The notes under the pieces: generated by a model
What the model saw: the letters and a program-made list of their open reading frames with translations, nothing else
What the model was told of the DNA's origin: nothing
The model's database searches: none
Program-made: the position numbers and the translations under genes
IMG/VR virus record: IMGVR_UViG_3300042371_001386
Location: 1-64,000 of that record
Reading direction: 5' to 3' (one strand)
DNA length: 64,000 bases
Origin: a virus
Part shown: positions 1-64,000 of the stretch, piece after piece
Numbering within the stretch: position 1 is the stretch's first letter
How the letters are laid out: every line of letters begins with the position of its first letter

Positions 1-190
1 TTACTCAAAATAATAGGGTTACTCAAATTGAAGGTTTACTCAAAATAATAGGGTTACTCAAATTGAAGGTTTACTCAAAATAATAGGGTTACTCAAATTG
101 AAGGTTTACTCAAAATTAATACCTTACTCAAGTTGAAGGTATTACTCAAAATTATAGGTTTACTCAAGCTGAAGGTATTACTGAAGATTT
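1..190. repeat. Tandem 35-bp / 18-bp direct repeats
   Basis: The octamer TTACTCAA recurs at 1, 19, 36, 54, 71, 89, 106, 124, 142 and 160, and as TTACTGAA at 178. The first three 35-bp units are identical, each made of an 18-bp and a 17-bp half. From 106 on the units are 18 bp and diverge. In the frame of the next gene the last four units read as hexapeptides of the type TQVEGI and TQNYRF, but the 35-bp period breaks the frame upstream and a TAA lies near 116. The array may be a decayed coding repeat, an iteron-like array or a regulatory array. It may continue beyond the window edge. Confidence 0.85.
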
Positions 191-194
191 ACAA

Positions 195-818
195 ATGAGT
201 AAGAATTGGTATAGCAATTTAAGATTATTTCATTTTATAATAAAAGGCATGAGTACATATGAAAAAGATGGAAAGTTGATGGCAAAGTTCAATTCTTCAC
301 GATCTGATGCTTTTGATAACAAGGGCAAGCAGTTAGCGATGAAATTTTTTAAAATGCTTGGTGGTGAGTCTTACATTAACGATGTAGACGAAAATAATGA
401 GCATGACTACACCAAGCCAGACATTCGTGTTTTCTTTCCATTACAAAATAAAACGATCTATGTAGAAGCTGAAGTGAAGTCTGAGAAGAATTGGTCATTT
501 ATAGAAAGTGGGATTGATATACCTATTAGAAAACTTAAGTATGCAGAGAAGCATACAAAAGACGGATTTTTCTTTATGGTAAAAAATGATGAGTCTGAAG
601 TTTTGCTTATACCGATGAAATATCTTCTGATGGCATCCAATGATTGTGGTAAAGAATTTTTGGGTATGGGTATTATTATGACATCAAGTGGTTTTGTGAT
701 GCCAGATCATGAATGCCATCGTGTGAGAAAATTATGTAATACTGTAAACAGAAGAGGAGTTGAAGATTTTGTAAGGATTCCAGTAAGGCATGTCTACAGG
801 TATTATAATCCATTCTAG
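195..818 (+). CDS. PD-(D/E)XK-like nuclease-fold protein
   Basis: This 207-residue protein has an acidic residue in the strand KPDIRVFF (residues ~75-82), followed by a strand reading YVEAEVKSEKNW (~89-100). That gives the D...ExK spacing of PD-(D/E)XK phosphodiesterases. Family knowledge: such folds include restriction-like nucleases and phage recombination exonucleases. No transmembrane segment or signal peptide is seen. The start is uncertain: ATG 195 lies directly after hexapeptide-like repeats in the same frame, and ATG 249 (MSTYEKDGK) is an alternative. Neither has a clear ribosome binding site. The fold is inferred from the motif and local pattern only. Confidence 0.6.
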   Translation: MSKNWYSNLRLFHFIIKGMSTYEKDGKLMAKFNSSRSDAFDNKGKQLAMKFFKMLGGESYINDVDENNEHDYTKPDIRVFFPLQNKTIYVEAEVKSEKNWSFIESGIDIPIRKLKYAEKHTKDGFFFMVKNDESEVLLIPMKYLLMASNDCGKEFLGMGIIMTSSGFVMPDHECHRVRKLCNTVNRRGVEDFVRIPVRHVYRYYNPF

Positions 819-825
819 GAAAAGA

Positions 826-981
826 TTACACTTTGAATTCTTTATATGCTTTTCTTTTAGCTTTTAAGAGTTTTGCGATATTGGTATTAATTGGGTTATA
901 GTTTCCATGTGTTTTAAGGTTTAGAGCAATTTGGATGACTTTTTCTTTATTTTGTTGTTCTGTAATATTTGATTCATTCAT
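826..981 (-). CDS. 51-residue single-repeat HA-like protein
   Basis: A short frame starts at 981 (MNESNITEQQNKEKVIQIA) and ends with TAA at 826-828. Its core, VIQIALNLKTHGNYNP followed by IAKLLKAKRKAYK, matches one unit of the nine-repeat protein just downstream on the same strand (IAQYFKTHGTYP...LSNKKRMYK). It is therefore probably a stand-alone or residual single unit of that helicase-associated-like module, which is likely DNA-binding. It may be a genuine minigene or the remnant of a longer paralog. No clear ribosome binding site is visible. Confidence 0.55.
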   Translation of the reverse strand: MNESNITEQQNKEKVIQIALNLKTHGNYNPINTNIAKLLKAKRKAYKEFKV

Positions 982-1074
982 TGTGGGTTAGCTCATTATG
1001 TTAATGGTATTTTATAAAATAACAATATAAGTATAACAATAATTGTTTATAGTTGTCAAGATTGTTTTTAGGTT

Positions 1075-3471
1075 TTATTGGTTTATTATTGTTGGTTGAG
1101 CGAATGTAGGATCGAATTGTGTAGTTTTTAGGAATTCAGATATAAGGTTTTCGAAATCTTTGATCCAATAAGGTATGACTAAAAGTGGGTAGTTATATTT
1201 TTTGCAGAAGTTTAATTTTATGAGGTCGTTTGTTTGAACATATTTTAAATGTTCTTCTTTTATAATTTGTGTTTTTCCGTAGATTGGTTGATAATGTTGT
1301 TCTCCGTTGTATTCTATGAAATAGTGTAAGTTATCTTTATTGAAATAGAAATCAAAAGGTAGGCACAATTTATTGACACAAAGTTTATGTCTGTACTGTT
1401 GTATTGGTTTAATGTTAAATTTTTGGAGTACAAAATTTGTTTTTCTTTCTCCTAATGATGATTTTTGTTTTTTAATTAGCATCCAATCATCTGGTAGTCC
1501 ATGAGCTTTAGCGACTTCTATATCTGATGGATACCATTTGAACTTAGATTTAGTTCCATTGGTATAGTGTTTGAATGCTTGTCTTTTAGTGCTTAACAGT
1601 CTTCCATTTGAAAAATAATTGTCTGGGTAGTTTCCGATTTTTTTAAATTCTTGTGCGAGTGCAATTACTTTTTGATTACTTTCCTTTTCAAAATCAATAA
1701 GCAGCATCCAATCATCTGGTAAACCATGAGCTTTAGCGACTTCTATATCTGATGGATACCATGTATATTTTAATTTTGATTTAGTTCCATTGGTATAGTG
1801 CTTAAATGATTGTCTTTTATTATTTAAAAATCTCCCAATCCCAATTTTACCATTGGGATAAATTCCATGTGTTTTAAAGTATTGTGCTATTTTAGTTACT
1901 TTTTGGTTACTTTCTAATTCAAAATTATTATTGATAATCCAATCATCTGGCAGACCATGAGCTTTGGCAACTTCCATATCTGAGGGATACCATTTGTTTT
2001 TACTTTTCGTGCCATTATTGCGGTATTTAAATGAGTGTCTTTTATTGTTTAAAAATCTTCCAAGTATGGTGTTACCATTGGGATAAATTCCATGTGTTTT
2101 AAAGTATTGTGCTATTTCCTTTATTGATTGATTGCTTTCTAATTCGAAACATTTACTTATAACCCAATCATCAGGAAGTCCATAAGCTTTAGCGACTTCT
2201 ATATCTGATGGATACCATTTTAAATTAGTAAAAGTATCGTTATTGCGTTGTTTAAATGATTGTCTTTTATTATTTAGAAATATTCCAAGCATGGTGCTAC
2301 TATTGGGGTAAATTCCATGTGTTTTAAAGTATTGTGCTATTTCAATTACTTTTTGGTTACTTTCTAATTCAAAATTATTATTGATAATCCAATCATCTGG
2401 TAGACCATGAGCTTTAGCGACTTCTATATCTGAAGGATACCATTTTAAATCATGCTTCATACCATTAGTGTGTTTTTTATACATTCTTTTTTTATTTGAT
2501 AATGAAACTCCAATTTTACAAGTGTAATCAGGATAAGTTCCATGTGTTTTAAAGTATTGTGCTATTTCAATTACTTTTTGATTACTTTCCTTTTCAAAAT
2601 CAATAAGCAGCATCCAATCATCTGGTAAACCATAAGCTTTAGCAACTTCTATATCTGAAGGATACCAAATAATATTTTTTATACCATTTGTATATTTTTT
2701 ATATATGTGTCTTTTAAATGCTAATAGTTGTCCGAGTTTAGTATTGCGATTAGGATAATCTCCAAGTCTTACAAATTCTTGTGCAAGTTCTTTTATTCTT
2801 TCGTTACTTTCAAATTCACGATCAATTAGTAACATCCAATCGTCTGGTAGACCATGAGCTTTAGCGACTTCTATATCTGAAGGATATATTTTACCTTGAC
2901 TGGATCGTTTGCTAGATAAGTGTGTGCCTAATAATGTTTTTCTAGAAGGATAAGTTCCATGTTTTTTAAAATATTGTGCTATTTTAATTATTTTTTGGTT
3001 ACTTTGAAACTCATTGGTAATGGACAGCCAATCGTCTGGTAGTCCATAAGCTTTAGCGACTTCTATATCTGAAGGATATATTTTAGATTTACTTTTAATG
3101 GATTTACTTTTAAAGACTCTTCTTTTATTATGTAAAAAATAATATAAATTTGAATTTTTTTTGTAGCATGGGTAATCATTATTTTTTCTATAAAATAAAG
3201 CAAGTTTCTTTACCAAGTTATTACTTTTCAATTCCTGTTCATTGGTAATGGACAGCCAATCGTCTGGTAGACCATGAGCTTTAGCGACTTCTATATCTGA
3301 AGGATATATTTTAGTAATGGAGTTTCTTTTCTTATGTAAAAAATTATATAAATTTAAATTGTCGTTACAGGATGGGTAGTTATTGTTTTTTCTATAAAAA
3401 AAAGCAAGTTTCTTTGCCAAGTTATTACTTTTCAATTCATGATTAGATATTTTGTTCATCGTAATCCACAT
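1075..3471 (-). CDS. Nine-repeat protein with C-terminal Vsr/EDxHD-like nuclease domain
   Basis: This 798-residue protein carries nine repeats of about 65-77 residues (residues ~10-668). Each has a helical part of the type SNQKVIEIAQYFKTHGTYP, then GxxLxxKR, then the nearly invariant block YPSDIEVAKAHGLPDDW. The last 130 residues form a different domain with LPFDFYF, IEYNGEQHY, a later D..K..FC segment and LLVIPY. That is the usual layout of Vsr-like / I-Bth0305I-type (EDxHD) endonucleases. The repeats resemble the helicase-associated (HA) module. Inference: a repeat array reads DNA and the C-terminal domain cuts it, as in a homing endonuclease. The start could be M1 or M5; neither has a good ribosome binding site. 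Confidence 0.75.
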   Translation of the reverse strand: MWITMNKISNHELKSNNLAKKLAFFYRKNNNYPSCNDNLNLYNFLHKKRNSITKIYPSDIEVAKAHGLPDDWLSITNEQELKSNNLVKKLALFYRKNNDYPCYKKNSNLYYFLHNKRRVFKSKSIKSKSKIYPSDIEVAKAYGLPDDWLSITNEFQSNQKIIKIAQYFKKHGTYPSRKTLLGTHLSSKRSSQGKIYPSDIEVAKAHGLPDDWMLLIDREFESNERIKELAQEFVRLGDYPNRNTKLGQLLAFKRHIYKKYTNGIKNIIWYPSDIEVAKAYGLPDDWMLLIDFEKESNQKVIEIAQYFKTHGTYPDYTCKIGVSLSNKKRMYKKHTNGMKHDLKWYPSDIEVAKAHGLPDDWIINNNFELESNQKVIEIAQYFKTHGIYPNSSTMLGIFLNNKRQSFKQRNNDTFTNLKWYPSDIEVAKAYGLPDDWVISKCFELESNQSIKEIAQYFKTHGIYPNGNTILGRFLNNKRHSFKYRNNGTKSKNKWYPSDMEVAKAHGLPDDWIINNNFELESNQKVTKIAQYFKTHGIYPNGKIGIGRFLNNKRQSFKHYTNGTKSKLKYTWYPSDIEVAKAHGLPDDWMLLIDFEKESNQKVIALAQEFKKIGNYPDNYFSNGRLLSTKRQAFKHYTNGTKSKFKWYPSDIEVAKAHGLPDDWMLIKKQKSSLGERKTNFVLQKFNIKPIQQYRHKLCVNKLCLPFDFYFNKDNLHYFIEYNGEQHYQPIYGKTQIIKEEHLKYVQTNDLIKLNFCKKYNYPLLVIPYWIKDFENLISEFLKTTQFDPTFAQPTIINQ
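1468..3441 (-). repeat. Nine coding repeats of ~200-230 bp
   Basis: Nine direct repeats lie inside the nuclease-repeat gene. The DNA encoding YPSDIEVAKAHGLPDDW is almost identical from unit to unit. The stretch between KR and the YPSD block varies in length and sequence (for example HYTNGTKSK, QRNNDTFTN, or missing in unit 3). Strong DNA identity points to recent duplication or ongoing homogenisation. The variable linker and the YPN/YPS/YPD positions are the candidates for specificity. Confidence 0.85.
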
Positions 3472-3519
3472 GGTTAGGTTTACGATTATTATAAGTTTGG
3501 ATAAGATCTTCGGGCAAGT

Positions 3520-4488
3520 TTAATTAAAAATCAAATTATTCAAAAATTTATCAGTAGCGATATCCCAACTATATTGTTCAGCATGTTTTCTGCATTCTTG
3601 AACATTTAAATTAGAAAATGCATTCAAGATAGCTGTATCTAATATTTCATCACAGAATACTGTTTTTTCATCTTGTAGGTCTAAAGCCCCATTAATTGGG
3701 TAAGCAGCTACAGGTAGTCCGCAAGATAGGGCTTCAAGCATAACAAGACCATAGGTATCTGTTTTAGAGGGGAACACAAATACATCTGCATTATGATATG
3801 CTTGGATTAGTTCATCTCCAATTTTTTTGCCTAAGAAATAAACATCTTTATATTTTTGTTTGTAATAAGGAAGAAGAGGCCCATCACCTACCACGATTTT
3901 TTGTATAGGAAGAGTAGATTGACAGAATGCATCTAGGTTTTTTTCTTTTGATACTCTGCCGACATATAGTGCAGTATTGTTATTGGTTGGATTGCTTTTA
4001 CATTTAAAGAAATCAAGGTTTACTCCTTTTGGAGATACTTTCATATTGTTATGATTTAGCCAAGATGTTTTATTTATCAAGTTATTAGTGCAGCAAAGTA
4101 CTTTGGATGATTTGCTATGAAACCATTTAAAATAAGTTCTTGTGATGAATAGTGGTATACTGGTGTAGGACTTTATATATTCTGGGAACATAGTAAGGTA
4201 AGATGTGGTGAATTTGATATCATTTTTCAAGCAGAAATTTCTTGTAGCTAGTCCTAGAGTGCCTTCTGTAAAGATATGTACAGCGAAGTTACCAGTGAAT
4301 AGGTCTTTATCAAATTTAACATTATAAGCGAGTTTAACATCATTGGAGAAAGGGCAGTTAAATGATTTGAATTCATGGCTTGACAAGAGGCATGATTCTT
4401 TGATGTTAGCTTGATAGTTGCTTATGGTGGTAGCAACTCCATTGACATCTGGGTAGGAGGTATCAGATACTAGTATAATTTTCTTCAT
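3520..4488 (-). CDS. Glycosyltransferase family 4 (GT-B)
   Basis: The chosen start (MKKIILVSDTSYPDVNGVAT) gives 322 residues. The N-terminal domain opens with the DTSYPDVNGVATT acceptor-side motif. The C-terminal domain carries ALYVGRVSKEKN, VVGDGPLL, ADVFVFPS and the EALSCGLPVAAY segment, with the conserved Glu of retaining GT4 enzymes before it (YGLVMLEA). It should transfer a sugar from a nucleotide donor to a lipid or glycan. Its start overlaps the end of the upstream phosphoesterase by 26 bp, so the two are probably co-expressed. A longer in-frame start exists at 4512, but M9 gives the canonical N terminus. Acceptor and sugar are unknown. Confidence 0.85.
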   Translation of the reverse strand: MKKIILVSDTSYPDVNGVATTISNYQANIKESCLLSSHEFKSFNCPFSNDVKLAYNVKFDKDLFTGNFAVHIFTEGTLGLATRNFCLKNDIKFTTSYLTMFPEYIKSYTSIPLFITRTYFKWFHSKSSKVLCCTNNLINKTSWLNHNNMKVSPKGVNLDFFKCKSNPTNNNTALYVGRVSKEKNLDAFCQSTLPIQKIVVGDGPLLPYYKQKYKDVYFLGKKIGDELIQAYHNADVFVFPSKTDTYGLVMLEALSCGLPVAAYPINGALDLQDEKTVFCDEILDTAILNAFSNLNVQECRKHAEQYSWDIATDKFLNNLIFN

Positions 4489-5140
4489 ATTTTTCCAATG
4501 TAATAGTGCCATTATTGACTAACAAGAATGTTGGTGTTTTTTCAGTCCAGCATCCTGAGTTGAAGTAAGTTCCGTTATTTGCTTCTGGGCAATGTGTATG
4601 TCCAACGCAGATCAAGTCACATTTCATTTTATCTTTATATTTAATTGCTTTGGCTTTAACTTTTTCGATACATTTCAAAAAAGTTTTGCTACTCATTTTA
4701 GCTAATTTGGCCCAATAGAAATCGTTATCAAGTTTTTGGAGGAAGTGGTATAGGTAATCTGCTATTGCTACTGTTATTGGGTAGTCGGTTATAAAGTCAT
4801 CAAATTTATCGCCATGGGTACATATGATTTTTTTGTCACCTGATACAAAAATATATTCTTCATGTACATTAGATCCTAGTAGGTGAGATACTATTTCGCT
4901 AGGGCCATCATGATTACCATGAATCCAGATTACATCAATTAGAGTGGATAGGTGTCTTAGTTTTGCTAGTATTTTGAAGTGGCTACTTTTGAGTCTTCTG
5001 AAATCCCAAGAGTCGAATACATCACCATTGAGTATAAGTTTTTTGGTAGTTGGTAGATTATCAAGAAAGTGGTTTAGATCTTTAGCTTGGCAATTATCGC
5101 TACCTAGGTGAATATCAGATATAATGATTGCATCTGTCAT
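4463..5140 (-). CDS. LpxH-like calcineurin-fold metallophosphoesterase
   Basis: The 225-residue protein has the full metallophosphoesterase signature: ISDIHLG (N terminus), NGDVFDSWD, IHGNHDG, CTHGDKFD and VGHTHCPE. This order is typical of the UDP-2,3-diacylglucosamine hydrolase (LpxH) group, which cleaves a pyrophosphate in lipid A synthesis, and of related enzymes encoded beside GT4 genes in bacteria. Here it directly precedes and overlaps the GT4 gene, which supports a shared lipid or glycan substrate. The true substrate cannot be read from sequence. Alternatives are another nucleotide-pyrophosphate or phosphodiester hydrolase of the same fold. Confidence 0.8.
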   Translation of the reverse strand: MTDAIIISDIHLGSDNCQAKDLNHFLDNLPTTKKLILNGDVFDSWDFRRLKSSHFKILAKLRHLSTLIDVIWIHGNHDGPSEIVSHLLGSNVHEEYIFVSGDKKIICTHGDKFDDFITDYPITVAIADYLYHFLQKLDNDFYWAKLAKMSSKTFLKCIEKVKAKAIKYKDKMKCDLICVGHTHCPEANNGTYFNSGCWTEKTPTFLLVNNGTITLEKYEENYTSI

Positions 5141-5220
5141 ACAATATTTACATTAGTTAAATTAGAATATGTTATGTTGTTGAGTATTATTCAAAGTATC
5201 TTCACAATTGTTGGTAGTTA

Positions 5221-5631
5221 TTATTTGGTGATTTCCGATACTGTTCCTGTTAGTTTGATATTTTGGATTGGATGCCAATCAGTAATATCATTGCTCATAG
5301 CTGGTTTACCTCCAGCGAGTGTATTAACTGCTATAGTTACATGAGGTATTTTGTTATTGCTTTTGAATCCATTTACTTTAACGGCAATAGCCATATTACT
5401 TATTCCTATTTCCGATGCTATTAGATTAACTTCTTGGTTGATAAGAGAATCTTCTGGTGGGTTAAGTTTTCCCAAATTGATAGTCATATGGTGAGCAAAA
5501 GTCTTCCAATTTTCTGGTATATATTCTTTAAGTTCATCCAATAATTTTTCATGGCTTTGTTGGTTTAAGACAATGGCAGAGTAGGATACTTTTTTATCTT
5601 CTCTGTTTTCAATCCAGTTTTTGAAGTTCAT
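5221..5631 (-). CDS. Tagged 2H (LigT-like) phosphoesterase, candidate capsid cargo
   Basis: The 136-residue protein begins with the cargo leader MNFKNWIENRED. The rest is a small 2H phosphoesterase: HMTINLG (His48, Thr50) and HVTIAVN (His97, Thr99) are the paired HxT motifs that hydrolyse 2',3'-cyclic or 2'-5'/3'-5' linkages in RNA or signalling nucleotides. Family knowledge: T4 and relatives encode a 2H enzyme (Acb1) that destroys CBASS cyclic oligonucleotides. Inference: a capsid-delivered 2H enzyme could act at the moment of injection. The substrate is not predictable from the motifs alone. Confidence 0.8.
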   Translation of the reverse strand: MNFKNWIENREDKKVSYSAIVLNQQSHEKLLDELKEYIPENWKTFAHHMTINLGKLNPPEDSLINQEVNLIASEIGISNMAIAVKVNGFKSNNKIPHVTIAVNTLAGGKPAMSNDITDWHPIQNIKLTGTVSEITK

Positions 5632-5635
5632 TGGG

Positions 5636-5725
5636 TTACTTTGCAGCTATTGTTTGAGTTAAGTATTTATCGATTAGTTCTTGTATTTCTGGTGTTTTCT
5701 TTGTGTAATATTTTACCAGTTTAAA
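5636..5725 (-). pseudogene. 3' remnant of an effector-repeat gene
   Basis: Reading the minus strand into the stop at 5636-5638 gives LVKYYTKKTPEIQELIDKYL, then TQTIAAK and a stop. This is almost the exact C terminus of the tagged repeat genes at 6369-9245 (KTPKIQQVINQYLTQTIAAK). No start codon or upstream domain remains; a stop and the sulfotransferase-like gene follow instead. It is best read as the tail of a lost paralog, left when the 5729-6325 segment arrived or when the gene was deleted by recombination between paralogs. Confidence 0.75.
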
Positions 5726-5728
5726 TAT

Positions 5729-6325
5729 TTAAACAGTAACTGAGTACCCTATCGATAGACAAAAATCATTAAATTTTGAATAATTTTTGTATTTTATGAA
5801 ATCTTTATGTTCAAATTTTGTTCTTCCACGAACATGTTTTTTGCTATTGATATCAACTGGTTTTTTATATTGAATGCCAAGATAATCACATAAAATTTCG
5901 AGTTGATCTTCTATTCTTATTTTAAGTTCAACTCTTGTATGGTTTTGAATTTTCTGATATCTTTGAATCAAATTTTCCATAGCAGAATTAACATCAAAAA
6001 CTTCTCCATGATTAATTTGAATGCACAAATGACTATTTAAAACAGAAATTGGATTCCTATAAATTAGAACTATGGGCAATTTTGAAATAGGTTCATAGTT
6101 ACAATATTCCATAGCAGTGTAATTACTTTCTCCTTTTGCTATTTTGTATAATGGAATTCCATCATATTCAATCATTCCATTTGGTCCGTAATTCCAAATT
6201 GAAGTAACTGGATTATAATGTAGCATTTCATGGCAACAAGGAAAGCCGCAATATGTCAAATAATTAGCGGTAAATGAAGTTCCTCCACCGTAATTTCCAC
6301 AAAAAATATGTGTTAAATTATTCAT
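5729..6325 (-). CDS. Sulfotransferase-like P-loop protein
   Basis: This 198-residue protein opens with THIFCGNYGGGTSFTANYL, a glycine- and Thr/Ser-rich loop in the position of the 5'-PSB (PAPS-binding) loop of sulfotransferases. A later IVLIYRNPISVLNSHL segment matches the 3'-phosphate-binding RNPxxxxxS element. It ends with a KIRIEDQ...LGIQYKKP region, also usual in the family. It carries no cargo leader and breaks the run of tagged genes, lying between the remnant at 5636 and the tagged gene at 6369. A second, diverged sulfotransferase-like gene is at 38591. PAPS use and the acceptor are inference; the length is short for the family. Confidence 0.6.
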   Translation of the reverse strand: MNNLTHIFCGNYGGGTSFTANYLTYCGFPCCHEMLHYNPVTSIWNYGPNGMIEYDGIPLYKIAKGESNYTAMEYCNYEPISKLPIVLIYRNPISVLNSHLCIQINHGEVFDVNSAMENLIQRYQKIQNHTRVELKIRIEDQLEILCDYLGIQYKKPVDINSKKHVRGRTKFEHKDFIKYKNYSKFNDFCLSIGYSVTV

Positions 6326-6368
6326 AATATTCCTATAAAATTTTTATAATTTGTTTAAAGTTCATGAT

Positions 6369-7766
6369 TTACTTTGCAGCTTGTGTTTGAGGTAAGTATT
6401 TATTGATTAGCTCTTGTATTTCTGGTGTATTTCCGTGGTATGTTGTTATTAGGTTTGCCATTTCTTTTTTATCGGTTGTATAGTGAAATAGATAATAAGC
6501 AATGAGAGGAGATATTTTTAATTTAGATACAATCCATTCTATCATTGCTTTGTCATATCTTTCAAACACATAACGAATTAAGTCGATAATGTTGCTTTCG
6601 TAGAATTTTGATTCTTTAGCAATAATTAATTCTATTGTTTTTTTTGCATAAATTGGTTTAATATCATGAATAAGATCTTTAATATTTTTATAAGATATTT
6701 TGGGTTTTTTATTTATTATAAGTTTTTTAATTGGTTCTGGATAGGTTGAATATAAAGTCAAATGTCTGACATCATTATCAGAAAGTTCTGGTTTATAATT
6801 TACAATTAATTGTGCTATATGATCATTATGACTACCTGCATATCCAAGAAGTTTCAATACATTATCATCAGAAAGGTTTGTTTTTTTCTTTAGGATTAGT
6901 TCTGCAATTTTAACTTTACCTTCGTTTGTTGTATAAAAGGCCAAATTTTTAATATCATTATCAGAAAGATTTGTTTTTTTATTGATGATTAGTTCTGCCA
7001 TTTTGTCTTTATCTGTTGTATTTTTTAGAACTCCTTCAATATTTCTATGAGATTGAAGAATTGCATCCAGTTGTTGGTCAGAAATTTTATTTGGGTTGTA
7101 TTTTTCTCTTTTGACAATTTGTCCTTTTTTATTTTTATCGATGATATTATTGTCGATAGAGTATAAGACTTTTAAGGCATCTTTTGCGAATACCACACCT
7201 TGAGTTGATTCTTGAGGGTGGATTGTGCCAGTTCCATGATCTACGAATCCATCGACACCACATTTTCTAAGATTAGAGTTCCATTCTGATGGTTTGTCAT
7301 TTGCGATTGCTTTTGTTACAAGCCATAGCATAGAATAATTGCTACGAAGATTATATTCATCTTTTTTTATTTTATCTTCAGCCTCGTAAACTTTTTTGAG
7401 CGAGAAAACATTACCACTATAAAGTATATCCATACCTTTTTGTTCTTCATCACTAGGATTCATATGTAATATTTTTTGTGGTCTTGTGAATTCGCAGACA
7501 TTGAGATAAGGTTGATCTCCTGCGAATGGAACATCCATTTCATTTTCAATGACATAATTTAATGGATAAAAATAAATTCCGATTGGTGTTTTATATTCGC
7601 TTTTTGGATTGATCCCAACTTTATCGATTGCGGTATAAGTTACGACAAGGTTTTCTGGATTGGGATGAGTTTTTTGAATATGTTGTAGTGCGAGAAGGGG
7701 ATCACGAAATTCTTGATCCTTTATCATTATCTTTTCAGTTAGTATTAGCCATTGTTTAAATTTCAT
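6369..7766 (-). CDS. Tagged effector-like protein, GINP-type domain plus helical repeats
   Basis: This 465-residue protein has the leader MKFKQWLILTE (L-T-E cleavage-type site). Residues ~40-230 form a domain with DKVGINPKSEYKTPIGIYFYP, VPFAGDQPYLNV and a late GFVDHGTGTIHP...GVVFA segment. It is shared with 11126-12577 but not with the YHRT-type neighbours. From ~230 on there are about seven repeats of the type DKDKMAELIINKKTNLSDND. The C terminus is the common ...YLPQTQAAK. The domain looks enzymatic (invariant-looking Gly, His and Gln positions), but I cannot assign a reaction. Spacing to the upstream gene is 3 bp, so the two are co-transcribed. Confidence 0.7.
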   Translation of the reverse strand: MKFKQWLILTEKIMIKDQEFRDPLLALQHIQKTHPNPENLVVTYTAIDKVGINPKSEYKTPIGIYFYPLNYVIENEMDVPFAGDQPYLNVCEFTRPQKILHMNPSDEEQKGMDILYSGNVFSLKKVYEAEDKIKKDEYNLRSNYSMLWLVTKAIANDKPSEWNSNLRKCGVDGFVDHGTGTIHPQESTQGVVFAKDALKVLYSIDNNIIDKNKKGQIVKREKYNPNKISDQQLDAILQSHRNIEGVLKNTTDKDKMAELIINKKTNLSDNDIKNLAFYTTNEGKVKIAELILKKKTNLSDDNVLKLLGYAGSHNDHIAQLIVNYKPELSDNDVRHLTLYSTYPEPIKKLIINKKPKISYKNIKDLIHDIKPIYAKKTIELIIAKESKFYESNIIDLIRYVFERYDKAMIEWIVSKLKISPLIAYYLFHYTTDKKEMANLITTYHGNTPEIQELINKYLPQTQAAK

Positions 7767-7769
7767 AGT

Positions 7770-9245
7770 TTACTTTGCAGCTATTGTTTGAGTTAGGTAT
7801 TGATTGATTACTTGTTGAATTTTTGGTGTTTTATTTGTGTGGTATTTATTTAGTATTTGTGCCATTTTTGGTTGGTCTTTTTCATAATCAAGTAAATTTA
7901 TAATGTTCTGATCAGAAAGTTTGTTTATATTATCTGTTCCTAATAGTTTTGCTATTTGTTCTTTATCTATTGTATGTCGAAGTAAAGTAATAACATCGGC
8001 ATCAGAAATTTCTGTTTTGTGTTTTATAATTAGTTCTGCTATTTTATCTTTGTTTATTGAATTTATAAGCAGATCATAAACACTTTGATAAGAAAGTTCT
8101 AATTTTTTATTTATAATTGCTTCTGCTATTTTATCTTTATCGGATGCACTATAAAGTAAAAGTTGGATTATAGTGCTAGAAAAGTTTGTTTTTTTGTTTA
8201 TAATTAGTTTTGCTATTTTATCTTTGTCTGTTGTAGTTTGTAACAAATCAACAACATTTGTATCAGAAAGTTTTGTTTTGTATTTTACAATTAGTTCTGC
8301 TATTTCGTTTTGTTTAGTTGAATTTTTAAGAAAAACTTTAACATTAGTATCAGAAAGTTTTGTTTTGTACTTTATGATTACTTCTGCCATTTTGTCTTTA
8401 TCTGTTGACTTTTTAATCAAAAGACTGACATCAAAATCAGAAAGTTCGTTTAGATTTGATCCTAAATATTTTGCTACTGCTTCTAAATTTTTAGAATTTA
8501 ACAATTTATTAAAAATGCTTTTACCGATTTCGTAATTGTAACCAAATGAAAATTTTTCTCTGTTTGGTGATTTATAAATACTTTTCATACTTGCCTTATC
8601 GGTGGAGGTAATCCAGCCAATATTACTCTTTAGATCTTTCATTTTTTGTTCATCGTTTGCATCTGCTTCTGCAACCGCATAACCCAACATTGTTATTGTT
8701 TCATCTTTAACTGGTTGATATTTAACTAAGCAGTAGCCATCATTTGCTCCATAATAGATAATTCCTTTAATTGATTTTTCTATCCAATCATTTTGGTCGT
8801 AGAATTTTTTTGCTAAAATTGCCGAATAGGTTTCTTTTTCTTGTAGTTCATCGTAGTGTTTTAAGTTGTCGCCTTTTTGACCACCAAATTCCCCTTTAGT
8901 TACTTTGTTTAGTAGTCCAAATTTCTTTAATTGACTGCTTATTTTGTAATCATTGCCATGGATTTTTTTTGCTTCAGATAATTCAAATATGAGGTACTTG
9001 TCAAGGTCTGTTACTTTAAATTTGACTAATGTTTCGCCATACATTTTCATATAATCGGTAAATTGACTTTCTATTTTATAAGTAGTATAAAGACCACAAC
9101 CATACCAACAACCTTTACCTGCTCCTGATTTGAAATCAGATGTGAGTATATTTGATACAGAGTCAACATTTGTCCTATGATAGACAGTTGCAGTCTTATT
9201 TTGAGCATAAATTTCTTCAGATATTAGCCATTCTTTAAAGTTCAT
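7770..9245 (-). CDS. Tagged ADP-ribosyltransferase-like effector with helical repeats
   Basis: The leader MNFKEWLISEE ends in I-S-E. The domain at residues ~18-230 has TVYHRT, then GCWYGCGLYTTY, ESQF, and a late YYGANDGYCLVKY. An H-[RG]-T strand followed by YGxGLYTT is the pattern of PARP/ART-like NAD-dependent transferases, although the catalytic acidic residue cannot be fixed by eye. Residues ~250-480 hold about eight 29-residue repeats (DKIAELIVKYKTKLSDTNV type), likely a two-helix solenoid for target recognition. T4 Alt is a known capsid-packaged, injected ADP-ribosyltransferase, which makes the combination of tag and ART-like domain coherent. The product ends in TQTIAAK. Confidence 0.65.
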   Translation of the reverse strand: MNFKEWLISEEIYAQNKTATVYHRTNVDSVSNILTSDFKSGAGKGCWYGCGLYTTYKIESQFTDYMKMYGETLVKFKVTDLDKYLIFELSEAKKIHGNDYKISSQLKKFGLLNKVTKGEFGGQKGDNLKHYDELQEKETYSAILAKKFYDQNDWIEKSIKGIIYYGANDGYCLVKYQPVKDETITMLGYAVAEADANDEQKMKDLKSNIGWITSTDKASMKSIYKSPNREKFSFGYNYEIGKSIFNKLLNSKNLEAVAKYLGSNLNELSDFDVSLLIKKSTDKDKMAEVIIKYKTKLSDTNVKVFLKNSTKQNEIAELIVKYKTKLSDTNVVDLLQTTTDKDKIAKLIINKKTNFSSTIIQLLLYSASDKDKIAEAIINKKLELSYQSVYDLLINSINKDKIAELIIKHKTEISDADVITLLRHTIDKEQIAKLLGTDNINKLSDQNIINLLDYEKDQPKMAQILNKYHTNKTPKIQQVINQYLTQTIAAK

Positions 9246-9349
9246 AAGGTATTTATGTGAGTTTAATCGGGAAATAAGTCTTGTGTGTAATAAAAATTTT
9301 GTTATATTTTAAATTAAATTAATTGTGTTATTCCTAACAGGAAATGAAC

Positions 9350-10282
9350 ATGGAACCAAGAATTATCGGTTATTGCAGGGTAAGTGGCGATGGGCAACAT
9401 GGAAATGATCAAGATGGCGTACCCCGACAACATCGAGTCATAGAGTCTTGGGCAAAAAAGAACAAACAACGAATTAGCGAATGGATTGAAGATCTTGGTG
9501 TAAGTGGAACTTTAGCGTTTGCTGATCGACCAGAATTATCGAAATTACTTGCAAACATTTATCCTGCTGGAATTTTCGTTGTGGAAAAAGCTGATCGTCT
9601 TGCAAGGGATCTCATTGAAGGCGAATTAATCATTCGGCATTTTAGTAGAGCAGGTTGGAAAGTCATTTCTGCTGAAACTGGTGAAGACTTAGCAAATTCA
9701 GAATCACCAACTGCAATTCTAATGCGACAGCTTACAGGGGCAATAGCGGAATTTGACAGAAGGAACACTGTTGCAAGATTGCGAGTTTCGAGGGAAAGAA
9801 AACGAAAAGAAACGGGCAAATGCGAAGGACGAAAAGCCTTTAACAATCAAAGTGTTCTTATGCGAATCAGAAAACTTATGCGAAAGAAAAATGGCACTAA
9901 GCCCAGTTTGCAATGGGTTGCTAATCAATTAAATGCAGAAGGAATGATAACAGCTAGTGGGAAAATGTGGACTACTGGAATGGTTTACCACTTCGTTCAT
10001 GGTGCTGGCTCTAAAGTTAAAAGAGAATCTGGAATATTGTCGCCATCTACACAAAACAAGGAAATTAAAATGGCAAAGAAACTTGTGGTTAAAAAAATAC
10101 AAGTAAATAACAAATATACTTACATATGTGATAAACCAGTAAGGATAGGAAGTGAGGTTAAATTACCAACTCCTCATTGGATGCGTGAATTTCAAGATGA
10201 CACATGGATTGGTAAGGTAACTGATTTAAAGAGTGATTACGATGGTGTGTGTGAAAGTGTAATTGAAGTATTAAAAAAATAG
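9350..10282 (+). CDS. Serine recombinase (resolvase/invertase family)
   Basis: This is a serine recombinase with the catalytic motif YCRVSGDGQ (Ser12 from the chosen start), DLGVSGT, the VEKADRLARD segment and the IAEFDRRNTVARLR helix. An HTH-like tail follows (LQWVANQLNAEGMITASGK). The start at 9350 is preferred: AGGAA lies six bases upstream, whereas ATG 9344 is only two bases from it. It is the only plus-strand gene in the 6369-10282 stretch, and its codon use and base composition look less AT-rich than its neighbours, suggesting later arrival. The last 70 residues look like a separate domain (next entry). No inverted att-like repeats were found around it. Confidence 0.9.
   Translation: MEPRIIGYCRVSGDGQHGNDQDGVPRQHRVIESWAKKNKQRISEWIEDLGVSGTLAFADRPELSKLLANIYPAGIFVVEKADRLARDLIEGELIIRHFSRAGWKVISAETGEDLANSESPTAILMRQLTGAIAEFDRRNTVARLRVSRERKRKETGKCEGRKAFNNQSVLMRIRKLMRKKNGTKPSLQWVANQLNAEGMITASGKMWTTGMVYHFVHGAGSKVKRESGILSPSTQNKEIKMAKKLVVKKIQVNNKYTYICDKPVRIGSEVKLPTPHWMREFQDDTWIGKVTDLKSDYDGVCESVIEVLKK
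10070..10282 (+). CDS. Possible internal start: 70-residue C-terminal domain
   Basis: Inside the recombinase frame, AAGGAAATTAAA directly precedes ATG 10070 (MAKKLVVKKIQVNNKYTYIC), a better ribosome binding site than that of the recombinase itself. The 70-residue product would carry the RIGSEVKLPTP...WIGKVTDL segment, which resembles a small SH3/KOW-like barrel. Either the recombinase was fused in frame to a former stand-alone gene, or both products are made. I cannot decide from sequence alone. Confidence 0.4.
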   Translation: MAKKLVVKKIQVNNKYTYICDKPVRIGSEVKLPTPHWMREFQDDTWIGKVTDLKSDYDGVCESVIEVLKK

Positions 10283-10324
10283 GATTCATTTAATAGATAT
10301 AATAACTTTCAATGGAGATTTAAA

Positions 10325-10615
10325 ATGAAGTCTTTAATTTTGTTTTTGGTTATGTTTTTGGGTATTAGTAGTGTTGCTGAAGCACAGTTCATTGTTGTTT
10401 ATCCACAAGTTAGATATTACAACAATTATGGTTACAATTACAACAACTACAATTACAATAACTATGGTTATAGAAACTATGGTTACAACAACTACAACAA
10501 CTACAATTATGGTTACAACAATAACTGGAATAGGTATGTGACACCAAGTGGATACATGCCATTTAACAATCCATATTTTCAGATGGCTACACAGGGAATT
10601 GGTAGAGGTTGGTAG
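10325..10615 (+). CDS. Secreted Tyr/Asn-rich low-complexity protein
   Basis: This 96-residue protein has a signal peptide (MKSLILFLVMFLGISSVAEA, cleavage likely after AEA) and then a run of YNNYNYGY-like units. It ends with FNNPYFQMATQGIGRGW. GGAG lies 10 bases before the ATG. The last block (NNPYFQMATQGI) is nearly repeated in the other secreted low-complexity protein at 26963 (NNPFYQMAMQGI), so the two are related by their C-terminal module despite different repeats. The role is unknown; Tyr/Asn-rich secreted proteins are often surface or matrix-forming. Confidence 0.75.
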   Translation: MKSLILFLVMFLGISSVAEAQFIVVYPQVRYYNNYGYNYNNYNYNNYGYRNYGYNNYNNYNYGYNNNWNRYVTPSGYMPFNNPYFQMATQGIGRGW

Positions 10616-10656
10616 TTATTGTTTAAAATATATTTTTCAAAAAATTAAGGTACAAA

Positions 10657-11190
10657 ATGAAATCTTTTTATGAATATGTAAAAGTGCGTGATATTAATGA
10701 AGATTACTATGATTCTAGAAAACCCGTTGAAGGTTATGTTGATGCTAATGATTTAGTAGGACAAAGACTCTGGTTTCACACTAATAGAACTCATAAAATT
10801 CAGGGTTTAAATGGCATGATTGGTATTTATCAAACTACACCAAGCGGTAGAAAAAAAGGATTGGCTGGCAAATATACAAATGAAGTAAGATTGTCGGAAC
10901 CTATTTTTTTTCAAACATCGGAATCTGGTGCCAAACAAATTATGGAAAAAGATAAAAGAACTTTAATTGCTGGTGTTTCTGGAAAAGTTGTTCCTACTAA
11001 TAATGATACAAGCGGTATGGTAAAGATTACTTATAATCCATTCAATGAAGATGCACCATGGTTTCATGCCATTGATGATTCAGAAAATAAAGAAATTGTG
11101 TCTGCTTCTGAAGTTTATTTCAATGCTACTGAAAATGGTCAGTGGGATATATGGGCAAAGAATCCTGTTCATGCTTTAAAAACTCTTTAA
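10657..11190 (+). CDS. Tagged protein of unknown function (MKSFYEYVKVRD)
   Basis: This 177-residue protein has the leader MKSFYEYVKVRDINED, of the MKSF.EY type also seen at 39804. AAGG precedes the ATG. The body contains QRLWFHTNRTHKIQ, GMIGIYQTTPSGRKKG, a DKRTLIAGVSGKVVP strand and a C-terminal DIWAKNPVHALKTL. It is mostly beta-strand by pattern and has no membrane segment. I do not recognise the family. Its 3' end overlaps the convergent gene 11126-12577 by 65 bp, which is a recombination-type junction affecting the other gene rather than this one. Confidence 0.65.
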   Translation: MKSFYEYVKVRDINEDYYDSRKPVEGYVDANDLVGQRLWFHTNRTHKIQGLNGMIGIYQTTPSGRKKGLAGKYTNEVRLSEPIFFQTSESGAKQIMEKDKRTLIAGVSGKVVPTNNDTSGMVKITYNPFNEDAPWFHAIDDSENKEIVSASEVYFNATENGQWDIWAKNPVHALKTL

Positions 11191-12577
11191 TTTTTTCATT
11201 TTTATTTTTATGATATTTTTCTATAATTTGTATTATTTTTGGTTTATCTTTTTCTGGAACTTTTTCATGTAAAAGTGTGATAGAAAACCAATTAAGTCTA
11301 CTTATATTATCTTCTCCTAATTTTTTTGCTATTTTGTCTTTATCAATTGCATAAGTTAGAATATTGATCATATTTTTATAAGTCATTTCTGGTAATCTTT
11401 CTATAAGAAGATTTGCCATCTTGTCTTTATCAGTTGCATATTGAAGAAAATTTTCGACATTATTATCAGTAAGTTTTGTTTTATAATCAATAATCAATTC
11501 TATGATTTTATCTTTATCGTTTACGAGTGAGATCATATATGAAACATTACTATCTGTAAATTCTGGGGTTTTTTGAATAATCATTTTTGCCATTTTGTCT
11601 TTATCTTTTGCATGATAAATCAAATCTTCAACATCGACATGAGAAATATATGTTTTATATTTTATGATTAGATCTGCCATTTTTTCTTTTTCTGTTGTAT
11701 TTTTAAACAAGTTTGTAAGATCTAAAGATCTACGAGATTGCAATAAGCCTATAATTTGTTCATCTGACATCTTATTGCTATTATATTTATCTGTTTTTTT
11801 GAAGTATGTTGAGTTGTCAATTGAGTGAAGTAGTTTCAAGGCACTGGTAGCAAAAACAACGCATTGGGTTGGTTCGCTTGGATGAATTGTTCCAGTTCCA
11901 TGATCTACAAATCCATCTATTCCACATTTTCTAAGATTGGCGTTCCATTGTGTGATTTTTCTATTTGCAAGTATTCTTGTTACGATCCACAATTTGGAGT
12001 AATTGCTACGAAGTTGGTATGCTGCTCCTTGCAATTCATCTTTTACATAATCATAATAAGTTTTGGCATCAATATACTTTTTATAAAGATCATCTTCTTT
12101 TTCTTGATCATATTGAAGATTATTCAGTTTGGTTTTTTTGTGATCTGATAATTTTTGAGCTTTATTGAACATGTCTACTGATGGATTAATTTCTTTAATA
12201 GCTTGATCTACTTGTTCTTTTGGAAAAACATTGAGTAGTTCCATTCCATCTTGTTTAGACACATCGGGATTCATATGTAATATTTTTTGTGGTCTTGTGA
12301 ATTCGCAGACATTAATATAAGGTTGATTTGCAGCGAATGGAACATTCATTTTCTTTTCAATTACATAATCTATAGGATAGAGATAAATGCCAAGTGGTGT
12401 TTCATATTTGCTTTCTGGATTAAGACCAACTTTATCGATTTTGGTAAAAGTTACGGCTAGTGTGTTGGGGAAAGGGTGATTTTTTCGAATATATTGTAGT
12501 GCAATAAGAGGCTCACGGAATTCTTGATCCTTTATCATTATCTTTTCTGTCAGTAGTAGCCATTCTTTAAAGTTCAT
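11126..12577 (-). CDS. Tagged effector-like protein, GINP-type domain plus repeats
   Basis: The leader is MNFKEWLLLTE. The N-terminal domain parallels the one at 6369: DKVGLNPESKYETPLGIYLY, VPFAANQPYINV and GFVDHGTGTIHP followed by EPTQCVVFA. It has an extra lysine-rich segment of ~50 residues (SDHKKTKLNNLQYDQEKED). About six helical repeats follow. The C terminus is abnormal: instead of the family tail it ends EQDSLPIYPTDHFQ, residues encoded by the antisense of the neighbouring gene's 3' end. The natural end seems to have been lost by recombination. The gene overlaps the upstream Nudix gene by 4 bp (ATGA), so translation is probably coupled. Confidence 0.7.
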   Translation of the reverse strand: MNFKEWLLLTEKIMIKDQEFREPLIALQYIRKNHPFPNTLAVTFTKIDKVGLNPESKYETPLGIYLYPIDYVIEKKMNVPFAANQPYINVCEFTRPQKILHMNPDVSKQDGMELLNVFPKEQVDQAIKEINPSVDMFNKAQKLSDHKKTKLNNLQYDQEKEDDLYKKYIDAKTYYDYVKDELQGAAYQLRSNYSKLWIVTRILANRKITQWNANLRKCGIDGFVDHGTGTIHPSEPTQCVVFATSALKLLHSIDNSTYFKKTDKYNSNKMSDEQIIGLLQSRRSLDLTNLFKNTTEKEKMADLIIKYKTYISHVDVEDLIYHAKDKDKMAKMIIQKTPEFTDSNVSYMISLVNDKDKIIELIIDYKTKLTDNNVENFLQYATDKDKMANLLIERLPEMTYKNMINILTYAIDKDKIAKKLGEDNISRLNWFSITLLHEKVPEKDKPKIIQIIEKYHKNKNEKIKEFLKHEQDSLPIYPTDHFQ

Positions 12578-13023
12578 TGGGTTATCTTTTTTGAAAAAAC
12601 ACTTAATATAAATTCTTTTATGTATGGAACAAAATCATAATTATTTATTTCATCTTTTGTAATAAATTTATAATTTGAATTTTCATAATCTAATTTTATA
12701 TTTTGACTTTCTAATTCTCCATAAAAATAATAAATCTCTCCAGCATCAACAGTCATTATTTTATGATCAAAAGAAACATTATTTGGTTTTAATCCTATTT
12801 CTTCAAGGCACTCTCTTATTATGGCTTCTTTTGGGTTTTCTCCTTCTTCAATTCCGCCACCTACTAAGCTCCATTTGTTTGGCATCCAAGGAGCAGTAGA
12901 TCCTCTTTTTAGTATTAAGACTTTATTATCATTTAAAAGTCCTATTACAGATGTTTTAAATTTAGAATGATCTGTATCAGTTGATGTCTCTTCTTTCAGT
13001 ATTAGCCATTCTTTAAAGTTCAT
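12574..13023 (-). CDS. Tagged Nudix hydrolase, candidate capsid cargo
   Basis: This 149-residue protein has the leader MNFKEWLILKEE (L-K-E site). It then carries a complete Nudix box, GGGIEEGENPKEAII followed by RECLEEIGL (GX5EX7REUXEEXGU), preceded by NKWSLVG as in MutT-type enzymes. Nudix enzymes cleave nucleoside diphosphates linked to another group, such as oxidised dNTPs, NAD-like cofactors, ADP-ribose or RNA caps. It is encoded within the ART-like gene array, 3 bp from the next tagged gene. Inference: it may act on NAD(H) or ADP-ribose made by the ART-like neighbours, or on signalling nucleotides. The substrate is not readable from sequence. Confidence 0.85.
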   Translation of the reverse strand: MNFKEWLILKEETSTDTDHSKFKTSVIGLLNDNKVLILKRGSTAPWMPNKWSLVGGGIEEGENPKEAIIRECLEEIGLKPNNVSFDHKIMTVDAGEIYYFYGELESQNIKLDYENSNYKFITKDEINNYDFVPYIKEFILSVFSKKITQ

Positions 13024-13026
13024 GGT

Positions 13027-14592
13027 TTACTTTGCAGCTATTGCTTGAGGTTCAAGGTATTTATCGATTAGCTCTTGAATTTCTGATGTTTTATTTGTGT
13101 GATATTTGTTTATGATTTGTGCGATTTTTGGTTTGTCGGTTACAGCAACAAGCAAACGATAAACACCATCATCAGAAAGTTCTGGTTCCTTTTTCATAAT
13201 ATATTCTGCTATTTTTTCTTGGTCTTTTGCATATCGAATCAAATCACGAACACCATTTTCAATATCTATTTTTGATAGTTTGTTTATGATTAATTCTATT
13301 ATTTTGTCTTTGTCGTTTGCTTTAAAAATAAAATAATAAACATTATCCTCAGAAAGCTCTGGTTTGTATTTTATGATTATTTTTAACATCTCGTCTTTGT
13401 CATTTACTCTTGCAATCAAATCACGAATAAGAAGATTAGAAAGTTTGCTTATATTGTCTTTTTCTTTTTGCAATATTTCTGCTATTTTTTCTTTATTGTT
13501 TGCCTTAAGAAGCAAATAATAAATATTATCATCAGAAAGTTCTGGTTTCTTTTCAATAATTAGTTCTGCTATTTTGTCTATGTTATCTGCATAAGAAAGC
13601 AAATGAAAAACATTATGATCAGAAAGTTCTGGTTTCTTTTCAATAATTAATTTTGCTATTATATCTTTTTCCTTTGCATTCATAATTGAAGTGCTGACAT
13701 CTTTGTCAGAAAGTTTTGTTTTATACTTTATAATTACTTCTATCATTTTTTCTTTATCGGTTGCCTTATAAAGTAAAACGCCAACATTATCTTGAGAAAG
13801 TTGGTTTAGATTTGATCCTAATTTTTTTGCTGTGTATTCTACATTTTTAGATTTTAACAATTGATTCATAATATGGACATTGTCATCTTCGCCAAATGAA
13901 AATTTTTCTCTATTAGATATTGGTGATTTATAAATACTTTTAATACTTGCCTTATCGGTGGAAATAATCCAATTTTTTGATTTTGGATTTTTAAGTTCTT
14001 CCATCTTTTTCATATCATCATATTTTGCAACTGCATAGGCCAACATGGTTATTGTTCCATCTTGGACTGGTTCATATTTAACTAAACAATAACCATCATT
14101 TGCTCCATAATAAATAATTCCTTTTACCGAATTTTCTATCCATTTGTTTTTTTCGTAGAATTTTACCGCCAAAACCGATGAAAAGCTTTCTTTTTCTTGT
14201 TGTTCATCGTATTCTTTCAACTTACTTTCATCTACTTTGTTTAATACTCCTAATTTCTTTAATTGATCGCTTATTTTGTAATCCTTGCCATGTATTTGTT
14301 TTGCCACAGATAATTGAAATATAAGATATTTATCGAGATCTGTTACTTTAAATTTGACTACTGCTTTACCATAAGTTTCCATGTAATTAGTAAATTGGCT
14401 TTCTATTGCAAAAGTAGTGTAAAAACCACAACCATACATACAACCTGAACCAACTTTAAAATCTTTTGTGAGTATGCTTGATACAGCTTGAACGCTTTTT
14501 TCTTCATCGCAACCAGGACAAGTTCTATGATAGACAGTTGCAGTCTTATTGGGGAAGATTTCTTCAGATATTAGCCATTCTTTAAAGTTCAT
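13027..14592 (-). CDS. Tagged ADP-ribosyltransferase-like effector with repeats
   Basis: The leader MNFKEWLISEEIFPNK is followed by the YHRT domain: TVYHRTCPGCDEEKSVQ, GSGCMYGCGFYTTF and YGANDGYCLVKY. This copy and the one at 18813 share a CPGC/CQDC insertion after YHRT that is absent from the 7770 and 14610 copies. The two cysteines plus downstream Cys residues could bind a metal. About nine helical repeats of the KIAELIIEKKPELSDDN type occupy residues ~255-500. The tail is YLEPQAIAAK. The stop codon lies 3 bp before the Nudix gene; no Shine-Dalgarno is visible at the start. Confidence 0.65.
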   Translation of the reverse strand: MNFKEWLISEEIFPNKTATVYHRTCPGCDEEKSVQAVSSILTKDFKVGSGCMYGCGFYTTFAIESQFTNYMETYGKAVVKFKVTDLDKYLIFQLSVAKQIHGKDYKISDQLKKLGVLNKVDESKLKEYDEQQEKESFSSVLAVKFYEKNKWIENSVKGIIYYGANDGYCLVKYEPVQDGTITMLAYAVAKYDDMKKMEELKNPKSKNWIISTDKASIKSIYKSPISNREKFSFGEDDNVHIMNQLLKSKNVEYTAKKLGSNLNQLSQDNVGVLLYKATDKEKMIEVIIKYKTKLSDKDVSTSIMNAKEKDIIAKLIIEKKPELSDHNVFHLLSYADNIDKIAELIIEKKPELSDDNIYYLLLKANNKEKIAEILQKEKDNISKLSNLLIRDLIARVNDKDEMLKIIIKYKPELSEDNVYYFIFKANDKDKIIELIINKLSKIDIENGVRDLIRYAKDQEKIAEYIMKKEPELSDDGVYRLLVAVTDKPKIAQIINKYHTNKTSEIQELIDKYLEPQAIAAK

Positions 14593-14609
14593 AGTTTACA
14601 ACCTAGTAA

Positions 14610-16115
14610 TTATGTAAATGATCCAGTTGATAGAACTTTTTTACCTAAATTTAATTTATATCCGCTGCTGTATTTATCAATGAATTCTTGAATTTTTGGA
14701 GTTTTCTTTGTGTGGTATTTGTTTATTATTTGTGCTATTTTGTCTTTATCGTTTGCATCATCATGAAATAAATCAATAACACTTTGATCATCAAGCTTGC
14801 TTATGTTGTCTTCTTTTTCTTGTAATCGTTCTGCTATTTTTTCTTTATCGTTTGCAAAATTAAGCAAATATTGAACATCGAAATAAGAAAGTTCTGGTTT
14901 ATTTCCAATAATTAGTTCTGCTATTTTGTCTTTATCTGTTGCTTTACGAAGCAACAATTCAACATGTTTACCAGAAAGTTTTGATTTCTTTTCAATAATT
15001 AGTTCTGCTATTTTATCTTGTTTGTCGGTTGCAAACTGAATCAAGCTATAAATATTCATATTAGAAAGTTCTGGTTTATTTTTAACAATTAATTCTGCTA
15101 TTTTGTCTTTGTTGGTTGCAGTACGAAGCAAATTTTCAACATTCTCATCAGTAAGTTCTGTTTTATATTTTATAATTAGTTCTGCTATTTTGTCTTTGTC
15201 GGTTGCATAATGAAGCAAATGAAAAACATTCCAATCGGTAAGTTCTGTTTTATATTTTGCAATCACTTCTGCCATTTTGTCTTTATCTTCTGCATGATGA
15301 AGCAAACCAGAAATATTCTCATCAGAAAATTTGTCTAGATATAATCCTAATTTTTTTGCTGTTTTTTCTAAGTTTTTAGATGTTAAAAAAATATTTTTGA
15401 CATTTTCGATTTCGCTATAATCTCCAAATGCAAACTTTTCTTTATTTTCGATTGGAGATTTATAAACATTTTTAATGGGTGTACCTAATATACCAACTGA
15501 TTTAATCCAACCAATATTACTTTTCAGTTCTTCCATCTTTTTCATATCATCATATTTTGCGACTGCATAGCCCAACATGGTTATTGTTTTATCTTGAACT
15601 GTTGGATATTTAACTAAACAATAACCATCTCTTGATCCATAATAGATAATTCCTTTTACCGACTTTTCTATCCAATTATTTTGTTCATAGAATTCATATG
15701 CCAAAACTGATGAAAATTTTTCTTTTTCTTGTCGTTTATCGTAATATTCTAATTTACTTTCATTTACATTTGGTTTGTTTAGTAGTCCTAATTTTTTAAA
15801 TTGACTGCTAATTTTATAATCATTGCCATGTATTTGTTTTGCCTCAGACAATTGAAATATGAGGTATTTATCGAGGTCTGTTACTTTAAATTTGACTAAT
15901 GCTTCGCCATACATTTCCATATAATCGACAAATTGGCTTTCTATTTTATAAGTAGTATAAAGACCACAACCATAAGAGCAACCTGCACCTGCACCTGCTT
16001 TAAAATCAGATGTGAGTATGCCTGATACATCTTTGAGACTTCTTGTTCTATGATAGACTGTTGCGGTCTTATTGGGGAATATTTCTTCAGATATTAACCA
16101 ATGTTTAAAGTTCAT
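14610..16115 (-). CDS. Tagged ADP-ribosyltransferase-like effector with repeats
   Basis: The leader is MNFKHWLISEEIFPNK. The N-terminal domain has TVYHRTRSLKDVSGILTSDF, GAGCSYGCGLYTTY and YYGSRDGYCLVKY. It lacks the two-cysteine insertion of its neighbours. The repeat region (from about residue 250) has eight or so 29-residue units with the consensus DKIAELIIKYKTELTDENV. The C terminus switches abruptly after QEFIDKYS to SGYKLNLGKKVLSTGSFT, unlike the usual ...QTIAAK ending, so the tail was probably replaced by recombination. It lies 3 bp downstream of the gene at 16119. Confidence 0.65.
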   Translation of the reverse strand: MNFKHWLISEEIFPNKTATVYHRTRSLKDVSGILTSDFKAGAGAGCSYGCGLYTTYKIESQFVDYMEMYGEALVKFKVTDLDKYLIFQLSEAKQIHGNDYKISSQFKKLGLLNKPNVNESKLEYYDKRQEKEKFSSVLAYEFYEQNNWIEKSVKGIIYYGSRDGYCLVKYPTVQDKTITMLGYAVAKYDDMKKMEELKSNIGWIKSVGILGTPIKNVYKSPIENKEKFAFGDYSEIENVKNIFLTSKNLEKTAKKLGLYLDKFSDENISGLLHHAEDKDKMAEVIAKYKTELTDWNVFHLLHYATDKDKIAELIIKYKTELTDENVENLLRTATNKDKIAELIVKNKPELSNMNIYSLIQFATDKQDKIAELIIEKKSKLSGKHVELLLRKATDKDKIAELIIGNKPELSYFDVQYLLNFANDKEKIAERLQEKEDNISKLDDQSVIDLFHDDANDKDKIAQIINKYHTKKTPKIQEFIDKYSSGYKLNLGKKVLSTGSFT

Positions 16116-16118
16116 AGT

Positions 16119-16691
16119 TTATTTTGCAGCCATTGGAATTTGTGGGTATTGTTTTTTAAACCAATCCATATATTTTTGATTAACAATAACTTTTTTATTT
16201 ACATCTCCAACTCCAATAACATGAGCTTGTACATCACCAGAATCATTTACACTTAGGTTTGGTATAAACATTGCCATCATTTTCATAGTTTCTGGTGGTG
16301 GCACTATAAATCCTCTTTTTTCTGCCATGCTTGCTATACTATCACTTACAGCACCCCAAACAGGTTTGTTGAGATTATCAACAAGACTTAATCCTTTTAG
16401 AATAGCTCTAGTACTTCCTGCAACTCCTGTTAATTTTACTAAACCTGAATTTTGAAATCTAACACAAACAAATCCTGCTGCTGGATCATGTTCAGATTCT
16501 GGTGGTATTCCAAAAAAAGTCCATGATCTTGATCTTCCAAGGAATGTGTTCATATCCCATGCTTTTCCTGTTGATTTAAGATAAGACTCAACAAAAATAT
16601 TGTAAACCCATTCTGGCACAATGTTCTTATCACTTAATGTAAAACTTTGTGGTTCTGTATTTTCTAATAACCATTCAATAAATGTAATCAT
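16119..16691 (-). CDS. Tagged GNAT-like protein
   Basis: This 190-residue protein has the leader MITFIEWLLEN (L-L-E site), with AGGA eight bases upstream of the start. A segment FVCVRFQNSGLVKLTGVAGS is followed by a helix and then VWGAVSDSIASMAEKRGFIVPP, reminiscent of the beta4/beta5 and final helix of GNAT acyltransferases, where the last helix precedes a KxGF turn. This is a weak fold inference. The C terminus, YPQIPMAAK, resembles the -QTIAAK ending of the adjacent effector genes although the bodies are unrelated. The function is unknown; it is grouped with the cargo set by its tag and position. Confidence 0.5.
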   Translation of the reverse strand: MITFIEWLLENTEPQSFTLSDKNIVPEWVYNIFVESYLKSTGKAWDMNTFLGRSRSWTFFGIPPESEHDPAAGFVCVRFQNSGLVKLTGVAGSTRAILKGLSLVDNLNKPVWGAVSDSIASMAEKRGFIVPPPETMKMMAMFIPNLSVNDSGDVQAHVIGVGDVNKKVIVNQKYMDWFKKQYPQIPMAAK

Positions 16692-16707
16692 ATATAATTT
16701 TTCCTAT

Positions 16708-18276
16708 TTATTTTTTAGGGGTCGGCAAACTATCAATAAAGTCTGAAACTTCTTGGCCTTTATAATTAAAGATATCTCGTGGATCATCTGTGACTACCTT
16801 CGCTGCCGCCTTAACTGCTGGTGCCACTACATCTAATGCACTTTTTGCAACACTACCACCAGAATTTTTAATTTCATCAGAACTAAATATAAATGATCGA
16901 AGGGTATAACCAGCACTAACAGCCTCCCTTCTTGCATCTTCAGCATCTTTTGGATTTAGTCCAGAATCTCCAGCAGCAGAAGATAAAGCTTTTAATTTCA
17001 CGAAAATACCATTTACAAAAGAATTGTGCTTCAATTGATATTCATTAAAACGATTCATTAATTCAGAACTATTGTAGGTTGATATAACATCTTTTAAATC
17101 TGCTATTCGGTCTTGATCATTTCCCATTTTAAACAATAAATGCCACAAAACATCTTTCGCCTTGTCAGATTTTTCAGTTATTGCTTGTTTTAATATTTGT
17201 GCATGAAGCGTATTATCATAAAAATCTGTTTTCTTCATTGCATCTATCAAATCTGGATTTCTAATCAAATTTGATATCTTTGATGGATCAAGAGAATTTG
17301 CAGCATTCTGAAGTTTGTCTCCCAATATATCATCAGTTTCTTTTTGTGGAACCCCAACTTTTTCAGCAACTTTTCTAATATCATCACTTTCGGCTGCTGA
17401 CAATTTTCCTTGAATCATATCTGTGACTTTTTCTGTTGCTTTAGCTCCAAGTTTACCGACATAATAACCTATGATTACACCGAACAAGACTTTGCCAGTA
17501 GCTACCGGATTGTTTGCTATCATTTTCATAACACTAGAAAATAATTTGGCGATACTAGAAATTGAATTTGATATAATGCTAACTCCAGCACCAGCACCAT
17601 AACCAAGACCTTTACCTAAAAATTCTCCAACTCCTCTTGCATCTTCTTGGTACTCATTTTCCAAATAAATTTTTTGGTATAAGTTTATATCTTTATTTCT
17701 TAAGAATGAATTGAATGAGTCAAATGAATCTGCAACTACTTTAGGAGTTGCGGCTGTTGGGTTTTTACTTTTCCAATCTACCCACATTTTATCTAATTCT
17801 TCGACTGTTTTGCCAGTTAGTTTTTCCCATGCTGTATCATACATTTTGTTGGCTAAATTTGTCGCAACTCTTCTTAGTGATAAAGCGAGAATATATGCAG
17901 GAAGAGCAGCGGGTGCAGTTGCTGCAATACCAACAATCATAGCTGCTGTAACTGGTGATATCCCAACTTTGTCTGCAAATTTTTGTGACACATTTGCGAC
18001 TATTTCAATAGTTTTTAAAATCCCTGGGGTAAGAAACTTTCCAAGTTCCTCAACATCTTTGGCACCTTTGTCATATCCTTGCTTTAGACCTGTAGAAAGT
18101 CCACCTGCAAAGTTCTTAGCACCTTGAAGAATTGGTGATTTAGATGGATCGAGAAAATCCATTTCATTTAGATCAACGCAATAAGATTCTGAATAAGTAG
18201 TTTGTCCTATTTGACTTCTTAAGCTATTCCACCATTCTTGTTCTGTAATAATTCTTTGATTTGTGTAGTGTGACAT
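16708..18276 (-). CDS. Large hydrophobic internal-type protein, second leader class
   Basis: This 522-residue protein starts MSHYTNQRIITEQEWWNSLR, a leader shared only with 31397-31801 (MSQYFNQKPISEATWWASV). Two hydrophobic, Ala/Gly-rich blocks follow: SPVTAAMIVGIAATAPAALP (~108-127) with a downstream LRRVATN...AWEKLTGKT, and PVATGKVLFGVIIGYYVGKL in the second half. Between them, FDSFNSFLRNKDINLY (~185-200) looks like an embedded cargo leader. The layout parallels 42134-43714, its clear paralog. Inference: a packaged, membrane-active protein made of two tagged halves. GAGG precedes the ATG. Function unknown. Confidence 0.65.
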   Translation of the reverse strand: MSHYTNQRIITEQEWWNSLRSQIGQTTYSESYCVDLNEMDFLDPSKSPILQGAKNFAGGLSTGLKQGYDKGAKDVEELGKFLTPGILKTIEIVANVSQKFADKVGISPVTAAMIVGIAATAPAALPAYILALSLRRVATNLANKMYDTAWEKLTGKTVEELDKMWVDWKSKNPTAATPKVVADSFDSFNSFLRNKDINLYQKIYLENEYQEDARGVGEFLGKGLGYGAGAGVSIISNSISSIAKLFSSVMKMIANNPVATGKVLFGVIIGYYVGKLGAKATEKVTDMIQGKLSAAESDDIRKVAEKVGVPQKETDDILGDKLQNAANSLDPSKISNLIRNPDLIDAMKKTDFYDNTLHAQILKQAITEKSDKAKDVLWHLLFKMGNDQDRIADLKDVISTYNSSELMNRFNEYQLKHNSFVNGIFVKLKALSSAAGDSGLNPKDAEDARREAVSAGYTLRSFIFSSDEIKNSGGSVAKSALDVVAPAVKAAAKVVTDDPRDIFNYKGQEVSDFIDSLPTPKK

Positions 18277-18334
18277 AGATCCTCATATTTGTTGATAATA
18301 TGGTATCTATGTGGTTCGATGAAGGAAATTAATG

Positions 18335-18745
18335 TTACATATGCACTAATTTTTCTATAATTTTGCTATCTTTTTCTAATAGCCATTGTAGTCCAAAATG
18401 AATGGGTGATGGCCAATTTCCAAATTCGACCCATTTATAATCTTGAGTTTCCCAATTTAAACATGGAGTGAATTCTTCATCTATTATTCCCAAGAAATTG
18501 TGATATTTAAATACAAACCAATTCATGGTTGATAATTTGATTAGTTCGATATTTCCATTATATCCAGATTCTTCTCTTAGTTCTCTTTTTGCTGTTTCTT
18601 GTGGAATTTCATCAGGGGAAGAAAAACCTCCCCAAGTTCCCCAAGTATTTGGTTGACCAACTTGCTTAGACCTATGAGGAAGCAGTATTTTTTTTGTGTT
18701 TTTGGCCAAAATGATACATCCAGAACCTTGTTTTACAAATTGCAT
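18335..18745 (-). CDS. Nudix hydrolase, untagged
   Basis: This 136-residue Nudix protein has WGTWGGFSSPDEIPQETA followed by KRELREESGYNG, with the catalytic REUXEE core intact. It begins MQFVKQGSGCIILAKNTKK, without the cargo leader, unlike the tagged Nudix at 12574. Such small phage Nudix proteins often sanitise nucleotides or act on dinucleoside polyphosphates. It stands alone between two minus-strand genes, with about 58 bp of upstream space after 18276 and 67 bp on the other side. The substrate is unknown. Confidence 0.85.
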   Translation of the reverse strand: MQFVKQGSGCIILAKNTKKILLPHRSKQVGQPNTWGTWGGFSSPDEIPQETAKRELREESGYNGNIELIKLSTMNWFVFKYHNFLGIIDEEFTPCLNWETQDYKWVEFGNWPSPIHFGLQWLLEKDSKIIEKLVHM

Positions 18746-18812
18746 GTTTTTCCCAATACTGTTAAAAATAAATTACCTAAGTAACTATAGCAATTAATTT
18801 TTGATAGTAAAG

Positions 18813-20984
18813 TTAGTCGAAGTCACTACTGAAGCGAATTCTTTTTCTTCTTTTTAGTTCTTGGTTTATCATATCTTGTACTTCTGGCGATTTCTTATAT
18901 CTAAAGGCATCCAAACTAGTGAGTGATTTCAAAAATGAATATGGCTTATCAATCAATTTTACCATTTCATTTATATCTTTTGCATTTCTGATCAAAATAG
19001 AAGCTTCTTCAAGACTGAGTTGTTTTTTAATTTTAATCAAGGTCATTGCCATTTTTAATTTGTCTGTTGCGTATTGAACAAAATATTGAAATGCCACTAT
19101 AGAAATTTCTTGATTTTTTTCTTTTAGAATTTGGATAATATCATTTATAGTTTTATCTTTATCTTTTGATCTGTCGAAAATCCATCCTATGACTTTGTCA
19201 TGAACTGGATATTTACTTTGTCTTAAATTATTTAAAATAAGTTCTAAAATTTCAGTATTATCTTTTAGATTAGAAGTCAAATAAGAAACATCATCACCAG
19301 AAAGATTTTCTTTATATTTTATAATTATTTTTGCCATTTGTTCTCTTCTATCAATTGCATTATCAAGCAAAGAAGAAATATTTTTATCAGAAAGTTTGCT
19401 TATATTATCTGATCCTAACCGTTCTGCTATTTTGTCTTTATCTTTTGAATAAAAAAGCAAATGAAAAACATTACTATTAGAAAGATTTGTTTTTTTGTAT
19501 CTTATAATTAGATCTGACATTTTGTCTTTATCAGTTGCAGTACCAAGTAAACTATAAACATTGCTATTAGAAAGTTCTGGTTTTTTTCTTATAATTAATT
19601 CTGCCATTTTTTCTTTGTCATTTGCCTTAAGAAGCAAATTTTCAACAGTATCATCAGAAAGTTTTGGATTTTTGTTTAGAATTATTTCTGCTATTTTTTC
19701 TTTATCATTTGCAAATTGAATCAAATTAAAAACATTATTATCAGAAAGTTCTGGTTTCTTTTCAATAATCAATTCTGCTATTTTTTCTTTGTTGATTGCA
19801 GCATAAATCAAATCACCAACATTTTTGTCAGAAAGGTTTGATTTCTTTTGGATAATTAGTTGTGCTATTTTGTCTCTGTCTTTTGTATTTACAGCCAAAC
19901 TATAAACATCACTATCAGAAATTTCTTGATGCTTTTCAATAATAAGTTGTGCTATTTTGTCTTTGTCAGTTGAATAAGAAATCAAATGATAAACATTATT
20001 ACGAGAAAATTTTGGGTTGTAGTTTATAATTAGTTCTGAAACTTTGTCTTTGTCTTTTGCATTTCTAAACAATGAAACAAGAATTTCGCCATAAAGTTCT
20101 GGTATGTATTTTATAATTACTTCTGCCATTTGGTCTTTGTCACTTGCTCTATCAAGTAAATCAGAAATATCTTTATCAGAAAGTTTTTTTAAATTTGATT
20201 CTAATTTTTTTGCTGTTCGTTCTAAGTTTTTAGAATTCAAAAAAATACTTTTGACATTTTCAATTTCAGTATTGCTGCCAAACGCAAGTTTTTCTTTCAT
20301 TTTTTCTGGAGCCTTGTAGGTAGTTTTAAAAGCTGTGCCTAATGTTCCAACCGATTTTATCCAACCAATATTACTTTTTAGTTCTTCCATCTTTTTCATA
20401 TTATTAGGTTCTGCGACTGCATAACCCAACATAGTTATTGTTCCATCTTTAACTGTTGGATATTTCACTAAACAATAACCATCATTTGCCCCATAATAGA
20501 TAATTCCTTTTACCGAATTTACTATCCAACCATTTTGTTCATAGAATTGTTTTGCTAAAGCTGATGAGTATTTTTCTTTTTCTTGTTGTTCATCGTAATA
20601 TTTTAATTTAATTTCATTTACATTTGGTTTGTTTAGTAGTCCTAATTTCTTTAATTGATCGCTTATTTTATAATCCTTGCCATGTATTTGTTTTGCCACA
20701 GATAATTGAAATATGAGATATTTGTCTAGTTCTTCCACTTTAAATTTGACTACTGCTTGACCATATGTTTGCATATAATTGGTAAATTGGCTTTCTATTG
20801 CAAAAGTAGTATAAAGACCACAACCGTACATACAACCTGAGCCAACTTTGTAATCTTTTGTGAGTATACTTGATACGGCTTTGACGCTATCATCTTTATT
20901 GCAATCTTGACATGTTCTATGATAGACAGTTGCGGTCTTATTGGGGAATATTTCTTCAGATAGTAGCCAATGTTTAAAGTTCAT
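18813..20984 (-). CDS. Longest tagged ART-like effector, ~14 helical repeats
   Basis: From the leader MNFKHWLLSEEIFPNK (L-S-E site) the protein is 723 residues; a longer in-frame start at 21032 would hide the leader and is rejected. The ART-like domain carries TVYHRTCQDCNKDDSVK, GSGCMYGCGLYTTF and YYGANDGYCLVKY. About fourteen repeats follow, the longest array of the family, and later units degenerate (LKDNTEILELILNNLRQSKY). The C terminus is basic (LKRRKRIRFSSDFD) and differs from the usual tail. The change in repeat number between paralogs (6 to 14) suggests expansion and contraction by unequal recombination. Confidence 0.65.
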   Translation of the reverse strand: MNFKHWLLSEEIFPNKTATVYHRTCQDCNKDDSVKAVSSILTKDYKVGSGCMYGCGLYTTFAIESQFTNYMQTYGQAVVKFKVEELDKYLIFQLSVAKQIHGKDYKISDQLKKLGLLNKPNVNEIKLKYYDEQQEKEKYSSALAKQFYEQNGWIVNSVKGIIYYGANDGYCLVKYPTVKDGTITMLGYAVAEPNNMKKMEELKSNIGWIKSVGTLGTAFKTTYKAPEKMKEKLAFGSNTEIENVKSIFLNSKNLERTAKKLESNLKKLSDKDISDLLDRASDKDQMAEVIIKYIPELYGEILVSLFRNAKDKDKVSELIINYNPKFSRNNVYHLISYSTDKDKIAQLIIEKHQEISDSDVYSLAVNTKDRDKIAQLIIQKKSNLSDKNVGDLIYAAINKEKIAELIIEKKPELSDNNVFNLIQFANDKEKIAEIILNKNPKLSDDTVENLLLKANDKEKMAELIIRKKPELSNSNVYSLLGTATDKDKMSDLIIRYKKTNLSNSNVFHLLFYSKDKDKIAERLGSDNISKLSDKNISSLLDNAIDRREQMAKIIIKYKENLSGDDVSYLTSNLKDNTEILELILNNLRQSKYPVHDKVIGWIFDRSKDKDKTINDIIQILKEKNQEISIVAFQYFVQYATDKLKMAMTLIKIKKQLSLEEASILIRNAKDINEMVKLIDKPYSFLKSLTSLDAFRYKKSPEVQDMINQELKRRKRIRFSSDFD

Positions 20985-21056
20985 AGATTTATTTACACAA
21001 CAAATAAGATAAAATCCACTAAATAATGTCATTACAAGTTAAGAGTGGGGATAATT

Positions 21057-22277
21057 ATGAAATTCAAAATTTGGTTAGAAAATGACGAAAATAATGATGC
21101 CATTAAGAAAATGGAAAAATATGCAATTGAAGGTAAATTTGAAAAGTTAAAGCAATTATATGAAGAAGCATTAAGTGCAAATCATCTTACAAAAGATCAG
21201 TATAGAAAGTTGAAAGATACATTTGAAGATTCAACTAGTGATCCATATCTTGAAGAGTTTGCAAAATTTTCCAAAGAATATGATAAAAGAGAATATGAAA
21301 AAAATAAATTAGATCCCACTAATTATGCTCCACATTTCATATTAAAATCTAATCTGGAACATGTTTTTATAAGCGACTTAAGGTGGGCAAGCGGTTCTAA
21401 GAGATATAGTTTGCTAACTAAAAAATCAAATCAGAAATATATTGATTCATTCCCAGAAGAAGTGCAACAAGCCTGTAAGGGTATGTTGGCATATTCTATG
21501 GATTATATAGAAGCCAAGAAAAAGATAGATGATCTTAAAGAAAAAGTAAAGACTCCAGCAGATTTTAAAGCGATGAAAAAAAGTGAAGATGAGGAACGCA
21601 AGAAAAAAGAATTGTTCATGAGACCTCTAGCATCAAAAATGGCAATGGGCAAATTATCGACTCAAGTCGAACAAGTGCTAGAAAGCAAACAACAAGAATT
21701 TATCGAAAGTTATAAAAACGATCTATTAAATAAATTTCAAATTAATTCTGAAAAAGTAAAAAATTACAAAATTTCAAATAAAGATGATATGGTAAAGATA
21801 ATGCGTCAATTTATGTATTTTAATATTTTAGAGCTTTTCAAATTTGACTATAAAAATTTGACTATAGAAAAAGTAGAAAATACAAATGAAATTGTAAATA
21901 AGCTATCAAAAAATAGATGGGATTCAATGTCGGGATTTTTCAAATCGAGAATGATCAATAAAATAGGCCCAATTGTTGATAAGAAGGCCAAAGACAATAG
22001 TGATTTTACAATGAAAACAATAGAAATTTCTATTGATGGTGGAAAACTTGTAGGTAGATTTAATTTCAATTTTACAGACCAGTCTTCATTCAATGTAAAA
22101 CATCAAGTTGTAGGTTATATTAACAAAAACAATTTAGGATTTTATAGATTCCCAACACACTTTCAAAATATAAAAACTGCTGATGGAACTGCATATAACT
22201 TTTTGTCAGAAGAAGAAATGTACAAAAAGTTTGCAGACATTGAAAAACCAAAAGAAATGCCAGAGGAAAAAATCTAA
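21057..22277 (+). CDS. Tagged protein of unknown function, charged helical
   Basis: The start at ATG 21057 (MKFKIWLENDENND) restores the leader, and GGGG lies about seven bases upstream; an in-frame GTG at 21045 is less likely. The 406-residue body is highly charged and mostly helical, with repeated KKMEK, KKKIDDLKEKV and similar segments. A beta-rich C-terminal part follows (TIEISIDGGKLVGRFNFNF, VVGYINKNNLGFYRFPTHF). No recognisable enzyme motif or membrane segment is present. It is transcribed divergently from the ART-like gene at 20984. Confidence 0.6.
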   Translation: MKFKIWLENDENNDAIKKMEKYAIEGKFEKLKQLYEEALSANHLTKDQYRKLKDTFEDSTSDPYLEEFAKFSKEYDKREYEKNKLDPTNYAPHFILKSNLEHVFISDLRWASGSKRYSLLTKKSNQKYIDSFPEEVQQACKGMLAYSMDYIEAKKKIDDLKEKVKTPADFKAMKKSEDEERKKKELFMRPLASKMAMGKLSTQVEQVLESKQQEFIESYKNDLLNKFQINSEKVKNYKISNKDDMVKIMRQFMYFNILELFKFDYKNLTIEKVENTNEIVNKLSKNRWDSMSGFFKSRMINKIGPIVDKKAKDNSDFTMKTIEISIDGGKLVGRFNFNFTDQSSFNVKHQVVGYINKNNLGFYRFPTHFQNIKTADGTAYNFLSEEEMYKKFADIEKPKEMPEEKI

Positions 22278-22313
22278 CAAAAAATAGATTCTACTTTAAT
22301 ATTTCCATTACAA

Positions 22314-22658
22314 TTACATGGAAAAAGAACTGCCACATCCACAAGTAGACTTAGCTTGTGGATTGTCTATTTTAAATCCACGAGAATTCATATCATCAAT
22401 AAAATCTATAGTTGCATCTCCGATATACATAGCACTTCTTTTATCGACTATTACTGATATGCCTTTGATTTCATATAATTCGTCTAATTTTTGATTTACC
22501 TCTTTTTCTATTGTTAGTTTCGATTGGAAGCCAGAGCATCCACCACCAACAACTTTTACTCTTACATGAAGCTTTTCTTCTGTAGCTCCTTGGTTTCTTT
22601 CTTCTTCAATTGCAAGATTTATTTCTTTTACTGCTTTTTCTGTTATTTTAATTGCCAT
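22314..22658 (-). CDS. HesB/IscA-type Fe-S cluster carrier (ErpA-like)
   Basis: This 114-residue protein has the complete A-type carrier signature: VVGGGCSGFQ (Cys41), DKRSAMYIGDATIDFIDD in the middle and the C-terminal STCGCGSSF (two Cys). The three cysteines bind an Fe-S cluster for transfer to apo-proteins. AAAGGA lies eight bases before the ATG. HesB-like genes occur in several large phages, where they are thought to support cluster-dependent host or phage enzymes. It stands alone, and no other Fe-S assembly gene is present. Naming it erpA or iscA is not justified from sequence alone. Confidence 0.9.
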   Translation of the reverse strand: MAIKITEKAVKEINLAIEEERNQGATEEKLHVRVKVVGGGCSGFQSKLTIEKEVNQKLDELYEIKGISVIVDKRSAMYIGDATIDFIDDMNSRGFKIDNPQAKSTCGCGSSFSM

Positions 22659-22799
22659 TTTATTTCCTTTACAATAATTCTTTTAACTTTTGTCTATTAT
22701 TCATTTCAATAACTTAATCAAAACCTTCTTCTGGTGCGATTTGTTAAAAATAACTCATCATCCTATCTAAGACTTATGATAGAATATTTTTTATCAATT
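22659..22799. other. Short intergenic stretch
   Basis: These 141 bp between two minus-strand genes hold no supported frame. The stretch probably carries the promoter and leader of the Fe-S carrier gene: AAAGGAAATAAA precedes its ATG. No hairpin with a T-run was seen. Confidence 0.4.
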
Positions 22800-23576
22800 T
22801 CATAGCAATTTATTTTTCAATAAAACAAAAGGATCGTTAATATAAATGTCATCAGTAAGCTTAATTCCATTTGTTCTATTTAATTCGCCAAATGAATCGC
22901 CAAATGGAAAATCATCACTTTCTGCATACTTAGTCTTGAAGTAATTAGAATAAATCATTTTCATTTGAACTATTTTATCATGAACAGTATCTGCGTAAGT
23001 TGTATGATGCATTATTGCTTCTTGTGTTATTCCGCCATGAGGTCCATTTATAAAAAATTCTCTTGGCATCAAAGCGTGATTTACATTTGCATCGTGAATA
23101 ATCTCATTTAAGATATCTTGGTCGGCATATTTAGGTTTTTTTAATTTTAATTCTTCTTTTATAGAACATATAAGTTTAATTATATTTTTAGTGTTTCTTA
23201 AAATGTAATAACCACCGTTGTATTTATCGGAGTCAAATTCCTTTGTTCCACAGAAATCTAATTTTTTACATTCCATAAAATCTAAAACTCTAAAAGTATT
23301 CATTGGGTTTAAATATTGAATATCCAAATCATTAAAGACCAATAATTCTCCCTCTCTTAATTCGTTTAAATTTTTTATTATAAAGTCTAATTTTTGCACC
23401 GCAGCTTCATACCAAGAAGGAGTTCCAAATCCAAATACATTAAATTCTTTTAAATCAATTTTACACAAACAAACTTCAAAATAATCTAAATATTTTTCTA
23501 TTGATTTATTGTAAATGTCATAAATATTTTTAAAATTATCAGACCAAACACCCACAAGTTTTATTTTTTTGTTCAT
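22800..23576 (-). CDS. Nucleotide-diphospho-sugar transferase-like (GT-A) protein
   Basis: The protein has 258 residues from ATG 23576, where AGGTG sits just upstream; GTG 23582 is an alternative. It contains ELLVFNDLDIQYLN, a DxD-type metal/nucleotide-sugar site, then FCGTKEFDSDKYNGGYYILR and DQDILNEI, the order seen in Nucleotid_trans-type glycosyltransferases. An AAVQKLDFIIKNL helix precedes the DxD. It should transfer a sugar to an unknown acceptor. It lies downstream of the 23661 gene and may be co-transcribed with it. Confidence 0.6.
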   Translation of the reverse strand: MNKKIKLVGVWSDNFKNIYDIYNKSIEKYLDYFEVCLCKIDLKEFNVFGFGTPSWYEAAVQKLDFIIKNLNELREGELLVFNDLDIQYLNPMNTFRVLDFMECKKLDFCGTKEFDSDKYNGGYYILRNTKNIIKLICSIKEELKLKKPKYADQDILNEIIHDANVNHALMPREFFINGPHGGITQEAIMHHTTYADTVHDKIVQMKMIYSNYFKTKYAESDDFPFGDSFGELNRTNGIKLTDDIYINDPFVLLKNKLL

Positions 23577-23643
23577 AATCACCTAAAAACATGAAATTAA
23601 GTTTTTGTAGATGTATTATAGTTAGGTATTTTTTATTGTACAT
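23539..23643 (-). CDS. Possible 34-residue leader ORF
   Basis: A strong site AAAGGAAATTAAC precedes ATG 23643, which opens MYNKKYLTIIHLQKLNFMFL and runs into the start of the glycosyltransferase gene in another frame. Its first residues copy the start of the upstream gene (MYNKNYPNYK). It may be a true leader peptide that couples translation, or a duplicated start region left by recombination. Confidence 0.25.
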   Translation of the reverse strand: MYNKKYLTIIHLQKLNFMFLGDYEQKNKTCGCLV

Positions 23644-23660
23644 GTTAATTTCCTTTTGTT

Positions 23661-24377
23661 TTAAAACAAAGAATCTATAATTGGTGGTGGCTCATCCCAT
23701 GCTGAAGTCTTAGATGTAGTTATTGGTTTTGGTTTAGAATAAACTTCTGGTTGTTTATCTTTTAATTGTTTTTTATTTGATTTTGGCTTTGGAAATTTTG
23801 CAAAGAATGCATCCAATTGATTGTTGTTTTCCCCGCCATCGATAAACTCATATTTTCCTCCCTGACCCAATTCTTGTTGCAATATTTGAGTAGCAGTCTT
23901 TCCTTCGATTGGCTTAATATCTGCAATTTTTCCATCAACAATTATATATCTTATTCCGTCTTTAAGTTCTTTACCAAATGGAGCCACTACAATGAACGCC
24001 CCATCTCTGTAAGCTGTTGAAGCTCCAAGTCCCGATCCTACTCCATTTATATTATTTGTTAGTGGTGCTGTATGATTTGGTGCCTTGTTTCTTTTAAGCA
24101 TTTCTATTAGTGACTTTATTTGAAAACCAAGACTAATTTTAGCTAATCCATGTGCATCCAACTGTACATTCAAATCATCATATTTTGGCAATAAGTAAAA
24201 AAGAGTATCTTTATCGCTGTATCGATTGTAGTTACCGACAGATCTCATCAATGGCTTTAAATTATCTGGTAATTCTTGGTTCCATATTTCAGAAACATCA
24301 ATCGATTCATAATATTGATTCTCTGTAATAATACCAGCTAGGTACAATTTGTAATTAGGATAGTTTTTATTGTACAT
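23661..24377 (-). CDS. Protein of unknown function, Pro/Lys-rich tail
   Basis: The start MYNKNYPNYKLYLAGIITEN at 24377 overlaps the stop of the CCA-type gene by 11 bp, so translation is probably coupled; a longer start at 24407 is possible. The 238-residue protein has an N-terminal helical domain, a central beta part (GAFIVVAPFGKELKDGIRYI) and a disordered C terminus rich in Pro, Lys and Ser (PKSNKKQLKDKQPEVYSKPK). It has no cargo leader. The family is not recognised. Confidence 0.5.
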   Translation of the reverse strand: MYNKNYPNYKLYLAGIITENQYYESIDVSEIWNQELPDNLKPLMRSVGNYNRYSDKDTLFYLLPKYDDLNVQLDAHGLAKISLGFQIKSLIEMLKRNKAPNHTAPLTNNINGVGSGLGASTAYRDGAFIVVAPFGKELKDGIRYIIVDGKIADIKPIEGKTATQILQQELGQGGKYEFIDGGENNNQLDAFFAKFPKPKSNKKQLKDKQPEVYSKPKPITTSKTSAWDEPPPIIDSLF

Positions 24378-25614
24378 TGAAGAAGTTGTCCTTTTCCATT
24401 TGATCAAGTTTATCGCTTATATCTTTTCCTTTTAATCCAAGGTGTGCCACATCTGCACCAGTGTATTTAGGCTTGTGTTCAAATAATCTCTTAGATTCAT
24501 TCTCAAATCCGAAATGACTCATGAATGATTCTATGGACTTATAAGTAACTCTCTTCATTTCTCTGGATATATCATGAATTTTGTATTCGTGGCTCATTGG
24601 ATTCTTGAACATGTTATATGCTTTTAAAATTATGATCGCAGGAGTAAGAACATCGTGTTCGAATTTGTATTGTATCAGCATATCAGACAGCTTCCTATTA
24701 GGAACTTCTTCACTAAGGATGTAAGCAATCATAGCAGAAAGATTATTGTTCATTTGATCAAGAGGTTCCAATTTTGGAATTTTTATTCTTTCTGGCATGA
24801 TATTATGAATGAGATCCAAATCTTTTAAAGACTTGATGAAATTAGCTGGAGATTGACTTTGCTTTAAACCAGAAAGAAATTCTTTGTTGATTCTTTCCTT
24901 GCTGACATTTTCTAAGTTTTTGAATTCAGCTATTGCCATTTTGGTTTTATCGTCAAGATGACTCATTATATTGTCACGATTGTATCTGTTAAAGAATCTA
25001 ACTACACGCAGAACTCTAAGTTTGTCTTCATAGAATCTTTGGAATGGATCTCCGACCACACTTGTGTGTTTGTTCTTTATGTCTTTAATGCCTTTTCCGT
25101 CATTATAATCTTTTACTTTTTTGTTTATTGTATCATAGAACAAAGCGTTATAGTTCAAGTCTCTTCTTTTAGTATCTTCTTCTGGTGTCGCTCCAAATTC
25201 TGTTTTTTCTGGTGTTCTTGAATTGCCAGAATAGACTTCCTTTCTGAAAGTTGCTATTTCAAATTCATCTTTCTTTTTTCCATCCATGTCTTTAACAATG
25301 ATGGAAAGGACTCCTTGGTCTATTCCCTTCTCGAATATTTCTAATTTAAATCTTCCATTGGCTATGGTTGTATTATGAATTATTTTTCTTGTTTCTTCTG
25401 GAAGTGCGTCTGTTGCTAGATCATAGTCGTTTATGTCTTTTTTCATGTCGTGAAAATGATTAAAGAGATGATCCCTTACAGCACCACCGACTACATAGCA
25501 TGTTTTGCCATGTGCATTCATGATGTGTGCTATTTCTTCTAATTCCTCTGGGATCGACATTTGAGTGTCTATAGTTTCTAATTCTTCAGAAAATAACCAT
25601 TGTTTAAATTTCAT
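24367..25614 (-). CDS. Tagged tRNA nucleotidyltransferase / poly(A) polymerase-type enzyme
   Basis: This 415-residue protein has the leader MKFKQWLFSEE followed by a class II nucleotidyltransferase head: YVVGGAVRDHL (43-48 is the GGxxRD loop), NDYDLATDALPEE (the DxD metal site), TFRKE and KRRDLNYNALFYD. Downstream are the RFYEDKLRVLRVVRFF and ERINKEF segments that bind the primer and nucleotides in CCA-adding enzymes. The length matches bacterial enzymes. CCA addition repairs or matures tRNA 3' ends. The cargo leader suggests that it is packaged and injected, perhaps to restore tRNAs damaged by host defence nucleases (inference). Poly(A) polymerase activity is an alternative. Confidence 0.85.
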   Translation of the reverse strand: MKFKQWLFSEELETIDTQMSIPEELEEIAHIMNAHGKTCYVVGGAVRDHLFNHFHDMKKDINDYDLATDALPEETRKIIHNTTIANGRFKLEIFEKGIDQGVLSIIVKDMDGKKKDEFEIATFRKEVYSGNSRTPEKTEFGATPEEDTKRRDLNYNALFYDTINKKVKDYNDGKGIKDIKNKHTSVVGDPFQRFYEDKLRVLRVVRFFNRYNRDNIMSHLDDKTKMAIAEFKNLENVSKERINKEFLSGLKQSQSPANFIKSLKDLDLIHNIMPERIKIPKLEPLDQMNNNLSAMIAYILSEEVPNRKLSDMLIQYKFEHDVLTPAIIILKAYNMFKNPMSHEYKIHDISREMKRVTYKSIESFMSHFGFENESKRLFEHKPKYTGADVAHLGLKGKDISDKLDQMEKDNFFNVQ

Positions 25615-25615
25615 G

Positions 25616-26461
25616 TTAAATTTCTTGACTCACATTTTTAAGTGCTGACAAATTTGGTAACTTGCTAGGCAAATGAGGAGCAGCATGCAAACCAATATCG
25701 ACTCCTTTAGAAACCTCGTTACCAACATTTTTCATGATTGAAAGTAATTCACTTTGATCAACACCTCCAACACCAGCAAGAGAAGATGCGACAGAATCTA
25801 AACTATCTTTGGCATAAAAATTAGTTGCATTTCCAATACCCGATCCAATCACATGTCCAACAGCAAACAAAAATAATGCTTTTGCCAAATATCTTTTGTT
25901 ATTTCCTAAAAACAACATAATATCACCAATAGATTTTTCTGCCATTGTTCTTAATTTTGAATAGTATTTACTTGTTTTTCCAGCAATGAATCCAGCACCG
26001 CCACCAATTGTTTCGCCAGCTTTATCCATAGCACCAGAAATCATTTTTCCAGTTCTATCAATAAAAGATGATTCTGCCATTGCTGGAACTTTTCCAACTG
26101 TCATATCAGTAACTTTATCGAATCCTTTTGCAGCGTAATGAATTATTTCATCACTTACAACTTTTGATAATAAAGCAATTGGAATTGCAGCAGCACCACC
26201 AGTCATACCAGCAGCTATTAAAGTGGCAGCAAAAGGCAAAGACAAACCAAGCTTATTTAATTTATCGGACATTGACTTTCCAACATTTATTGCTTTATGT
26301 GCAATTTCTTTTGCTTTTTTATATTGCTCATCTGTTTGGCTTGCGTTTTCTTTTTCATCACCTTTTGCACTTTGATAAGATGCTTGAAATCCTTGTTTCA
26401 TTTTATCAAAAAAAGCTTCGTTAACATTACGATGTTCAATATATTGTGAAAATGTTTTCAT
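25616..26461 (-). CDS. Tagged hydrophobic Ala/Gly-rich protein
   Basis: The leader is MKTFSQYIEHRNVNEAFFD, the closest in style to the T4 capsid-targeting sequence. The 281-residue body has a long hydrophobic segment (LPFAATLIAAGMTGGAAAIP, ~76-95) and a second one near AKALFLFAVGHVIGSGIG, separated by amphipathic helices. It aligns in layout with the 16708 and 42134 proteins (VTAAxLIxAGATGGxxAIP). Inference: a packaged membrane-active or pore-type protein. It is 1 bp from the CCA-type gene upstream, so the two are in one operon. Function unknown. Confidence 0.65.
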   Translation of the reverse strand: MKTFSQYIEHRNVNEAFFDKMKQGFQASYQSAKGDEKENASQTDEQYKKAKEIAHKAINVGKSMSDKLNKLGLSLPFAATLIAAGMTGGAAAIPIALLSKVVSDEIIHYAAKGFDKVTDMTVGKVPAMAESSFIDRTGKMISGAMDKAGETIGGGAGFIAGKTSKYYSKLRTMAEKSIGDIMLFLGNNKRYLAKALFLFAVGHVIGSGIGNATNFYAKDSLDSVASSLAGVGGVDQSELLSIMKNVGNEVSKGVDIGLHAAPHLPSKLPNLSALKNVSQEI

Positions 26462-26475
26462 ATTTATCCTAAAAA

Positions 26476-26931
26476 TTAATTGGCTAATTTATATACAAAT
26501 TTATCTAATTCTTTTTTTGTTTCTGGGTTTTTTTGAACAAATTGATTTAACATGTTCTTGGCCTTTGGATCTTTTGATATTTCTTCTAATTGTTTGATTC
26601 TTATTTCATCAAACTTAGACATAGTTTTTCCAATACCAGTTTTCAAACCAGAATAAAATGGTTCTACTATTTTTTTCAAAACATTCATGGTTCTGTCGAA
26701 GCTTGTGTCTGTAGGTATTTCACGATTATAATTTCTTTCGAATTCATAACCAAAAGCATAATCAGCAGCTTTCAAAGAATTGGTTGAAAGTTTTTTAACG
26801 AAATCCCAAAGTCCAGAACCGACACCAGAAATTCCAGATTCTATTCCAGCAGTTGCTATATCCATAAGTGATTCGTCATAAAACTTAGGATCTCTTTGTT
26901 CTAAGAACTTTTTAAATGTATATTCTTTCAT
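26476..26931 (-). CDS. Tagged protein of unknown function (YTFKKFLEQRD)
   Basis: The leader is MKEYTFKKFLEQRDPKFYDE at 26931; the longer start at 26970 would cover the promoter region and is rejected. The 151-residue body has a short Gly-rich hydrophobic stretch (IATAGIESGISGVGSGLWDF) and helical, charged segments. The leader matches the embedded leader in the middle of the 42134 protein (LTFEQYIMSRDPEMY), so this may be a stand-alone version of that second half. Function unknown. Confidence 0.6.
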   Translation of the reverse strand: MKEYTFKKFLEQRDPKFYDESLMDIATAGIESGISGVGSGLWDFVKKLSTNSLKAADYAFGYEFERNYNREIPTDTSFDRTMNVLKKIVEPFYSGLKTGIGKTMSKFDEIRIKQLEEISKDPKAKNMLNQFVQKNPETKKELDKFVYKLAN

Positions 26932-26934
26932 AAA

Positions 26935-26954
26935 TTTATATATAAAATAAAAGG
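26935..26954. promoter_or_regulatory. Palindromic AT-rich bidirectional promoter element
   Basis: The 31-bp gap between the divergent starts at 26931 and 26963 holds TTTATATATAAA, a palindrome that offers the same -10-like element in both directions, followed by AAAGGA for the plus gene. Similar elements occur at other divergent cargo-gene starts (30156-30211, 42094-42133). No -35 is visible. Confidence 0.45.
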
Positions 26955-26962
26955 AAATAAAC

Positions 26963-27808
26963 ATGAACAAATTATTGACAATTGGCTTTTTAACTTTTGT
27001 TTCAAATTTTGCTATATCTCAAGAACCAAGATATAGATTTATATTACCTCCTGCTCCGCCAGCACCACCAGCATTAAACAATACAGTTAAAGCACAGATT
27101 TCTAATCAAAACATTAATTTCAATACTGGAAGTAGTAGTGGATTTGGTGGCGGTTTTGGAGGTGGTGGCTTTCAACAAAATACAGGTGGGATTCAAGGCA
27201 CTGCCCAATACACACAAAATAATACCCTAGGCATGCAAATCTCGCAACTTTATCAAATTCCACTTTCTACAGGTGGTAGTAACATGGGTGGCGGTTTTGG
27301 TCAATTTGGTGGTGGTCAATTTGGTGGTGGTCAATTTGGTGGTGGTCAATTTGGTGGTGGTCAATTTGGTGGTGGTCAATTTGGCGGTGGTCAATTTGGC
27401 GGTGGTCAATTTGGCGGTGGTCAATTTGGCGGTGGTCAATTTGGCGGTGGTCAATTTGGCGGTGGTCAATTTGGCGGTGGTCAATTTGGCGGTGGTGGTG
27501 TCAATACAACTATGGGTGGTGGATTCGGTCAAGGTGGTGGATTCGGTCAATTTGGAGGCACTGGCGGCCAAGCTGTAGGTATGAACAATCCTTTTTATCA
27601 AATGGCAATGCAGGGTATTATGTCTGGTGTAGGTGGTTTAGCATTTCAGAGTGGTAGCGGTGGGAATATGGGCGGACAAAATATGCAAGGTCAATTTGGT
27701 GGTGGGAATATGGGTGGTGGATTTGGTCAATTTGGCGGTGGAAATATGGGCGGTAATGGATTTGGTCAATTTGGTGGTGGTTTCAACAATGGTGGAAATG
27801 GTTTATAA
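26963..27808 (+). CDS. Secreted Gly/Gln/Phe repeat protein
   Basis: This 281-residue protein has a signal peptide (NKLLTIGFLTFVSNFAISQ) and AAAGGA seven bases upstream. After a Pro-rich stretch (LPPAPPAPPA) it has a long run of FGGGQ pentapeptides (residues ~112-180), then a GFGQFGG-rich C-terminal half. The block MNNPFYQMAMQGI near residue 210 almost matches the end of the 10325 protein. Such composition suggests an elastic or aggregating extracellular protein. It is the only plus-strand gene in this stretch. Function unknown. Confidence 0.75.
   Translation: MNKLLTIGFLTFVSNFAISQEPRYRFILPPAPPAPPALNNTVKAQISNQNINFNTGSSSGFGGGFGGGGFQQNTGGIQGTAQYTQNNTLGMQISQLYQIPLSTGGSNMGGGFGQFGGGQFGGGQFGGGQFGGGQFGGGQFGGGQFGGGQFGGGQFGGGQFGGGQFGGGQFGGGQFGGGGVNTTMGGGFGQGGGFGQFGGTGGQAVGMNNPFYQMAMQGIMSGVGGLAFQSGSGGNMGGQNMQGQFGGGNMGGGFGQFGGGNMGGNGFGQFGGGFNNGGNGL
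27297..27500 (+). repeat. 15-bp tandem repeat encoding FGGGQ
   Basis: About thirteen copies of a 15-bp unit (TTTGGTGGTGGTCAA or TTTGGCGGTGGTCAA) are joined in frame. The first units use GGT for the first Gly and the later ones GGC, an abrupt switch showing that blocks were amplified from two founder units. The array is prone to length change by slippage without frame loss. Confidence 0.9.
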
Positions 27809-28351
27809 TTATTTTTCGATTTCTTTATTCAACTTTTGTTTGATAGATTCTTTTTCTTCTGGATTTATATTTGCCAATTGATTGTTTCCGAAGTTAGCAA
27901 TATTTTGTTTATAGTAAGCATCAAATTCCTTGATTGAAGAAATCCCTTGTTGTTCTCCCTGTGCTGTTTTTATTTTATAAATTACTTCATCATTATCTAC
28001 AATCCACTTCGCAAATGGCGAATTAAAAATTTCTGGGAATGGCAAATTGTTTTTTGATATCTCATCTTTTTCATCTGCCATGTTTTTTGTATATTTTTCT
28101 TTAAATTGTTTTGCCATTTCTGGTGTTATATGTTGAGAAAAGAATTTTTGATATATTGGCAAGAAGTTATTTACATGAGCGATTCCATTTTGATTTCCGC
28201 CTTCTCCTGCAACTTGATAATGTATTTCTCCATCACCTGCTATAAAGTATTTGCCAAAACTTCCATATGCTAATGGCGGAAATTGAAAGGCATCAATATT
28301 TATCTTTTCTATTAAAATTTGTTTTTTTAAAAAAGACTGAAATGTAATCAT
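27809..28351 (-). CDS. Tagged protein of unknown function (MITFQSFL)
   Basis: This 180-residue protein has a diverged leader, MITFQSFLKKQILIEK. GAGG precedes the ATG (GAGGCGATATG). It contains two related segments, GDGEIHYQVAGEGGNQNGIA (~40-58) and NDEVIYKIKTAQGEQQGISS (~118-138), each followed by a helix with YxQ/YKQ. This suggests an internal duplication of a small alpha/beta unit. No enzyme motif is recognised. Its stop abuts the end of the convergent Gly-rich gene. Confidence 0.55.
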   Translation of the reverse strand: MITFQSFLKKQILIEKINIDAFQFPPLAYGSFGKYFIAGDGEIHYQVAGEGGNQNGIAHVNNFLPIYQKFFSQHITPEMAKQFKEKYTKNMADEKDEISKNNLPFPEIFNSPFAKWIVDNDEVIYKIKTAQGEQQGISSIKEFDAYYKQNIANFGNNQLANINPEEKESIKQKLNKEIEK

Positions 28352-28360
28352 ATCGCCTCA

Positions 28361-29155
28361 TTAATTACTTTTAAAATTTAAAATATTTGGATCTAATTTT
28401 TTTTTGTCTGAGCCAAAAGTATCTTTTAATCCATCCCAGTCTATTGGTTTTGGGCTTTCTTTTGGTGTTAAAACAGTACGCTGATTGCCTTGCCAATCTT
28501 TTTCTTGTGGGTTTTCCCAAGGATTACCACCATCGGGATTCCCAAATGTTCCACCAGTTTTCTTAAATAAATCCTTCATATATTGACCTACTTTTTCCAT
28601 TTGATCTTCCGCAAGCTCTCCAGTTTTTGAAACAATAGCACCAATATAATCACCAATAGCACCAGCAAAATCTTTTATTGCATTCCAAGCTTCCATTAAT
28701 ATTTTCCAAATGGTGTTTCCTCCAAGACCCAAAATATACATCAATGCTTTGTAAGCCATTTGCCCCGTCCAACTGAGTAAATCTGTGATAACTCCATGTT
28801 GCAATCCAAGATATAACAATGCTCCAACAACTACAACTATACCTAATTTTTTTACTGCACTTTTCAAAAATTCTTTGATAACAATTTTTTTATCTTTGTC
28901 TTTAATTTCTTCTTCTATTTTTTGGGGTTTTATTCCAATTATTTTTTTTAAAACTGACATTCCGAATTTCGTTACATTATATGCTGCTGACAAACCAGCC
29001 TTTGCCGTTTTGTACGCACCAATTGCAGCTAACGATAGAATTTCATTTACTTGATCTGATTCATTCAAACAATAGATATCTTTCATTTTTAAAGAGTTTA
29101 ATTTAACGAATTGTTTCTCAACCAAGTACAAATTAAAACTTTTCATATTAATCAT
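28361..29155 (-). CDS. Tagged membrane-associated protein
   Basis: The start MINMKSFNLYLVEKQF at 29155 has GAGG at the right distance, and M4 is an alternative. The leader contains the L-V-E site. The 264-residue body has a hydrophobic segment LGIVVVVGALLYLGLQHG (~106-123) and a second, weaker one (YKALMYILGLGGNTIW), with Lys-rich amphipathic parts between. The C terminus is polar (NPWENPQEKDWQGNQR). It belongs with the hydrophobic cargo proteins. Function unknown; membrane insertion at injection is an inference. Confidence 0.6.
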   Translation of the reverse strand: MINMKSFNLYLVEKQFVKLNSLKMKDIYCLNESDQVNEILSLAAIGAYKTAKAGLSAAYNVTKFGMSVLKKIIGIKPQKIEEEIKDKDKKIVIKEFLKSAVKKLGIVVVVGALLYLGLQHGVITDLLSWTGQMAYKALMYILGLGGNTIWKILMEAWNAIKDFAGAIGDYIGAIVSKTGELAEDQMEKVGQYMKDLFKKTGGTFGNPDGGNPWENPQEKDWQGNQRTVLTPKESPKPIDWDGLKDTFGSDKKKLDPNILNFKSN

Positions 29156-29193
29156 ATTGCCTCATCAATTATTTTTTAGATATGTTATCTAGC

Positions 29194-29218
29194 CAACAAT
29201 GGTGGAAATGGTTTATAA
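29194..29218. repeat. 25-bp copy of the 3' end of the Gly-rich gene
   Basis: CAACAATGGTGGAAATGGTT followed by TATAA occurs here and, identically, at 27784-27808, where it encodes the last residues and stop of the secreted protein. Here it is non-coding. The leaders of the two flanking minus-strand genes (28351 and 29155) also share GAGGC.ATATGATTA. A duplication of the whole 3'-end/leader junction explains both. Confidence 0.8.
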
Positions 29219-29223
29219 AATAT

Positions 29224-29658
29224 TTAAAAATCTTCCATGTAAGTATCAAATGATTCTGGATCACTATCTATTCTGCTAACAACAATGTCATCATTGTCGA
29301 ATTTAACATTAGGTATTTTTTTCCAAGTATAAGCTGCACCAGTCTCATATGTGCTTGGATAAATATCAATTTCATAAACACCCTCTTGAAATTTTCCAAT
29401 TGTGTAAACATGTTGTGTTCCAACTGTAGCAGAAACTGTAGCTGCATCAATTCCATTATCATTTAAAACACTTGCGATTTCATCTGCGATATTATGACAA
29501 ATGCCACCACCACCATATTCTTCATCATGTCCTTGATCATCTTGTTTCCAATTATCATAAATATGTTGAGCTTTTGATATTATCATTGGCTTTAAAGATT
29601 CTATTTCTTTTATAGATTTTAAAGGTTGTTCGCTTTCAATCCAATTTTTAAAATTCAT
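29224..29658 (-). CDS. Tagged papain/transglutaminase-like Cys-His protein
   Basis: This 144-residue protein has the leader MNFKNWIESEQPLK. The core has GGGGICHNIADEIASVL (Cys in the first helix), then GTQHVYTIGKFQEGVYEIDI with His and Asp. This Cys...His...Asp order in a short alpha/beta protein is the layout of papain-like and transglutaminase-like folds, so the protein may be a small cysteine peptidase or amidase. Its start overlaps the upstream 2H-like gene by 4 bp (ATGA). The catalytic role is inferred from motif order only. Confidence 0.55.
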   Translation of the reverse strand: MNFKNWIESEQPLKSIKEIESLKPMIISKAQHIYDNWKQDDQGHDEEYGGGGICHNIADEIASVLNDNGIDAATVSATVGTQHVYTIGKFQEGVYEIDIYPSTYETGAAYTWKKIPNVKFDNDDIVVSRIDSDPESFDTYMEDF

Positions 29659-30155
29659 GATTTTTCCTCAAAGTTTCTTTTAGTAATGTCTCCTGTAAGA
29701 ACCAATGGATCTCCATTACTATTATTAGCAAGTGTCATGTAAAAATATTTTCTTTCTTTGTTAGGAACTTCTAACTTTCTCCATATCTTTGAAACATAAT
29801 TGTGAAAATCTTCTTGATTAGATATATCTGCAATAACAAATTGATTTCCATTATGGCGAGTAATTACAACTTGTCTTCCAAAGACTGGCTTTGGCAAGTC
29901 TTGCAATTCTGGATAATCTTTTTCTAATAGTTCTTTAATTTTCTTTTTAAATTCTTGCATTTCGCTAGGATCTATTAATGTTATGTGAGGGTTGCTTATT
30001 TCTGTTGCACCTTCTGGTAATGATTCTATTGGTGGATTTTTAGTCTTGTAAACTAATCCATTAGAGCTATCCAATACACTTACAGCCCTTTTACGATTAG
30101 GATGCATAAAGACATTATCGAAATTTTCATTAAACCAATTTTTAAAGCTTTTCAT
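29655..30155 (-). CDS. Tagged 2H-like protein with degenerate second motif
   Basis: The start at 30155 gives MKSFKNWFNENFDNV; the longer start at 30191 runs through the promoter region. It contains ISNPHITLIDPS, a first 2H-type HxT motif, and YFYMTLANNS where the second HxT should be. There the His is replaced by Tyr (YMT), so hydrolysis may be lost or altered. The 2H fold is known to tolerate binding-only variants. It is the second 2H-type cargo candidate in the window (compare 5221). Confidence 0.5.
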   Translation of the reverse strand: MKSFKNWFNENFDNVFMHPNRKRAVSVLDSSNGLVYKTKNPPIESLPEGATEISNPHITLIDPSEMQEFKKKIKELLEKDYPELQDLPKPVFGRQVVITRHNGNQFVIADISNQEDFHNYVSKIWRKLEVPNKERKYFYMTLANNSNGDPLVLTGDITKRNFEEKS

Positions 30156-30211
30156 AATTTTATATATTGTTTTGATCATATATAAAATCAAATATTAAGA
30201 AGGGAAAAATT
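30156..30211. promoter_or_regulatory. Divergent promoter region with twin ATATATAAAA elements
   Basis: CAATATATAAAAT faces the minus-strand gene (complement of 30158-30170) and CATATATAAAATC (30178-30190) faces the plus-strand gene, forming a symmetric pair between the starts at 30155 and 30212. AAGGG lies before the plus ATG. The elements resemble T4 late promoters, which are defined by an AT-rich -10 only. Confidence 0.5.
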
Positions 30212-31384
30212 ATGAATTTTAAACAATGGTTTTTTAACGAAATGGAGATAGCCACATTAGATAAAGAGAAAATTTATCCTTATGGGTCTTCCGATGAAAT
30301 AAAATTGGGTCAGCCAAAAAGCAGTAAAGTAAGTGGTTTTTGTCTACACAATCCAGAAATAAATGCATTTGCTCAAAAAAATTCAACAAATATGTTTATA
30401 GTTTTTGCATTTGTTTTTTACACAATTCAAAAAGAGTGGCAGATAGTTCATCAAACATTTCCAGATTTTTTAAAATGGGTTTTTGAAGATGCGATACATA
30501 AAACAAAAAAAAATAAGATAAATGCTTGGGATTATGCTGGCCAATCGTTTGCAAAACAGGCAAATCTACTTGGTTCCAAAAAAGGAGAAAGTAAGGCGAG
30601 ATATCTCGAAGAATTATGGGAAAAAAAAGATACTATTTATAATGGTATAACATCGCTCATGAATAAAGGTGAATCTACTTCCTTATCAGATTCTTCTGAT
30701 TTTAAAATTTTCGAGTATATTGTAGACAACATAAAAGGACTTGCTGCTGTAAAAGCTGCTTTTGCAACTCAATTAATCATAGGAAAATATGGATGTGTAG
30801 ATTCTGTTAATATGAGAGCGTATGACAAAATGATTCGTGCCGATATAGAAAAAGACCCAAAAAAATCTGGCTTTAGTTTAACCACTAAAAAAAGTAAGAC
30901 CAAAAAAGACGCTCTTGGTAATTTTGTAAATATAACCGACAAAAAAGGTAATACCGTCACTGATACAAATGTAAAAACAAGTGGTATTGGTTTGAAAGGA
31001 TATGTTAGTTTTCTTGATGCCTTGCAAGACTTATATGGCGATAGCATTTCTAAAATCATGTGGGATGATTGGTGCAAAATAGTAAATGACAAAATTATAA
31101 AATCTAATGACATTGGCGATTCAAATAAAATAAAATTAAATGTTAATGATCAAGAATTTAAAATAAACCCATACAAAGTAAAAAGCAATACAAGAGACAT
31201 GATTGACAAAGAAAAGGGATTTTTGCAAAAAGTAGATCCAGAAGGTACAGGTTCTGGAATTAGTTTGGCCCATTTGCAATCAATCAAAGCTGGAGAAAAG
31301 TATGGAGAAAAATTCGATATTGCAAAAGTATTGGAAAAAATTAAGATTTTAAAAGAATATATATTATCACAAAACATTCTATAA
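30212..31384 (+). CDS. Tagged protein with HhH-like segment
   Basis: This 390-residue protein has the leader MNFKQWFFNEMEI. A central segment, IKGLAAVKAAFATQLIIGKY followed by GCVDSVN, resembles the helix-hairpin-helix loop of DNA-glycosylase-like proteins and related phage hypotheticals with the G...KAxFxxQLxxGxxGCxDxxN pattern. The C terminus has a VLEKIKILKEYI helix. It may bind DNA inside the head or after injection (inference). An operon with 31397 is likely (12-bp gap). Confidence 0.5.
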   Translation: MNFKQWFFNEMEIATLDKEKIYPYGSSDEIKLGQPKSSKVSGFCLHNPEINAFAQKNSTNMFIVFAFVFYTIQKEWQIVHQTFPDFLKWVFEDAIHKTKKNKINAWDYAGQSFAKQANLLGSKKGESKARYLEELWEKKDTIYNGITSLMNKGESTSLSDSSDFKIFEYIVDNIKGLAAVKAAFATQLIIGKYGCVDSVNMRAYDKMIRADIEKDPKKSGFSLTTKKSKTKKDALGNFVNITDKKGNTVTDTNVKTSGIGLKGYVSFLDALQDLYGDSISKIMWDDWCKIVNDKIIKSNDIGDSNKIKLNVNDQEFKINPYKVKSNTRDMIDKEKGFLQKVDPEGTGSGISLAHLQSIKAGEKYGEKFDIAKVLEKIKILKEYILSQNIL

Positions 31385-31396
31385 AAAGGAAAAGTC

Positions 31397-31801
31397 ATGA
31401 GTCAATATTTTAATCAAAAACCTATCAGTGAAGCGACATGGTGGGCAAGTGTGATGGATCAACTTGGAAATGTAAGCAAAAATCCTAATTTGTACGAAGA
31501 TATGGACGCACCAGCACCATCACCATCACAATCACCAGAAGATGAAATGAAAATAGGTCATGGTTTAGACAGAAAGTTAAAAATATTTTTAGATGGATTA
31601 GATAAAACTGATTTAACTAGAGCAAATTTAAAAAACTTGGCAAAAACCTTGATAAACTCATTACACAAAGCAATGGTAGATGATGAAGGAATTCAAGATT
31701 CAAGTGCAAGAACTATGCTTATGAAAGAAATTAAAGCAGCTTTTCAAGAAGTTCCAGAAGAAGAATCAGCAGAAGAAGGTCAAGAATTTAAAGGACAATA
31801 A
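31397..31801 (+). CDS. Small acidic protein with the second leader class
   Basis: This 134-residue protein has AAAGGA eight bases upstream. The leader MSQYFNQKPISEATWWASV matches the start of the 522-residue protein at 16708-18276 (MSHYTNQRIITEQEWWNSL) and nothing else here. Otherwise it is polar and Ser/Pro-rich (PAPSPSQSPEDE), then helical, with an acidic C terminus (EVPEEESAEEGQ). The shared leader on unrelated bodies is what defines a targeting tag. Function unknown. Confidence 0.6.
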   Translation: MSQYFNQKPISEATWWASVMDQLGNVSKNPNLYEDMDAPAPSPSQSPEDEMKIGHGLDRKLKIFLDGLDKTDLTRANLKNLAKTLINSLHKAMVDDEGIQDSSARTMLMKEIKAAFQEVPEEESAEEGQEFKGQ

Positions 31802-31809
31802 CCTCAACG

Positions 31810-32172
31810 ATGATATCATTTATCAAAAATCTATTCGGACTTAGGTCTAGTATCAGAAATCTATTCGATCTTAGATCCGGTAGGTGGAATGGTCGTAGAA
31901 AAAAATGGCTGACAGAAAATGATAGTTGTATAGCTTGTGGAAAAAAAAGTTCACTTCATGTACACCATAAGATTCCGGTTCATATTGATGAAAGTAAAGA
32001 GCTTATTGAAGATAATCTATGTACTTTGTGTGCAACATGTCATTTTGTTTTTGGCCATTCGCACAACTGGTCACTTTATAACCCTTTTGTAATAGAAGAT
32101 TGTGAAAATCATTTAAAAAGGGTAAAAGAAAATCAAAAAATTAATCAATCCTTGCAAAAAAAACAATATTAA
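31810..32172 (+). CDS. HNH endonuclease-like protein
   Basis: This 120-residue protein has the HNH core CIACGKKSSLHVHHKIPVHI, then DNLCTLCATCHFVFGH. It has paired CxxC zinc ligands and the first catalytic His in VHHK. The N-terminal 30 residues are basic (LFGLRSSIRNLFDLRSGRWN) and could contact DNA. Family knowledge: small phage HNH proteins are often homing endonucleases or cofactors of packaging. It lies at the boundary between the cargo block and the glycan-related block, where a selfish element could have entered. Confidence 0.75.
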   Translation: MISFIKNLFGLRSSIRNLFDLRSGRWNGRRKKWLTENDSCIACGKKSSLHVHHKIPVHIDESKELIEDNLCTLCATCHFVFGHSHNWSLYNPFVIEDCENHLKRVKENQKINQSLQKKQY

Positions 32173-32186
32173 AATCAGTGAACTAA

Positions 32187-33287
32187 ATGCGTCATAAAAA
32201 TTTAAAAAATCAAGTAAAAATACAAGAGGCATTAGCGAAAAAAGCTAATAATCCATATCTTCGTATAATCCCAGAAAATGCAAAGATATTTCAGAAAAAT
32301 AAAAAAATAGAAATTCATAATAATGTAAGAAATAAAAAATCTATTTTTACAAATTTAGAATCACAAAATCAGAATTTCAAAAGAGAAAAAGAAATTCAAT
32401 TCTTAACAACCATACCATCTAAAATGGTAAGGCTTGATTTGCCAGAAGCTGGTAGCTTTAATGCGGGAATATTAGATTTAGGCAATAAAATATTATGCGT
32501 TTATAGATCAAATGAATATGAATTCGTAGCTTGTTTTTTAAATTATGAATATAAAGTTATAAACAATTTTTATTATAAATTTAAAATGTATGGTGTTACC
32601 GATCCAAGAATAATTAGAACTCCTGATAATAAAGTTCTAATGTCTTATTCAATGAAATTTGACAATTGTAATGCTGAAAGTATTGCAGGAACAATTATAA
32701 TGGATCTAAGTAAATCAGATACTGAAATTTTTGAAGCTGAAACAATTAGGATAAGCCCAAAAGAAATTGTAAGAAGGCAAAAAAATTGGATGCCTTTTGT
32801 TCATGAAAAAAAATTATACTTTATTGCAAACATACATCCACATGAGATTTATGAAGTCCACACAGGAAGCATCATAAAATCAGAAAAAAAATATGTAACA
32901 TCATTTAAAAATAAATGGTTTATGCAGACTGAATTGAGAGGTAATACAAATGCAGTTATCTTGCCAGATGGCAATTATTTGACAACATTTCACACAGTTG
33001 CAAGAAACAAAAATTTACATTATTATGATAATGGTTTTTATATTTTTGAAGGCAAGCCACCATTTGTAGTGACGCATATGTCTGAAAAAACATATTTAAA
33101 AGCAGAAGATGCTACAGAACCTCATTATAGAAAATCTGGTCTTATACTGTGTACATTTCCAATTGGAATGATCCTTAAAGATAACAAAGTCATTATAAGT
33201 TATGGCGACAATGATTCTTGTGTAAAAATACTTGAATCATCCTTAGATGATGTCATGAGCATGATGGTTAAGGTAAACGACAAATAA
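32187..33287 (+). CDS. GH130-like beta-propeller glycosidase/phosphorylase-type protein
   Basis: This 366-residue protein has GVTDPRIIRT, RRQKNWMPFVHEKKLYFIAN, RGNTNAVILPDGNYLTTFHT and FPIGMILKDNKVIISYGDN. They occur in the order found in GH130 mannoside phosphorylases and related five-bladed propellers (DPR, EKNW-PF, GGT/GNT, H, YG-D). The first ~70 residues are basic and poorly conserved. It should act on a mannose-type or similar glycan. The exact reaction and linkage are unknown. It opens the plus-strand part of the glycan/methyltransferase block. Confidence 0.6.
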   Translation: MRHKNLKNQVKIQEALAKKANNPYLRIIPENAKIFQKNKKIEIHNNVRNKKSIFTNLESQNQNFKREKEIQFLTTIPSKMVRLDLPEAGSFNAGILDLGNKILCVYRSNEYEFVACFLNYEYKVINNFYYKFKMYGVTDPRIIRTPDNKVLMSYSMKFDNCNAESIAGTIIMDLSKSDTEIFEAETIRISPKEIVRRQKNWMPFVHEKKLYFIANIHPHEIYEVHTGSIIKSEKKYVTSFKNKWFMQTELRGNTNAVILPDGNYLTTFHTVARNKNLHYYDNGFYIFEGKPPFVVTHMSEKTYLKAEDATEPHYRKSGLILCTFPIGMILKDNKVIISYGDNDSCVKILESSLDDVMSMMVKVNDK

Positions 33288-33298
33288 ATCAAAAATTT

Positions 33299-33898
33299 TT
33301 AGTCTGGTTTTTCAAAGTAAAAGCTATAACCTTCCCATCCAGAACCATAAACGGCTCTTTTTGGTGAGTTATCATCCGAAGTATGAAATAATTTTATTCC
33401 CTTTGATGCAGTAAATTCATCTACGGATCTTTTTACATTATAGCTTTCATCAGGTCCAGAGGCATAGTCATGACCAGCAAAAATTCCACCCTTCTTAATC
33501 TTAGGATACCAAATGTTTAAATCGTTGAGACAACCTTGATAACTGTGATTTGCATCTAAATAAATAAAATCAATATGGTTGTCATAAAACTGATTTACAG
33601 CAACATTTGACCACATTTTTAAAAATGAAACATGTTTGTGATTCTTAAAATCTTTTAAAACTTGGTGATATCTTGTAATTTGAACTTCGTTCGATAAATT
33701 ACATGGGTCATTGTATCCTTCACTTTGATTTTCCCAAAAATCAATTGCAAATAACTTTTGACATGTTTTCCAAGAATCAACAATTTGCTTTGTAAAGTGA
33801 CCTGCTGCAACGCCAATTTCTACTCCAATCCCATTTGGAAATTTTTTATCGATATACTCAAGTAGTTCTACTCTATTTTTAAAATTTTCACTTAACAT
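33299..33898 (-). CDS. Class I SAM methyltransferase (Methyltransf_24-like)
   Basis: This 199-residue protein has motif I GVEIGVAAGHFTKQI, a motif with FAIDFWEN and the acidic motif DFIYLDANHSYQGCLNDL, followed by KKGGIFAGHDY. This is the Rossmann-type class I layout of the family-24 methyltransferases associated with glycan and lipopolysaccharide loci. Its start overlaps the end of the GT2 gene upstream by 11 bp, so the two are co-translated and probably act on the same glycan. Confidence 0.8.
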   Translation of the reverse strand: MLSENFKNRVELLEYIDKKFPNGIGVEIGVAAGHFTKQIVDSWKTCQKLFAIDFWENQSEGYNDPCNLSNEVQITRYHQVLKDFKNHKHVSFLKMWSNVAVNQFYDNHIDFIYLDANHSYQGCLNDLNIWYPKIKKGGIFAGHDYASGPDESYNVKRSVDEFTASKGIKLFHTSDDNSPKRAVYGSGWEGYSFYFEKPD

Positions 33899-34994
33899 AA
33901 TATCTCCCGTTTGTCCAAGAATCGTTATAAATATCTACTTTTTCTTGAATTGTTTTGCCTTTCATATCTTCTGCTAATATTTGTAAATTCCTGCCTATTT
34001 TATATTTAGGTATAATAGTTGATTTATAAGAACTTTTATTTCGAATAAAATCATATGATTCAGAAAAATCATTGTGCCAAATGAAAGAAGACAAATGACA
34101 TTTTTTGCAGATCCAGATTTGATCTTCCTCAAAAATTTCTATTTCTCCTTTTTCTATTCTATTTTTTATATCAAATCTATTTGGCTCATAAGTATATTGT
34201 GCTTTATCGCAAGCCTCACATGGCTTTTTAAATACATGATCAGGAACAATATTAGATCTACCAGAATGTGATCCGTAATAATGATGCAATCTAAACATTT
34301 TTTTAGAAAATCTTGCACAAGTAGACCCAAATTTTCTTGCCCTTAAGCAAAAATCCTGATCTTCCCAATGCTCATTATTTGTAAATACTTCATCACAACC
34401 ATTAATTTCCAACCATTCATTTCTAAAAATCATATAATTGCCATAACAATTAAGTGGCATTAATTTCGCTGATTCATTAATTTCGCTATGTTCTGTCCAA
34501 GAGCATCCAGATTCATTTATCTTTGGAATAGAATTCCAATTAACATTATCGCTATTCATATCCCAAATGGAAATAGAATGACCCGTTTGTGGGTGAGCAT
34601 CCAATACGCTCTTAGGTTCGCAATTGTGAAAATAAAAATCGCAATTAGTGGTTGATTCGGCACAAATTTTTGTGAAGTCTGGTGTTACAAATCTCCAGCA
34701 AGACAATCTTACTATTCTATTTGATTCCGAATACACATATGGAGCATTAAATATTGCACAGTCTAATCTTTTAGCTATATTCAAATTAGGTTTGTAAGGA
34801 ACATGAATGATGTTTAATTTATAATGATTTGCATATTGCGGAATAAGATCTTTTCTTTTAGAGTAGTGAGGGTCTATAGCATAAACATCAAAATCTTTAT
34901 AATTTTGTTCAGACAAGCATTTCAATTGTGCTTTAAAAAGATAATCTCCTTCAAAGAAGAAAGATGGTGTCATTCCTACTGTAAGATTTGTCAT
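33888..34994 (-). CDS. GT-A glycosyltransferase (family 2-like) with Cys-rich domain
   Basis: This 368-residue protein has an N-terminal GT2 part (LTVGMTPSFFFEGDYLFKAQ with LKCLSEQNYKDFDVY) and a conserved EHWEDQDFCLRARKFGS segment, the ED(x)D/C motif of GT2-type catalytic domains. Near residue 240 a four-cysteine zinc-ribbon-like region occurs (CEACD ... CKKCH), unusual for the family. It lies upstream of and overlaps the methyltransferase gene. Acceptor unknown. Confidence 0.65.
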   Translation of the reverse strand: MTNLTVGMTPSFFFEGDYLFKAQLKCLSEQNYKDFDVYAIDPHYSKRKDLIPQYANHYKLNIIHVPYKPNLNIAKRLDCAIFNAPYVYSESNRIVRLSCWRFVTPDFTKICAESTTNCDFYFHNCEPKSVLDAHPQTGHSISIWDMNSDNVNWNSIPKINESGCSWTEHSEINESAKLMPLNCYGNYMIFRNEWLEINGCDEVFTNNEHWEDQDFCLRARKFGSTCARFSKKMFRLHHYYGSHSGRSNIVPDHVFKKPCEACDKAQYTYEPNRFDIKNRIEKGEIEIFEEDQIWICKKCHLSSFIWHNDFSESYDFIRNKSSYKSTIIPKYKIGRNLQILAEDMKGKTIQEKVDIYNDSWTNGRYYVK

Positions 34995-35094
34995 AATAAC
35001 TTATTTATGTAGGCTAATCAAAAAAATATAATTTTTAAAAAACAAAAAAATATGATACAATAATGATAACTAATTCTTAATTGGGCAATAAAGG

Positions 35095-35766
35095 ATGTCC
35101 TTCCAAATTTATAAAAATTTGGTAAATCAAGCAACAATGACATTTTCTGAATTTATTAAAAATGAACACAAAAAAATTCTTGGTTGGTGCGATGAAGATA
35201 AGGCACAAAAATTTTACGATATCATTACAGAATCTAAGGCAAAATTATGTGTAGAAATTGGAGTTTTTGGAGGTTCGTCTTTAATTCCACAAGCTCTTGC
35301 GATGAAAGATAATAATGATGGAATCGTAGTTGGTATCGATCCTTGGACACATGATGCTGCATTAGAAGACATGGAAAAAGATGAGAATAAAGAATGGTGG
35401 TCAAAAATAAATCTAGATGAAATTTATAAAAATTTTACTAGCCAATTAAAATTTTATAAAGTGGATTCATTTTGTAAAATCTATAGAGATAAATCAGAAA
35501 ATGTAATAAATGAATTTAAAGATGAATCTATTGATATTTTACACATTGATGGAAATCACTGCGAAAAACTTGCCTATCAAGACTCTGTAAGTTATTTTCC
35601 AAAGGTTAAAAAAGGTGGATACATATTCTTTGATGATACATCTTGGAGTGAAAACGGAAAAAATATATCAACAGAAAAAGGTTTAAATTATTTATTGCAA
35701 TATTGTGAAAAGGAATGTATTGTTGGAAAAGATTGTGTAATCTTAAAAAAAAATAATTACAGATAA
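35095..35766 (+). CDS. Class I SAM methyltransferase
   Basis: This 223-residue protein has LCVEIGVFGGSSLIPQAL (motif I), GIDPWTHDAAL, and DILHIDGNHCEKLAYQD followed by KKGGYIFFDDTSW. This is the same subfamily as 33299 but diverged. ATG 35095 sits directly on AAAGG, too close to be ideal; ATG 35137 (MTFSEFIKNEHKK) is a good alternative. The alternative N terminus happens to resemble a cargo leader but is not followed by an (L/I)xE site. It is divergent from the GT2 gene, sharing a 100-bp intergenic region. Confidence 0.75.
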   Translation: MSFQIYKNLVNQATMTFSEFIKNEHKKILGWCDEDKAQKFYDIITESKAKLCVEIGVFGGSSLIPQALAMKDNNDGIVVGIDPWTHDAALEDMEKDENKEWWSKINLDEIYKNFTSQLKFYKVDSFCKIYRDKSENVINEFKDESIDILHIDGNHCEKLAYQDSVSYFPKVKKGGYIFFDDTSWSENGKNISTEKGLNYLLQYCEKECIVGKDCVILKKNNYR

Positions 35767-35786
35767 GATTTTTTTGCGTTGAACAT

Positions 35787-36044
35787 TCATTCGGAAATAT
35801 AAAGAACAGAATAGAAAATTTTCATTTTTTCTTCATATCCATGACCAAGAGGATGCCACTCTTCAGAAGCTTGCATTTGAACAACTTTTTTGCACATAGC
35901 AGCATCTGGAATCCTGTTAAATTTACTTTTGCAAAATTTTATGAAATGAGTTACTAAAACTTCCAAGGAATAAAAACAACCAAGAACAGATACTTCGTTA
36001 TTCTTTTGGATGGCCAACACATATACACTTTTCTTGTTACTCAT
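35787..36044 (-). CDS. Small protein of unknown function
   Basis: This 85-residue protein has AAGG seven bases before the ATG. It reads MSNKKSVYVLAIQKNNEVSV, then a helix LEVLVTHFIKFCKSKF and ends FYSVLYISE. A beta-alpha-beta pattern is likely. No cargo leader or known motif is present. The upstream 78 bp to 36123 hold no gene. Confidence 0.5.
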   Translation of the reverse strand: MSNKKSVYVLAIQKNNEVSVLGCFYSLEVLVTHFIKFCKSKFNRIPDAAMCKKVVQMQASEEWHPLGHGYEEKMKIFYSVLYISE

Positions 36045-36122
36045 GAAACCTTATGCTTTTCATAAATTGATTGATTTTCAAAAAATAATTGTAATTTTAT
36101 TGTAACATTATGTCAATGTTAA

Positions 36123-36428
36123 TTATTTGCTATTCCAAGCAGCATGACTTTCTTCTCTTCTTTTTTTCAATTCAATATCAATATAACTATTTATTTGTCG
36201 ATATAAAGGCAAAGATTTGCAAGCAAGCATTAATGGAATTGTTAATTTTTCTATTTTGACTTTATCGTTTTTCAATTTAGCTTGGACATAATCCTGCAAA
36301 ATAGTTACTGGCACATTTTTAAATTGTGCTATAGTTTTGTTGATAAATTCATCATCCATAGCCCTAATTGGGTTCACATGTGGTGCAAAGTCAAACAATC
36401 CTTCAAGATACTGATAAAAAGTTTTCAT
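36123..36428 (-). CDS. Small tagged protein (MKTFYQYLEG)
   Basis: This 101-residue protein has the leader MKTFYQYLEGLFDF, very close to the T4-style tag. GAGG lies nine bases before the ATG. The body is helical: FINKTIAQFKNVPVTILQDY, a KNDKVKIEKL segment and a basic end (ELKKRREESHAAW). An AT-rich late-promoter-like element lies upstream at 36442-36460. Function unknown. Confidence 0.65.
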   Translation of the reverse strand: MKTFYQYLEGLFDFAPHVNPIRAMDDEFINKTIAQFKNVPVTILQDYVQAKLKNDKVKIEKLTIPLMLACKSLPLYRQINSYIDIELKKRREESHAAWNSK

Positions 36429-36441
36429 TATGTTATCCTCG

Positions 36442-36460
36442 TTTAAATATATATAATATT
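36442..36460 (-). promoter_or_regulatory. AT-rich late-promoter-like element
   Basis: TTTAAATATATATAATATT lies between the divergent starts at 36428 and 36503. The same TAAATATATATA core recurs upstream of 42067 and 51707, all tagged genes. No -35 box is visible. Confidence 0.4.
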
Positions 36461-36502
36461 TTTAACAAAAGATTTAAATCGTTTGACGCTAAATTATTGA
36501 AT

Positions 36503-36970
36503 ATGAATAAAAATTATTGGTCAATTGAATTGTTGCATCCATACTCGCCATCTTACGAGGATGTAAATACATATAAAGACAATAGAAAAAAAGGAACTAC
36601 ACTTTTACTTGGATGCACTCATAAATTGTTACCATTGAGCGACTTTCAGATGGACATAGATCCTTGGTATGAAGCACCTACTGTAATTGTCAAAGATTGG
36701 GTCGATAATGATAATTTCTACAACAATATGATTGGCGATGGAGTTTTGAACTTTACTAAAGATTTGACAGAAAAAATCATTAAAATGTCTCAAAGATATA
36801 CTGAGGCTTTAATTGTTAGATCTTTCAATAAGAAATTGCCAAATATGAAAATCGCAAATTATTTCCCAACAGAAAACGACTTCGCATTGAAACCAAGTAA
36901 AATCTTAAAACATCAAGATTACAACTTTTTTATATGGAATTTTAAAAATGAATCAAATGGAAGAATCTGA
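36503..36970 (+). CDS. SAM methyltransferase-like protein
   Basis: From ATG 36503 (MNKNYWSIELLHPYSPSYED) the protein has 155 residues; a longer frame back to 36368 runs through the promoter and neighbour and is rejected. It has TTLLLGCTHKLLPLSD in the motif I position, FQMDIDPW, then a GDGVLNFT segment, as in short class I methyltransferases of the type GxTxxL...DGxLN. It overlaps the next gene by 23 bp and forms an operon with the PaaK-like and TylF-like genes. Confidence 0.5.
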   Translation: MNKNYWSIELLHPYSPSYEDVNTYKDNRKKGTTLLLGCTHKLLPLSDFQMDIDPWYEAPTVIVKDWVDNDNFYNNMIGDGVLNFTKDLTEKIIKMSQRYTEALIVRSFNKKLPNMKIANYFPTENDFALKPSKILKHQDYNFFIWNFKNESNGRI

Positions 36971-37982
36971 TCTTAAAGTAACCTTAGAAAAATTCGAAAT
37001 AGGTCAATGGTCATATAAGCCAAACTTCAACATCATTTCTAAATTTCCAATCATGAGTAAAGAATGTCTTCGAAAAGTAGAAATGAAAAAACATCTATTT
37101 ACATGCAGCACATCTGGATCTACAGGAGAACCAGTATCGGTAGAAAAAACATATGAAGATTACATCTGGTATATGGCAACTACAGTAAGAGAATTTCTTT
37201 GGCGTAAGTGGGATTTCACAAAAAATGTCGCAATAATTAGAGGCGACAATAAAGTGGAAGATTTAGAAACTTGGGGATTACCAAAATTCATAGCACCGAT
37301 ACAAGGCATGACATACAAAATGAATTTCGCACCTATAAGTGTAATTCAATCTTGGTTGGAAGAAAAAAATCCACATTACATTCACTGTTATCCATCTATT
37401 TTAAAACAAATCGATTTATCAAAAGTAACAAATCTAATTGATGTAAAAGGCACAGGAGAATTAGGCGGAACTATGTTTTCATCCGAAGAGTGTGGAACTA
37501 TAGCGATACAATGTCCTGATAACAAAAACAATTATCATGTCATGGAAAATCAAATGGTTGAAGTCGATACTGATGGTAGCATGATTATAAGTACCATGAC
37601 AAACCCTTACATTAGAAGATATAAAAATGGCGATCATATAGAGCTTGGAGAATGCACTTGTGGAAGAACATTACAAACCATTACAAAAATAAATGGAAGG
37701 GTAAGAAATATGTTTGTGCTTCCAAATGGAGATAAAAAATGGCCATTAATTGGAAGTAGAGACTACCATAGTAGATTTGGTATAAAAAAATACAAAGCAA
37801 TTCAAACATCGATTGATCAATTGGAATTGCAAATCATATGTGAGCCACTTGAAGAAAAAGAAAAAGAATTAAAGGATTTAATTTTAGAATGGTTACAATC
37901 GCCAATAAATATAACTATTAAATATGTTTATTCTTTTCCAAACTATAAACATGAGGAGTTTATTTCTTTGGCGGACAAATGA
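36948..37982 (+). CDS. PaaK-like adenylate-forming enzyme
   Basis: This 344-residue protein has TCSTSGSTGEPVSVEKTY, the AMP-binding P-loop of phenylacetate-CoA ligase-like (PaaK/CapK) enzymes, then HCYPSILKQI, GTGELGGT and RRYKNGDHIELGECTCGRTL near the C-terminal hinge, followed by a small C-terminal domain. Such enzymes activate a carboxylate with ATP. It lies between two methyltransferase genes, which suggests a small-molecule or glycan decoration route. It is shorter than typical PaaK (~430), mainly at the N terminus. The substrate is unknown. Confidence 0.8.
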   Translation: MNQMEESDLKVTLEKFEIGQWSYKPNFNIISKFPIMSKECLRKVEMKKHLFTCSTSGSTGEPVSVEKTYEDYIWYMATTVREFLWRKWDFTKNVAIIRGDNKVEDLETWGLPKFIAPIQGMTYKMNFAPISVIQSWLEEKNPHYIHCYPSILKQIDLSKVTNLIDVKGTGELGGTMFSSEECGTIAIQCPDNKNNYHVMENQMVEVDTDGSMIISTMTNPYIRRYKNGDHIELGECTCGRTLQTITKINGRVRNMFVLPNGDKKWPLIGSRDYHSRFGIKKYKAIQTSIDQLELQIICEPLEEKEKELKDLILEWLQSPINITIKYVYSFPNYKHEEFISLADK

Positions 37983-38560
37983 AAAATTTTGAAGAATTAT
38001 GGGATTACATTAAAGAAGACAATTTGATGGGCTATGAGAAAAGTAAAAATCTTTACGATGAATTGAAAACTACTAAAAATTTAAATGGAAACACAGCAGA
38101 AGTAGGAGTATACAAGGGAAAAACTTCAAAATTAATACATTTATTCCATGAAGATAAAAATCATTATTGTTACGATACCTTTGAAGGTGTAGCTCTTTCA
38201 GACTCTAATATAGATTTTCATAAAAATGGAGATTTTAATTGTTCGATAGAAAAAACGAAAGATTTCCTCGGAACCGATAATGTCATATATAAAAAAGGAA
38301 TTTTCCCTTTTACTTTCAAAGAAGAAAAAGAAAAATTTATTTTTGTCCACAGTGATACTGATACTTATGCTGGGGCAAAAGCAACATTAGATTGCTTTTC
38401 TAAAATCATTGTTCATAATGGTATAATTTTATTTGATGATTATCATTTTAAAGGCATTGAAAAAGCAATTTATGAATTTTTTCTAAAGAACAAAAATTTT
38501 TCATTTAAACAATCTCAATATCAATGCGTTCTTACCAATAAAAATATAAAATTGATTTAA
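37979..38560 (+). CDS. TylF/macrocin O-methyltransferase-like protein
   Basis: This 193-residue protein begins in the last codons of the PaaK-like gene (4-bp ATGA overlap). It has NTAEVGVYKGKTSKLIHL (motif I), YCYDTFEGV, and FIFVHSDTDTYAGAKATLDC with KIIVHNGIILFDDYHF. That is the Asp-rich metal-binding layout of TylF-family O-methyltransferases. It probably methylates the product of the preceding enzymes. Length and motif order are normal for a phage or glycan-locus member. Confidence 0.8.
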   Translation: MKNFEELWDYIKEDNLMGYEKSKNLYDELKTTKNLNGNTAEVGVYKGKTSKLIHLFHEDKNHYCYDTFEGVALSDSNIDFHKNGDFNCSIEKTKDFLGTDNVIYKKGIFPFTFKEEKEKFIFVHSDTDTYAGAKATLDCFSKIIVHNGIILFDDYHFKGIEKAIYEFFLKNKNFSFKQSQYQCVLTNKNIKLI

Positions 38561-38578
38561 CAAATCGATGAAAATTGA

Positions 38579-38584
38579 TATAAT
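38579..38584 (+). promoter_or_regulatory. TATAAT -10 hexamer before a near-leaderless gene
   Basis: TATAAT lies six bases before ATG 38591, so a transcript from it would start at or next to the start codon. A weak TTTAAC lies 17 bases upstream as a possible -35. This resembles the arrangement at 58302-58338. Confidence 0.45.
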
Positions 38585-38590
38585 AATATC

Positions 38591-39316
38591 ATGAAAATAA
38601 ATTTAAAATACATCATAAGTGGAACTGGTCGTTGTGGAACAGTTTATATGGCTAGATTTTTCACAGAAATTGGGATTAATTGCGGTCATGAAGCCATTTT
38701 TGATAACCATGGCCTAGACATAGCACTTAAAAGAATTAATGGTAATGCTTCAATTGAGACGAGTCATTGTTCTAGATTTGACCTACTGAGATCTAAGCCC
38801 ATAGAAAATTGGTTTTCTGCAAATAACATAATGGCGGAATCAAGTTACTTGGCTGCTCCTTTTCTGAATCATTCATGTTTTTCTGATGCTAGATTAATTC
38901 ATGTTGTTCGCAATCCTTTAAAAGTTTTAAGTTCTTTTTTTCTAGATGCTAAATTTTTTGATCCTAAATCTGAAGGTCAGAAGCCTTGGAATTCTTTCGT
39001 TTACAGGCATATGCCACATATTGAAATGGAAAAAACCATAATTGAAAAAACTTGTAGGTATATCATAGATTGGAACAGGATGATCGAAAAAAGTAAAATT
39101 GAAAAAATAAAAATAAGAATTGAAGATTATCCATATGATTCACTTGCTAACTTCCTTAGATCTAATGCAAAAATAATAAAAAACAATAAAATAAATTCTT
39201 GGAAAAATCGTGAAAAAGAGTTAACTATTTTTGATATACCAAAAGGAAAAACAAGAGATGAATTTGTATTCTTTATGAAAGAAAACAAATACACTGTCGA
39301 TATGGTTACAATTTAA
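38591..39316 (+). CDS. Sulfotransferase-like protein
   Basis: This 241-residue protein has IISGTGRCGTVYMARFF, a P-loop of the GTGRCGT type seen in sulfotransferases, then ARLIHVVRNPLKVLSSFFLD, the 3'-phosphate-binding element, and a KIKIRIEDYPYDSL segment. It fits a small PAPS-dependent sulfotransferase and is a diverged relative of 5729-6325. Placed after the methyltransferase/PaaK operon, it may finish the same product. The acceptor is unknown. Confidence 0.65.
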   Translation: MKINLKYIISGTGRCGTVYMARFFTEIGINCGHEAIFDNHGLDIALKRINGNASIETSHCSRFDLLRSKPIENWFSANNIMAESSYLAAPFLNHSCFSDARLIHVVRNPLKVLSSFFLDAKFFDPKSEGQKPWNSFVYRHMPHIEMEKTIIEKTCRYIIDWNRMIEKSKIEKIKIRIEDYPYDSLANFLRSNAKIIKNNKINSWKNREKELTIFDIPKGKTRDEFVFFMKENKYTVDMVTI

Positions 39317-39318
39317 AA

Positions 39319-39621
39319 TTATTTCGTAATAATGATTCTATTTATTTCACTAATTTTAGACCTTAAAGATTCAACTTCGGAAATAAGATCTATATTTTCG
39401 GATTTCAAATCCATAGATTGATTTTCAATTTCAACTTGTAAATTTAATTTATCTTTTTTAAGAATTTCTATTTTTTCATATAAATCATTTATTTGAAGAT
39501 TCAATCTTTCGATTTCATCGTGTAAAGACAAACTATCACTTTTCAACTGTTCGTTTTCATTTTTTAAAGAATTAGATTTGTTGATTTTACTTTGAAAAAA
39601 GTTTTTTACTGTTGAAATCAT
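39319..39621 (-). CDS. Coiled-coil protein
   Basis: From ATG 39621 (MISTVKNFFQSKINKSN), with AAGGTG upstream, the 100-residue protein is almost entirely a heptad coiled coil (LKNENEQLKSDSLSLHDEIE, LNLQINDLYEKIEILKKDK). No membrane segment or tag is present. A structural or spacer role is likely. A longer frame to 39630 starts at GTG and is less likely. Confidence 0.6.
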   Translation of the reverse strand: MISTVKNFFQSKINKSNSLKNENEQLKSDSLSLHDEIERLNLQINDLYEKIEILKKDKLNLQVEIENQSMDLKSENIDLISEVESLRSKISEINRIIITK

Positions 39622-39803
39622 AATAATCACCTTTTTTATTGAAAAAATAAGATAATTTAAAGTAGTATCAAATATTTTTAATTTTTGTTAAAAAAGACAT
39701 AAAGTGTAATAACTACTATTAGGTATTTTTAATACAGGAGAAATATTAGTCTCCTTTATTTATTGTAAATTTAAATTAACATAAGTGAAATTTGAGGTAT
39801 AAA

Positions 39804-40418
39804 ATGAGAATGAAGTCTTTCCATGAATATGTCGAAATGCGTGATGATTATAATGTAGATGAAAGTATGTTTGGTGGCCTTGTTGGTGCTGCTGGTGCTG
39901 CTGCCCAAGGATTAGGCTCTGGTCTTTTGGGTGCTGGAAAAGCAGCACTAAAAGGTGCTGGGGATGTAGGAAGAGCAGCACTAAATCTTGGTGATAAGGC
40001 CATTTCTGCAACTGGACAAACTGTCATTCAAGGTGCTAAAGACTTTGCTAAAGGTACAGCAGATGCTTATAGCAAAATTGATCTAAACAGAGTAAATGAT
40101 ATCATCAATAAATCTACAGACCCAGCATTCAAGTTGTTTATGGGTTCAATTGTTAAAAATTACGATAAGCATTATAAGGCAGCTAAAGATCATTTAGACA
40201 AACAACAACAGACTGCACAAGCTAAGTCTGCTGGTGCAAGTAAGCCTGGACAAAATAAAGCGATTCAAAAGAGTGCAGATGATTACTTCACCAATGCAGC
40301 AAAAGGAAGACCACCTGCTGCTCGTGCCTCTGCACCTGCTCCATCCAACATTTCATTCTCTAGAGGAGTGTCAACAGGAGCAGAACAAATGCCACAACAA
40401 GGTAGAGTTGCAAGGTAA
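39804..40418 (+). CDS. Tagged Ala/Gly-rich protein (MKSFHEYVEMRD)
   Basis: From ATG 39804 (MRMKSFHEYVEMRDDYNVDE) the leader is of the MKSF.EY type, with GAGG upstream. The 204-residue body opens with a Gly/Ala-rich, weakly hydrophobic stretch (GGLVGAAGAAAQGLGSGLLG) and continues as amphipathic helix (DLNRVNDIINKSTDPAFKLF). It ends disordered and basic. This is the same style as the other membrane-type cargo proteins. It is followed by a strong terminator at 40451, marking a transcription unit end. Function unknown. Confidence 0.65.
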   Translation: MRMKSFHEYVEMRDDYNVDESMFGGLVGAAGAAAQGLGSGLLGAGKAALKGAGDVGRAALNLGDKAISATGQTVIQGAKDFAKGTADAYSKIDLNRVNDIINKSTDPAFKLFMGSIVKNYDKHYKAAKDHLDKQQQTAQAKSAGASKPGQNKAIQKSADDYFTNAAKGRPPAARASAPAPSNISFSRGVSTGAEQMPQQGRVAR

Positions 40419-40450
40419 TATTGGTAAAGAATTTAAAAACCGTTCACAAA

Positions 40451-40495
40451 AATACACCTAAATCTACTTGTGAGATTTAGGTGTATTTTTTAGTT
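40451..40495 (+). terminator. Rho-independent terminator
   Basis: A perfect 15-bp stem (AATACACCTAAATCT, 40451-40465, against 40473-40487) with a 7-nt loop ACTTGTG is followed by a T-rich tract from 40486. It sits 33 bp after the stop of the tagged gene at 40418. It could also work in the other orientation, ending the minus-strand C39 gene transcript, because A residues flank the left arm. Confidence 0.9.
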
Positions 40496-40569
40496 TTAAA
40501 AAAAAGCTAATTTATACCTTTTTACAAAAAAATTTCATTGTTATCAACACAAACTTTTTTCGCTGTTAA

Positions 40570-41082
40570 TCAATGTTCAAAAACTATTCCAAATTGGTGT
40601 ATTTTTTTATCATTCAATTTATCTACCCAAATACTAAAAAATTCACTTTTTTGCATCTTTCTATTGTCTTTGCTTTTATAATAAGGATCTTTAAAATAAA
40701 CAAATTTTTCATCTACTTTGGTAACAATAACATAATGGCCACTATTAAATAATTTTTTATTTTTATCATTGCCCCAAGATTGAATTGGTACTAATACTGG
40801 CTTTTTTTGATTTGTAAAATCTTGCAACTTATTCAAACTCATCTTATTATATTTATTTACCTTTAGGCCGAAATTTTTAGCTACTGCTATAATATTATCA
40901 GGGCTAGTTCCTTTGTTTTTATTTGTTTTGCACAATGAAACTAACTTTTTATATTCGATTTTTTTAATATTAAAATAAGATAAAATAGAAAAAAGAGCAG
41001 CAGGACCGCAATCATGATCATGTGATTGTTTTTTAATTCTAATACTAATTTCTTCTTGAAGTAACCAATTTTTAAATTGCAT
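40570..41082 (-). CDS. Tagged C39-like cysteine peptidase
   Basis: This 170-residue protein has the leader MQFKNWLLQEE (L-Q-E site). The core QSHDHDCGPAALFSILSYF has the catalytic Cys in DCGPA, followed by KLVSLCKTNKNKGTSPDNI. The second part has NSGHYVIVTKV (catalytic His) and YFKDPYY (Asp), the C39 triad order. Family C39 peptidases usually cleave leader peptides after double-Gly. Here there is no transporter, so a free peptidase with an unknown target is inferred. It may be packaged with other cargo. Confidence 0.75.
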   Translation of the reverse strand: MQFKNWLLQEEISIRIKKQSHDHDCGPAALFSILSYFNIKKIEYKKLVSLCKTNKNKGTSPDNIIAVAKNFGLKVNKYNKMSLNKLQDFTNQKKPVLVPIQSWGNDKNKKLFNSGHYVIVTKVDEKFVYFKDPYYKSKDNRKMQKSEFFSIWVDKLNDKKIHQFGIVFEH

Positions 41083-41143
41083 AACTTATTTAGATTTAAC
41101 AAACAATTTATTCATGTTGTTAAAATAAAAAATTAATTTACAT

Positions 41144-42067
41144 TTAAGACAATTCTTTTATTACATTTGTAAAATCGGCCAAAGGTATTTGATCTGGTGT
41201 TGTTACTGTTGATGAAATCCTATGTTTGTCCAACAGTGACAATTTTAAAAATGAAGACTTCCTTTTTTCTATAGTATTCTTAAATGCAGAAAAGAAATTA
41301 GGCACAACAAAATAAGCCTTTGCAAAATCTAATCTTTTATTTTTTGAGATGAAATAAAACTTGACGACCACAAATTCATCTTCCATTTTTACACCAGTTG
41401 GAACTATAACAAATGGTTTTTTGGGAAAATCTTTGTCTATCATTCCAGTATGTGCAATTTTAGATGGATCTAAAGTTATGTATTTTTTTACAAAATTGTT
41501 TTGTAACAAAGGTAGACTTTTCAAAAATCTTTGAATAACCCTTTTGGTTTCCTTTGCTTCTCCAGCTATTGTATCCCAATCTTTTAAAGCTTTTTCTGAT
41601 TTTTCTTTATTTTTCATTCTGTCAAAAAGATCTTTTCTAAGAAATAAGCCATATTGAACTATCGGATACATGTCTTTCATATATCTATCGTAAAATCTTT
41701 TATACATAACTTCCATATTTGGATCAGAAGACAAGAAAGAAATAAGTTCTGGTTTAAATTGATTTACAAAAGCCAATACTATCTTAACCAAGCTTGAATA
41801 AACGGCAGATGGGTTTCTACTTTTATTAGTAAGATTATAACCGCCATAAGGATCTGTAAGATTGACATCATAACACTTCATATTTGGAAAGCCAGTTCTA
41901 CTCTTTTCAGTAAAAAAGATAGTATGTTTGCCATCATCAGAAACAAAATCTGATTTATAGCCACTTTCTCCACTTCTAGACATATAAGTATCAAATTTAA
42001 CGGAAGATGTATCAGCTTTAAATGGGTCTTCTAATTCATTTATAATTATCCAATTTTTAAATCTCAT
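41144..42067 (-). CDS. Tagged protein, member of a three-paralog family
   Basis: This 307-residue protein has the leader MRFKNWIIINELED (I-N-E site). The conserved core, KPELISFLSSDPNMEVMYKR followed by FYDRYMKDMY, recurs at 51090 (NPVALEFSTEFASLKIMYHD) and 52141 (NPDAFWISPSDQDPSLISIY). The pattern P..hxF......ohxIxYxxFYxR is shared by phage hypotheticals of unknown function. An extra C-terminal domain with VVVKFYFISKNKRLDFAKAY is present here only. Function unknown. Confidence 0.6.
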   Translation of the reverse strand: MRFKNWIIINELEDPFKADTSSVKFDTYMSRSGESGYKSDFVSDDGKHTIFFTEKSRTGFPNMKCYDVNLTDPYGGYNLTNKSRNPSAVYSSLVKIVLAFVNQFKPELISFLSSDPNMEVMYKRFYDRYMKDMYPIVQYGLFLRKDLFDRMKNKEKSEKALKDWDTIAGEAKETKRVIQRFLKSLPLLQNNFVKKYITLDPSKIAHTGMIDKDFPKKPFVIVPTGVKMEDEFVVVKFYFISKNKRLDFAKAYFVVPNFFSAFKNTIEKRKSSFLKLSLLDKHRISSTVTTPDQIPLADFTNVIKELS

Positions 42068-42093
42068 TTTTATCTTTCAATATTGTAATTCAA

Positions 42094-42127
42094 TAATATA
42101 TATATTTAGTAACTTTTATATATTGGA
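42094..42127. promoter_or_regulatory. Divergent AT-rich promoter elements
   Basis: The gap between the starts at 42067 and 42134 holds ATAATATATATATTTAG (42094-42110) and TTTTATATATTGG (42115-42127), whose complement is CCAATATATAAAA. Both match elements at other cargo-gene starts and face the minus-strand gene; the plus gene probably uses the same region. Confidence 0.45.
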
Positions 42128-42133
42128 CTAAAA

Positions 42134-43714
42134 ATGAATACATTTTCTGAATTTTTTATAGCACAACAAAAAAATGATGTGACATTTTTTCTAGAAAGTA
42201 ATCATCAACAATTTGAAGATTCCAAAGAACTTTTCTATAACATGATTTGTAAATTTGGAAATGATCCAATCATATTAGAAGCATGGGGCGATTGGTGGAA
42301 TAAAGCCAAGGAATATGCTGGAAAGGCATGGAATTGGGCCAATAATAAAGATATGAGTTTACAGGATATTGCCACAGGAACTGGGAATTTGGCAAAAGGT
42401 GTGGTTACTGGATACAAACAAGGTTATAAAGCCACAGAAGGCGAAGCTGGAATAAAGAAAATAGAAAGTATTGCAAAAGAAGTATCAGAATTAGCAAAAT
42501 CTTTTTCACAAAAATATAAAGTCGATCCAGTAACAGCAGCGGTTCTTATTTCTGCTGGTGCTACTGGTGGTCTTGGTGCAATTCCAATGATGGCAATAGC
42601 AATAGGATTAAGAAGAAGTGGATCATGGTTAGCCGATAAAGGATTTGAGAAAGTTTGGGAAAAATTAACTGGTACGACTGTAGATCAAGCTGATGCTGCA
42701 TGGCAAGGAAGCTCTGCCTCTGCTCCAAAGATGGCAAGCCCTGCTTCTTCTCCAAAGATGGCAGATCCTGCTGGAACATTTAATGTAATGAACCCCTCAG
42801 CAAATTCCGCATCAATTAAAGATCATTTTCAAAATTCTGGAAATCTTACATTTGAACAATACATCATGTCTAGAGATCCAGAAATGTACATGGAATTAAC
42901 AAGTTGGTTAAAACAACTTGTTGGTAAAGGTGCAAAGAAAGCTGGTGAATTTGCTGGTAATGTTGCACAAGGAGCAAAGGATTATGCAAAAGATGTCGGA
43001 GAAAGAGGATTTGGAACTGCAACTGGAGAAAGGGCTGGAAGAGTTTTGGGAAAAGGTGCTGGAACTTTTGTAAACATTTGGAGCGTACTTAAAAAGAGTA
43101 TTGCAAATGTTGGTAAGTTTATGGCCAACAATCCAGTTAAAACATCTAAATTGGTATTGGCTATTGCTGCTGGAAGTATGATTGGTCATTATGGAACACA
43201 AGCAATCAATAATTTCATTCATAAGCCTTCATCTGACCAAATAGGAGAAATTACAAAAGCCGCTAAAGACTCTGGTGTTTCTGATACTGACATAAATGAT
43301 ATTCATAAAGATACTGGATATTCTGGTAAAGGTGGAGATTTCAGTAATGCTATTGGTGCAAAAATTAGTTATGGCAATGCAGTCGCACAAGCCAAAGCAG
43401 ATATCGTTCAAAGCATTAGAGATGGAAATATTACAGATTATGAAACTTTACAAAAAGCAATTAAAGATGCACATAATAAATTTTTCCCACTATTAGATCC
43501 TATTGGAAAAAGAGTTTTTGACAGTAAATTAGATATGCATATCACAAGCTTGGCTGGCAATGGTGCTACAGGAAATGCTGCCGAATTAACAATGAAAATC
43601 ATTAAAAATGCTGGTGGAACTCCAAATATCGAAGCCCTTTCAAATATGGGGCAAGCAATAAACAAAATTAAATCGTCATTAAATACTGATCAGATTGGTA
43701 TTGACAACTATTAA
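42134..43714 (+). CDS. Large hydrophobic protein with two cargo leaders
   Basis: This 526-residue protein starts MNTFSEFFIAQQK, and a second leader-like segment, LTFEQYIMSRDPEMY, lies at residues ~238-252. Each half has a Gly/Ala-rich hydrophobic block: DPVTAAVLISAGATGGLGAI (~131-150) and TSKLVLAIAAGSMIGHYG in the second half. The first half aligns with 16708-18276 (VTAA...LRR...WEKLTG). The second half, after the inner leader, has a Gly-rich AGEFAGNVAQGAKDYAKDVG stretch. It reads as a fusion of two tagged membrane-type proteins that a head protease could split. Function unknown. Confidence 0.65.
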   Translation: MNTFSEFFIAQQKNDVTFFLESNHQQFEDSKELFYNMICKFGNDPIILEAWGDWWNKAKEYAGKAWNWANNKDMSLQDIATGTGNLAKGVVTGYKQGYKATEGEAGIKKIESIAKEVSELAKSFSQKYKVDPVTAAVLISAGATGGLGAIPMMAIAIGLRRSGSWLADKGFEKVWEKLTGTTVDQADAAWQGSSASAPKMASPASSPKMADPAGTFNVMNPSANSASIKDHFQNSGNLTFEQYIMSRDPEMYMELTSWLKQLVGKGAKKAGEFAGNVAQGAKDYAKDVGERGFGTATGERAGRVLGKGAGTFVNIWSVLKKSIANVGKFMANNPVKTSKLVLAIAAGSMIGHYGTQAINNFIHKPSSDQIGEITKAAKDSGVSDTDINDIHKDTGYSGKGGDFSNAIGAKISYGNAVAQAKADIVQSIRDGNITDYETLQKAIKDAHNKFFPLLDPIGKRVFDSKLDMHITSLAGNGATGNAAELTMKIIKNAGGTPNIEALSNMGQAINKIKSSLNTDQIGIDNY

Positions 43715-43799
43715 TCTAAGCTACTTTGACTAATAAAATATGCAATTCAAATTATTCAATGATTTGTCTTCTAATAGTTTACTTTCGGTTGTATTACTT

Positions 43800-44012
43800 C
43801 TATTTATCAATTCCATGTGTGATGATATCGATTTCTTGTTCAAGCATTTTCTTTTCTTGATTTAAGAAATCTATTTCAGATTTAAGGTCTGACATTTTTC
43901 TTTCTTGAGTCAAAATGCAAGAAATGGAAAATAATGAGATTAAAAAGCAAGTAAGACAAACTCTTGCTTGAATTGTACATGCCATAACAAAAATTTTATC
44001 AAACATATTCAT
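43800..44012 (-). CDS. Small membrane protein with coiled coil
   Basis: This 70-residue protein has one transmembrane segment (ARVCLTCFLISLFSISCI) and a C-terminal coiled coil (MSDLKSEIDFLNQEKKMLEQ). It overlaps the end of the 43999 gene by 14 bp, so it is probably translated from the same message. A spanin-like or holin-like role is possible but unsupported. A membrane anchor with a coiled coil is all that the sequence shows. Confidence 0.55.
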   Translation of the reverse strand: MNMFDKIFVMACTIQARVCLTCFLISLFSISCILTQERKMSDLKSEIDFLNQEKKMLEQEIDIITHGIDK

Positions 44013-44271
44013 TCCAATCTATATCATCTTGCATAATTATTGGAGTACCATCACCAAGATATGCTCCCCTTATGTTGAATTCGAAGAATTCTTCGGCTTC
44101 CTCATGGTTCATATCTTTTTCCAAATTAGCTATTATTTTAGAATAGCTATAAACGATCTTTATGCTGTTAAAGCATGTTGAGATACCCATAATGGCATTG
44201 TCGTGTCCATCGAGCAATAAAGCCCCTTCAATGCCATTTTCTTCACAGTAGTTGTCAATCATTTTTCTCAT
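43999..44271 (-). CDS. Conserved phage hypothetical protein
   Basis: From ATG 44271 (MRKMIDNYCEENGIEGALLL) the protein has 90 residues; the frame opening at 44343 runs into the helicase gene. It contains DGHDNAIMGISTCFNSIKIV and SYSKIIANLEKDMNHEEAEE, then EFNIRGAYLGDGTPI, the pattern of a small protein found in many phages (...DAIxGV...VYSxxxII...EEAxEYFEFN...GAxxGxGTPI). The function of that family is unknown to me. Confidence 0.65.
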   Translation of the reverse strand: MRKMIDNYCEENGIEGALLLDGHDNAIMGISTCFNSIKIVYSYSKIIANLEKDMNHEEAEEFFEFNIRGAYLGDGTPIIMQDDIDWNEYV

Positions 44272-44315
44272 GATGTTACATTTAATCTTTTTCAAAATTA
44301 AATGCAATATCAGAT

Positions 44316-47093
44316 TTAATCTTTTCTGATAACCAAATTCCAAATCCCCGCTTTCTTAAACATTTTTATTGTGGACTCGTATGGCGACCTACCCTCTTTG
44401 ATTTTGTGTCTTAGTCCGCTAACACACACTCCCAATGGAGAACTGGTTGATGGTATGTGTCCATGTTTTTTATGATACACGCAAATTTTTTCAGCCGCTT
44501 TGTTCTCTCTGATTTCGTAAGTGTTGATACAACTTATTTCCTCCCATATCCCCGCTTTCTTTAGAATTTTAACTGTGGATTTTTCTGGTGATCCACCCTT
44601 TTTAATTTTAGATCTTAATGATCCGATCCATTTTCCCAATTTTAATTTAGTTGATGGCATGTGTCCATGTTTTTTATAATAAACACAAATCTCTTCAGCT
44701 ATTTGATTCTCTTTAATTTCATGAATGTTAAGACAAATAACCTCTTCCAAAATACCAGCCTTCTTTAGAATTTTTACTGTGGATTCGTATGGCGACCTGC
44801 CATCTCTGATTTTTTTTCTTAAGCCACTAATCCATCCTCCCAACTTAGAACTGGTTAATGGGATGTGTCCATGTTTTTTATGATAAGCACAAATCTTTTC
44901 GGCCATTTCATTCTCCCTAATTTCATGCATATTAATGCAAGTGACTTCTTCCAAAATCCCATCATTCTTTAGAATTTCAACTGTGGATTCATATGGTGAT
45001 CCACCTTTTTTTATTTTAAATCTTAATCCACCGATCCATTTTCCCAATTTTAATTTAAATAATGGGAGGTGTCCATGTTTTCTATAATATAAACAAACTT
45101 GTTGAGCCATTTCATTCTCCCTAATTTCATGAATGTTCAAAGAACTGACCTCTTTCCAAATTCCAGCTTTATTAAACATTTTTACTGTAGATTCGTATGG
45201 TGATACGCCTTCTCTAATTTTTTTTCTTATGTATGAAATACACCTGCCAATTTTAGAACCAACAGATGGAATGATTCCATGTTTTTTATAATAATCGCAA
45301 ATTTCTTCGGCCATTTTATTTTCTTCTGTCTCCCCGCTATTCATTCTTTCTCGTAGCAATTTTAAAGAATCTTTGTCCACTAAAGAGCTAATGTAGTGCT
45401 GTACAAAACCAGATGGGTTTTTACATTTTTCAATCATATCCCAATCAATATTTGAAACATTTTCATTCTTCATCTTCAACGACCTCCTTGAGAGAATCGA
45501 AAATATCTCACACGAAATTTCTTCGATTTCACCTTTTGTAATTTTGTTTGCACCAAAAAATTCAACAACACACTTTTTAATTTTTCCAATGACATTTACA
45601 GAATCGTCTTTAGCATCATATTTTGAAAAAATGTATTTAAAAACATTGTTCAAAAGAGATATTTTTCTATTTTCATCTAACTTGCTTAAGGCAGATTCAA
45701 CTTTGTCATTTCTTTCTTTTCGATCAACACTTAATGGTGAATCTTTAATTTCCGAAACTGGATTCATCGCATTTTCCATTAACATGTTGACTGCAATTAA
45801 CTTAAAATAAGTATTAAGTTTATTTTCCATTTCGTCATCTAACATAAGAGGCATGATGTGCATAATCTTTGCAGTCGGCTTGCCTTGCTTGTCTCTGATT
45901 ACACGACCAACCATTTGAATCAAATCAGTAACAGATTCTTTAATGCCTGTTATTATCATGCCATTTGCAAATTCCCAATCACAACCTTCCTTGAACATGT
46001 TCAATGAAATGATGCAATCAAGAGCATTTTTATCGTTGTTTATATTAACACCACCAATGACACCAGAAAAATAATCTTTTCTTAAGTGTCTATTTTCTTC
46101 GCTTACAAGATCTAGTATTTTGTATTTTTCTCCTTTTTCATTTATCAATTCTATGATCCCATAATCATTAGTTTTTATTTTTTTTGCACCAAATTTCTTA
46201 GCAAGCATTTTCACAATACTTCGTACTTCGTTTTTCTTGCAATCAGTTTTCATTTTGTTCATTCTGTTGGGAATGTAAATTATGATTTTTTTATGATCAG
46301 AAGAAAAAAGAGAGTCAATGCAATTTCTTACTGAAGACAGATAGCTTGTTGTTTTGGCTGTATTAGATCCAAAAACAAAATCATAAGAAAAGTTTTTAAA
46401 ATGTTTCATTTGATTTATCCACACATCGAGCGGGAGACTATATTTTGAAAATTTAGATGCTAGTTCAGCAGATATAATCTGTTGCTTGTCGCCACGGAAA
46501 AAAGTTGCGGTAACTAAAACAATGTCATTTTTATGACTGAGTTTTTCGACAACTTCTCCAATTCTATTCGAACTATGCTGCACATGGTGTGCTTCATCTA
46601 CCACAAGAACTAAATTATTCCAAATCTTTTCATTTCTGAATTTTTCCCAACATAAAACCAATGTCTGACGGCAACAGATGATTACTCTTTCGTTAATGCC
46701 ATTGATTTCTTTGGAACTCAAAAACGACAGAAGCTCTCCAATAGTTCTGATGCCTTTTTTGTTACATAGATTAGTTTTTGGATTCCAATCTATTTTAGTT
46801 CCATCAGTCAATTGGACTTTAATATTTTTGCCAAAGCTCGATGCGATAAGAGTTTCTGGAACACAAATAATCACTTTCTTGTTACTGTTTGCAGCCTTTT
46901 TCCAAGCGAGGCTGGCGATGACAATACTCTTACCAGACCCAGTGGGAGCATTTATAACAGCCAATTGTTCGTTTTGAAGCTGTTTTCGGCAATCTACCTG
47001 CCAATTTCTTTCTTTGACATATTCATCGTTATTTTCGATGATTGTAGAGTGATTCAAAGACTTCCAATTAAATCCATCAATCTTATTAGACAT
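44316..47093 (-). CDS. SF2 helicase with five C-terminal HA repeats
   Basis: This 925-residue protein has Walker A NAPTGSGKSIVIAS (~48-61), DEAH in VLVVDEAHHVQHS, the motif III-like VLVTATFF, and motifs V/VI NMFKEGCDWEFANG and IQMVGRVIRDKQGKP. It is thus a complete superfamily 2 translocase of the restriction-helicase type. The C terminus (~590-925) holds five 68-residue helicase-associated (HA) repeats. AAAGGG precedes the ATG. HA arrays are thought to bind nucleic acid and direct the motor. The repeats resemble those in the 826 and 1075 proteins. Confidence 0.85.
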   Translation of the reverse strand: MSNKIDGFNWKSLNHSTIIENNDEYVKERNWQVDCRKQLQNEQLAVINAPTGSGKSIVIASLAWKKAANSNKKVIICVPETLIASSFGKNIKVQLTDGTKIDWNPKTNLCNKKGIRTIGELLSFLSSKEINGINERVIICCRQTLVLCWEKFRNEKIWNNLVLVVDEAHHVQHSSNRIGEVVEKLSHKNDIVLVTATFFRGDKQQIISAELASKFSKYSLPLDVWINQMKHFKNFSYDFVFGSNTAKTTSYLSSVRNCIDSLFSSDHKKIIIYIPNRMNKMKTDCKKNEVRSIVKMLAKKFGAKKIKTNDYGIIELINEKGEKYKILDLVSEENRHLRKDYFSGVIGGVNINNDKNALDCIISLNMFKEGCDWEFANGMIITGIKESVTDLIQMVGRVIRDKQGKPTAKIMHIMPLMLDDEMENKLNTYFKLIAVNMLMENAMNPVSEIKDSPLSVDRKERNDKVESALSKLDENRKISLLNNVFKYIFSKYDAKDDSVNVIGKIKKCVVEFFGANKITKGEIEEISCEIFSILSRRSLKMKNENVSNIDWDMIEKCKNPSGFVQHYISSLVDKDSLKLLRERMNSGETEENKMAEEICDYYKKHGIIPSVGSKIGRCISYIRKKIREGVSPYESTVKMFNKAGIWKEVSSLNIHEIRENEMAQQVCLYYRKHGHLPLFKLKLGKWIGGLRFKIKKGGSPYESTVEILKNDGILEEVTCINMHEIRENEMAEKICAYHKKHGHIPLTSSKLGGWISGLRKKIRDGRSPYESTVKILKKAGILEEVICLNIHEIKENQIAEEICVYYKKHGHMPSTKLKLGKWIGSLRSKIKKGGSPEKSTVKILKKAGIWEEISCINTYEIRENKAAEKICVYHKKHGHIPSTSSPLGVCVSGLRHKIKEGRSPYESTIKMFKKAGIWNLVIRKD
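44319..45326 (-). repeat. Five coding HA repeats of ~204 bp
   Basis: Five units of the type ENEMAEKICAYHKKHGHIP, LGxWIxxLRxKIKxGxSP, STVKILKKAGIW occur in tandem. Conserved positions are KKHG, P, LG, KI and the SPYEST block. The variation lies in the two residues after HGH and the loops. Unit spacing is constant (68 residues), unlike the more variable units in the 1075-3471 gene. Confidence 0.85.
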
Positions 47094-47194
47094 TCTTTGC
47101 CCTTTCGAAAAACATTATGATTGTAAACCTATATGTCTTTCGTCACATCCATATTAATATTTCACAAAATTATCCAAAAAAACAAAAATAAAAC

Positions 47195-47222
47195 AAAAAA
47201 CCACGATTTTTAAAAATCGTGG
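47195..47222 (-). terminator. Rho-independent terminator (minus strand)
   Basis: CCACGATTTTTAAAAATCGT followed by GG is a perfect 22-bp palindrome at 47201-47222. On the minus strand it is followed by TTTTTTGTTTTATTTTT. It lies 35 bp after the stop of the 47258 gene and so ends that transcript before the helicase gene. Confidence 0.85.
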
Positions 47223-47257
47223 TAATGAAATATACTTAAAAAAAAGGCAAAGTAAAG

Positions 47258-47752
47258 TTAGTTGTAAGAATAAGTTCCAGTAAAAAAGCTTCTATGGAAT
47301 TTATTTAGATGGTAGTCAATATCTTTTAGCAACAATGTAATTTTTTTCCTGACTTCGACCACATCTTCTTCTTTATCGACATTAATTTGTGAAATATCAT
47401 AAATTTTATTGAATAAATCTTTAAAAATGAATTCTTCTTGCATGTTTTTTCTTTTTTTCTTCAATAATTTAAAAACATTCATTGCAATTTTATACAACTT
47501 GTCCATAAATTTATTTTTATCTGTATTGGATGAACTACTCATATCATCGAATGAATCTACCGCATCCTGTACTTTGCGACTTAAATCAGATAGTTCTTTT
47601 TTGGTATCTTCGCTTGATACCAAATCGCTCTGATCAATAATACCATCTTCATTTTCATCTGACACTTGTTTTAGGTCTGGATGGTACATCAAACCAGACG
47701 ATTCCAAATAAACATATTCTTTATAAAGCTTATAAAACCTATAATCAATCAT
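47258..47752 (-). CDS. Protein of unknown function, possible diverged leader
   Basis: This 164-residue protein starts MIDYRFYKLYKEYVYLESSG; L-E-S resembles a weak leader but does not meet the M[KN][ST]F pattern. The body is acidic and helical, with DQSDLVSSEDTKKELSDLSR, DAVDSFDDMSSSSNTDKNKF and KIAMNVFKLLKKKRKN. It has its own promoter-like CATATATAAAG element, an AAGGAA site and a terminator, so it is an independent unit. Confidence 0.55.
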   Translation of the reverse strand: MIDYRFYKLYKEYVYLESSGLMYHPDLKQVSDENEDGIIDQSDLVSSEDTKKELSDLSRKVQDAVDSFDDMSSSSNTDKNKFMDKLYKIAMNVFKLLKKKRKNMQEEFIFKDLFNKIYDISQINVDKEEDVVEVRKKITLLLKDIDYHLNKFHRSFFTGTYSYN

Positions 47753-47785
47753 ATTATTCCTTAATCTACATCAAAAAAACATATG

Positions 47786-47798
47786 CTTTATATATGTT
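47786..47798 (-). promoter_or_regulatory. ATATATAAA late-promoter-like element
   Basis: On the minus strand CATATATAAAGC lies about 35 bases before the start of the 47752 gene, whose leader carries AAGGAA. It matches the CATATATAA element at 48458-48466 and those at 30156-30211. Confidence 0.45.
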
Positions 47799-47816
47799 TT
47801 TTTATAACTAATAAGT

Positions 47817-48131
47817 ATGACAAAAAGAAAAAACATTGCATTTTGGTTTTTATTTACAATGATATTATCAATAAGTGCATTAGATCTGTATCTTATAATA
47901 AGATTTCAAAATGTGCTTATACATGAAGAAAAGAACATAGTAGGCATTTGGCTAATAAGGCTAGATTCTGGGTCGGTTGCTTTATTTTCAGCGGTAAAAA
48001 TGTTTGGAACATGTTTAAGTTTAATGATTTGGAAAAAAATATTGATAAGCAATCAAAAATATGGATTTACGATTGGAATTAGTATTTTGGCATTTCAGAT
48101 ATTTTTATTTTGTTGGCTACTATTCTTTTAA
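47817..48131 (+). CDS. Small integral membrane protein
   Basis: This 104-residue protein has three likely transmembrane segments (IAFWFLFTMILSISALDLYL; LDSGSVALFSAVKMFGTCL; FTIGISILAFQIFLFCWLLF) and a positive loop after the first. No family motif is recognised. It converges with the membrane-protein gene at 48128 (4-bp overlap of the ends), so the two form a head-to-head pair of small membrane proteins. Confidence 0.55.
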   Translation: MTKRKNIAFWFLFTMILSISALDLYLIIRFQNVLIHEEKNIVGIWLIRLDSGSVALFSAVKMFGTCLSLMIWKKILISNQKYGFTIGISILAFQIFLFCWLLFF

Positions 48132-48454
48132 TGGCTGTGAAAACCTTTTAACAGAATAAATCCCAAGATGATAAAAATCAATCCAAACATTTGAAAATAG
48201 TTGAATGAGAATTTAAAAATCATTAAGGGAATGCAATATCCAATTACCAAAATCATAAAATCCCAATATATGCTATTAATGAGAATTTTTTCTTTATCAT
48301 CTAAAGATTTAACAAGCGTAAACCAAATTACACTTCCACAAGTGTTTAAAAGAATTGAAACAATGAAAAACCAATGGCTTTTTCTGGTTGAATCAAAAAA
48401 AGTCAAAAACATTACCAGCGTGTAAAAAATACCAGCAAAAATGTAATGCCACAT
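48128..48454 (-). CDS. Small four-segment membrane protein
   Basis: This 108-residue protein has four hydrophobic segments with short loops: YIFAGIFYTLVMFLTFF, WFFIVSILLNTCGSVIWFTL, YWDFMILVIGYCIPLMIF and MFGLIFIILGFILLKGF. The size and four-helix layout resemble small EMR/DMT-type transporters, but no signature Glu is obvious. A CATATATAA element lies four bases before its ATG, which would make the message nearly leaderless. Confidence 0.55.
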   Translation of the reverse strand: MWHYIFAGIFYTLVMFLTFFDSTRKSHWFFIVSILLNTCGSVIWFTLVKSLDDKEKILINSIYWDFMILVIGYCIPLMIFKFSFNYFQMFGLIFIILGFILLKGFHSH

Positions 48455-48457
48455 GAC

Positions 48458-48466
48458 TTATATATG
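48458..48466 (-). promoter_or_regulatory. CATATATAA element at a near-leaderless start
   Basis: The minus-strand sequence CATATATAAGTCATG places the -10-like element directly before the start codon at 48454. It shares its core with the other late-promoter-like sites in the window. Confidence 0.4.
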
Positions 48467-48473
48467 GTTCAAA

Positions 48474-49544
48474 TCATGTGTTAATATCCATTTTATTTTT
48501 AGATTCTTCTAAGCTAAATCCAAGTTGTTTGAATTCTTTCAATCTAAGAATTTGATCCAAATTTAAGTTACCAGCGGATTCAGCCCAGTCTTCAATTAAT
48601 TTAGTTTTTAATTCCAAATCTGGGTTTGAGAAACATTTAACATATTTAAATCTGCTAGGCCTACTTCTTAAAGCCTCGTCTATTTTTTCAATGTTATTTG
48701 CAGTCAATATAAAAACAACTTTTTCATAAGAGTTATAAACACCATCTAAACAATTAAGTATTACATCAAATGTAAACTTGATTCCCATATTGTTACTTCC
48801 GTTATTGCCTTCTCCTATGATGCACTTTCTGCCATCAAAGTAATTATCAAAATCTTCCAAAAGAACAATCGTACCTGATGATATCTGAGAAAACATGAAC
48901 ATGATGTCTATATTCGTAAATTCGGGAACGAATGTGATAATTGTTATTGGCAAATTATGTTTAACCGCAAGGTATTTTACATAAGAAGTTTTTCCATTAC
49001 CTGGTTCACCATACAAAATAGCTCCTGTTTTAGAGTTGTTCAACAATATATTTCCTATCTCATCATCAAAGTCTTTCCATAAACTTTCTGGGAATATAGG
49101 ATTATTGGCGTATTTAATAGCTCCAATTTTATCTGTGTTCCATGGAGTTGCTATTCTAACTGGTACACCAAACAAATTAATTTGCAATTCCTTGAGACTA
49201 ACTTCTAAAAAAGTTTTTATATTTTTGTAATTCCAGCGAGTACACATTATAGAAGTAACTAAGTCCTTGCCTTGAAATCCAGCTTGAAGCAATCTCTCGT
49301 AATGACTAATGTAAAACCATGGGAAATTTTTATTGAAACAAAAAGCCCTGTAAACTACCGGATGTCTTATCTCGGTAAAAAACTCTTCATCAATTATAAA
49401 TTTTTTTTCATCTTTGCAAATGTCATAAAGAGTTCTGAATGTGTTATTGTCGATTCTTATTTCTACTAAAATCAAATATCTAATTACTGCCCATATACCA
49501 ACAGCAATTCCACTCAATGCCAATATCGGTGTCATCCAGTTCAT
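48474..49544 (-). CDS. Membrane-anchored AAA ATPase, BCS1-like
   Basis: This 356-residue protein has an N-terminal transmembrane segment (ILALSGIAVGIWAVIRYLIL), a region with RHPVVYRAFCFNKNFPWFYI, then an AAA domain with Walker A GEPGNGKTS (179-187), Walker B IVLLEDFD (226-233), a sensor-type FILTANN and an arginine-finger region (EALRSRPSRFKY). This order is that of BCS1-type membrane AAA proteins. GAGGAAA lies before the ATG. It follows the GNA1-like gene by 2 bp and forms an operon with it. Substrate unknown. Confidence 0.7.
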   Translation of the reverse strand: MNWMTPILALSGIAVGIWAVIRYLILVEIRIDNNTFRTLYDICKDEKKFIIDEEFFTEIRHPVVYRAFCFNKNFPWFYISHYERLLQAGFQGKDLVTSIMCTRWNYKNIKTFLEVSLKELQINLFGVPVRIATPWNTDKIGAIKYANNPIFPESLWKDFDDEIGNILLNNSKTGAILYGEPGNGKTSYVKYLAVKHNLPITIITFVPEFTNIDIMFMFSQISSGTIVLLEDFDNYFDGRKCIIGEGNNGSNNMGIKFTFDVILNCLDGVYNSYEKVVFILTANNIEKIDEALRSRPSRFKYVKCFSNPDLELKTKLIEDWAESAGNLNLDQILRLKEFKQLGFSLEESKNKMDINT

Positions 49545-49546
49545 AT

Positions 49547-49969
49547 TTATTTCCTCAAATCTAATCGAAAATTTAACTCATGTTGGAAAAAACCTAGATT
49601 TTTATAAAATCCAATATTTTTTTGATCGGTAGAAAGAACTAATTTATAGCAAGTCTCTCGTTTGGCTTGAAGAATAACATAATCTAATAAAATTTTTCCA
49701 ATTCCTTTTCTTTGAAAGTCTTCGGCCACGCAAACATCTTCAATGTGACCACACTTTTCTTTATAACGAAATTTAGATTCTAACAACAAACTGGCTGTAG
49801 CTACAATCCTATTATCGCATTCAACAACAAAAGTTTTAATTCCACATTTGCTTCTATGTTTTAAAATTTGAGAAATATCACTAGATTCAGAATATATTTC
49901 TCCCAAAACCTTAAGGCAATCCATGAATCCTTTGTTTAAATCTGATTTTCTAAATAATCTAATTTCCAA
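49547..49969 (-). CDS. GNAT acetyltransferase, GNA1-like
   Basis: This 140-residue protein probably starts at TTG 49969, with GAGGAG nine bases upstream. It has CGHIEDVCVAEDFQRKGIGK, the acetyl-CoA-binding Q/RxxGxG/A segment, then AKRETCYKLVLSTDQKNIGF and YKNLGFF. The HIEDV...CYKxxL...KNxxFYxxxGF set is characteristic of glucosamine-6-phosphate N-acetyltransferase (GNA1). That enzyme would feed UDP-GlcNAc synthesis, consistent with the sugar-transfer genes nearby. Another amine acceptor is possible. Confidence 0.7.
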   Translation of the reverse strand: MEIRLFRKSDLNKGFMDCLKVLGEIYSESSDISQILKHRSKCGIKTFVVECDNRIVATASLLLESKFRYKEKCGHIEDVCVAEDFQRKGIGKILLDYVILQAKRETCYKLVLSTDQKNIGFYKNLGFFQHELNFRLDLRK

Positions 49970-50057
49970 TTTAAAAATCTCCTCTTGATCAAATCAAAAT
50001 AATCATGCATATTGTACAGAAATAAATGAGTCACTGTCAAACTGATAATGGACTGCG

Positions 50058-51095
50058 ATGAAATACATAACACACATAGGTCGCAAATTTTTAAGGAATG
50101 GTGGTGCTGAAATCCTTTTAAGAAGCATTTCATCACATGAGATGTTTCAAGGCGATTTGCAATTCAGACAAAGTTTATGCATCGATAGAAATTTTTATGA
50201 TAAAGAATTTTGCGAAACATTTCCTCATCCTGTATATCTTGGTGGAAAAAACGAAATAACTAAAGCAATTGAAAATGAAGATATAATTTTATTTTGGGGA
50301 GACATCCAATTAAATAATCTAGATATTCCAAAACCAAAAGTTTGCATATTGTTCGTGTGCAGCGAAGAGCCTAATATAGTTTCCAATAATTCAAGCTATA
50401 TTACACATTGCATTGCGACATCAAAGAGAACGGCACTTAATTCGTGTGGCAATATACCATATACAGTAATTTACCCTGGATTTGATGAAATAAGACTAAC
50501 GCCAACAGAAACTAGAGATTCGCAAAGAAAAAAAATGGGTCTTGGCGATGATGATTTTTTAGTTGGTATGATTTCAAGAATTGGAGAAAACAAAAGACAA
50601 TTTTGGCTTATGGAGGCAATTCAAAAAATAAATTCAGAAAAAATAAAAGCAGTTTTTGTTGGTGGAGGAAAAGATTTAAAAAAACTTAAAAATATGAATG
50701 TAAGAAATTGTTTGTTTGTCGGTCATCAAGATGATGTTGCAAATTGGTATCTGGCCATGGATGCTTTTTGTATATTGTCAAGAAGTGAAGGAGGGCCAAC
50801 AACCTTATTCGAATCATCTTATATGAAAGTTCCGTTGATATATACAGATTGCGGATTTACAAAAGAATTGTGCAATAGTTACAATTCTTTCTTTGTAAGA
50901 GATGTTAAAGATTTAATAGAAGTTATAAAAATCATGCATTCATTAGGAAAAGAAAATTTAAAAAGATATACAAATAATAATTATAGCATATATGAAGAGT
51001 TTGGATCTATAGAAAAATCGGCCAAAAATTGGTACAAAACAATTAAAGATGTAGTGGCAAAAAAAGAAAGGGAAAATTGCAGATTACTTTCATAA
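50058..51095 (+). CDS. Glycosyltransferase family 4
   Basis: This 345-residue GT-B enzyme has HIGRKFLRNGGAEILLRS (acceptor-side Gly-rich motif), YPGFDEIRLT, LVGMISRIGENKRQ, AVFVGGGKDLKKLKNM, and FCILSRSEGGPTTLFESSYM, the catalytic EGxxxxxxE region of GT4 enzymes. A GATAAT hexamer lies eight bases before the ATG without a clear -35. It ends in a 6-bp overlap with the convergent tagged gene at 51090. Sugar and acceptor are unknown. Confidence 0.85.
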   Translation: MKYITHIGRKFLRNGGAEILLRSISSHEMFQGDLQFRQSLCIDRNFYDKEFCETFPHPVYLGGKNEITKAIENEDIILFWGDIQLNNLDIPKPKVCILFVCSEEPNIVSNNSSYITHCIATSKRTALNSCGNIPYTVIYPGFDEIRLTPTETRDSQRKKMGLGDDDFLVGMISRIGENKRQFWLMEAIQKINSEKIKAVFVGGGKDLKKLKNMNVRNCLFVGHQDDVANWYLAMDAFCILSRSEGGPTTLFESSYMKVPLIYTDCGFTKELCNSYNSFFVRDVKDLIEVIKIMHSLGKENLKRYTNNNYSIYEEFGSIEKSAKNWYKTIKDVVAKKERENCRLLS

Positions 51096-51707
51096 TCCAA
51101 TTCTTTTTATTCTTTTTAAATTTTTAATGTTAGAAGAACTTTTTTCATAATCTTGTTTGATCAGATCCATAAATTTTTCTTTTAAATTTTCTGGTATAGA
51201 CATTAAAATCTTATCAATTAATTTATAATCGATGTAAAAAGTTCCTAACTTTACAAGTCCAAACTCACTAGAAAACCTTTTGTAAAAATCATGATACATA
51301 ATTTTCAAAGATGCAAATTCAGTGCTAAATTCTAAAGCAACAGGATTTTCCTTGTCTATTACAGTCTTTATTGACTTCAAGGCTTCTGAATATACTTTAT
51401 ATGGATTCATGCTTTTTCCACTAGGAGAAAGTTCATCTTTAGCACCTTCTAATGTCATAAAAACAACATAGGTTGGTCTTGTTAATTCGTCTTTAAATTT
51501 GTTTTCATATTTGAATAAGTCTGGCATTTTTTGGAATAGAAAGTCTTTGACTCCTCTTGGATGCCTTATAAAATTCATTTTATATTTTTCATTTTCAGAA
51601 GCATAGAAATGGTAGTCGTATTGCCATTTACTTCCTTGCAATGCCACTGGCTTGAAATCTGATAAAACAGACCGCAATTCATTTATATATTGATAAAACG
51701 ATTTCAT
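51090..51707 (-). CDS. Tagged protein, three-paralog family
   Basis: From ATG 51707 the leader is MKSFYQYINELRSV (I-N-E site); the longer frame to 51740 runs through the AT-rich promoter element TATATATATTTAA. The 205-residue body shares NPVALEFSTEFASLKIMYHD followed by FYKRFSSEFG with 41144 and 52141. It ends with a basic KNLKRIKRIGL helix. The element GGTTAAATATATATA just upstream matches the one before 36428. Function unknown. Confidence 0.6.
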   Translation of the reverse strand: MKSFYQYINELRSVLSDFKPVALQGSKWQYDYHFYASENEKYKMNFIRHPRGVKDFLFQKMPDLFKYENKFKDELTRPTYVVFMTLEGAKDELSPSGKSMNPYKVYSEALKSIKTVIDKENPVALEFSTEFASLKIMYHDFYKRFSSEFGLVKLGTFYIDYKLIDKILMSIPENLKEKFMDLIKQDYEKSSSNIKNLKRIKRIGL

Positions 51708-51749
51708 GAATGTATATATATTTAACCAAGGCATTCTCAAGAGGTTATA

Positions 51750-52139
51750 ATGAAAAGTATTAATGAATTTAAGGCAAGCGGAAAAATTAAAGACTTAGTT
51801 TATAAATTATTTGAAGCAAGACAAGTCTCTCATACTGCTCATTTACAAACAAAAAGTTATGCCGAACATAAAGCTTTAAATTCTTTTTACAACGACCTAC
51901 TTGATTTAGCAGATACATTCATTGAAACATACCAAGGCCAATATGGAATTATTAGTGGGTATGAAAGCATGAGTATTGAAAAAGAATCAGATATTGTCAA
52001 ATACCTTGAAGATTTTGCCAATGTAATCAAATCGAATAGAAAAAACTTAAATGAAGATGACACTCATTTGCATAATATACTTGATGAGATTATGGGTTTG
52101 ACTTTTCAAACTATTTACAAATTAAAATTTCTAAAATAA
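51750..52139 (+). CDS. Phage DUF5856-like helical protein
   Basis: This 129-residue protein has GAGG eight bases upstream. The pattern FEARQVSHTAHLQTKSYAEH with KALNSFYNDLLDLADTFIET and YQGQYGII matches a helical protein found in many large phages (DUF5856 as I recall it). The paired His/Glu helices recall ferritin/Dps-type folds, but metal binding cannot be asserted. The start MKSINEFKASGK is leader-like but lacks the aromatic at the usual position. Confidence 0.6.
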   Translation: MKSINEFKASGKIKDLVYKLFEARQVSHTAHLQTKSYAEHKALNSFYNDLLDLADTFIETYQGQYGIISGYESMSIEKESDIVKYLEDFANVIKSNRKNLNEDDTHLHNILDEIMGLTFQTIYKLKFLK

Positions 52140-52140
52140 A

Positions 52141-52899
52141 TTATGATATTGAAGATGCTTTATTTTTATGAGACATTTTAAATTTTCTTATTTTAGAAAC
52201 ATAAGATTTCTTTTCTAAATCTACATCTTGTATTATTTTAATGAGTTTATCTGGTAAAGATTGATCTATTTTTCTTGAATCTCTTATTATGCTATCAATT
52301 TTTTCTTTCTTTATATAAAAGTCAGATCCAACAAAAGCGTATTGGGTGTGAAGATAATGTTTGTAAAATCTATCATATATTGATATTAAGCTTGGGTCTT
52401 GATCACTGGGAGATATCCAAAACGCATCAGGATTCTTTTCCTCGATAACCTTTCTGGTTGCAACAATCACATTGGCATATACAAATAATGGATCGCTTTC
52501 TTCAAATTTACCAAATTTTGGAGTAAAATTACTTTTTTCGCTATATAAATCTAATTTGAAAATTGATTTTAGATTATTTAAAAATATATCAATAATTTTT
52601 TTACCTAAATCAGAATTCTTATCGATTGAAAGTTTTGCGAGAAATATCTTAGCAATTTCAGCCGATAATCTTCTGCCGAAATTTTCAAATTGAACTTCAT
52701 AATTGTCAGAATGCTCAATATCATATTCTTTTGATTTAAATTGATATCCAAAACCAGTACCAAAATTAGACAACTTGACAGAATTAAGTGGTGCTTGCAT
52801 CGCTGGATATGTTTTCCCAGTTATGGGATCAGTCCAATTAAACGAAACTTCTTGCAACAAATCTTCAATAAGGTAATTTTTAAAATTCAATTTGAACAT
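52141..52899 (-). CDS. Tagged protein, three-paralog family
   Basis: This 252-residue protein starts MFKLNFKNYLIEDLLQEVSF, with the leader LNFKNYLIE (L-I-E site) shifted by three residues. It contains ISPSDQDPSLISIYDRFYKH, the paralog-family core, and an N-terminal domain with FNWTDPITGKTYPAMQ. Its stop lies 1 bp from the end of the convergent DUF5856-like gene. Function unknown. Confidence 0.55.
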   Translation of the reverse strand: MFKLNFKNYLIEDLLQEVSFNWTDPITGKTYPAMQAPLNSVKLSNFGTGFGYQFKSKEYDIEHSDNYEVQFENFGRRLSAEIAKIFLAKLSIDKNSDLGKKIIDIFLNNLKSIFKLDLYSEKSNFTPKFGKFEESDPLFVYANVIVATRKVIEEKNPDAFWISPSDQDPSLISIYDRFYKHYLHTQYAFVGSDFYIKKEKIDSIIRDSRKIDQSLPDKLIKIIQDVDLEKKSYVSKIRKFKMSHKNKASSIS

Positions 52900-52902
52900 A
52901 CA

Positions 52903-53397
52903 TTATTTATCTAATATTTTGTATTTTTCTTGCAAATAAGCAAGCAATTCTTTTTGTTCTTCATCCAAAGTCTTATTTTTGTCGAAAAGTATTTCATATC
53001 TTTTCTGCATTTCTTGGAATGTTTCTCTTTTTTTCTTAATTGGAAATTCAGTTTTATAGTATTGGATATCATCTGCTATATCAATGGAATCTAAAAAGGC
53101 ACTATAATCTACGGCAAAACCTATTCTTTTTTCAGAATATTTAAGAACTTTCATATCAACATTTTTAGTTGGTATCTTTCTAATTTCTGCAATAGTGTAT
53201 TTAATTTCATTAGTTGCAATTGATGGTTTTGAATTTGTCTTTTTATTGAATTCATGGATCAAATCATTGAATTTAATCCAATAATTTTTAGTTGAAACCT
53301 CAACAGCAATAGGGTTTTCAATTTTATCTTGCGACAACAATAGAAATATAACTGAAAATAAAGAACACATAATAATTCTCCTTGAGTTTGTTTTCAT
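52903..53397 (-). CDS. Exported or membrane-anchored protein of unknown function
   Basis: From ATG 53397 (MKTNSRRIIMCSLFSVIFLL) the 164-residue protein has an N-terminal hydrophobic signal or anchor, then an alpha/beta body (NPIAVEVSTKNYWIKFNDLI, AEIRKIPTKNVDMKVLKYSE) and a C-terminal helical, Lys/Glu-rich part (MQKRYEILFDKNKTLDEEQK). The NPxAVEVS phrase recalls the NPVALEFS core of the tagged family (51090), so it may be an exported relative. There is no cargo leader. Function unknown. Confidence 0.5.
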   Translation of the reverse strand: MKTNSRRIIMCSLFSVIFLLLSQDKIENPIAVEVSTKNYWIKFNDLIHEFNKKTNSKPSIATNEIKYTIAEIRKIPTKNVDMKVLKYSEKRIGFAVDYSAFLDSIDIADDIQYYKTEFPIKKKRETFQEMQKRYEILFDKNKTLDEEQKELLAYLQEKYKILDK

Positions 53398-53485
53398 AAG
53401 AATAATTTGATTTGTTTCATTTGTCAATCGATCTTGCTTTAATATTAGAAATGATTTAAAATCTCTTCATTCAAAGGAGAAAATT

Positions 53486-54004
53486 ATGAATGAACTTGAA
53501 AATCCAGTGGCATTAGGAGTCACAATAACTCTTGATCCAACCGAACAGTTAATCTGCAAGGCTATCGCCAAAAAAAGATATCAAAATTCAAGAAGTATGA
53601 ATGTCAAAAACTCTAAAATTGGCGATCAATCTAATGAGCAGACTGATCTTGAAGGAGTTTCATCTGAATTGGCGTTTTGTAAGATGTTCAATGTATATCC
53701 CGATCTAACTGCACAAGTAAAATCTTCAATAGATGGTACAGATCAAGGCGATGCTGTGCTGCGTGATGGAAGAACTGTCGATGTAAAAAGCACAAGATAT
53801 TTAACAGGAAGACTACTTGCTGTGAGATGGAAGAAACAAAATGTCGATTTGTTCGCTTTGATGATAGGAACTTTCCCAACATATACATTTAAAGGATTTA
53901 TGAAAAGTGAAGAGCTTTTAAAAGAAGAAAGAATGGGTAATTTAGGTCACGGAAATAGCTACATAGCACAACAGCATGAACTTAAAGATCTTGAAAATAT
54001 TTAA
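53486..54004 (+). CDS. PD-(D/E)XK nuclease-like protein
   Basis: This 172-residue protein has a strong site, AAAGGAGAAAATT, before the ATG. It contains EQTDLEGVSSELAFCK (helical Glu), then GTDQGDAVLRDGRTVDVKST, that is GD-(x)n-DVK, the Mg-binding core of PD-(D/E)XK enzymes such as phage-encoded nucleases. A conserved RxLAVRW strand follows. It probably cuts or trims DNA. It lies immediately upstream of the CAP lipoprotein gene (12-bp gap), so co-transcription is likely. Confidence 0.7.
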   Translation: MNELENPVALGVTITLDPTEQLICKAIAKKRYQNSRSMNVKNSKIGDQSNEQTDLEGVSSELAFCKMFNVYPDLTAQVKSSIDGTDQGDAVLRDGRTVDVKSTRYLTGRLLAVRWKKQNVDLFALMIGTFPTYTFKGFMKSEELLKEERMGNLGHGNSYIAQQHELKDLENI

Positions 54005-54016
54005 AATAGGAGTCGA

Positions 54017-54517
54017 ATTATCAATAGTTTATTTAAAATTTCTTTTTTTTTTACATTATTTTTATGTGGTTGCCCAAAAACAACTAATGATAATTCAAAT
54101 AAAATAAAGCAAAATCCTGTAGAAGAAAAACCTAGTCAAAATATAGATTATAAAAATGAATATTCCGAATCAAATCTAAAGCTCTTAAAGCTGCATAATA
54201 AACAAAGAGAGTACAAAGGCAGGGTTGGATTAGATTTAGATAAAACTCTTATAAATTACGCACAAAAGCATGCTGAATGGATGGCTAAAAAAAACAACCT
54301 TACTCATTCTGATATATCTGTTTTAATGGGTAAATATCATACTGCTGGTGAAAACATAGCTTGGAATCAAGAAGACGAGGATGAAGTGACAAATTCATGG
54401 ATGAATTCTTCTGGTCATCGTGCAAATATCCTGAATAGAAGTTTTTCCAAAGTTGGATTTGGTGTCGCATCAGCAAAAGATGGAAGTCTATATTGGTGTA
54501 CTGTTTTTGGTGACTGA
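54017..54517 (+). CDS. CAP/SCP-domain lipoprotein with ATT start
   Basis: The frame runs from the stop of the previous gene to 54517 without any ATG, GTG or TTG until 54281, inside the domain. AGGAG lies four bases before ATT 54017, giving MINSLFKISFFFTLFLCGC (Met read from ATT) with lipobox LCGC. The 166-residue product then has a complete CAP domain: LHNKQREYKG, AQKHAEWMAKKNNLTHS, AGENIAWNQED, SSGHRANILNRSFSKVGFGV and YWCTVFGD. CAP proteins are secreted and bind lipids or act as hydrolase-like domains. The rare start should lower expression. A sequencing error is possible. Confidence 0.75.
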   Translation: MINSLFKISFFFTLFLCGCPKTTNDNSNKIKQNPVEEKPSQNIDYKNEYSESNLKLLKLHNKQREYKGRVGLDLDKTLINYAQKHAEWMAKKNNLTHSDISVLMGKYHTAGENIAWNQEDEDEVTNSWMNSSGHRANILNRSFSKVGFGVASAKDGSLYWCTVFGD

Positions 54518-54946
54518 TTCCATTTTTAAATATAAATTCTTAGGTGGTTCTTTGTAATAAAACTTTATATAAGGACAAATCCAAGCCCCTTGATCAGACA
54601 TCATACCTTTGAGATTTTCCTCATGGACATCATAAAGCCAACCATCATACAATGGCTCTTTGTAAATCATTTTAACATCACATGATGGAAAATAATTATC
54701 TGATACCAAAAGAATAAAGCCATTTTTATAATCTGATAATTTTTTAAGCTTGCATCCTATATTTATCAATCTGTCTGTTCCAACAACCACTGGAGATAAT
54801 GCCATATCTGTAATTTGTGCTGGTGCAAAATCATAAAATTCTCCATTTTTTTCAAACATCCATCTATTGTCTCTTTTCAAAACAAAGAATGTTCTTACTC
54901 CAATTTTTTCGTAATCACTATTATCAAATTCATTTAAAACACTCAT
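54488..54946 (-). CDS. Protein of unknown function, DUF6717-like pattern
   Basis: This 152-residue protein overlaps the end of the 54946 gene by 1 bp (TAATG), so it is translationally coupled. It has DNRWMFEKNGEFYDFA, ALSPVVVGTDRLINIGCKLK, FILLVSDNYFPSCD and GAWICPYIKFYYKEPPKNLY. This order resembles DUF6717 proteins as I recall them (W.F..., LLxSxxPF..., GWLCP...YF..P..LYV). The end overlaps the convergent CAP gene by 30 bp. Function unknown. Confidence 0.5.
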   Translation of the reverse strand: MSVLNEFDNSDYEKIGVRTFFVLKRDNRWMFEKNGEFYDFAPAQITDMALSPVVVGTDRLINIGCKLKKLSDYKNGFILLVSDNYFPSCDVKMIYKEPLYDGWLYDVHEENLKGMMSDQGAWICPYIKFYYKEPPKNLYLKMESVTKNSTPI

Positions 54947-55380
54947 TAGCAGTCCTTAAATTTGTTTTGTGTTATCTTTATTTTTTCAATATCTTTAGCT
55001 GGTCTAGAAAAAACTTTCAGAACCACTTCTTCTTTTCTATAATTGAGTACAAATATAATCATATCGCACTCTAAAGATTTACTTTTAGATGCGTATAAAA
55101 TATTATGAATTTCAATCTTTTTTGATATTAGATTCTCGATACAACCAGCAACATCGAAGGCAAAATTGTAATAGAATGTTTTGCCATCTCTTGCTCCTCC
55201 AACAATTTCATTTCTCGATGGACAAGCAAGCAATTCTATCCTTTTCGTATCTTCGTCAAAGGTTACTTTGGTGTGAATATTAGTTTCCATATCAGATTCT
55301 TTTCTTTTTGCCTCTCCTATATAGCACCAATTGATGTATACGCTTTCAAATATTTTTTTATATATTGGTTTAATTTTCAT
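54946..55380 (-). CDS. Protein of unknown function in the sigma operon
   Basis: This 144-residue protein overlaps the stop of the upstream gene (TAATG at 55380), which supports the start MKIKPIYKKIFESVYINW rather than the internal METNIHTKVTFDED. It is beta-rich in the middle (RIELLACPSRNEIVGG, CDMIIFVLNYRKEEVVLKVF) with a Lys-rich end. No motif is recognised. It is part of the coupled minus-strand series 58192-54488. Confidence 0.5.
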   Translation of the reverse strand: MKIKPIYKKIFESVYINWCYIGEAKRKESDMETNIHTKVTFDEDTKRIELLACPSRNEIVGGARDGKTFYYNFAFDVAGCIENLISKKIEIHNILYASKSKSLECDMIIFVLNYRKEEVVLKVFSRPAKDIEKIKITQNKFKDC

Positions 55381-55580
55381 TAATTGTACCCTGCCTTTTT
55401 GTCTATTTCGATAATCATCTTCAATACTTTTTCTACCTCACTAAGCATCTCTGCTTTAGTTCCGTAGAATCTAAAATCTCCAAAATCATGGGCAACATCC
55501 CAAGGATAATTGGGTGACAACCTCTCTGCTTCGACATGAACACCATCTGAGGTATCAAAAATTATTTTTTTCATTTTCAT
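55380..55580 (-). CDS. Small protein of unknown function
   Basis: The start at 55580 or 55574 (MKMKKIIFDTSDGVHVEAER) fits the gap after the upstream stop at 55585; a longer frame to 55628 overlaps that gene. The ~66-residue protein has VEAERLSPNYPWDVAHDFGD and a helical end (EMLSEVEKVLKMIIEIDKKA). Function unknown. Confidence 0.5.
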   Translation of the reverse strand: MKMKKIIFDTSDGVHVEAERLSPNYPWDVAHDFGDFRFYGTKAEMLSEVEKVLKMIIEIDKKAGYN

Positions 55581-55584
55581 TTCT

Positions 55585-55848
55585 CTAAAAGGGTAATTCG
55601 TCAATTGTAAAAAACTTTGGAGGAACAACTTTGTATTCTTCTCCTATAAAATCAAGTATTTGTTGCTTTCTTTCATCTGGTAAAAAATCAAAAGTTAATG
55701 CCAACAAATCAATAGCTACATTAACTTCATCTTCTTCATTTGATGATGCTGATTTTATAATAGAATTTAAAAAATTCATAATCTTCTTTTTGATTTCAAG
55801 ATTATTTTTTTTCACAGTATAAACTCCATAATTATACCATACCAACAT
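55585..55848 (-). CDS. Small acidic helical protein
   Basis: This 87-residue protein has an alternative start at M24 (MNFLNSIIKSASSNEEDE). The helical core EDEVNVAIDLLALTFDFL is followed by DERKQQILDFIGEEY. It lacks an aromatic leader and sits within the sigma operon. Function unknown. The 27 bp to 55876 hold no gene. Confidence 0.45.
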   Translation of the reverse strand: MLVWYNYGVYTVKKNNLEIKKKIMNFLNSIIKSASSNEEDEVNVAIDLLALTFDFLPDERKQQILDFIGEEYKVVPPKFFTIDELPF

Positions 55849-55875
55849 TTCACGAACAGTAAAGAAGACTAATAG

Positions 55876-56718
55876 TCACCAAGAATAAAAATCAGATTTA
55901 TACAAATCAAAATTAAAATCAAATATTTTCCTTTGCAAGTTTTCGGCAAAGTGTTCTGGACTTATAATGACATTAATATCGCAATTTTTAATATTTTCTT
56001 TAACAATGCTAGTCACACCATCAATAAACTTTACAGTTCCAAGAAGTGGCATTGTTTCTAAAAGTTGCAAAAAGCATTCATCAGAAATTAATTTGTTAAC
56101 TAAAAGATATTTGCATAATTTTTTCATTTTCGTTGAAGCGTCACACCAATCAGGGTGTTTTGCCGAAATCAAGTCAATGATAAACAAATCATATTTGGAA
56201 GACACGAAAGAATAAACACTTCTAATATTGTGCAAATACTGTCTATCTTCGCTGAATCCAATACGGTTCAAAAAAGCAGAGTCATCTTGGTCTTCTGGCT
56301 TTGATTTTATAATACTTTGTATTAACAACCATGAATTCTTATTTTCCAGATTGATTGGAGATTCATCATTCCAAGTTATTTTGTAATCACTATCGCATTT
56401 ATAATCAAAGCATTTTCCATCAAATGAATTGTCGTTATAAAACAAAATCGAAAATGACGAATCTTTTTTTTCTGTATTGATATTTCCATCAACACAAATG
56501 CACACTTGATCTATTGAGGCACCAACTTTGAACAGTTTGACAATTGATGCAATCTCATAATCATTTTTAGAAAAAACAATACAAGACGGAGAACCTTTCT
56601 TTCCAAATATTAAAAAAGAAGGTGTTGAAATTGATTTAGAGTGCGATGACCAATATTCTTTAAATTTCTGGGCAAAATTAAAAATATTTTTTTCTTCCGT
56701 GAAAATAAAATCAAACAT
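55876..56718 (-). CDS. Protein of unknown function in the sigma operon
   Basis: From ATG 56718 (MFDFIFTEEKNIFNFAQKF) the 280-residue protein has an N-terminal alpha/beta part with TPSFLIFGKKGSPSCIVFSK and a C-terminal helical half with FVSSKYDLFIIDLISAKHPD and FLQLLETMPLLGTVKFIDG. The second half contains YDLFIIDLISAKHPDW, which could be an acidic-strand pattern, but no catalytic motif is certain. It starts 2 bp after the stop of the 56721 gene. Confidence 0.5.
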   Translation of the reverse strand: MFDFIFTEEKNIFNFAQKFKEYWSSHSKSISTPSFLIFGKKGSPSCIVFSKNDYEIASIVKLFKVGASIDQVCICVDGNINTEKKDSSFSILFYNDNSFDGKCFDYKCDSDYKITWNDESPINLENKNSWLLIQSIIKSKPEDQDDSAFLNRIGFSEDRQYLHNIRSVYSFVSSKYDLFIIDLISAKHPDWCDASTKMKKLCKYLLVNKLISDECFLQLLETMPLLGTVKFIDGVTSIVKENIKNCDINVIISPEHFAENLQRKIFDFNFDLYKSDFYSW

Positions 56719-56720
56719 AA

Positions 56721-56939
56721 TCAACTCGGTGGTACTAAGTTCTGTAACTGTAAGCCAAAAGCCATAATAGCTGGATTAGTAGATTTGCAAGCCACAATAA
56801 AATCCCCAATGTCTAAAGCCAGATTAAGATCTAAATCGACATCAACACGATGCTTAATGGAAAATGATGGATCTTTAGGCTTATTTCTATTGTCTTCAAA
56901 ATCATTATTTTTTTTGGATCTAGGGTTAAATTCATTCAT
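56721..56939 (-). CDS. Small protein of unknown function
   Basis: This 72-residue protein overlaps the upstream gene by 8 bp. It is polar and disordered at the start (MNEFNPRSKKNNDFEDNRNK), then has IKHRVDVDLDLNLALDIGDF, an acidic beta strand, and a hydrophobic end (NPAIMAFGLQLQNLVPPS). Function unknown. Confidence 0.45.
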   Translation of the reverse strand: MNEFNPRSKKNNDFEDNRNKPKDPSFSIKHRVDVDLDLNLALDIGDFIVACKSTNPAIMAFGLQLQNLVPPS

Positions 56940-57255
56940 AGTTCAGACCTTTCACTGTTACATATAAAAAATCAATATTAGGAAGTTTATCCTGCAACTC
57001 TACAGGAAGTTTTATAACATTAGATTCAGTAGCATACAATATGAAATTATCATTTTTGGAAATAAGCTTAATGAACATATCGTAATTAGGAATTTTTCCC
57101 GATGATATCACTAATGAAATACCATCATTGCACACTTCCTTTGAATGTTCAATAAATATTTTAAAAATTTCAGAATCAAGTTGGATATTCCACTCAGGAA
57201 ATATCCAACTATCATTCTTTCTGATGATTGGAACCACAGCTAAACTATTACTCAT
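56932..57255 (-). CDS. Protein of unknown function, DUF6717-like pattern
   Basis: This 107-residue protein overlaps the sigma-like gene by 8 bp. SWIFPEWNIQLDSEIFKIF, GISLVISSGKIPNYDMFIKL and FLYVTVKGLNYE follow the same W.F / LLxS / LYVxVKG order as the 54488 protein, so both may belong to one family. The resemblance is by pattern only. It directly follows the sigma-like gene and may be a regulator or unrelated cargo. Confidence 0.45.
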   Translation of the reverse strand: MSNSLAVVPIIRKNDSWIFPEWNIQLDSEIFKIFIEHSKEVCNDGISLVISSGKIPNYDMFIKLISKNDNFILYATESNVIKLPVELQDKLPNIDFLYVTVKGLNYE

Positions 57256-58192
57256 TTAAACTCCAATGTTTTTTTATTACACTTACAGCCGTTTTAAACG
57301 CATGTGTAATGGTCATTTTTGAGTAAGGTCTTTTGGTAGAAGGATTAACCAATGATCTTGCAAGTTCTGACTTCCATCCATGCTTACCATTAAGGGAAGC
57401 GATGATACATTTACGCTCTAAATCTGATAGTGGCAAATTATCGATTTCAGAAACATTAAATGTAACTTCCGATTCATTTTGCCTTGCAACCGGATCAAAC
57501 CTTAGACCATCAGAATCATACAAGCTCTCAACCACACACTTTGTGATATGACTATTTACATTTCTTCTTTGTTTGGAGTTAAGTTTTAAATCCTCAAAAA
57601 CATCTTCTCTCGTTTTATTTGGATTTTGAAGCATATTTTGTTCAACTATATTCTTAAGCACATAATGCCTAGAAGGAGAAACTATAAGACGATTCTTATT
57701 GATATGGTGCGATCTATATCTTGAAGCAACCCTACGCAAAAATGAAGTTATTTCTTTAGTTTCATCCGTAAAGTAATAAAGAGCAAAGATGGACTTTAGA
57801 AACAATTCTTGCATGATATCTGCATCGCCATATGACCATTTGTACAGCAAAGGAATATGTCCTTCAATAACTGCAACTTCGATAGTCTTATTTCCTAATT
57901 CTGAGAATATTACCTTTTTAGGAATTAAGATTGTTTTGCGATCATTTTCAAATTCTGCAATTAAATTTTCTGGAATTTTATCAGTGTTTGGCTTATCGCT
58001 TAGTACTGACCATCTGAAAGCTACTTTTTCCTTACGAGGATAAAAAGATGACCATTTTTTCATTAATTCTGAGCTTTTCTTTATCTTTTCTTTTATGAAA
58101 GACTTATTTTCCTCAGAAAGAATATTATATTTGTAACTCATTGCTGCTTCAACCAACCTTTCTTGTTGTGATTGTTTACCGACTACAAACAT
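57248..58192 (-). CDS. Sigma-70-like transcription factor (candidate late sigma)
   Basis: This 314-residue protein has YKWSYGDADIMQELFLKSIF, ALYYFTDE and FLRRVASRYRSHHIN, resembling sigma region 2 (core binding and -10 recognition: GDxxDLxQExxL...F...YxxRxIR), then VSPSRHYVLKN. The C-terminal LPLSDLERKCIIASLNGKHG with SKMTITHAFKTAVSVIKKHW resembles region 4. Like T4 gp55 it may direct host RNA polymerase to AT-rich -10 elements such as those before the tagged genes (inference). It heads the coupled operon running to 54488. No Shine-Dalgarno is visible at the start. Confidence 0.5.
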   Translation of the reverse strand: MFVVGKQSQQERLVEAAMSYKYNILSEENKSFIKEKIKKSSELMKKWSSFYPRKEKVAFRWSVLSDKPNTDKIPENLIAEFENDRKTILIPKKVIFSELGNKTIEVAVIEGHIPLLYKWSYGDADIMQELFLKSIFALYYFTDETKEITSFLRRVASRYRSHHINKNRLIVSPSRHYVLKNIVEQNMLQNPNKTREDVFEDLKLNSKQRRNVNSHITKCVVESLYDSDGLRFDPVARQNESEVTFNVSEIDNLPLSDLERKCIIASLNGKHGWKSELARSLVNPSTKRPYSKMTITHAFKTAVSVIKKHWSLNE

Positions 58193-58337
58193 AAGGTAAA
58201 AAGATTTGTCCGAAACTCAACCTGATCTTTTACCCTTACATATAGTTGTTCGTTGTTGCTGCCAATTTATTTCAAGAAATTTATCCTAATGATAAAAATT
58301 TTTGACAAATTGATTTTAAAAACTTATAAATAAAGCC
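58193..58337. other. Divergent intergenic region
   Basis: These 145 bp lie between the sigma-like gene and the HAD gene. They hold the promoter at 58302-58330 and, on the other side, no recognisable consensus for the sigma-like gene. No hairpin or frame is supported. Confidence 0.5.
58302..58330 (+). promoter_or_regulatory. Near-perfect sigma-70 promoter with TATAAATA -10
   Basis: TTGACA (58302-58307), a 17-bp spacer and TATAAA (58325-58330) form an almost ideal sigma-70 promoter. The -10 reads on as TATAAATA, identical to the T4 late consensus. ATG 58338 lies only seven bases downstream, so the message would be leaderless or nearly so. Confidence 0.8.
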
Positions 58338-58742
58338 ATGAACATTATTCATTTTTTTGAGTGGGAACAGCCAGATATAATAAGCTTTGACTTTGACGAT
58401 ACTTTATGCTTAAAATATGGCGTTCCAAATGAAGAAATTGTTAAAATTCTCAAAAATTACCATCGTGAAGGCTGTACATGCATAATAGTAACCGCAAGGA
58501 ATCATGAGCATGAATCAGAGGAATGGTGGCAAGAAAATCAACCAAATCGTACTACTATAATTAAATTCTTAAAAAAACATCAAATACCAATTGAGAAAAT
58601 ATTTTTCACCAACCATGAGCCAAAAGGCCCAATTTTAAAAAAATTAAATGTAAAATTGCATTATGACGATAAAGATGAAGAATTAGAAAGTGCCAAAGAT
58701 CACGGCATAAAAACTATAAAAGTGGAATATAAGGAAGTTTAA
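58338..58742 (+). CDS. HAD-like phosphatase
   Basis: This 134-residue protein has DIISFDFDDTLCLKYG (nucleophile DxDDT motif I), CIIVTARNHEHE (motif II Thr) and IFFTNHEPKGPILKKL followed by LHYDDKDEELESAKDHG (motifs III/IV). This is a compact HAD hydrolase like the phage and bacterial 5'-nucleotidase/kinase-phosphatase relatives. It is controlled by the strong promoter 7 bp upstream and its stop overlaps the next start by one base (TAATG). Substrate unknown. Confidence 0.75.
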   Translation: MNIIHFFEWEQPDIISFDFDDTLCLKYGVPNEEIVKILKNYHREGCTCIIVTARNHEHESEEWWQENQPNRTTIIKFLKKHQIPIEKIFFTNHEPKGPILKKLNVKLHYDDKDEELESAKDHGIKTIKVEYKEV

Positions 58743-59431
58743 TGGAAAGAGTAAGTTTAATTGAAGGCCAAATACCAGTAGTTATTTTTGCTCCTCATGG
58801 ATTTCAAGGCAATGATGAAAACACTGCAATTATCGCAGAAAACATTGCGAGGCAAATATCTGCATTTGCGGTCATAAACAAAGGATGGGAAAGAGCAGAC
58901 ACAGTTGACTGCATCAGAGATAAAGCTGATTGTAACAATGTTGATCATTGCCACACAGAAGTTGTTGATGAAGAAATACTAGAACCTATGCTTAAATTTA
59001 CAAAAAAAGCAAAAGCCCTTGGTGATACAGTTTTTCTTTATAACATTCATGGAATGAGCAATAAGCATAGAAGTAAAATAAATGATAAGATCGATATGGT
59101 CATTGGCTATGGAGAGGGCAATCCAGCAAGCTACAGTATGGATATTTGGAGAAAAGATTTCTTTATGCATAGACTTTTAAGTTTTGGAATTAATGCATAC
59201 GAAGGCAAATCTGGAGGTCCTTTTAGTGGATGGTCAAGGAACAATATGAATCAATTATTTCGCAAATGGAATTTTGACAATAGCGTACAGGCATTACAAT
59301 TAGAAATAGCACATGAATTAAGATCAGATAAAGAAATGTGCATGTTATTTAGTGATTACTTGGCTACTTGCATTAGTGATCTTATTGGTGTGACTGATTT
59401 CGTACCAGATAAAAAATATAAAAGCTATTGA
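58742..59431 (+). CDS. N-formylglutamate amidohydrolase-like zinc hydrolase
   Basis: This 229-residue protein has VVIFAPHGFQGNDENTAIIA, INKGWERADTVDCIRDKADC and NNVDHCHTEVV, then LYNIHGMSNKHR. His, Asp and Glu occur in positions usual for the FGase-like hydrolases (PHxxxxND...H). A C-terminal LQLEIAHELR completes the pattern. It could cleave a carbamoyl- or formyl-type amide. The assignment is by layout and not certain. It is co-translated with the HAD gene. Confidence 0.45.
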   Translation: MERVSLIEGQIPVVIFAPHGFQGNDENTAIIAENIARQISAFAVINKGWERADTVDCIRDKADCNNVDHCHTEVVDEEILEPMLKFTKKAKALGDTVFLYNIHGMSNKHRSKINDKIDMVIGYGEGNPASYSMDIWRKDFFMHRLLSFGINAYEGKSGGPFSGWSRNNMNQLFRKWNFDNSVQALQLEIAHELRSDKEMCMLFSDYLATCISDLIGVTDFVPDKKYKSY

Positions 59432-59901
59432 TTTTTAATATTTCGATCAATGAAAGACTGATCTTCTGGATTTACAGTTATATTTTCTGGCTTTCTATTC
59501 AAAGACCAATCGTGATTTAAGAAAATGAAGTTTTTTTCTTGGTTGTTTTTTTCTATTATGGAAAAATTTTCATTAAAGCCTATTCCCAAGTTGTTTATTC
59601 TTTGAGAATTTTTTTTCAATTCTGCTTCGATATTTATAATTCTGCCAGTGATAGATTCATCTTTATTTACAATTGTACCAGTGACAGATTCATCTCCAAT
59701 TGGTTTTTTGTTACTTTTAATTTTAAAATGTTCAACAATAAAATATCTAAATTTTTCATTTTTTTTAAAGAGAAGTCCAATTGACATAAAAGAAAGTGCA
59801 ATAATTACAAAGTATAAAAAAAAATTACTTTTTTTCTTTACGATAATTTTTTTTGATTTATTTAATATTTCATTTTCAAGTTCTTTTTCCCATGATTCCA
59901 T
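59425..59901 (-). CDS. Single-pass membrane protein
   Basis: This 158-residue protein has a basic N terminus (ELENEILNKSKKIIVKKK), a transmembrane segment (FFLYFVIIALSFMSIGLLF) and a polar outer part that includes two near repeats, DESVTGTIVNKDESITGRI. It ends with a QSFIDRNIKN tail and overlaps the convergent amidohydrolase-like gene by 7 bp. Function unknown. Confidence 0.5.
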   Translation of the reverse strand: MESWEKELENEILNKSKKIIVKKKSNFFLYFVIIALSFMSIGLLFKKNEKFRYFIVEHFKIKSNKKPIGDESVTGTIVNKDESITGRIINIEAELKKNSQRINNLGIGFNENFSIIEKNNQEKNFIFLNHDWSLNRKPENITVNPEDQSFIDRNIKNQ

Positions 59902-59913
59902 ATATCCCCCAAA

Positions 59914-60828
59914 TTATTTGTGCCTTAATAGGCTTTTATGTATAGATATGACCATATTGTTATAAATTTGACATTCATATTTTTTCTTATAAGAGAAAAG
60001 AGGCTCTAAATAAATTCCTCTTCTTATATTTCCAATATAATGTAGATTTTTTTTTGGACTATCATACATTGAAATTGCAATATATTTTTCTTTATCTTTA
60101 TACACTGATAAATCACATCTTGTTTTGATGGCATCTTTGGATAAGCTTTTTATGTAATTTTGAGATTGATATTCTTGTGTGTTGATTTTGGTAGAAAGTT
60201 TCATTTTTTCTGCGTCTATGAGATTATGCAATACCTTTTTATCTCCGTATTTATTTTTTTCATAAATTTTTCTTATGTTGTGCAAATTTTCAATTGAAAT
60301 ATTTGAATGTCCTTTTAATCCATTGCATATTGAACACATAGTTTGATAATTTGAATGTCTATCTGTTCCTCCCACACACTTAGGTGTAATGTGATCTTTA
60401 GTCAAGAGGACAAGGCCATCTTGACTTTTAGCATAAAGATTAAAATGAGGAGTAACATCATTCAAGTTTTTTTCTAATATGACCTTTGTGCCTTCAATGC
60501 CACAACAAACACATTTATTGTTTTCTCTAAATAGAAAGTATCTCTGCGAGTTCATCTTTACAATGTACTCTTTACCTTGAAATGAAACTTTAAAATTATT
60601 GTTTGTTTTTTTTAATTTATCTAATATAAAAGACCAAGAATATTCCTTGATCCTTTGAATTTCTATATTATTTTTTAATTCTTCGACTTTTATTTCTAAA
60701 TCAATATTTGGAAAATGCAAATCACGAATGGCATTGGTTAATTCATCAAATGCTTTTTGTTGAACAAATTCTTTAGATTCACCGCTTTTTATTGTCCATT
60801 TTATACTCGCCTTAATTTCATATTTCAT
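59914..60828 (-). CDS. HNH endonuclease with N-terminal domain
   Basis: This 304-residue protein has a central HNH motif: KCVCCGIEGTKV, LLTKDHITPKCVGGTDRHSN, YQTMCSICNGLKGH. It has two CxxC pairs, the DHI catalytic His, and the Asn/His pair NYQ...CN. The first 100 residues are alpha/beta and unique. It could be a homing nuclease, or a restriction-type nuclease like other phage HNH proteins. It overlaps the small gene at 60825 by 4 bp (ATGA), giving coupled translation. Confidence 0.8.
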   Translation of the reverse strand: MKYEIKASIKWTIKSGESKEFVQQKAFDELTNAIRDLHFPNIDLEIKVEELKNNIEIQRIKEYSWSFILDKLKKTNNNFKVSFQGKEYIVKMNSQRYFLFRENNKCVCCGIEGTKVILEKNLNDVTPHFNLYAKSQDGLVLLTKDHITPKCVGGTDRHSNYQTMCSICNGLKGHSNISIENLHNIRKIYEKNKYGDKKVLHNLIDAEKMKLSTKINTQEYQSQNYIKSLSKDAIKTRCDLSVYKDKEKYIAISMYDSPKKNLHYIGNIRRGIYLEPLFSYKKKYECQIYNNMVISIHKSLLRHK

Positions 60829-61082
60829 TGAAACTCTTCATTCATATGATCTGCTTCGGCCTGACTGTATAAAAGCTCATAGACCATAAGACCACAATAG
60901 GCTGTAATCAATTTGTTTTTATTTATTTTAGAAAACGACCTAATCCATGTGCTTATAATTGGATTTACTTCTTCTATTTCTTTAAGTTTATTTTCAATAT
61001 ACAAAACATCATCAGCGTTTTGCAAATTTCCAATTAATGAAAATGTCGTTTCCTTTTTCACCACAGGCAAATACTTTTCCAT
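60825..61082 (-). CDS. Small protein of unknown function
   Basis: This 85-residue protein is mostly helical: LIGNLQNADDVLYIENKLKE, then EVNPIISTWIRSFSKINKNK, and a hydrophobic end AYCGLMVYELLYSQAEADHM. It overlaps the HNH gene start, so it may regulate or accompany it. No motif is recognised. Confidence 0.5.
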   Translation of the reverse strand: MEKYLPVVKKETTFSLIGNLQNADDVLYIENKLKEIEEVNPIISTWIRSFSKINKNKLITAYCGLMVYELLYSQAEADHMNEEFQ

Positions 61083-61090
61083 TATCTTCC

Positions 61091-61975
61091 TTAAGGCAAT
61101 ATCTGAAGTACATAATCATTAAACACTTGTGCCATCTGGTGTTCTGGGAATGCTTTGCTGTAGTCATCCCTAGTTATTCTTGATGACACCAATTTGTTGT
61201 CTTTGAAGAAATCTTCAACTAGAGTTTTAACACCATCTTGACTAACGACCTTAAACCTAGCACCATCAAACCATTTATTGTTTTCGTTAATTGGAAAATA
61301 AGTCTTCTGTTTTATATCACCAATAAGACCAAGCTCCGTCAACTCTTCATCTGTAAAAACTAATTGAACATAAGCTTTATTTAACTTTCTGTACAAATGA
61401 GTTCCATGCCTTGATGAAAAAGGATGGCAACGAACAAATATTTTTGAATTATCATCAACGATTTGACGAATTTTATTTAAAACTTCAACTGGGTTTTCGG
61501 TATGATCTAAAACATCATAAAGCAAAACAAAATCGTAAGGAGCATTTTTTTTAATTTTTTCAAAGTCACTTGTCAATAAAAAGCTTTCTTTTTTTTCTTC
61601 CCAATTTAAATTGCCACTTTTCAAAATATCATAACCATGAGACTTAGTCGCCCCAGATGTAGAGGCATTAAGTGCAACATGTCCTTCGCCACATCCAAAA
61701 TCCAAAAAGCTTTTATCTCTTAAATCCTGACTTAAATAAGAAATAATACCTTCGGCCCTATCAATTTTATCTTGTTCGTTCTCTTCACATATTAAAAAAT
61801 CAGGGGCAGCTTGAGGCCATTCTTCTGACATAAGAAGTGATTTCAAAACATCAAAATCAGATTTTTTTTCTATTTCCGAGATATTTTCTATTTTTTGATC
61901 ATTAGAAATTAAAGCAAGTTTTTTAAGTTGTGTCAGAATATCTTCAAAATTCTGAATAATTTTATCTAAGCTCAT
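61091..61975 (-). CDS. Class I SAM methyltransferase
   Basis: From ATG 61975 (MSLDKIIQNFEDILTQLKKL), with AAAGG 10-12 bases upstream, the protein has 294 residues. It has DKSFLDFGCGEGHVALNAS (motif I), GYDILKSGN, YDFVLLYDVLDHTENPVEVL and FVRCHPFSSRHGTHLYRKLN. Motif I is followed by the typical acidic loop. The N-terminal ~80 residues are coiled-coil helix. An alternative start is 61984. The target is unknown; with the GT9 and other transferases it may modify a glycan. Confidence 0.8.
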   Translation of the reverse strand: MSLDKIIQNFEDILTQLKKLALISNDQKIENISEIEKKSDFDVLKSLLMSEEWPQAAPDFLICEENEQDKIDRAEGIISYLSQDLRDKSFLDFGCGEGHVALNASTSGATKSHGYDILKSGNLNWEEKKESFLLTSDFEKIKKNAPYDFVLLYDVLDHTENPVEVLNKIRQIVDDNSKIFVRCHPFSSRHGTHLYRKLNKAYVQLVFTDEELTELGLIGDIKQKTYFPINENNKWFDGARFKVVSQDGVKTLVEDFFKDNKLVSSRITRDDYSKAFPEHQMAQVFNDYVLQILP

Positions 61976-62049
61976 GAAATCCATCCTTTATAAAAGCCTA
62001 CCTATTCTATAATAGAAATTATAAAACAAAATTTAAAAAAATTTCAACC

Positions 62050-62796
62050 TTAAAGTGATTGTAATTTTTGTTCTAGGCTTTTTTTCGAATGCATTTTAAA
62101 TGTTGGATACATGTAGCTAAAAGAATTTTTAACATTATTGAAAAAATCATCATATTTAGCCTGAATTATAATATCGCCATCTACTTTAAGAGTTCCGGCC
62201 AAATGAGACATTCCACTATCTATTCCAAAAAAACCAGAAGATTCCATTAGTTTTTTTGATAGATTGATCAAATCAGAAAAAAAACACTCACGGTCTTTTA
62301 TATAAGTTTTTGTTTCTGTTCCACCTATGCATATTGATTTTTTCTTCTCAAATGCCCTAAAAGCATTTCTTACATCATTATTCGTAAAACTTTTTCTAGC
62401 TTCTACTGATCTACACAAAAAATGAAAACATAAAAAGTCTTTTTTTTCTTTAACGCCATGAAATGTGTCAGGTAAGATAAATTTTTTCAATTTAATTTTT
62501 TTAAGCGTACTAAGTCCAAAGCATATATTCAAATAAGAATAAGGAAGATAATTTTCAAAAGAAACAGTATTAAATTCAGGTTTCCAAGGATGGAAATAAT
62601 TACTCAAATAAATGTGACCATTATAATTAAATATTTTAAAAAGCTGAGAATAAATTTCAGGACTTTCTCCCAAAATTCCTATCTTTATGCCTTCTTGTAT
62701 AGCCAAATTATACAAAATATTAAAACTTGTAATTATATCACCAAGATGCATAAACCGCAAATATACTTTACCATCATTTCGTTTCAATTTTATCAT
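62050..62796 (-). CDS. GT9-like (heptosyltransferase-type) glycosyltransferase
   Basis: This 248-residue protein has YLRFMHLGDIITSFNIL (the HLGD motif of GT9/GT-B enzymes), ESPEIYSQLFKIF, a KSICIGGTETK sugar-nucleotide element and ESSGFFGIDSGMSHLAGTL, the DSGMSHLA motif of ADP-heptose-type transferases. It is shorter than bacterial heptosyltransferases (~330) and lacks part of the N domain. It overlaps the upstream gene start (ATGA), so both are co-translated. The sugar is unknown. Confidence 0.65.
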   Translation of the reverse strand: MIKLKRNDGKVYLRFMHLGDIITSFNILYNLAIQEGIKIGILGESPEIYSQLFKIFNYNGHIYLSNYFHPWKPEFNTVSFENYLPYSYLNICFGLSTLKKIKLKKFILPDTFHGVKEKKDFLCFHFLCRSVEARKSFTNNDVRNAFRAFEKKKSICIGGTETKTYIKDRECFFSDLINLSKKLMESSGFFGIDSGMSHLAGTLKVDGDIIIQAKYDDFFNNVKNSFSYMYPTFKMHSKKSLEQKLQSL

Positions 62797-63230
62797 GGCT
62801 GTGAATTAAAATTTATTTTTCTTAAAATATTTTTTTGCTTGTCTCTTTGTTTGAGATAGTAACTTATTCCCTTTTTTATTTGATTTTCCTTAGATTCTCT
62901 CACATCTCCAAAAATTGCATAATTCTCCATTTTTATAAGCTTGGCCATATTATCTTCCCCGCCAAACAAACTAAGCTCTCTAATTCTAATATCCACCTCT
63001 TCACTTGCTTTTTTTTGAATTTCTTCCTCAGTCATAACAACAAGATCGACATCAATAGGCAAAGAAACCTTTCTGATATTTTCCCACATCCATACAGGAA
63101 TAATGACCACATGATTAGTGTCATTTTTCAAAACCTCGACTTCTTCAAGTTGCAAATAGATATTATCAGCATCAAAGCACTGCTTGTATACTTTGTATCC
63201 TTCTCCAGAAGACAAATTTATCTTAGTCAT
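62793..63230 (-). CDS. Protein of unknown function
   Basis: This 145-residue protein has INLSSGEGYKVYKQCFDADN, IPVWMWENIRKVSLPIDVDL and a helical C-terminal half with EEEIQKKASEEVDIRIREL. It lies upstream of and overlaps the GT9 gene by 4 bp, so a role in the same pathway is possible. The 109 bp to the divergent HNH gene have no frame. Confidence 0.5.
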   Translation of the reverse strand: MTKINLSSGEGYKVYKQCFDADNIYLQLEEVEVLKNDTNHVVIIPVWMWENIRKVSLPIDVDLVVMTEEEIQKKASEEVDIRIRELSLFGGEDNMAKLIKMENYAIFGDVRESKENQIKKGISYYLKQRDKQKNILRKINFNSQP

Positions 63231-63339
63231 GAAAATTCTCCTACAGACAAATTATAAGAGAAAATAATAACAATAAAAATATTTGTTTTTATTTTTATGG
63301 AATCTTAAAATTAAACAAATAACTTTTTGGTGAAATATA

Positions 63340-63930
63340 ATGCCATACAAAGATAAAGAAGATTATAAAAAGTATCAAAAAAAATATCATAAAGATTGGT
63401 ATGATATGAACAAGGAAAATAGAAAAAAACAAATAAAAAAAAGAAAAGTTGAAATCTACAAAGAAGTGGCCAATTTTAAATCAACCAATAAATGCAAGAT
63501 ATGCAAAGAATCAAATCCAGTCGCACTAGATTTTCATCACCTGTCTGATAAAAAATTTGGAATTCGTGCTGGTATCTCTTCTGGATATAACCTAAAAAAA
63601 ATAGTGGATGAGATGTCCAAATGTATAGTTTTGTGTGCGAATTGTCACAGGAAAGAACATCACGACAAAAAGGAAAATAAAACCATAAACAATCGTGAAA
63701 AAATAAACAATTTCAAATCAATCAATAAATGCAAGATATGCAAAGAATCAAATCCAGTCGCACTAGATTTTCATCACCTGTCTGATAAAAAATTTGAAAT
63801 AAGCAAAGTATCAAGCTCCAGATGTAGTCTTGAACATATAATGAATGAAATATCAAAATGTATATTGCTATGTGCGAATTGTCATAGAAAAGAACATTAT
63901 GGCGAAAAATCAGAATCATCCCACTCGTAA
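63340..63930 (+). CDS. Duplicated HNH-type zinc protein
   Basis: This 196-residue protein has a basic N terminus (MPYKDKEDYKKYQKKYHKDW) and two near-identical halves, each with KCKICKESNPVALDFHHLSD and CANCHRKEH (residues ~48-110 and ~125-186). Each half has the CxxC...HH...CxxC(H) pattern of an HNH nuclease. The DNA of the two halves is almost identical in places, so the duplication is recent. It may be a homing nuclease. It converges with the partial gene at the edge (34-bp overlap). Confidence 0.7.
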   Translation: MPYKDKEDYKKYQKKYHKDWYDMNKENRKKQIKKRKVEIYKEVANFKSTNKCKICKESNPVALDFHHLSDKKFGIRAGISSGYNLKKIVDEMSKCIVLCANCHRKEHHDKKENKTINNREKINNFKSINKCKICKESNPVALDFHHLSDKKFEISKVSSSRCSLEHIMNEISKCILLCANCHRKEHYGEKSESSHS

Positions 63931-64000
63931 GGAATAATCTTCCATGTGTCTAGAATTGTATAATCTGCTTTTAAATCCATTTCTGGATGCAACTGCCAAC
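63897..64000 (-). CDS. Partial CDS at the window edge
   Basis: The minus-strand frame ending at TAA 63897-63899 reads WQLHPEMDLKADYTILDTW, then KIIPYEWDDSDFSP and stop; the rest lies outside the window. The open frame and the typical gene-end overlap with the convergent HNH gene suggest that it is real. No function can be assigned from 34 residues. Confidence 0.5.
   Translation of the reverse strand, partial: WQLHPEMDLKADYTILDTWKIIPYEWDDSDFSP

Follow-up and report, generated by a model that had tools for sequence, protein, structure and literature searches.

A mobile phage gene that joins nine divergent helicase-associated modules to an EDxHD nuclease, probably a homing-type endonuclease

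The locus analyzed here raises the question of what a regular array of repeats joined to a nuclease does in the genome of a lake phage, and whether the array could direct the nuclease to DNA. The window, i.e. the whole 64,000-nucleotide stretch analyzed, belongs to an IMG/VR virus record of 84,901 bases, and the gene, called as an open reading frame at 1075..3471 (-), begins with ATG and encodes 798 aa. A preliminary description made from the sequence had proposed a modular homing endonuclease, and much of that proposal stands, including the EDxHD nuclease, the modular array of helicase-associated (HA) units and the mobility of the gene, but neither a target nor an empty site was found. The reading we favor, and regard as fairly probable, is that the gene encodes an EDxHD homing-type endonuclease, free-standing and mobile, with a nine-module HA array to target it.

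Each unit of the protein ends in LPDDW, and cutting there gives nine units of 72, 76, 64, 74, 75, 75, 75, 77, and 75 aa followed by a 135-aa C-terminal domain. On the minus strand these are unit 1 (aa 1–72, 3256..3471), unit 2 (aa 73–148, 3028..3255), unit 3 (aa 149–212, 2836..3027), unit 4 (aa 213–286, 2614..2835), unit 5 (aa 287–361, 2389..2613), unit 6 (aa 362–436, 2164..2388), which has three helices in the model, and units 7 (aa 437–511, 1939..2163), 8 (aa 512–588, 1708..1938), and 9 (aa 589–663, 1483..1707), all modelled. Chance does not account for the array, because TRF reports a tandem repeat with a 225-bp period and a score of 1206 and a unit profile recovers all nine units (E 4e-27 to 5e-43). 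It is basic, with net charge +36 and pI 9.5. The units had been described as near-identical repeats with an invariant block; there are indeed nine of them, but near-identity is confined to a 17-residue block, YPSDIEVAKAHGLPDDW, which is itself near-invariant, with I/M and H/Y variants, and whole units are 40–79% identical in pairs. Units 1 and 2 form a divergent subtype, 68% identical to each other and 40–52% to units 3–9. Judging from substitution rates (dS 0.40 and dN 0.02 between paralogous units, dS 0.78 and dN 0.05 between orthologous ones), the block is maintained by purifying selection. Recent gene conversion or copying was considered as its source and ruled out, since no other region compared has an ortholog dS as high as that of the block.

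The C-terminal domain (aa 664–798, 1078..1482 (-)) contains both IEYNGEQHY and LLVIPY, as first described, and is assigned as an EDxHD (Vsr-like) nuclease from its match to phrog_9084, its conservation, and its fold. Residues 665–783 match homing-endonuclease and intron-nuclease PHROGs with E 3e-20 to 1e-13, namely phrog_9084 (homing endonuclease, E 3.4e-20), phrog_559, and phrog_7140. The lack of a Glu/Asp/His active site would have counted against a homing endonuclease; the full EDxHD set is present as E675 (1447–1449), D707 (1351–1353), E720 (1312–1314), H726 (1294–1296), and D749 (1225–1227), all on the minus strand, and in an alignment of 54 viral relatives the last four do not vary and conservation of E675 is 90% or more. 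In a model of units 8–9 with the nuclease, the nuclease core has pLDDT 93–98, and Foldseek matches it to Vsr 1cw0 (probability 0.96, TM 0.57 on the target, E 0.3) and to Holliday-junction resolvases; with E-values above 0.01 these matches support a Vsr-like fold and fall short of proof. The Vsr/EDxHD-like nuclease named in the preliminary description is thus borne out by all five motif residues and the fold match. PDB sequence searches with the nuclease gave no significant match, solved EDxHD members included, and weak Myb matches in a PDB sequence search (E about 0.6) were set aside as non-significant.

Identity of the units is less direct, in that a Pfam scan of the whole protein and of the unit consensus gave no PF03457 match. 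HA repeats are widespread on helicases, and the same window encodes an SF2 helicase with five C-terminal HA repeats (44316..47093 (-); PF03457 52.4 bits against a cut-off of 28.4, with ResIII and DEAD) that serves as a reference array. The unit profile matches the HA repeats of this helicase (E 1e-7 to 6e-4), and profile-profile comparison with hhalign agrees (95%, 2.6e-8). A second lake phage (contigs L119 and L122) has a four-unit array that is above the PF03457 cut-off and is found by the unit profile too. Each unit is predicted to consist of three helices, and the top viral matches of a three-unit fold model (probability 0.91–1.0, E > 0.001) include HA-domain proteins, viral helicases, and a giant-virus protein annotated with a T5orf172 domain. 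From the helicase match, the profile-profile score, the L119 array, and the fold matches together, the units are divergent HA modules, linked to accepted HA repeats through intermediates. Structure prediction, which the preliminary description had called for, resolved the three helices of each unit but placed the units poorly relative to each other (pTM 0.46); a fold search found no resembling structure for the array in the PDB, and a PDB sequence search with the units gave no significant match. TALE repeats are 34 aa and PUF repeats 36 aa long; with units of 64–77 aa and no Pfam match of either kind there is no sign of TALE or PUF, and the original assignment to HA modules instead of these holds by profile, Pfam intermediates, and fold. 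Our literature searches for an HA domain with a homing endonuclease returned nothing relevant.

A comparison of relatives, with units and nuclease aligned by separate models, suggests how such a combination could have been assembled. Among phages and viral contigs, most relatives of the nuclease have zinc treble-clef modules in an array: at least two CxxC/CGC motifs lie upstream of the nuclease in 137 of 154 ORFs, a set in which at least 80 residues upstream were required and some members are cut copies of the window gene. Such motifs are absent upstream of the nuclease in the window array and, besides the window copies, L011, and L111, in only four nuclease ORFs. HA-linked forms are arranged in several ways, as nine HA units before the nuclease (window and L011), two before it (L111), the nuclease before two (L119 gene 1), and four without a nuclease (L119 gene 2). 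In the second lake phage the two genes are neighbors with the same leader and the same N-terminal tag (2572–3675 and 3833–4912 in L119, 3836–4912 and 5085–6188 in L122), one encoding nuclease plus two HA units and the other four HA units. A hybrid protein in L116 (4559–6226) contains three DUF4379 modules, one HA unit, and an EDxHD nuclease, and so shows a route by which phage nucleases exchange targeting modules. In the tree the HA-linked nucleases group together as one clade (92/81; 96% of bootstrap trees), so a single switch from zinc to HA modules suffices to explain them. Unit profiles found no HA unit in the loci from a genome scan for nuclease relatives, and tblastn with an L119 protein as query found no HA arrays in known phage records.

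Comparison of contigs also bears on movement of the gene. Identical copies occur in IMG/VR records L009 and L010, and L011 has an ortholog, again with nine units, whose protein is 80% identical (the copy being 80–85% identical). What L011 and the window have in common is the gene with roughly 50 bases of leader ahead of its start codon (3472..3526 (-)), and their flanks beyond are unrelated. A glycosyltransferase gene borders the window nuclease gene and is 91% identical on the L011 contig, about 15 kb away from the nuclease there. DNA homology between the window and L110/L111 spans this glycosyltransferase gene and ends one base past its stop codon, adjoining the nuclease gene, in keeping with the reported location of phage nuclease genes at boundaries of genetic exchange (PMC10448857). 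On this comparison the nuclease gene moves between related phages, since L011 has the same gene and leader in unrelated flanks, and it sits at a boundary of genetic exchange. The occupation of different surroundings by the two copies falls short of homing to one allele: searches with the flanking genes returned the same phage or no relative, giving no empty site or allele without the gene, and neither a target site nor an intron association was found. A small ORF just downstream (826..981 (-)) resembles a lone half HA unit with helices 1–2 only (unit profile E 8.6e-8 at 835–963), and might be taken to mean that the locus is a decaying or inactive remnant of a selfish gene; this is hardly credible given that the 798-aa frame is intact in three records and in the 80% identical ortholog, that motif residues are intact, and that nuclease dN/dS between the window and L011 is 0.14. 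Two features of the contigs may be recorded here. A 35-bp tandem repeat occupies window 1–182, where the related L009 and L010 contigs end too, probably at an assembly break, and near its nuclease copy L011 encodes a 798-aa protein with long Thr-rich (PTTTTTTTT) tracts (2287–4683).

If the array reads DNA, the residues that do so might be expected among those that differ between units, and the preliminary description had suggested comparing copies for variable residues. When this was done, variation fell on the loop before helix 2, i.e. after Tyr-Pro, and on one face of helix 2, at positions spaced 3–4 apart (columns 47, 50, 51, and 54 of a joint alignment), with nearly constant L, K, and R between them. 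Columns that vary in the window array tend to vary in the helicase HA array as well (Spearman 0.33, P 0.008), and there is a weak correlation with the L119 array (0.23, P 0.06). Of the units in the window and L011 arrays, numbers 6 and 7 are the most different. Between orthologous units of the window and L011, dN/dS was 1.08 in variable columns, 0.15 in helix 1, and 0.07 in helix 3, a contrast that is indicative because the variable columns were picked from the same units and the numbers of sites are small (24 non-synonymous, 6 synonymous). Such a pattern is expected of a recognition surface, and an exposed face under relaxed constraint could produce it as well. It also bears on the idea that the HA array is a non-specific scaffold for nucleic acid or protein and the nuclease a Vsr-like repair or structure-specific enzyme. 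HA repeats do sit on helicases, this phage's included, where sequence-specific binding is not established (the literature we found reports none for HA repeats), and the nuclease fold resembles Holliday-junction resolvases as well as Vsr. However, in independent arrays it is the same loop and helix-2 columns, as opposed to the rest of the unit, that differ from one unit to the next, the gene is mobile, and the close relatives of the nuclease are zinc-array proteins of homing type, and we judge the scaffold improbable.

There is also the matter of an N-terminal tag resembling MxFKxWLxxE, found on 16 of the 76 window ORFs where shuffled N-termini would give 0.13, for example at 7770–9245, 11126–12577, 12574–13023, 13027–14592, 14610–16115, 18813–20984, 24367–25614, and 40570–41082, all (-). 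It occurs also in L110, L111, and L119, and its carriers are otherwise unrelated proteins, with domains that include NUDIX, CCA/poly(A) polymerase-like, and C39-peptidase. Its spacing is like that of the T4 capsid-targeting sequence, in which the 10 N-terminal residues are enough for targeting and which is able to bring nucleases into cells (PMC9026906); the tagged proteins may be internal head proteins. The nuclease might act against competitors or the host and not for its own spread, and in related phages might be packed into capsids and injected. This is consistent with the MNFKxWLxxE start of the HA nuclease and the hybrid in L111 and L116 and of the nuclease-plus-HA and HA-alone proteins in L119 and L122, and with the tagged NUDIX and C39-peptidase proteins of the window. 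Against it, the window and L011 copies are without the tag (the window N-terminus, MWITMNKISNHEL, lacks the L/I-x-E of the tag), the 84.9-kb fragment has no T4-type prohead protease or capsid Pfam match, and packaging is read from the motif alone. We therefore treat packaging as only a lead, given the untagged window nuclease and the absence of a T4-type prohead protease from the fragment, and consider action against competitors or the host rather unlikely as the role of this gene. Elsewhere in the window, large tagged paralogs containing tandem repeats of 29 aa (87 bp) follow one another over 6369–21032 (-); the start of several, KTATVYHRT...GSGCMYGCGxYTT, is reminiscent by eye of ADP-ribosyltransferases, and none matched a Pfam family at cut-off. 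A Gly-Gln-Phe-rich 15-bp repeat of 13 copies with 99% match lies at 27298–27550 (+) within a 281-aa protein, and one ORF at 63340–63930 (+) contains an HNH-like module duplicated with a 237-bp period, possibly another nuclease gene.

Taken as a targeted homing-type endonuclease, the protein could work as follows. In each three-helix bundle the near-invariant helix-3 block would have the structural role, and contact with DNA would probably fall to the parts that vary from unit to unit, namely the post-Tyr-Pro loop and the exposed side of helix 2. With the basic array stretched along an extended DNA target, the C-terminal nuclease would be positioned to make a break or nick beside it, through which a competitor genome could acquire a copy of the gene. 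We infer DNA binding, sequence specificity, cleavage, and homing from this arrangement, and what the gene encodes is probably a "homing" nuclease of the selfish kind whose DNA-reading array can evolve. A broader proposal, which we offer as possible though doubtful, is that HA arrays are an evolvable recognition system in which each unit reads a short sequence step through the post-Tyr-Pro loop and one helix-2 face while helix 3 provides a constant frame, phages re-aim nucleases by both shuffling and mutating units, and the enzymes of tagged relatives are carried in virions and injected. Nine HA units as the apparent targeting part of a nuclease make the binding mode of the repeat directly testable, and if the array does recognize a particular DNA sequence, HA repeats would join the modular scaffolds known to read DNA.

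Several known systems share parts of this plan. EDxHD homing endonucleases of the I-Bth0305I type (PMC3943268) likewise join a Vsr-like catalytic domain, equipped with E, D, H, and D, to an elongated multi-module DNA-binding region, whose counterpart in the window protein would be the array predicted to bind DNA; they differ in having NUMOD, zinc, and HTH elements where the window has HA modules, and no intron association was found for the window gene. EDxHD phage proteins with DUF4379/treble-clef modules (for example L110 10080–11495, Lactococcus phage AM9, and Listeria phage P70) have the same nuclease, 30–45% identical, and the same array-plus-nuclease plan, but their modules are of the zinc-binding Cys type, of which the window array has none. 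T5orf172 homing endonucleases with repeated Zn-fingers (PMC10448857) combine DNA-binding modules, as beads on a string, with a nuclease, and lie at phage genetic-exchange boundaries with their repeats recombining, although both nuclease class and module are different. The Tunisvirus protein V9SDZ9, known here by database name and fold match alone, has HA-like units by fold beside a domain annotated as T5orf172; it belongs to a giant virus and its nuclease class is again another. HA repeats of SF2 helicases (PF03457) resemble the window units in their three helices, the helix-2 pattern LGxxLxxKR, and a variable loop after Pro, whereas the window units are nuclease-linked, nine in number, and have a longer linker between helices 2 and 3. 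Finally, TALE nucleases offer a parallel in a regular helical array joined to a nuclease, with variation at fixed positions of each unit, yet they have no sequence relation to the window protein, whose units of about 75 aa, compared with 34 aa, vary at several positions with no code known.
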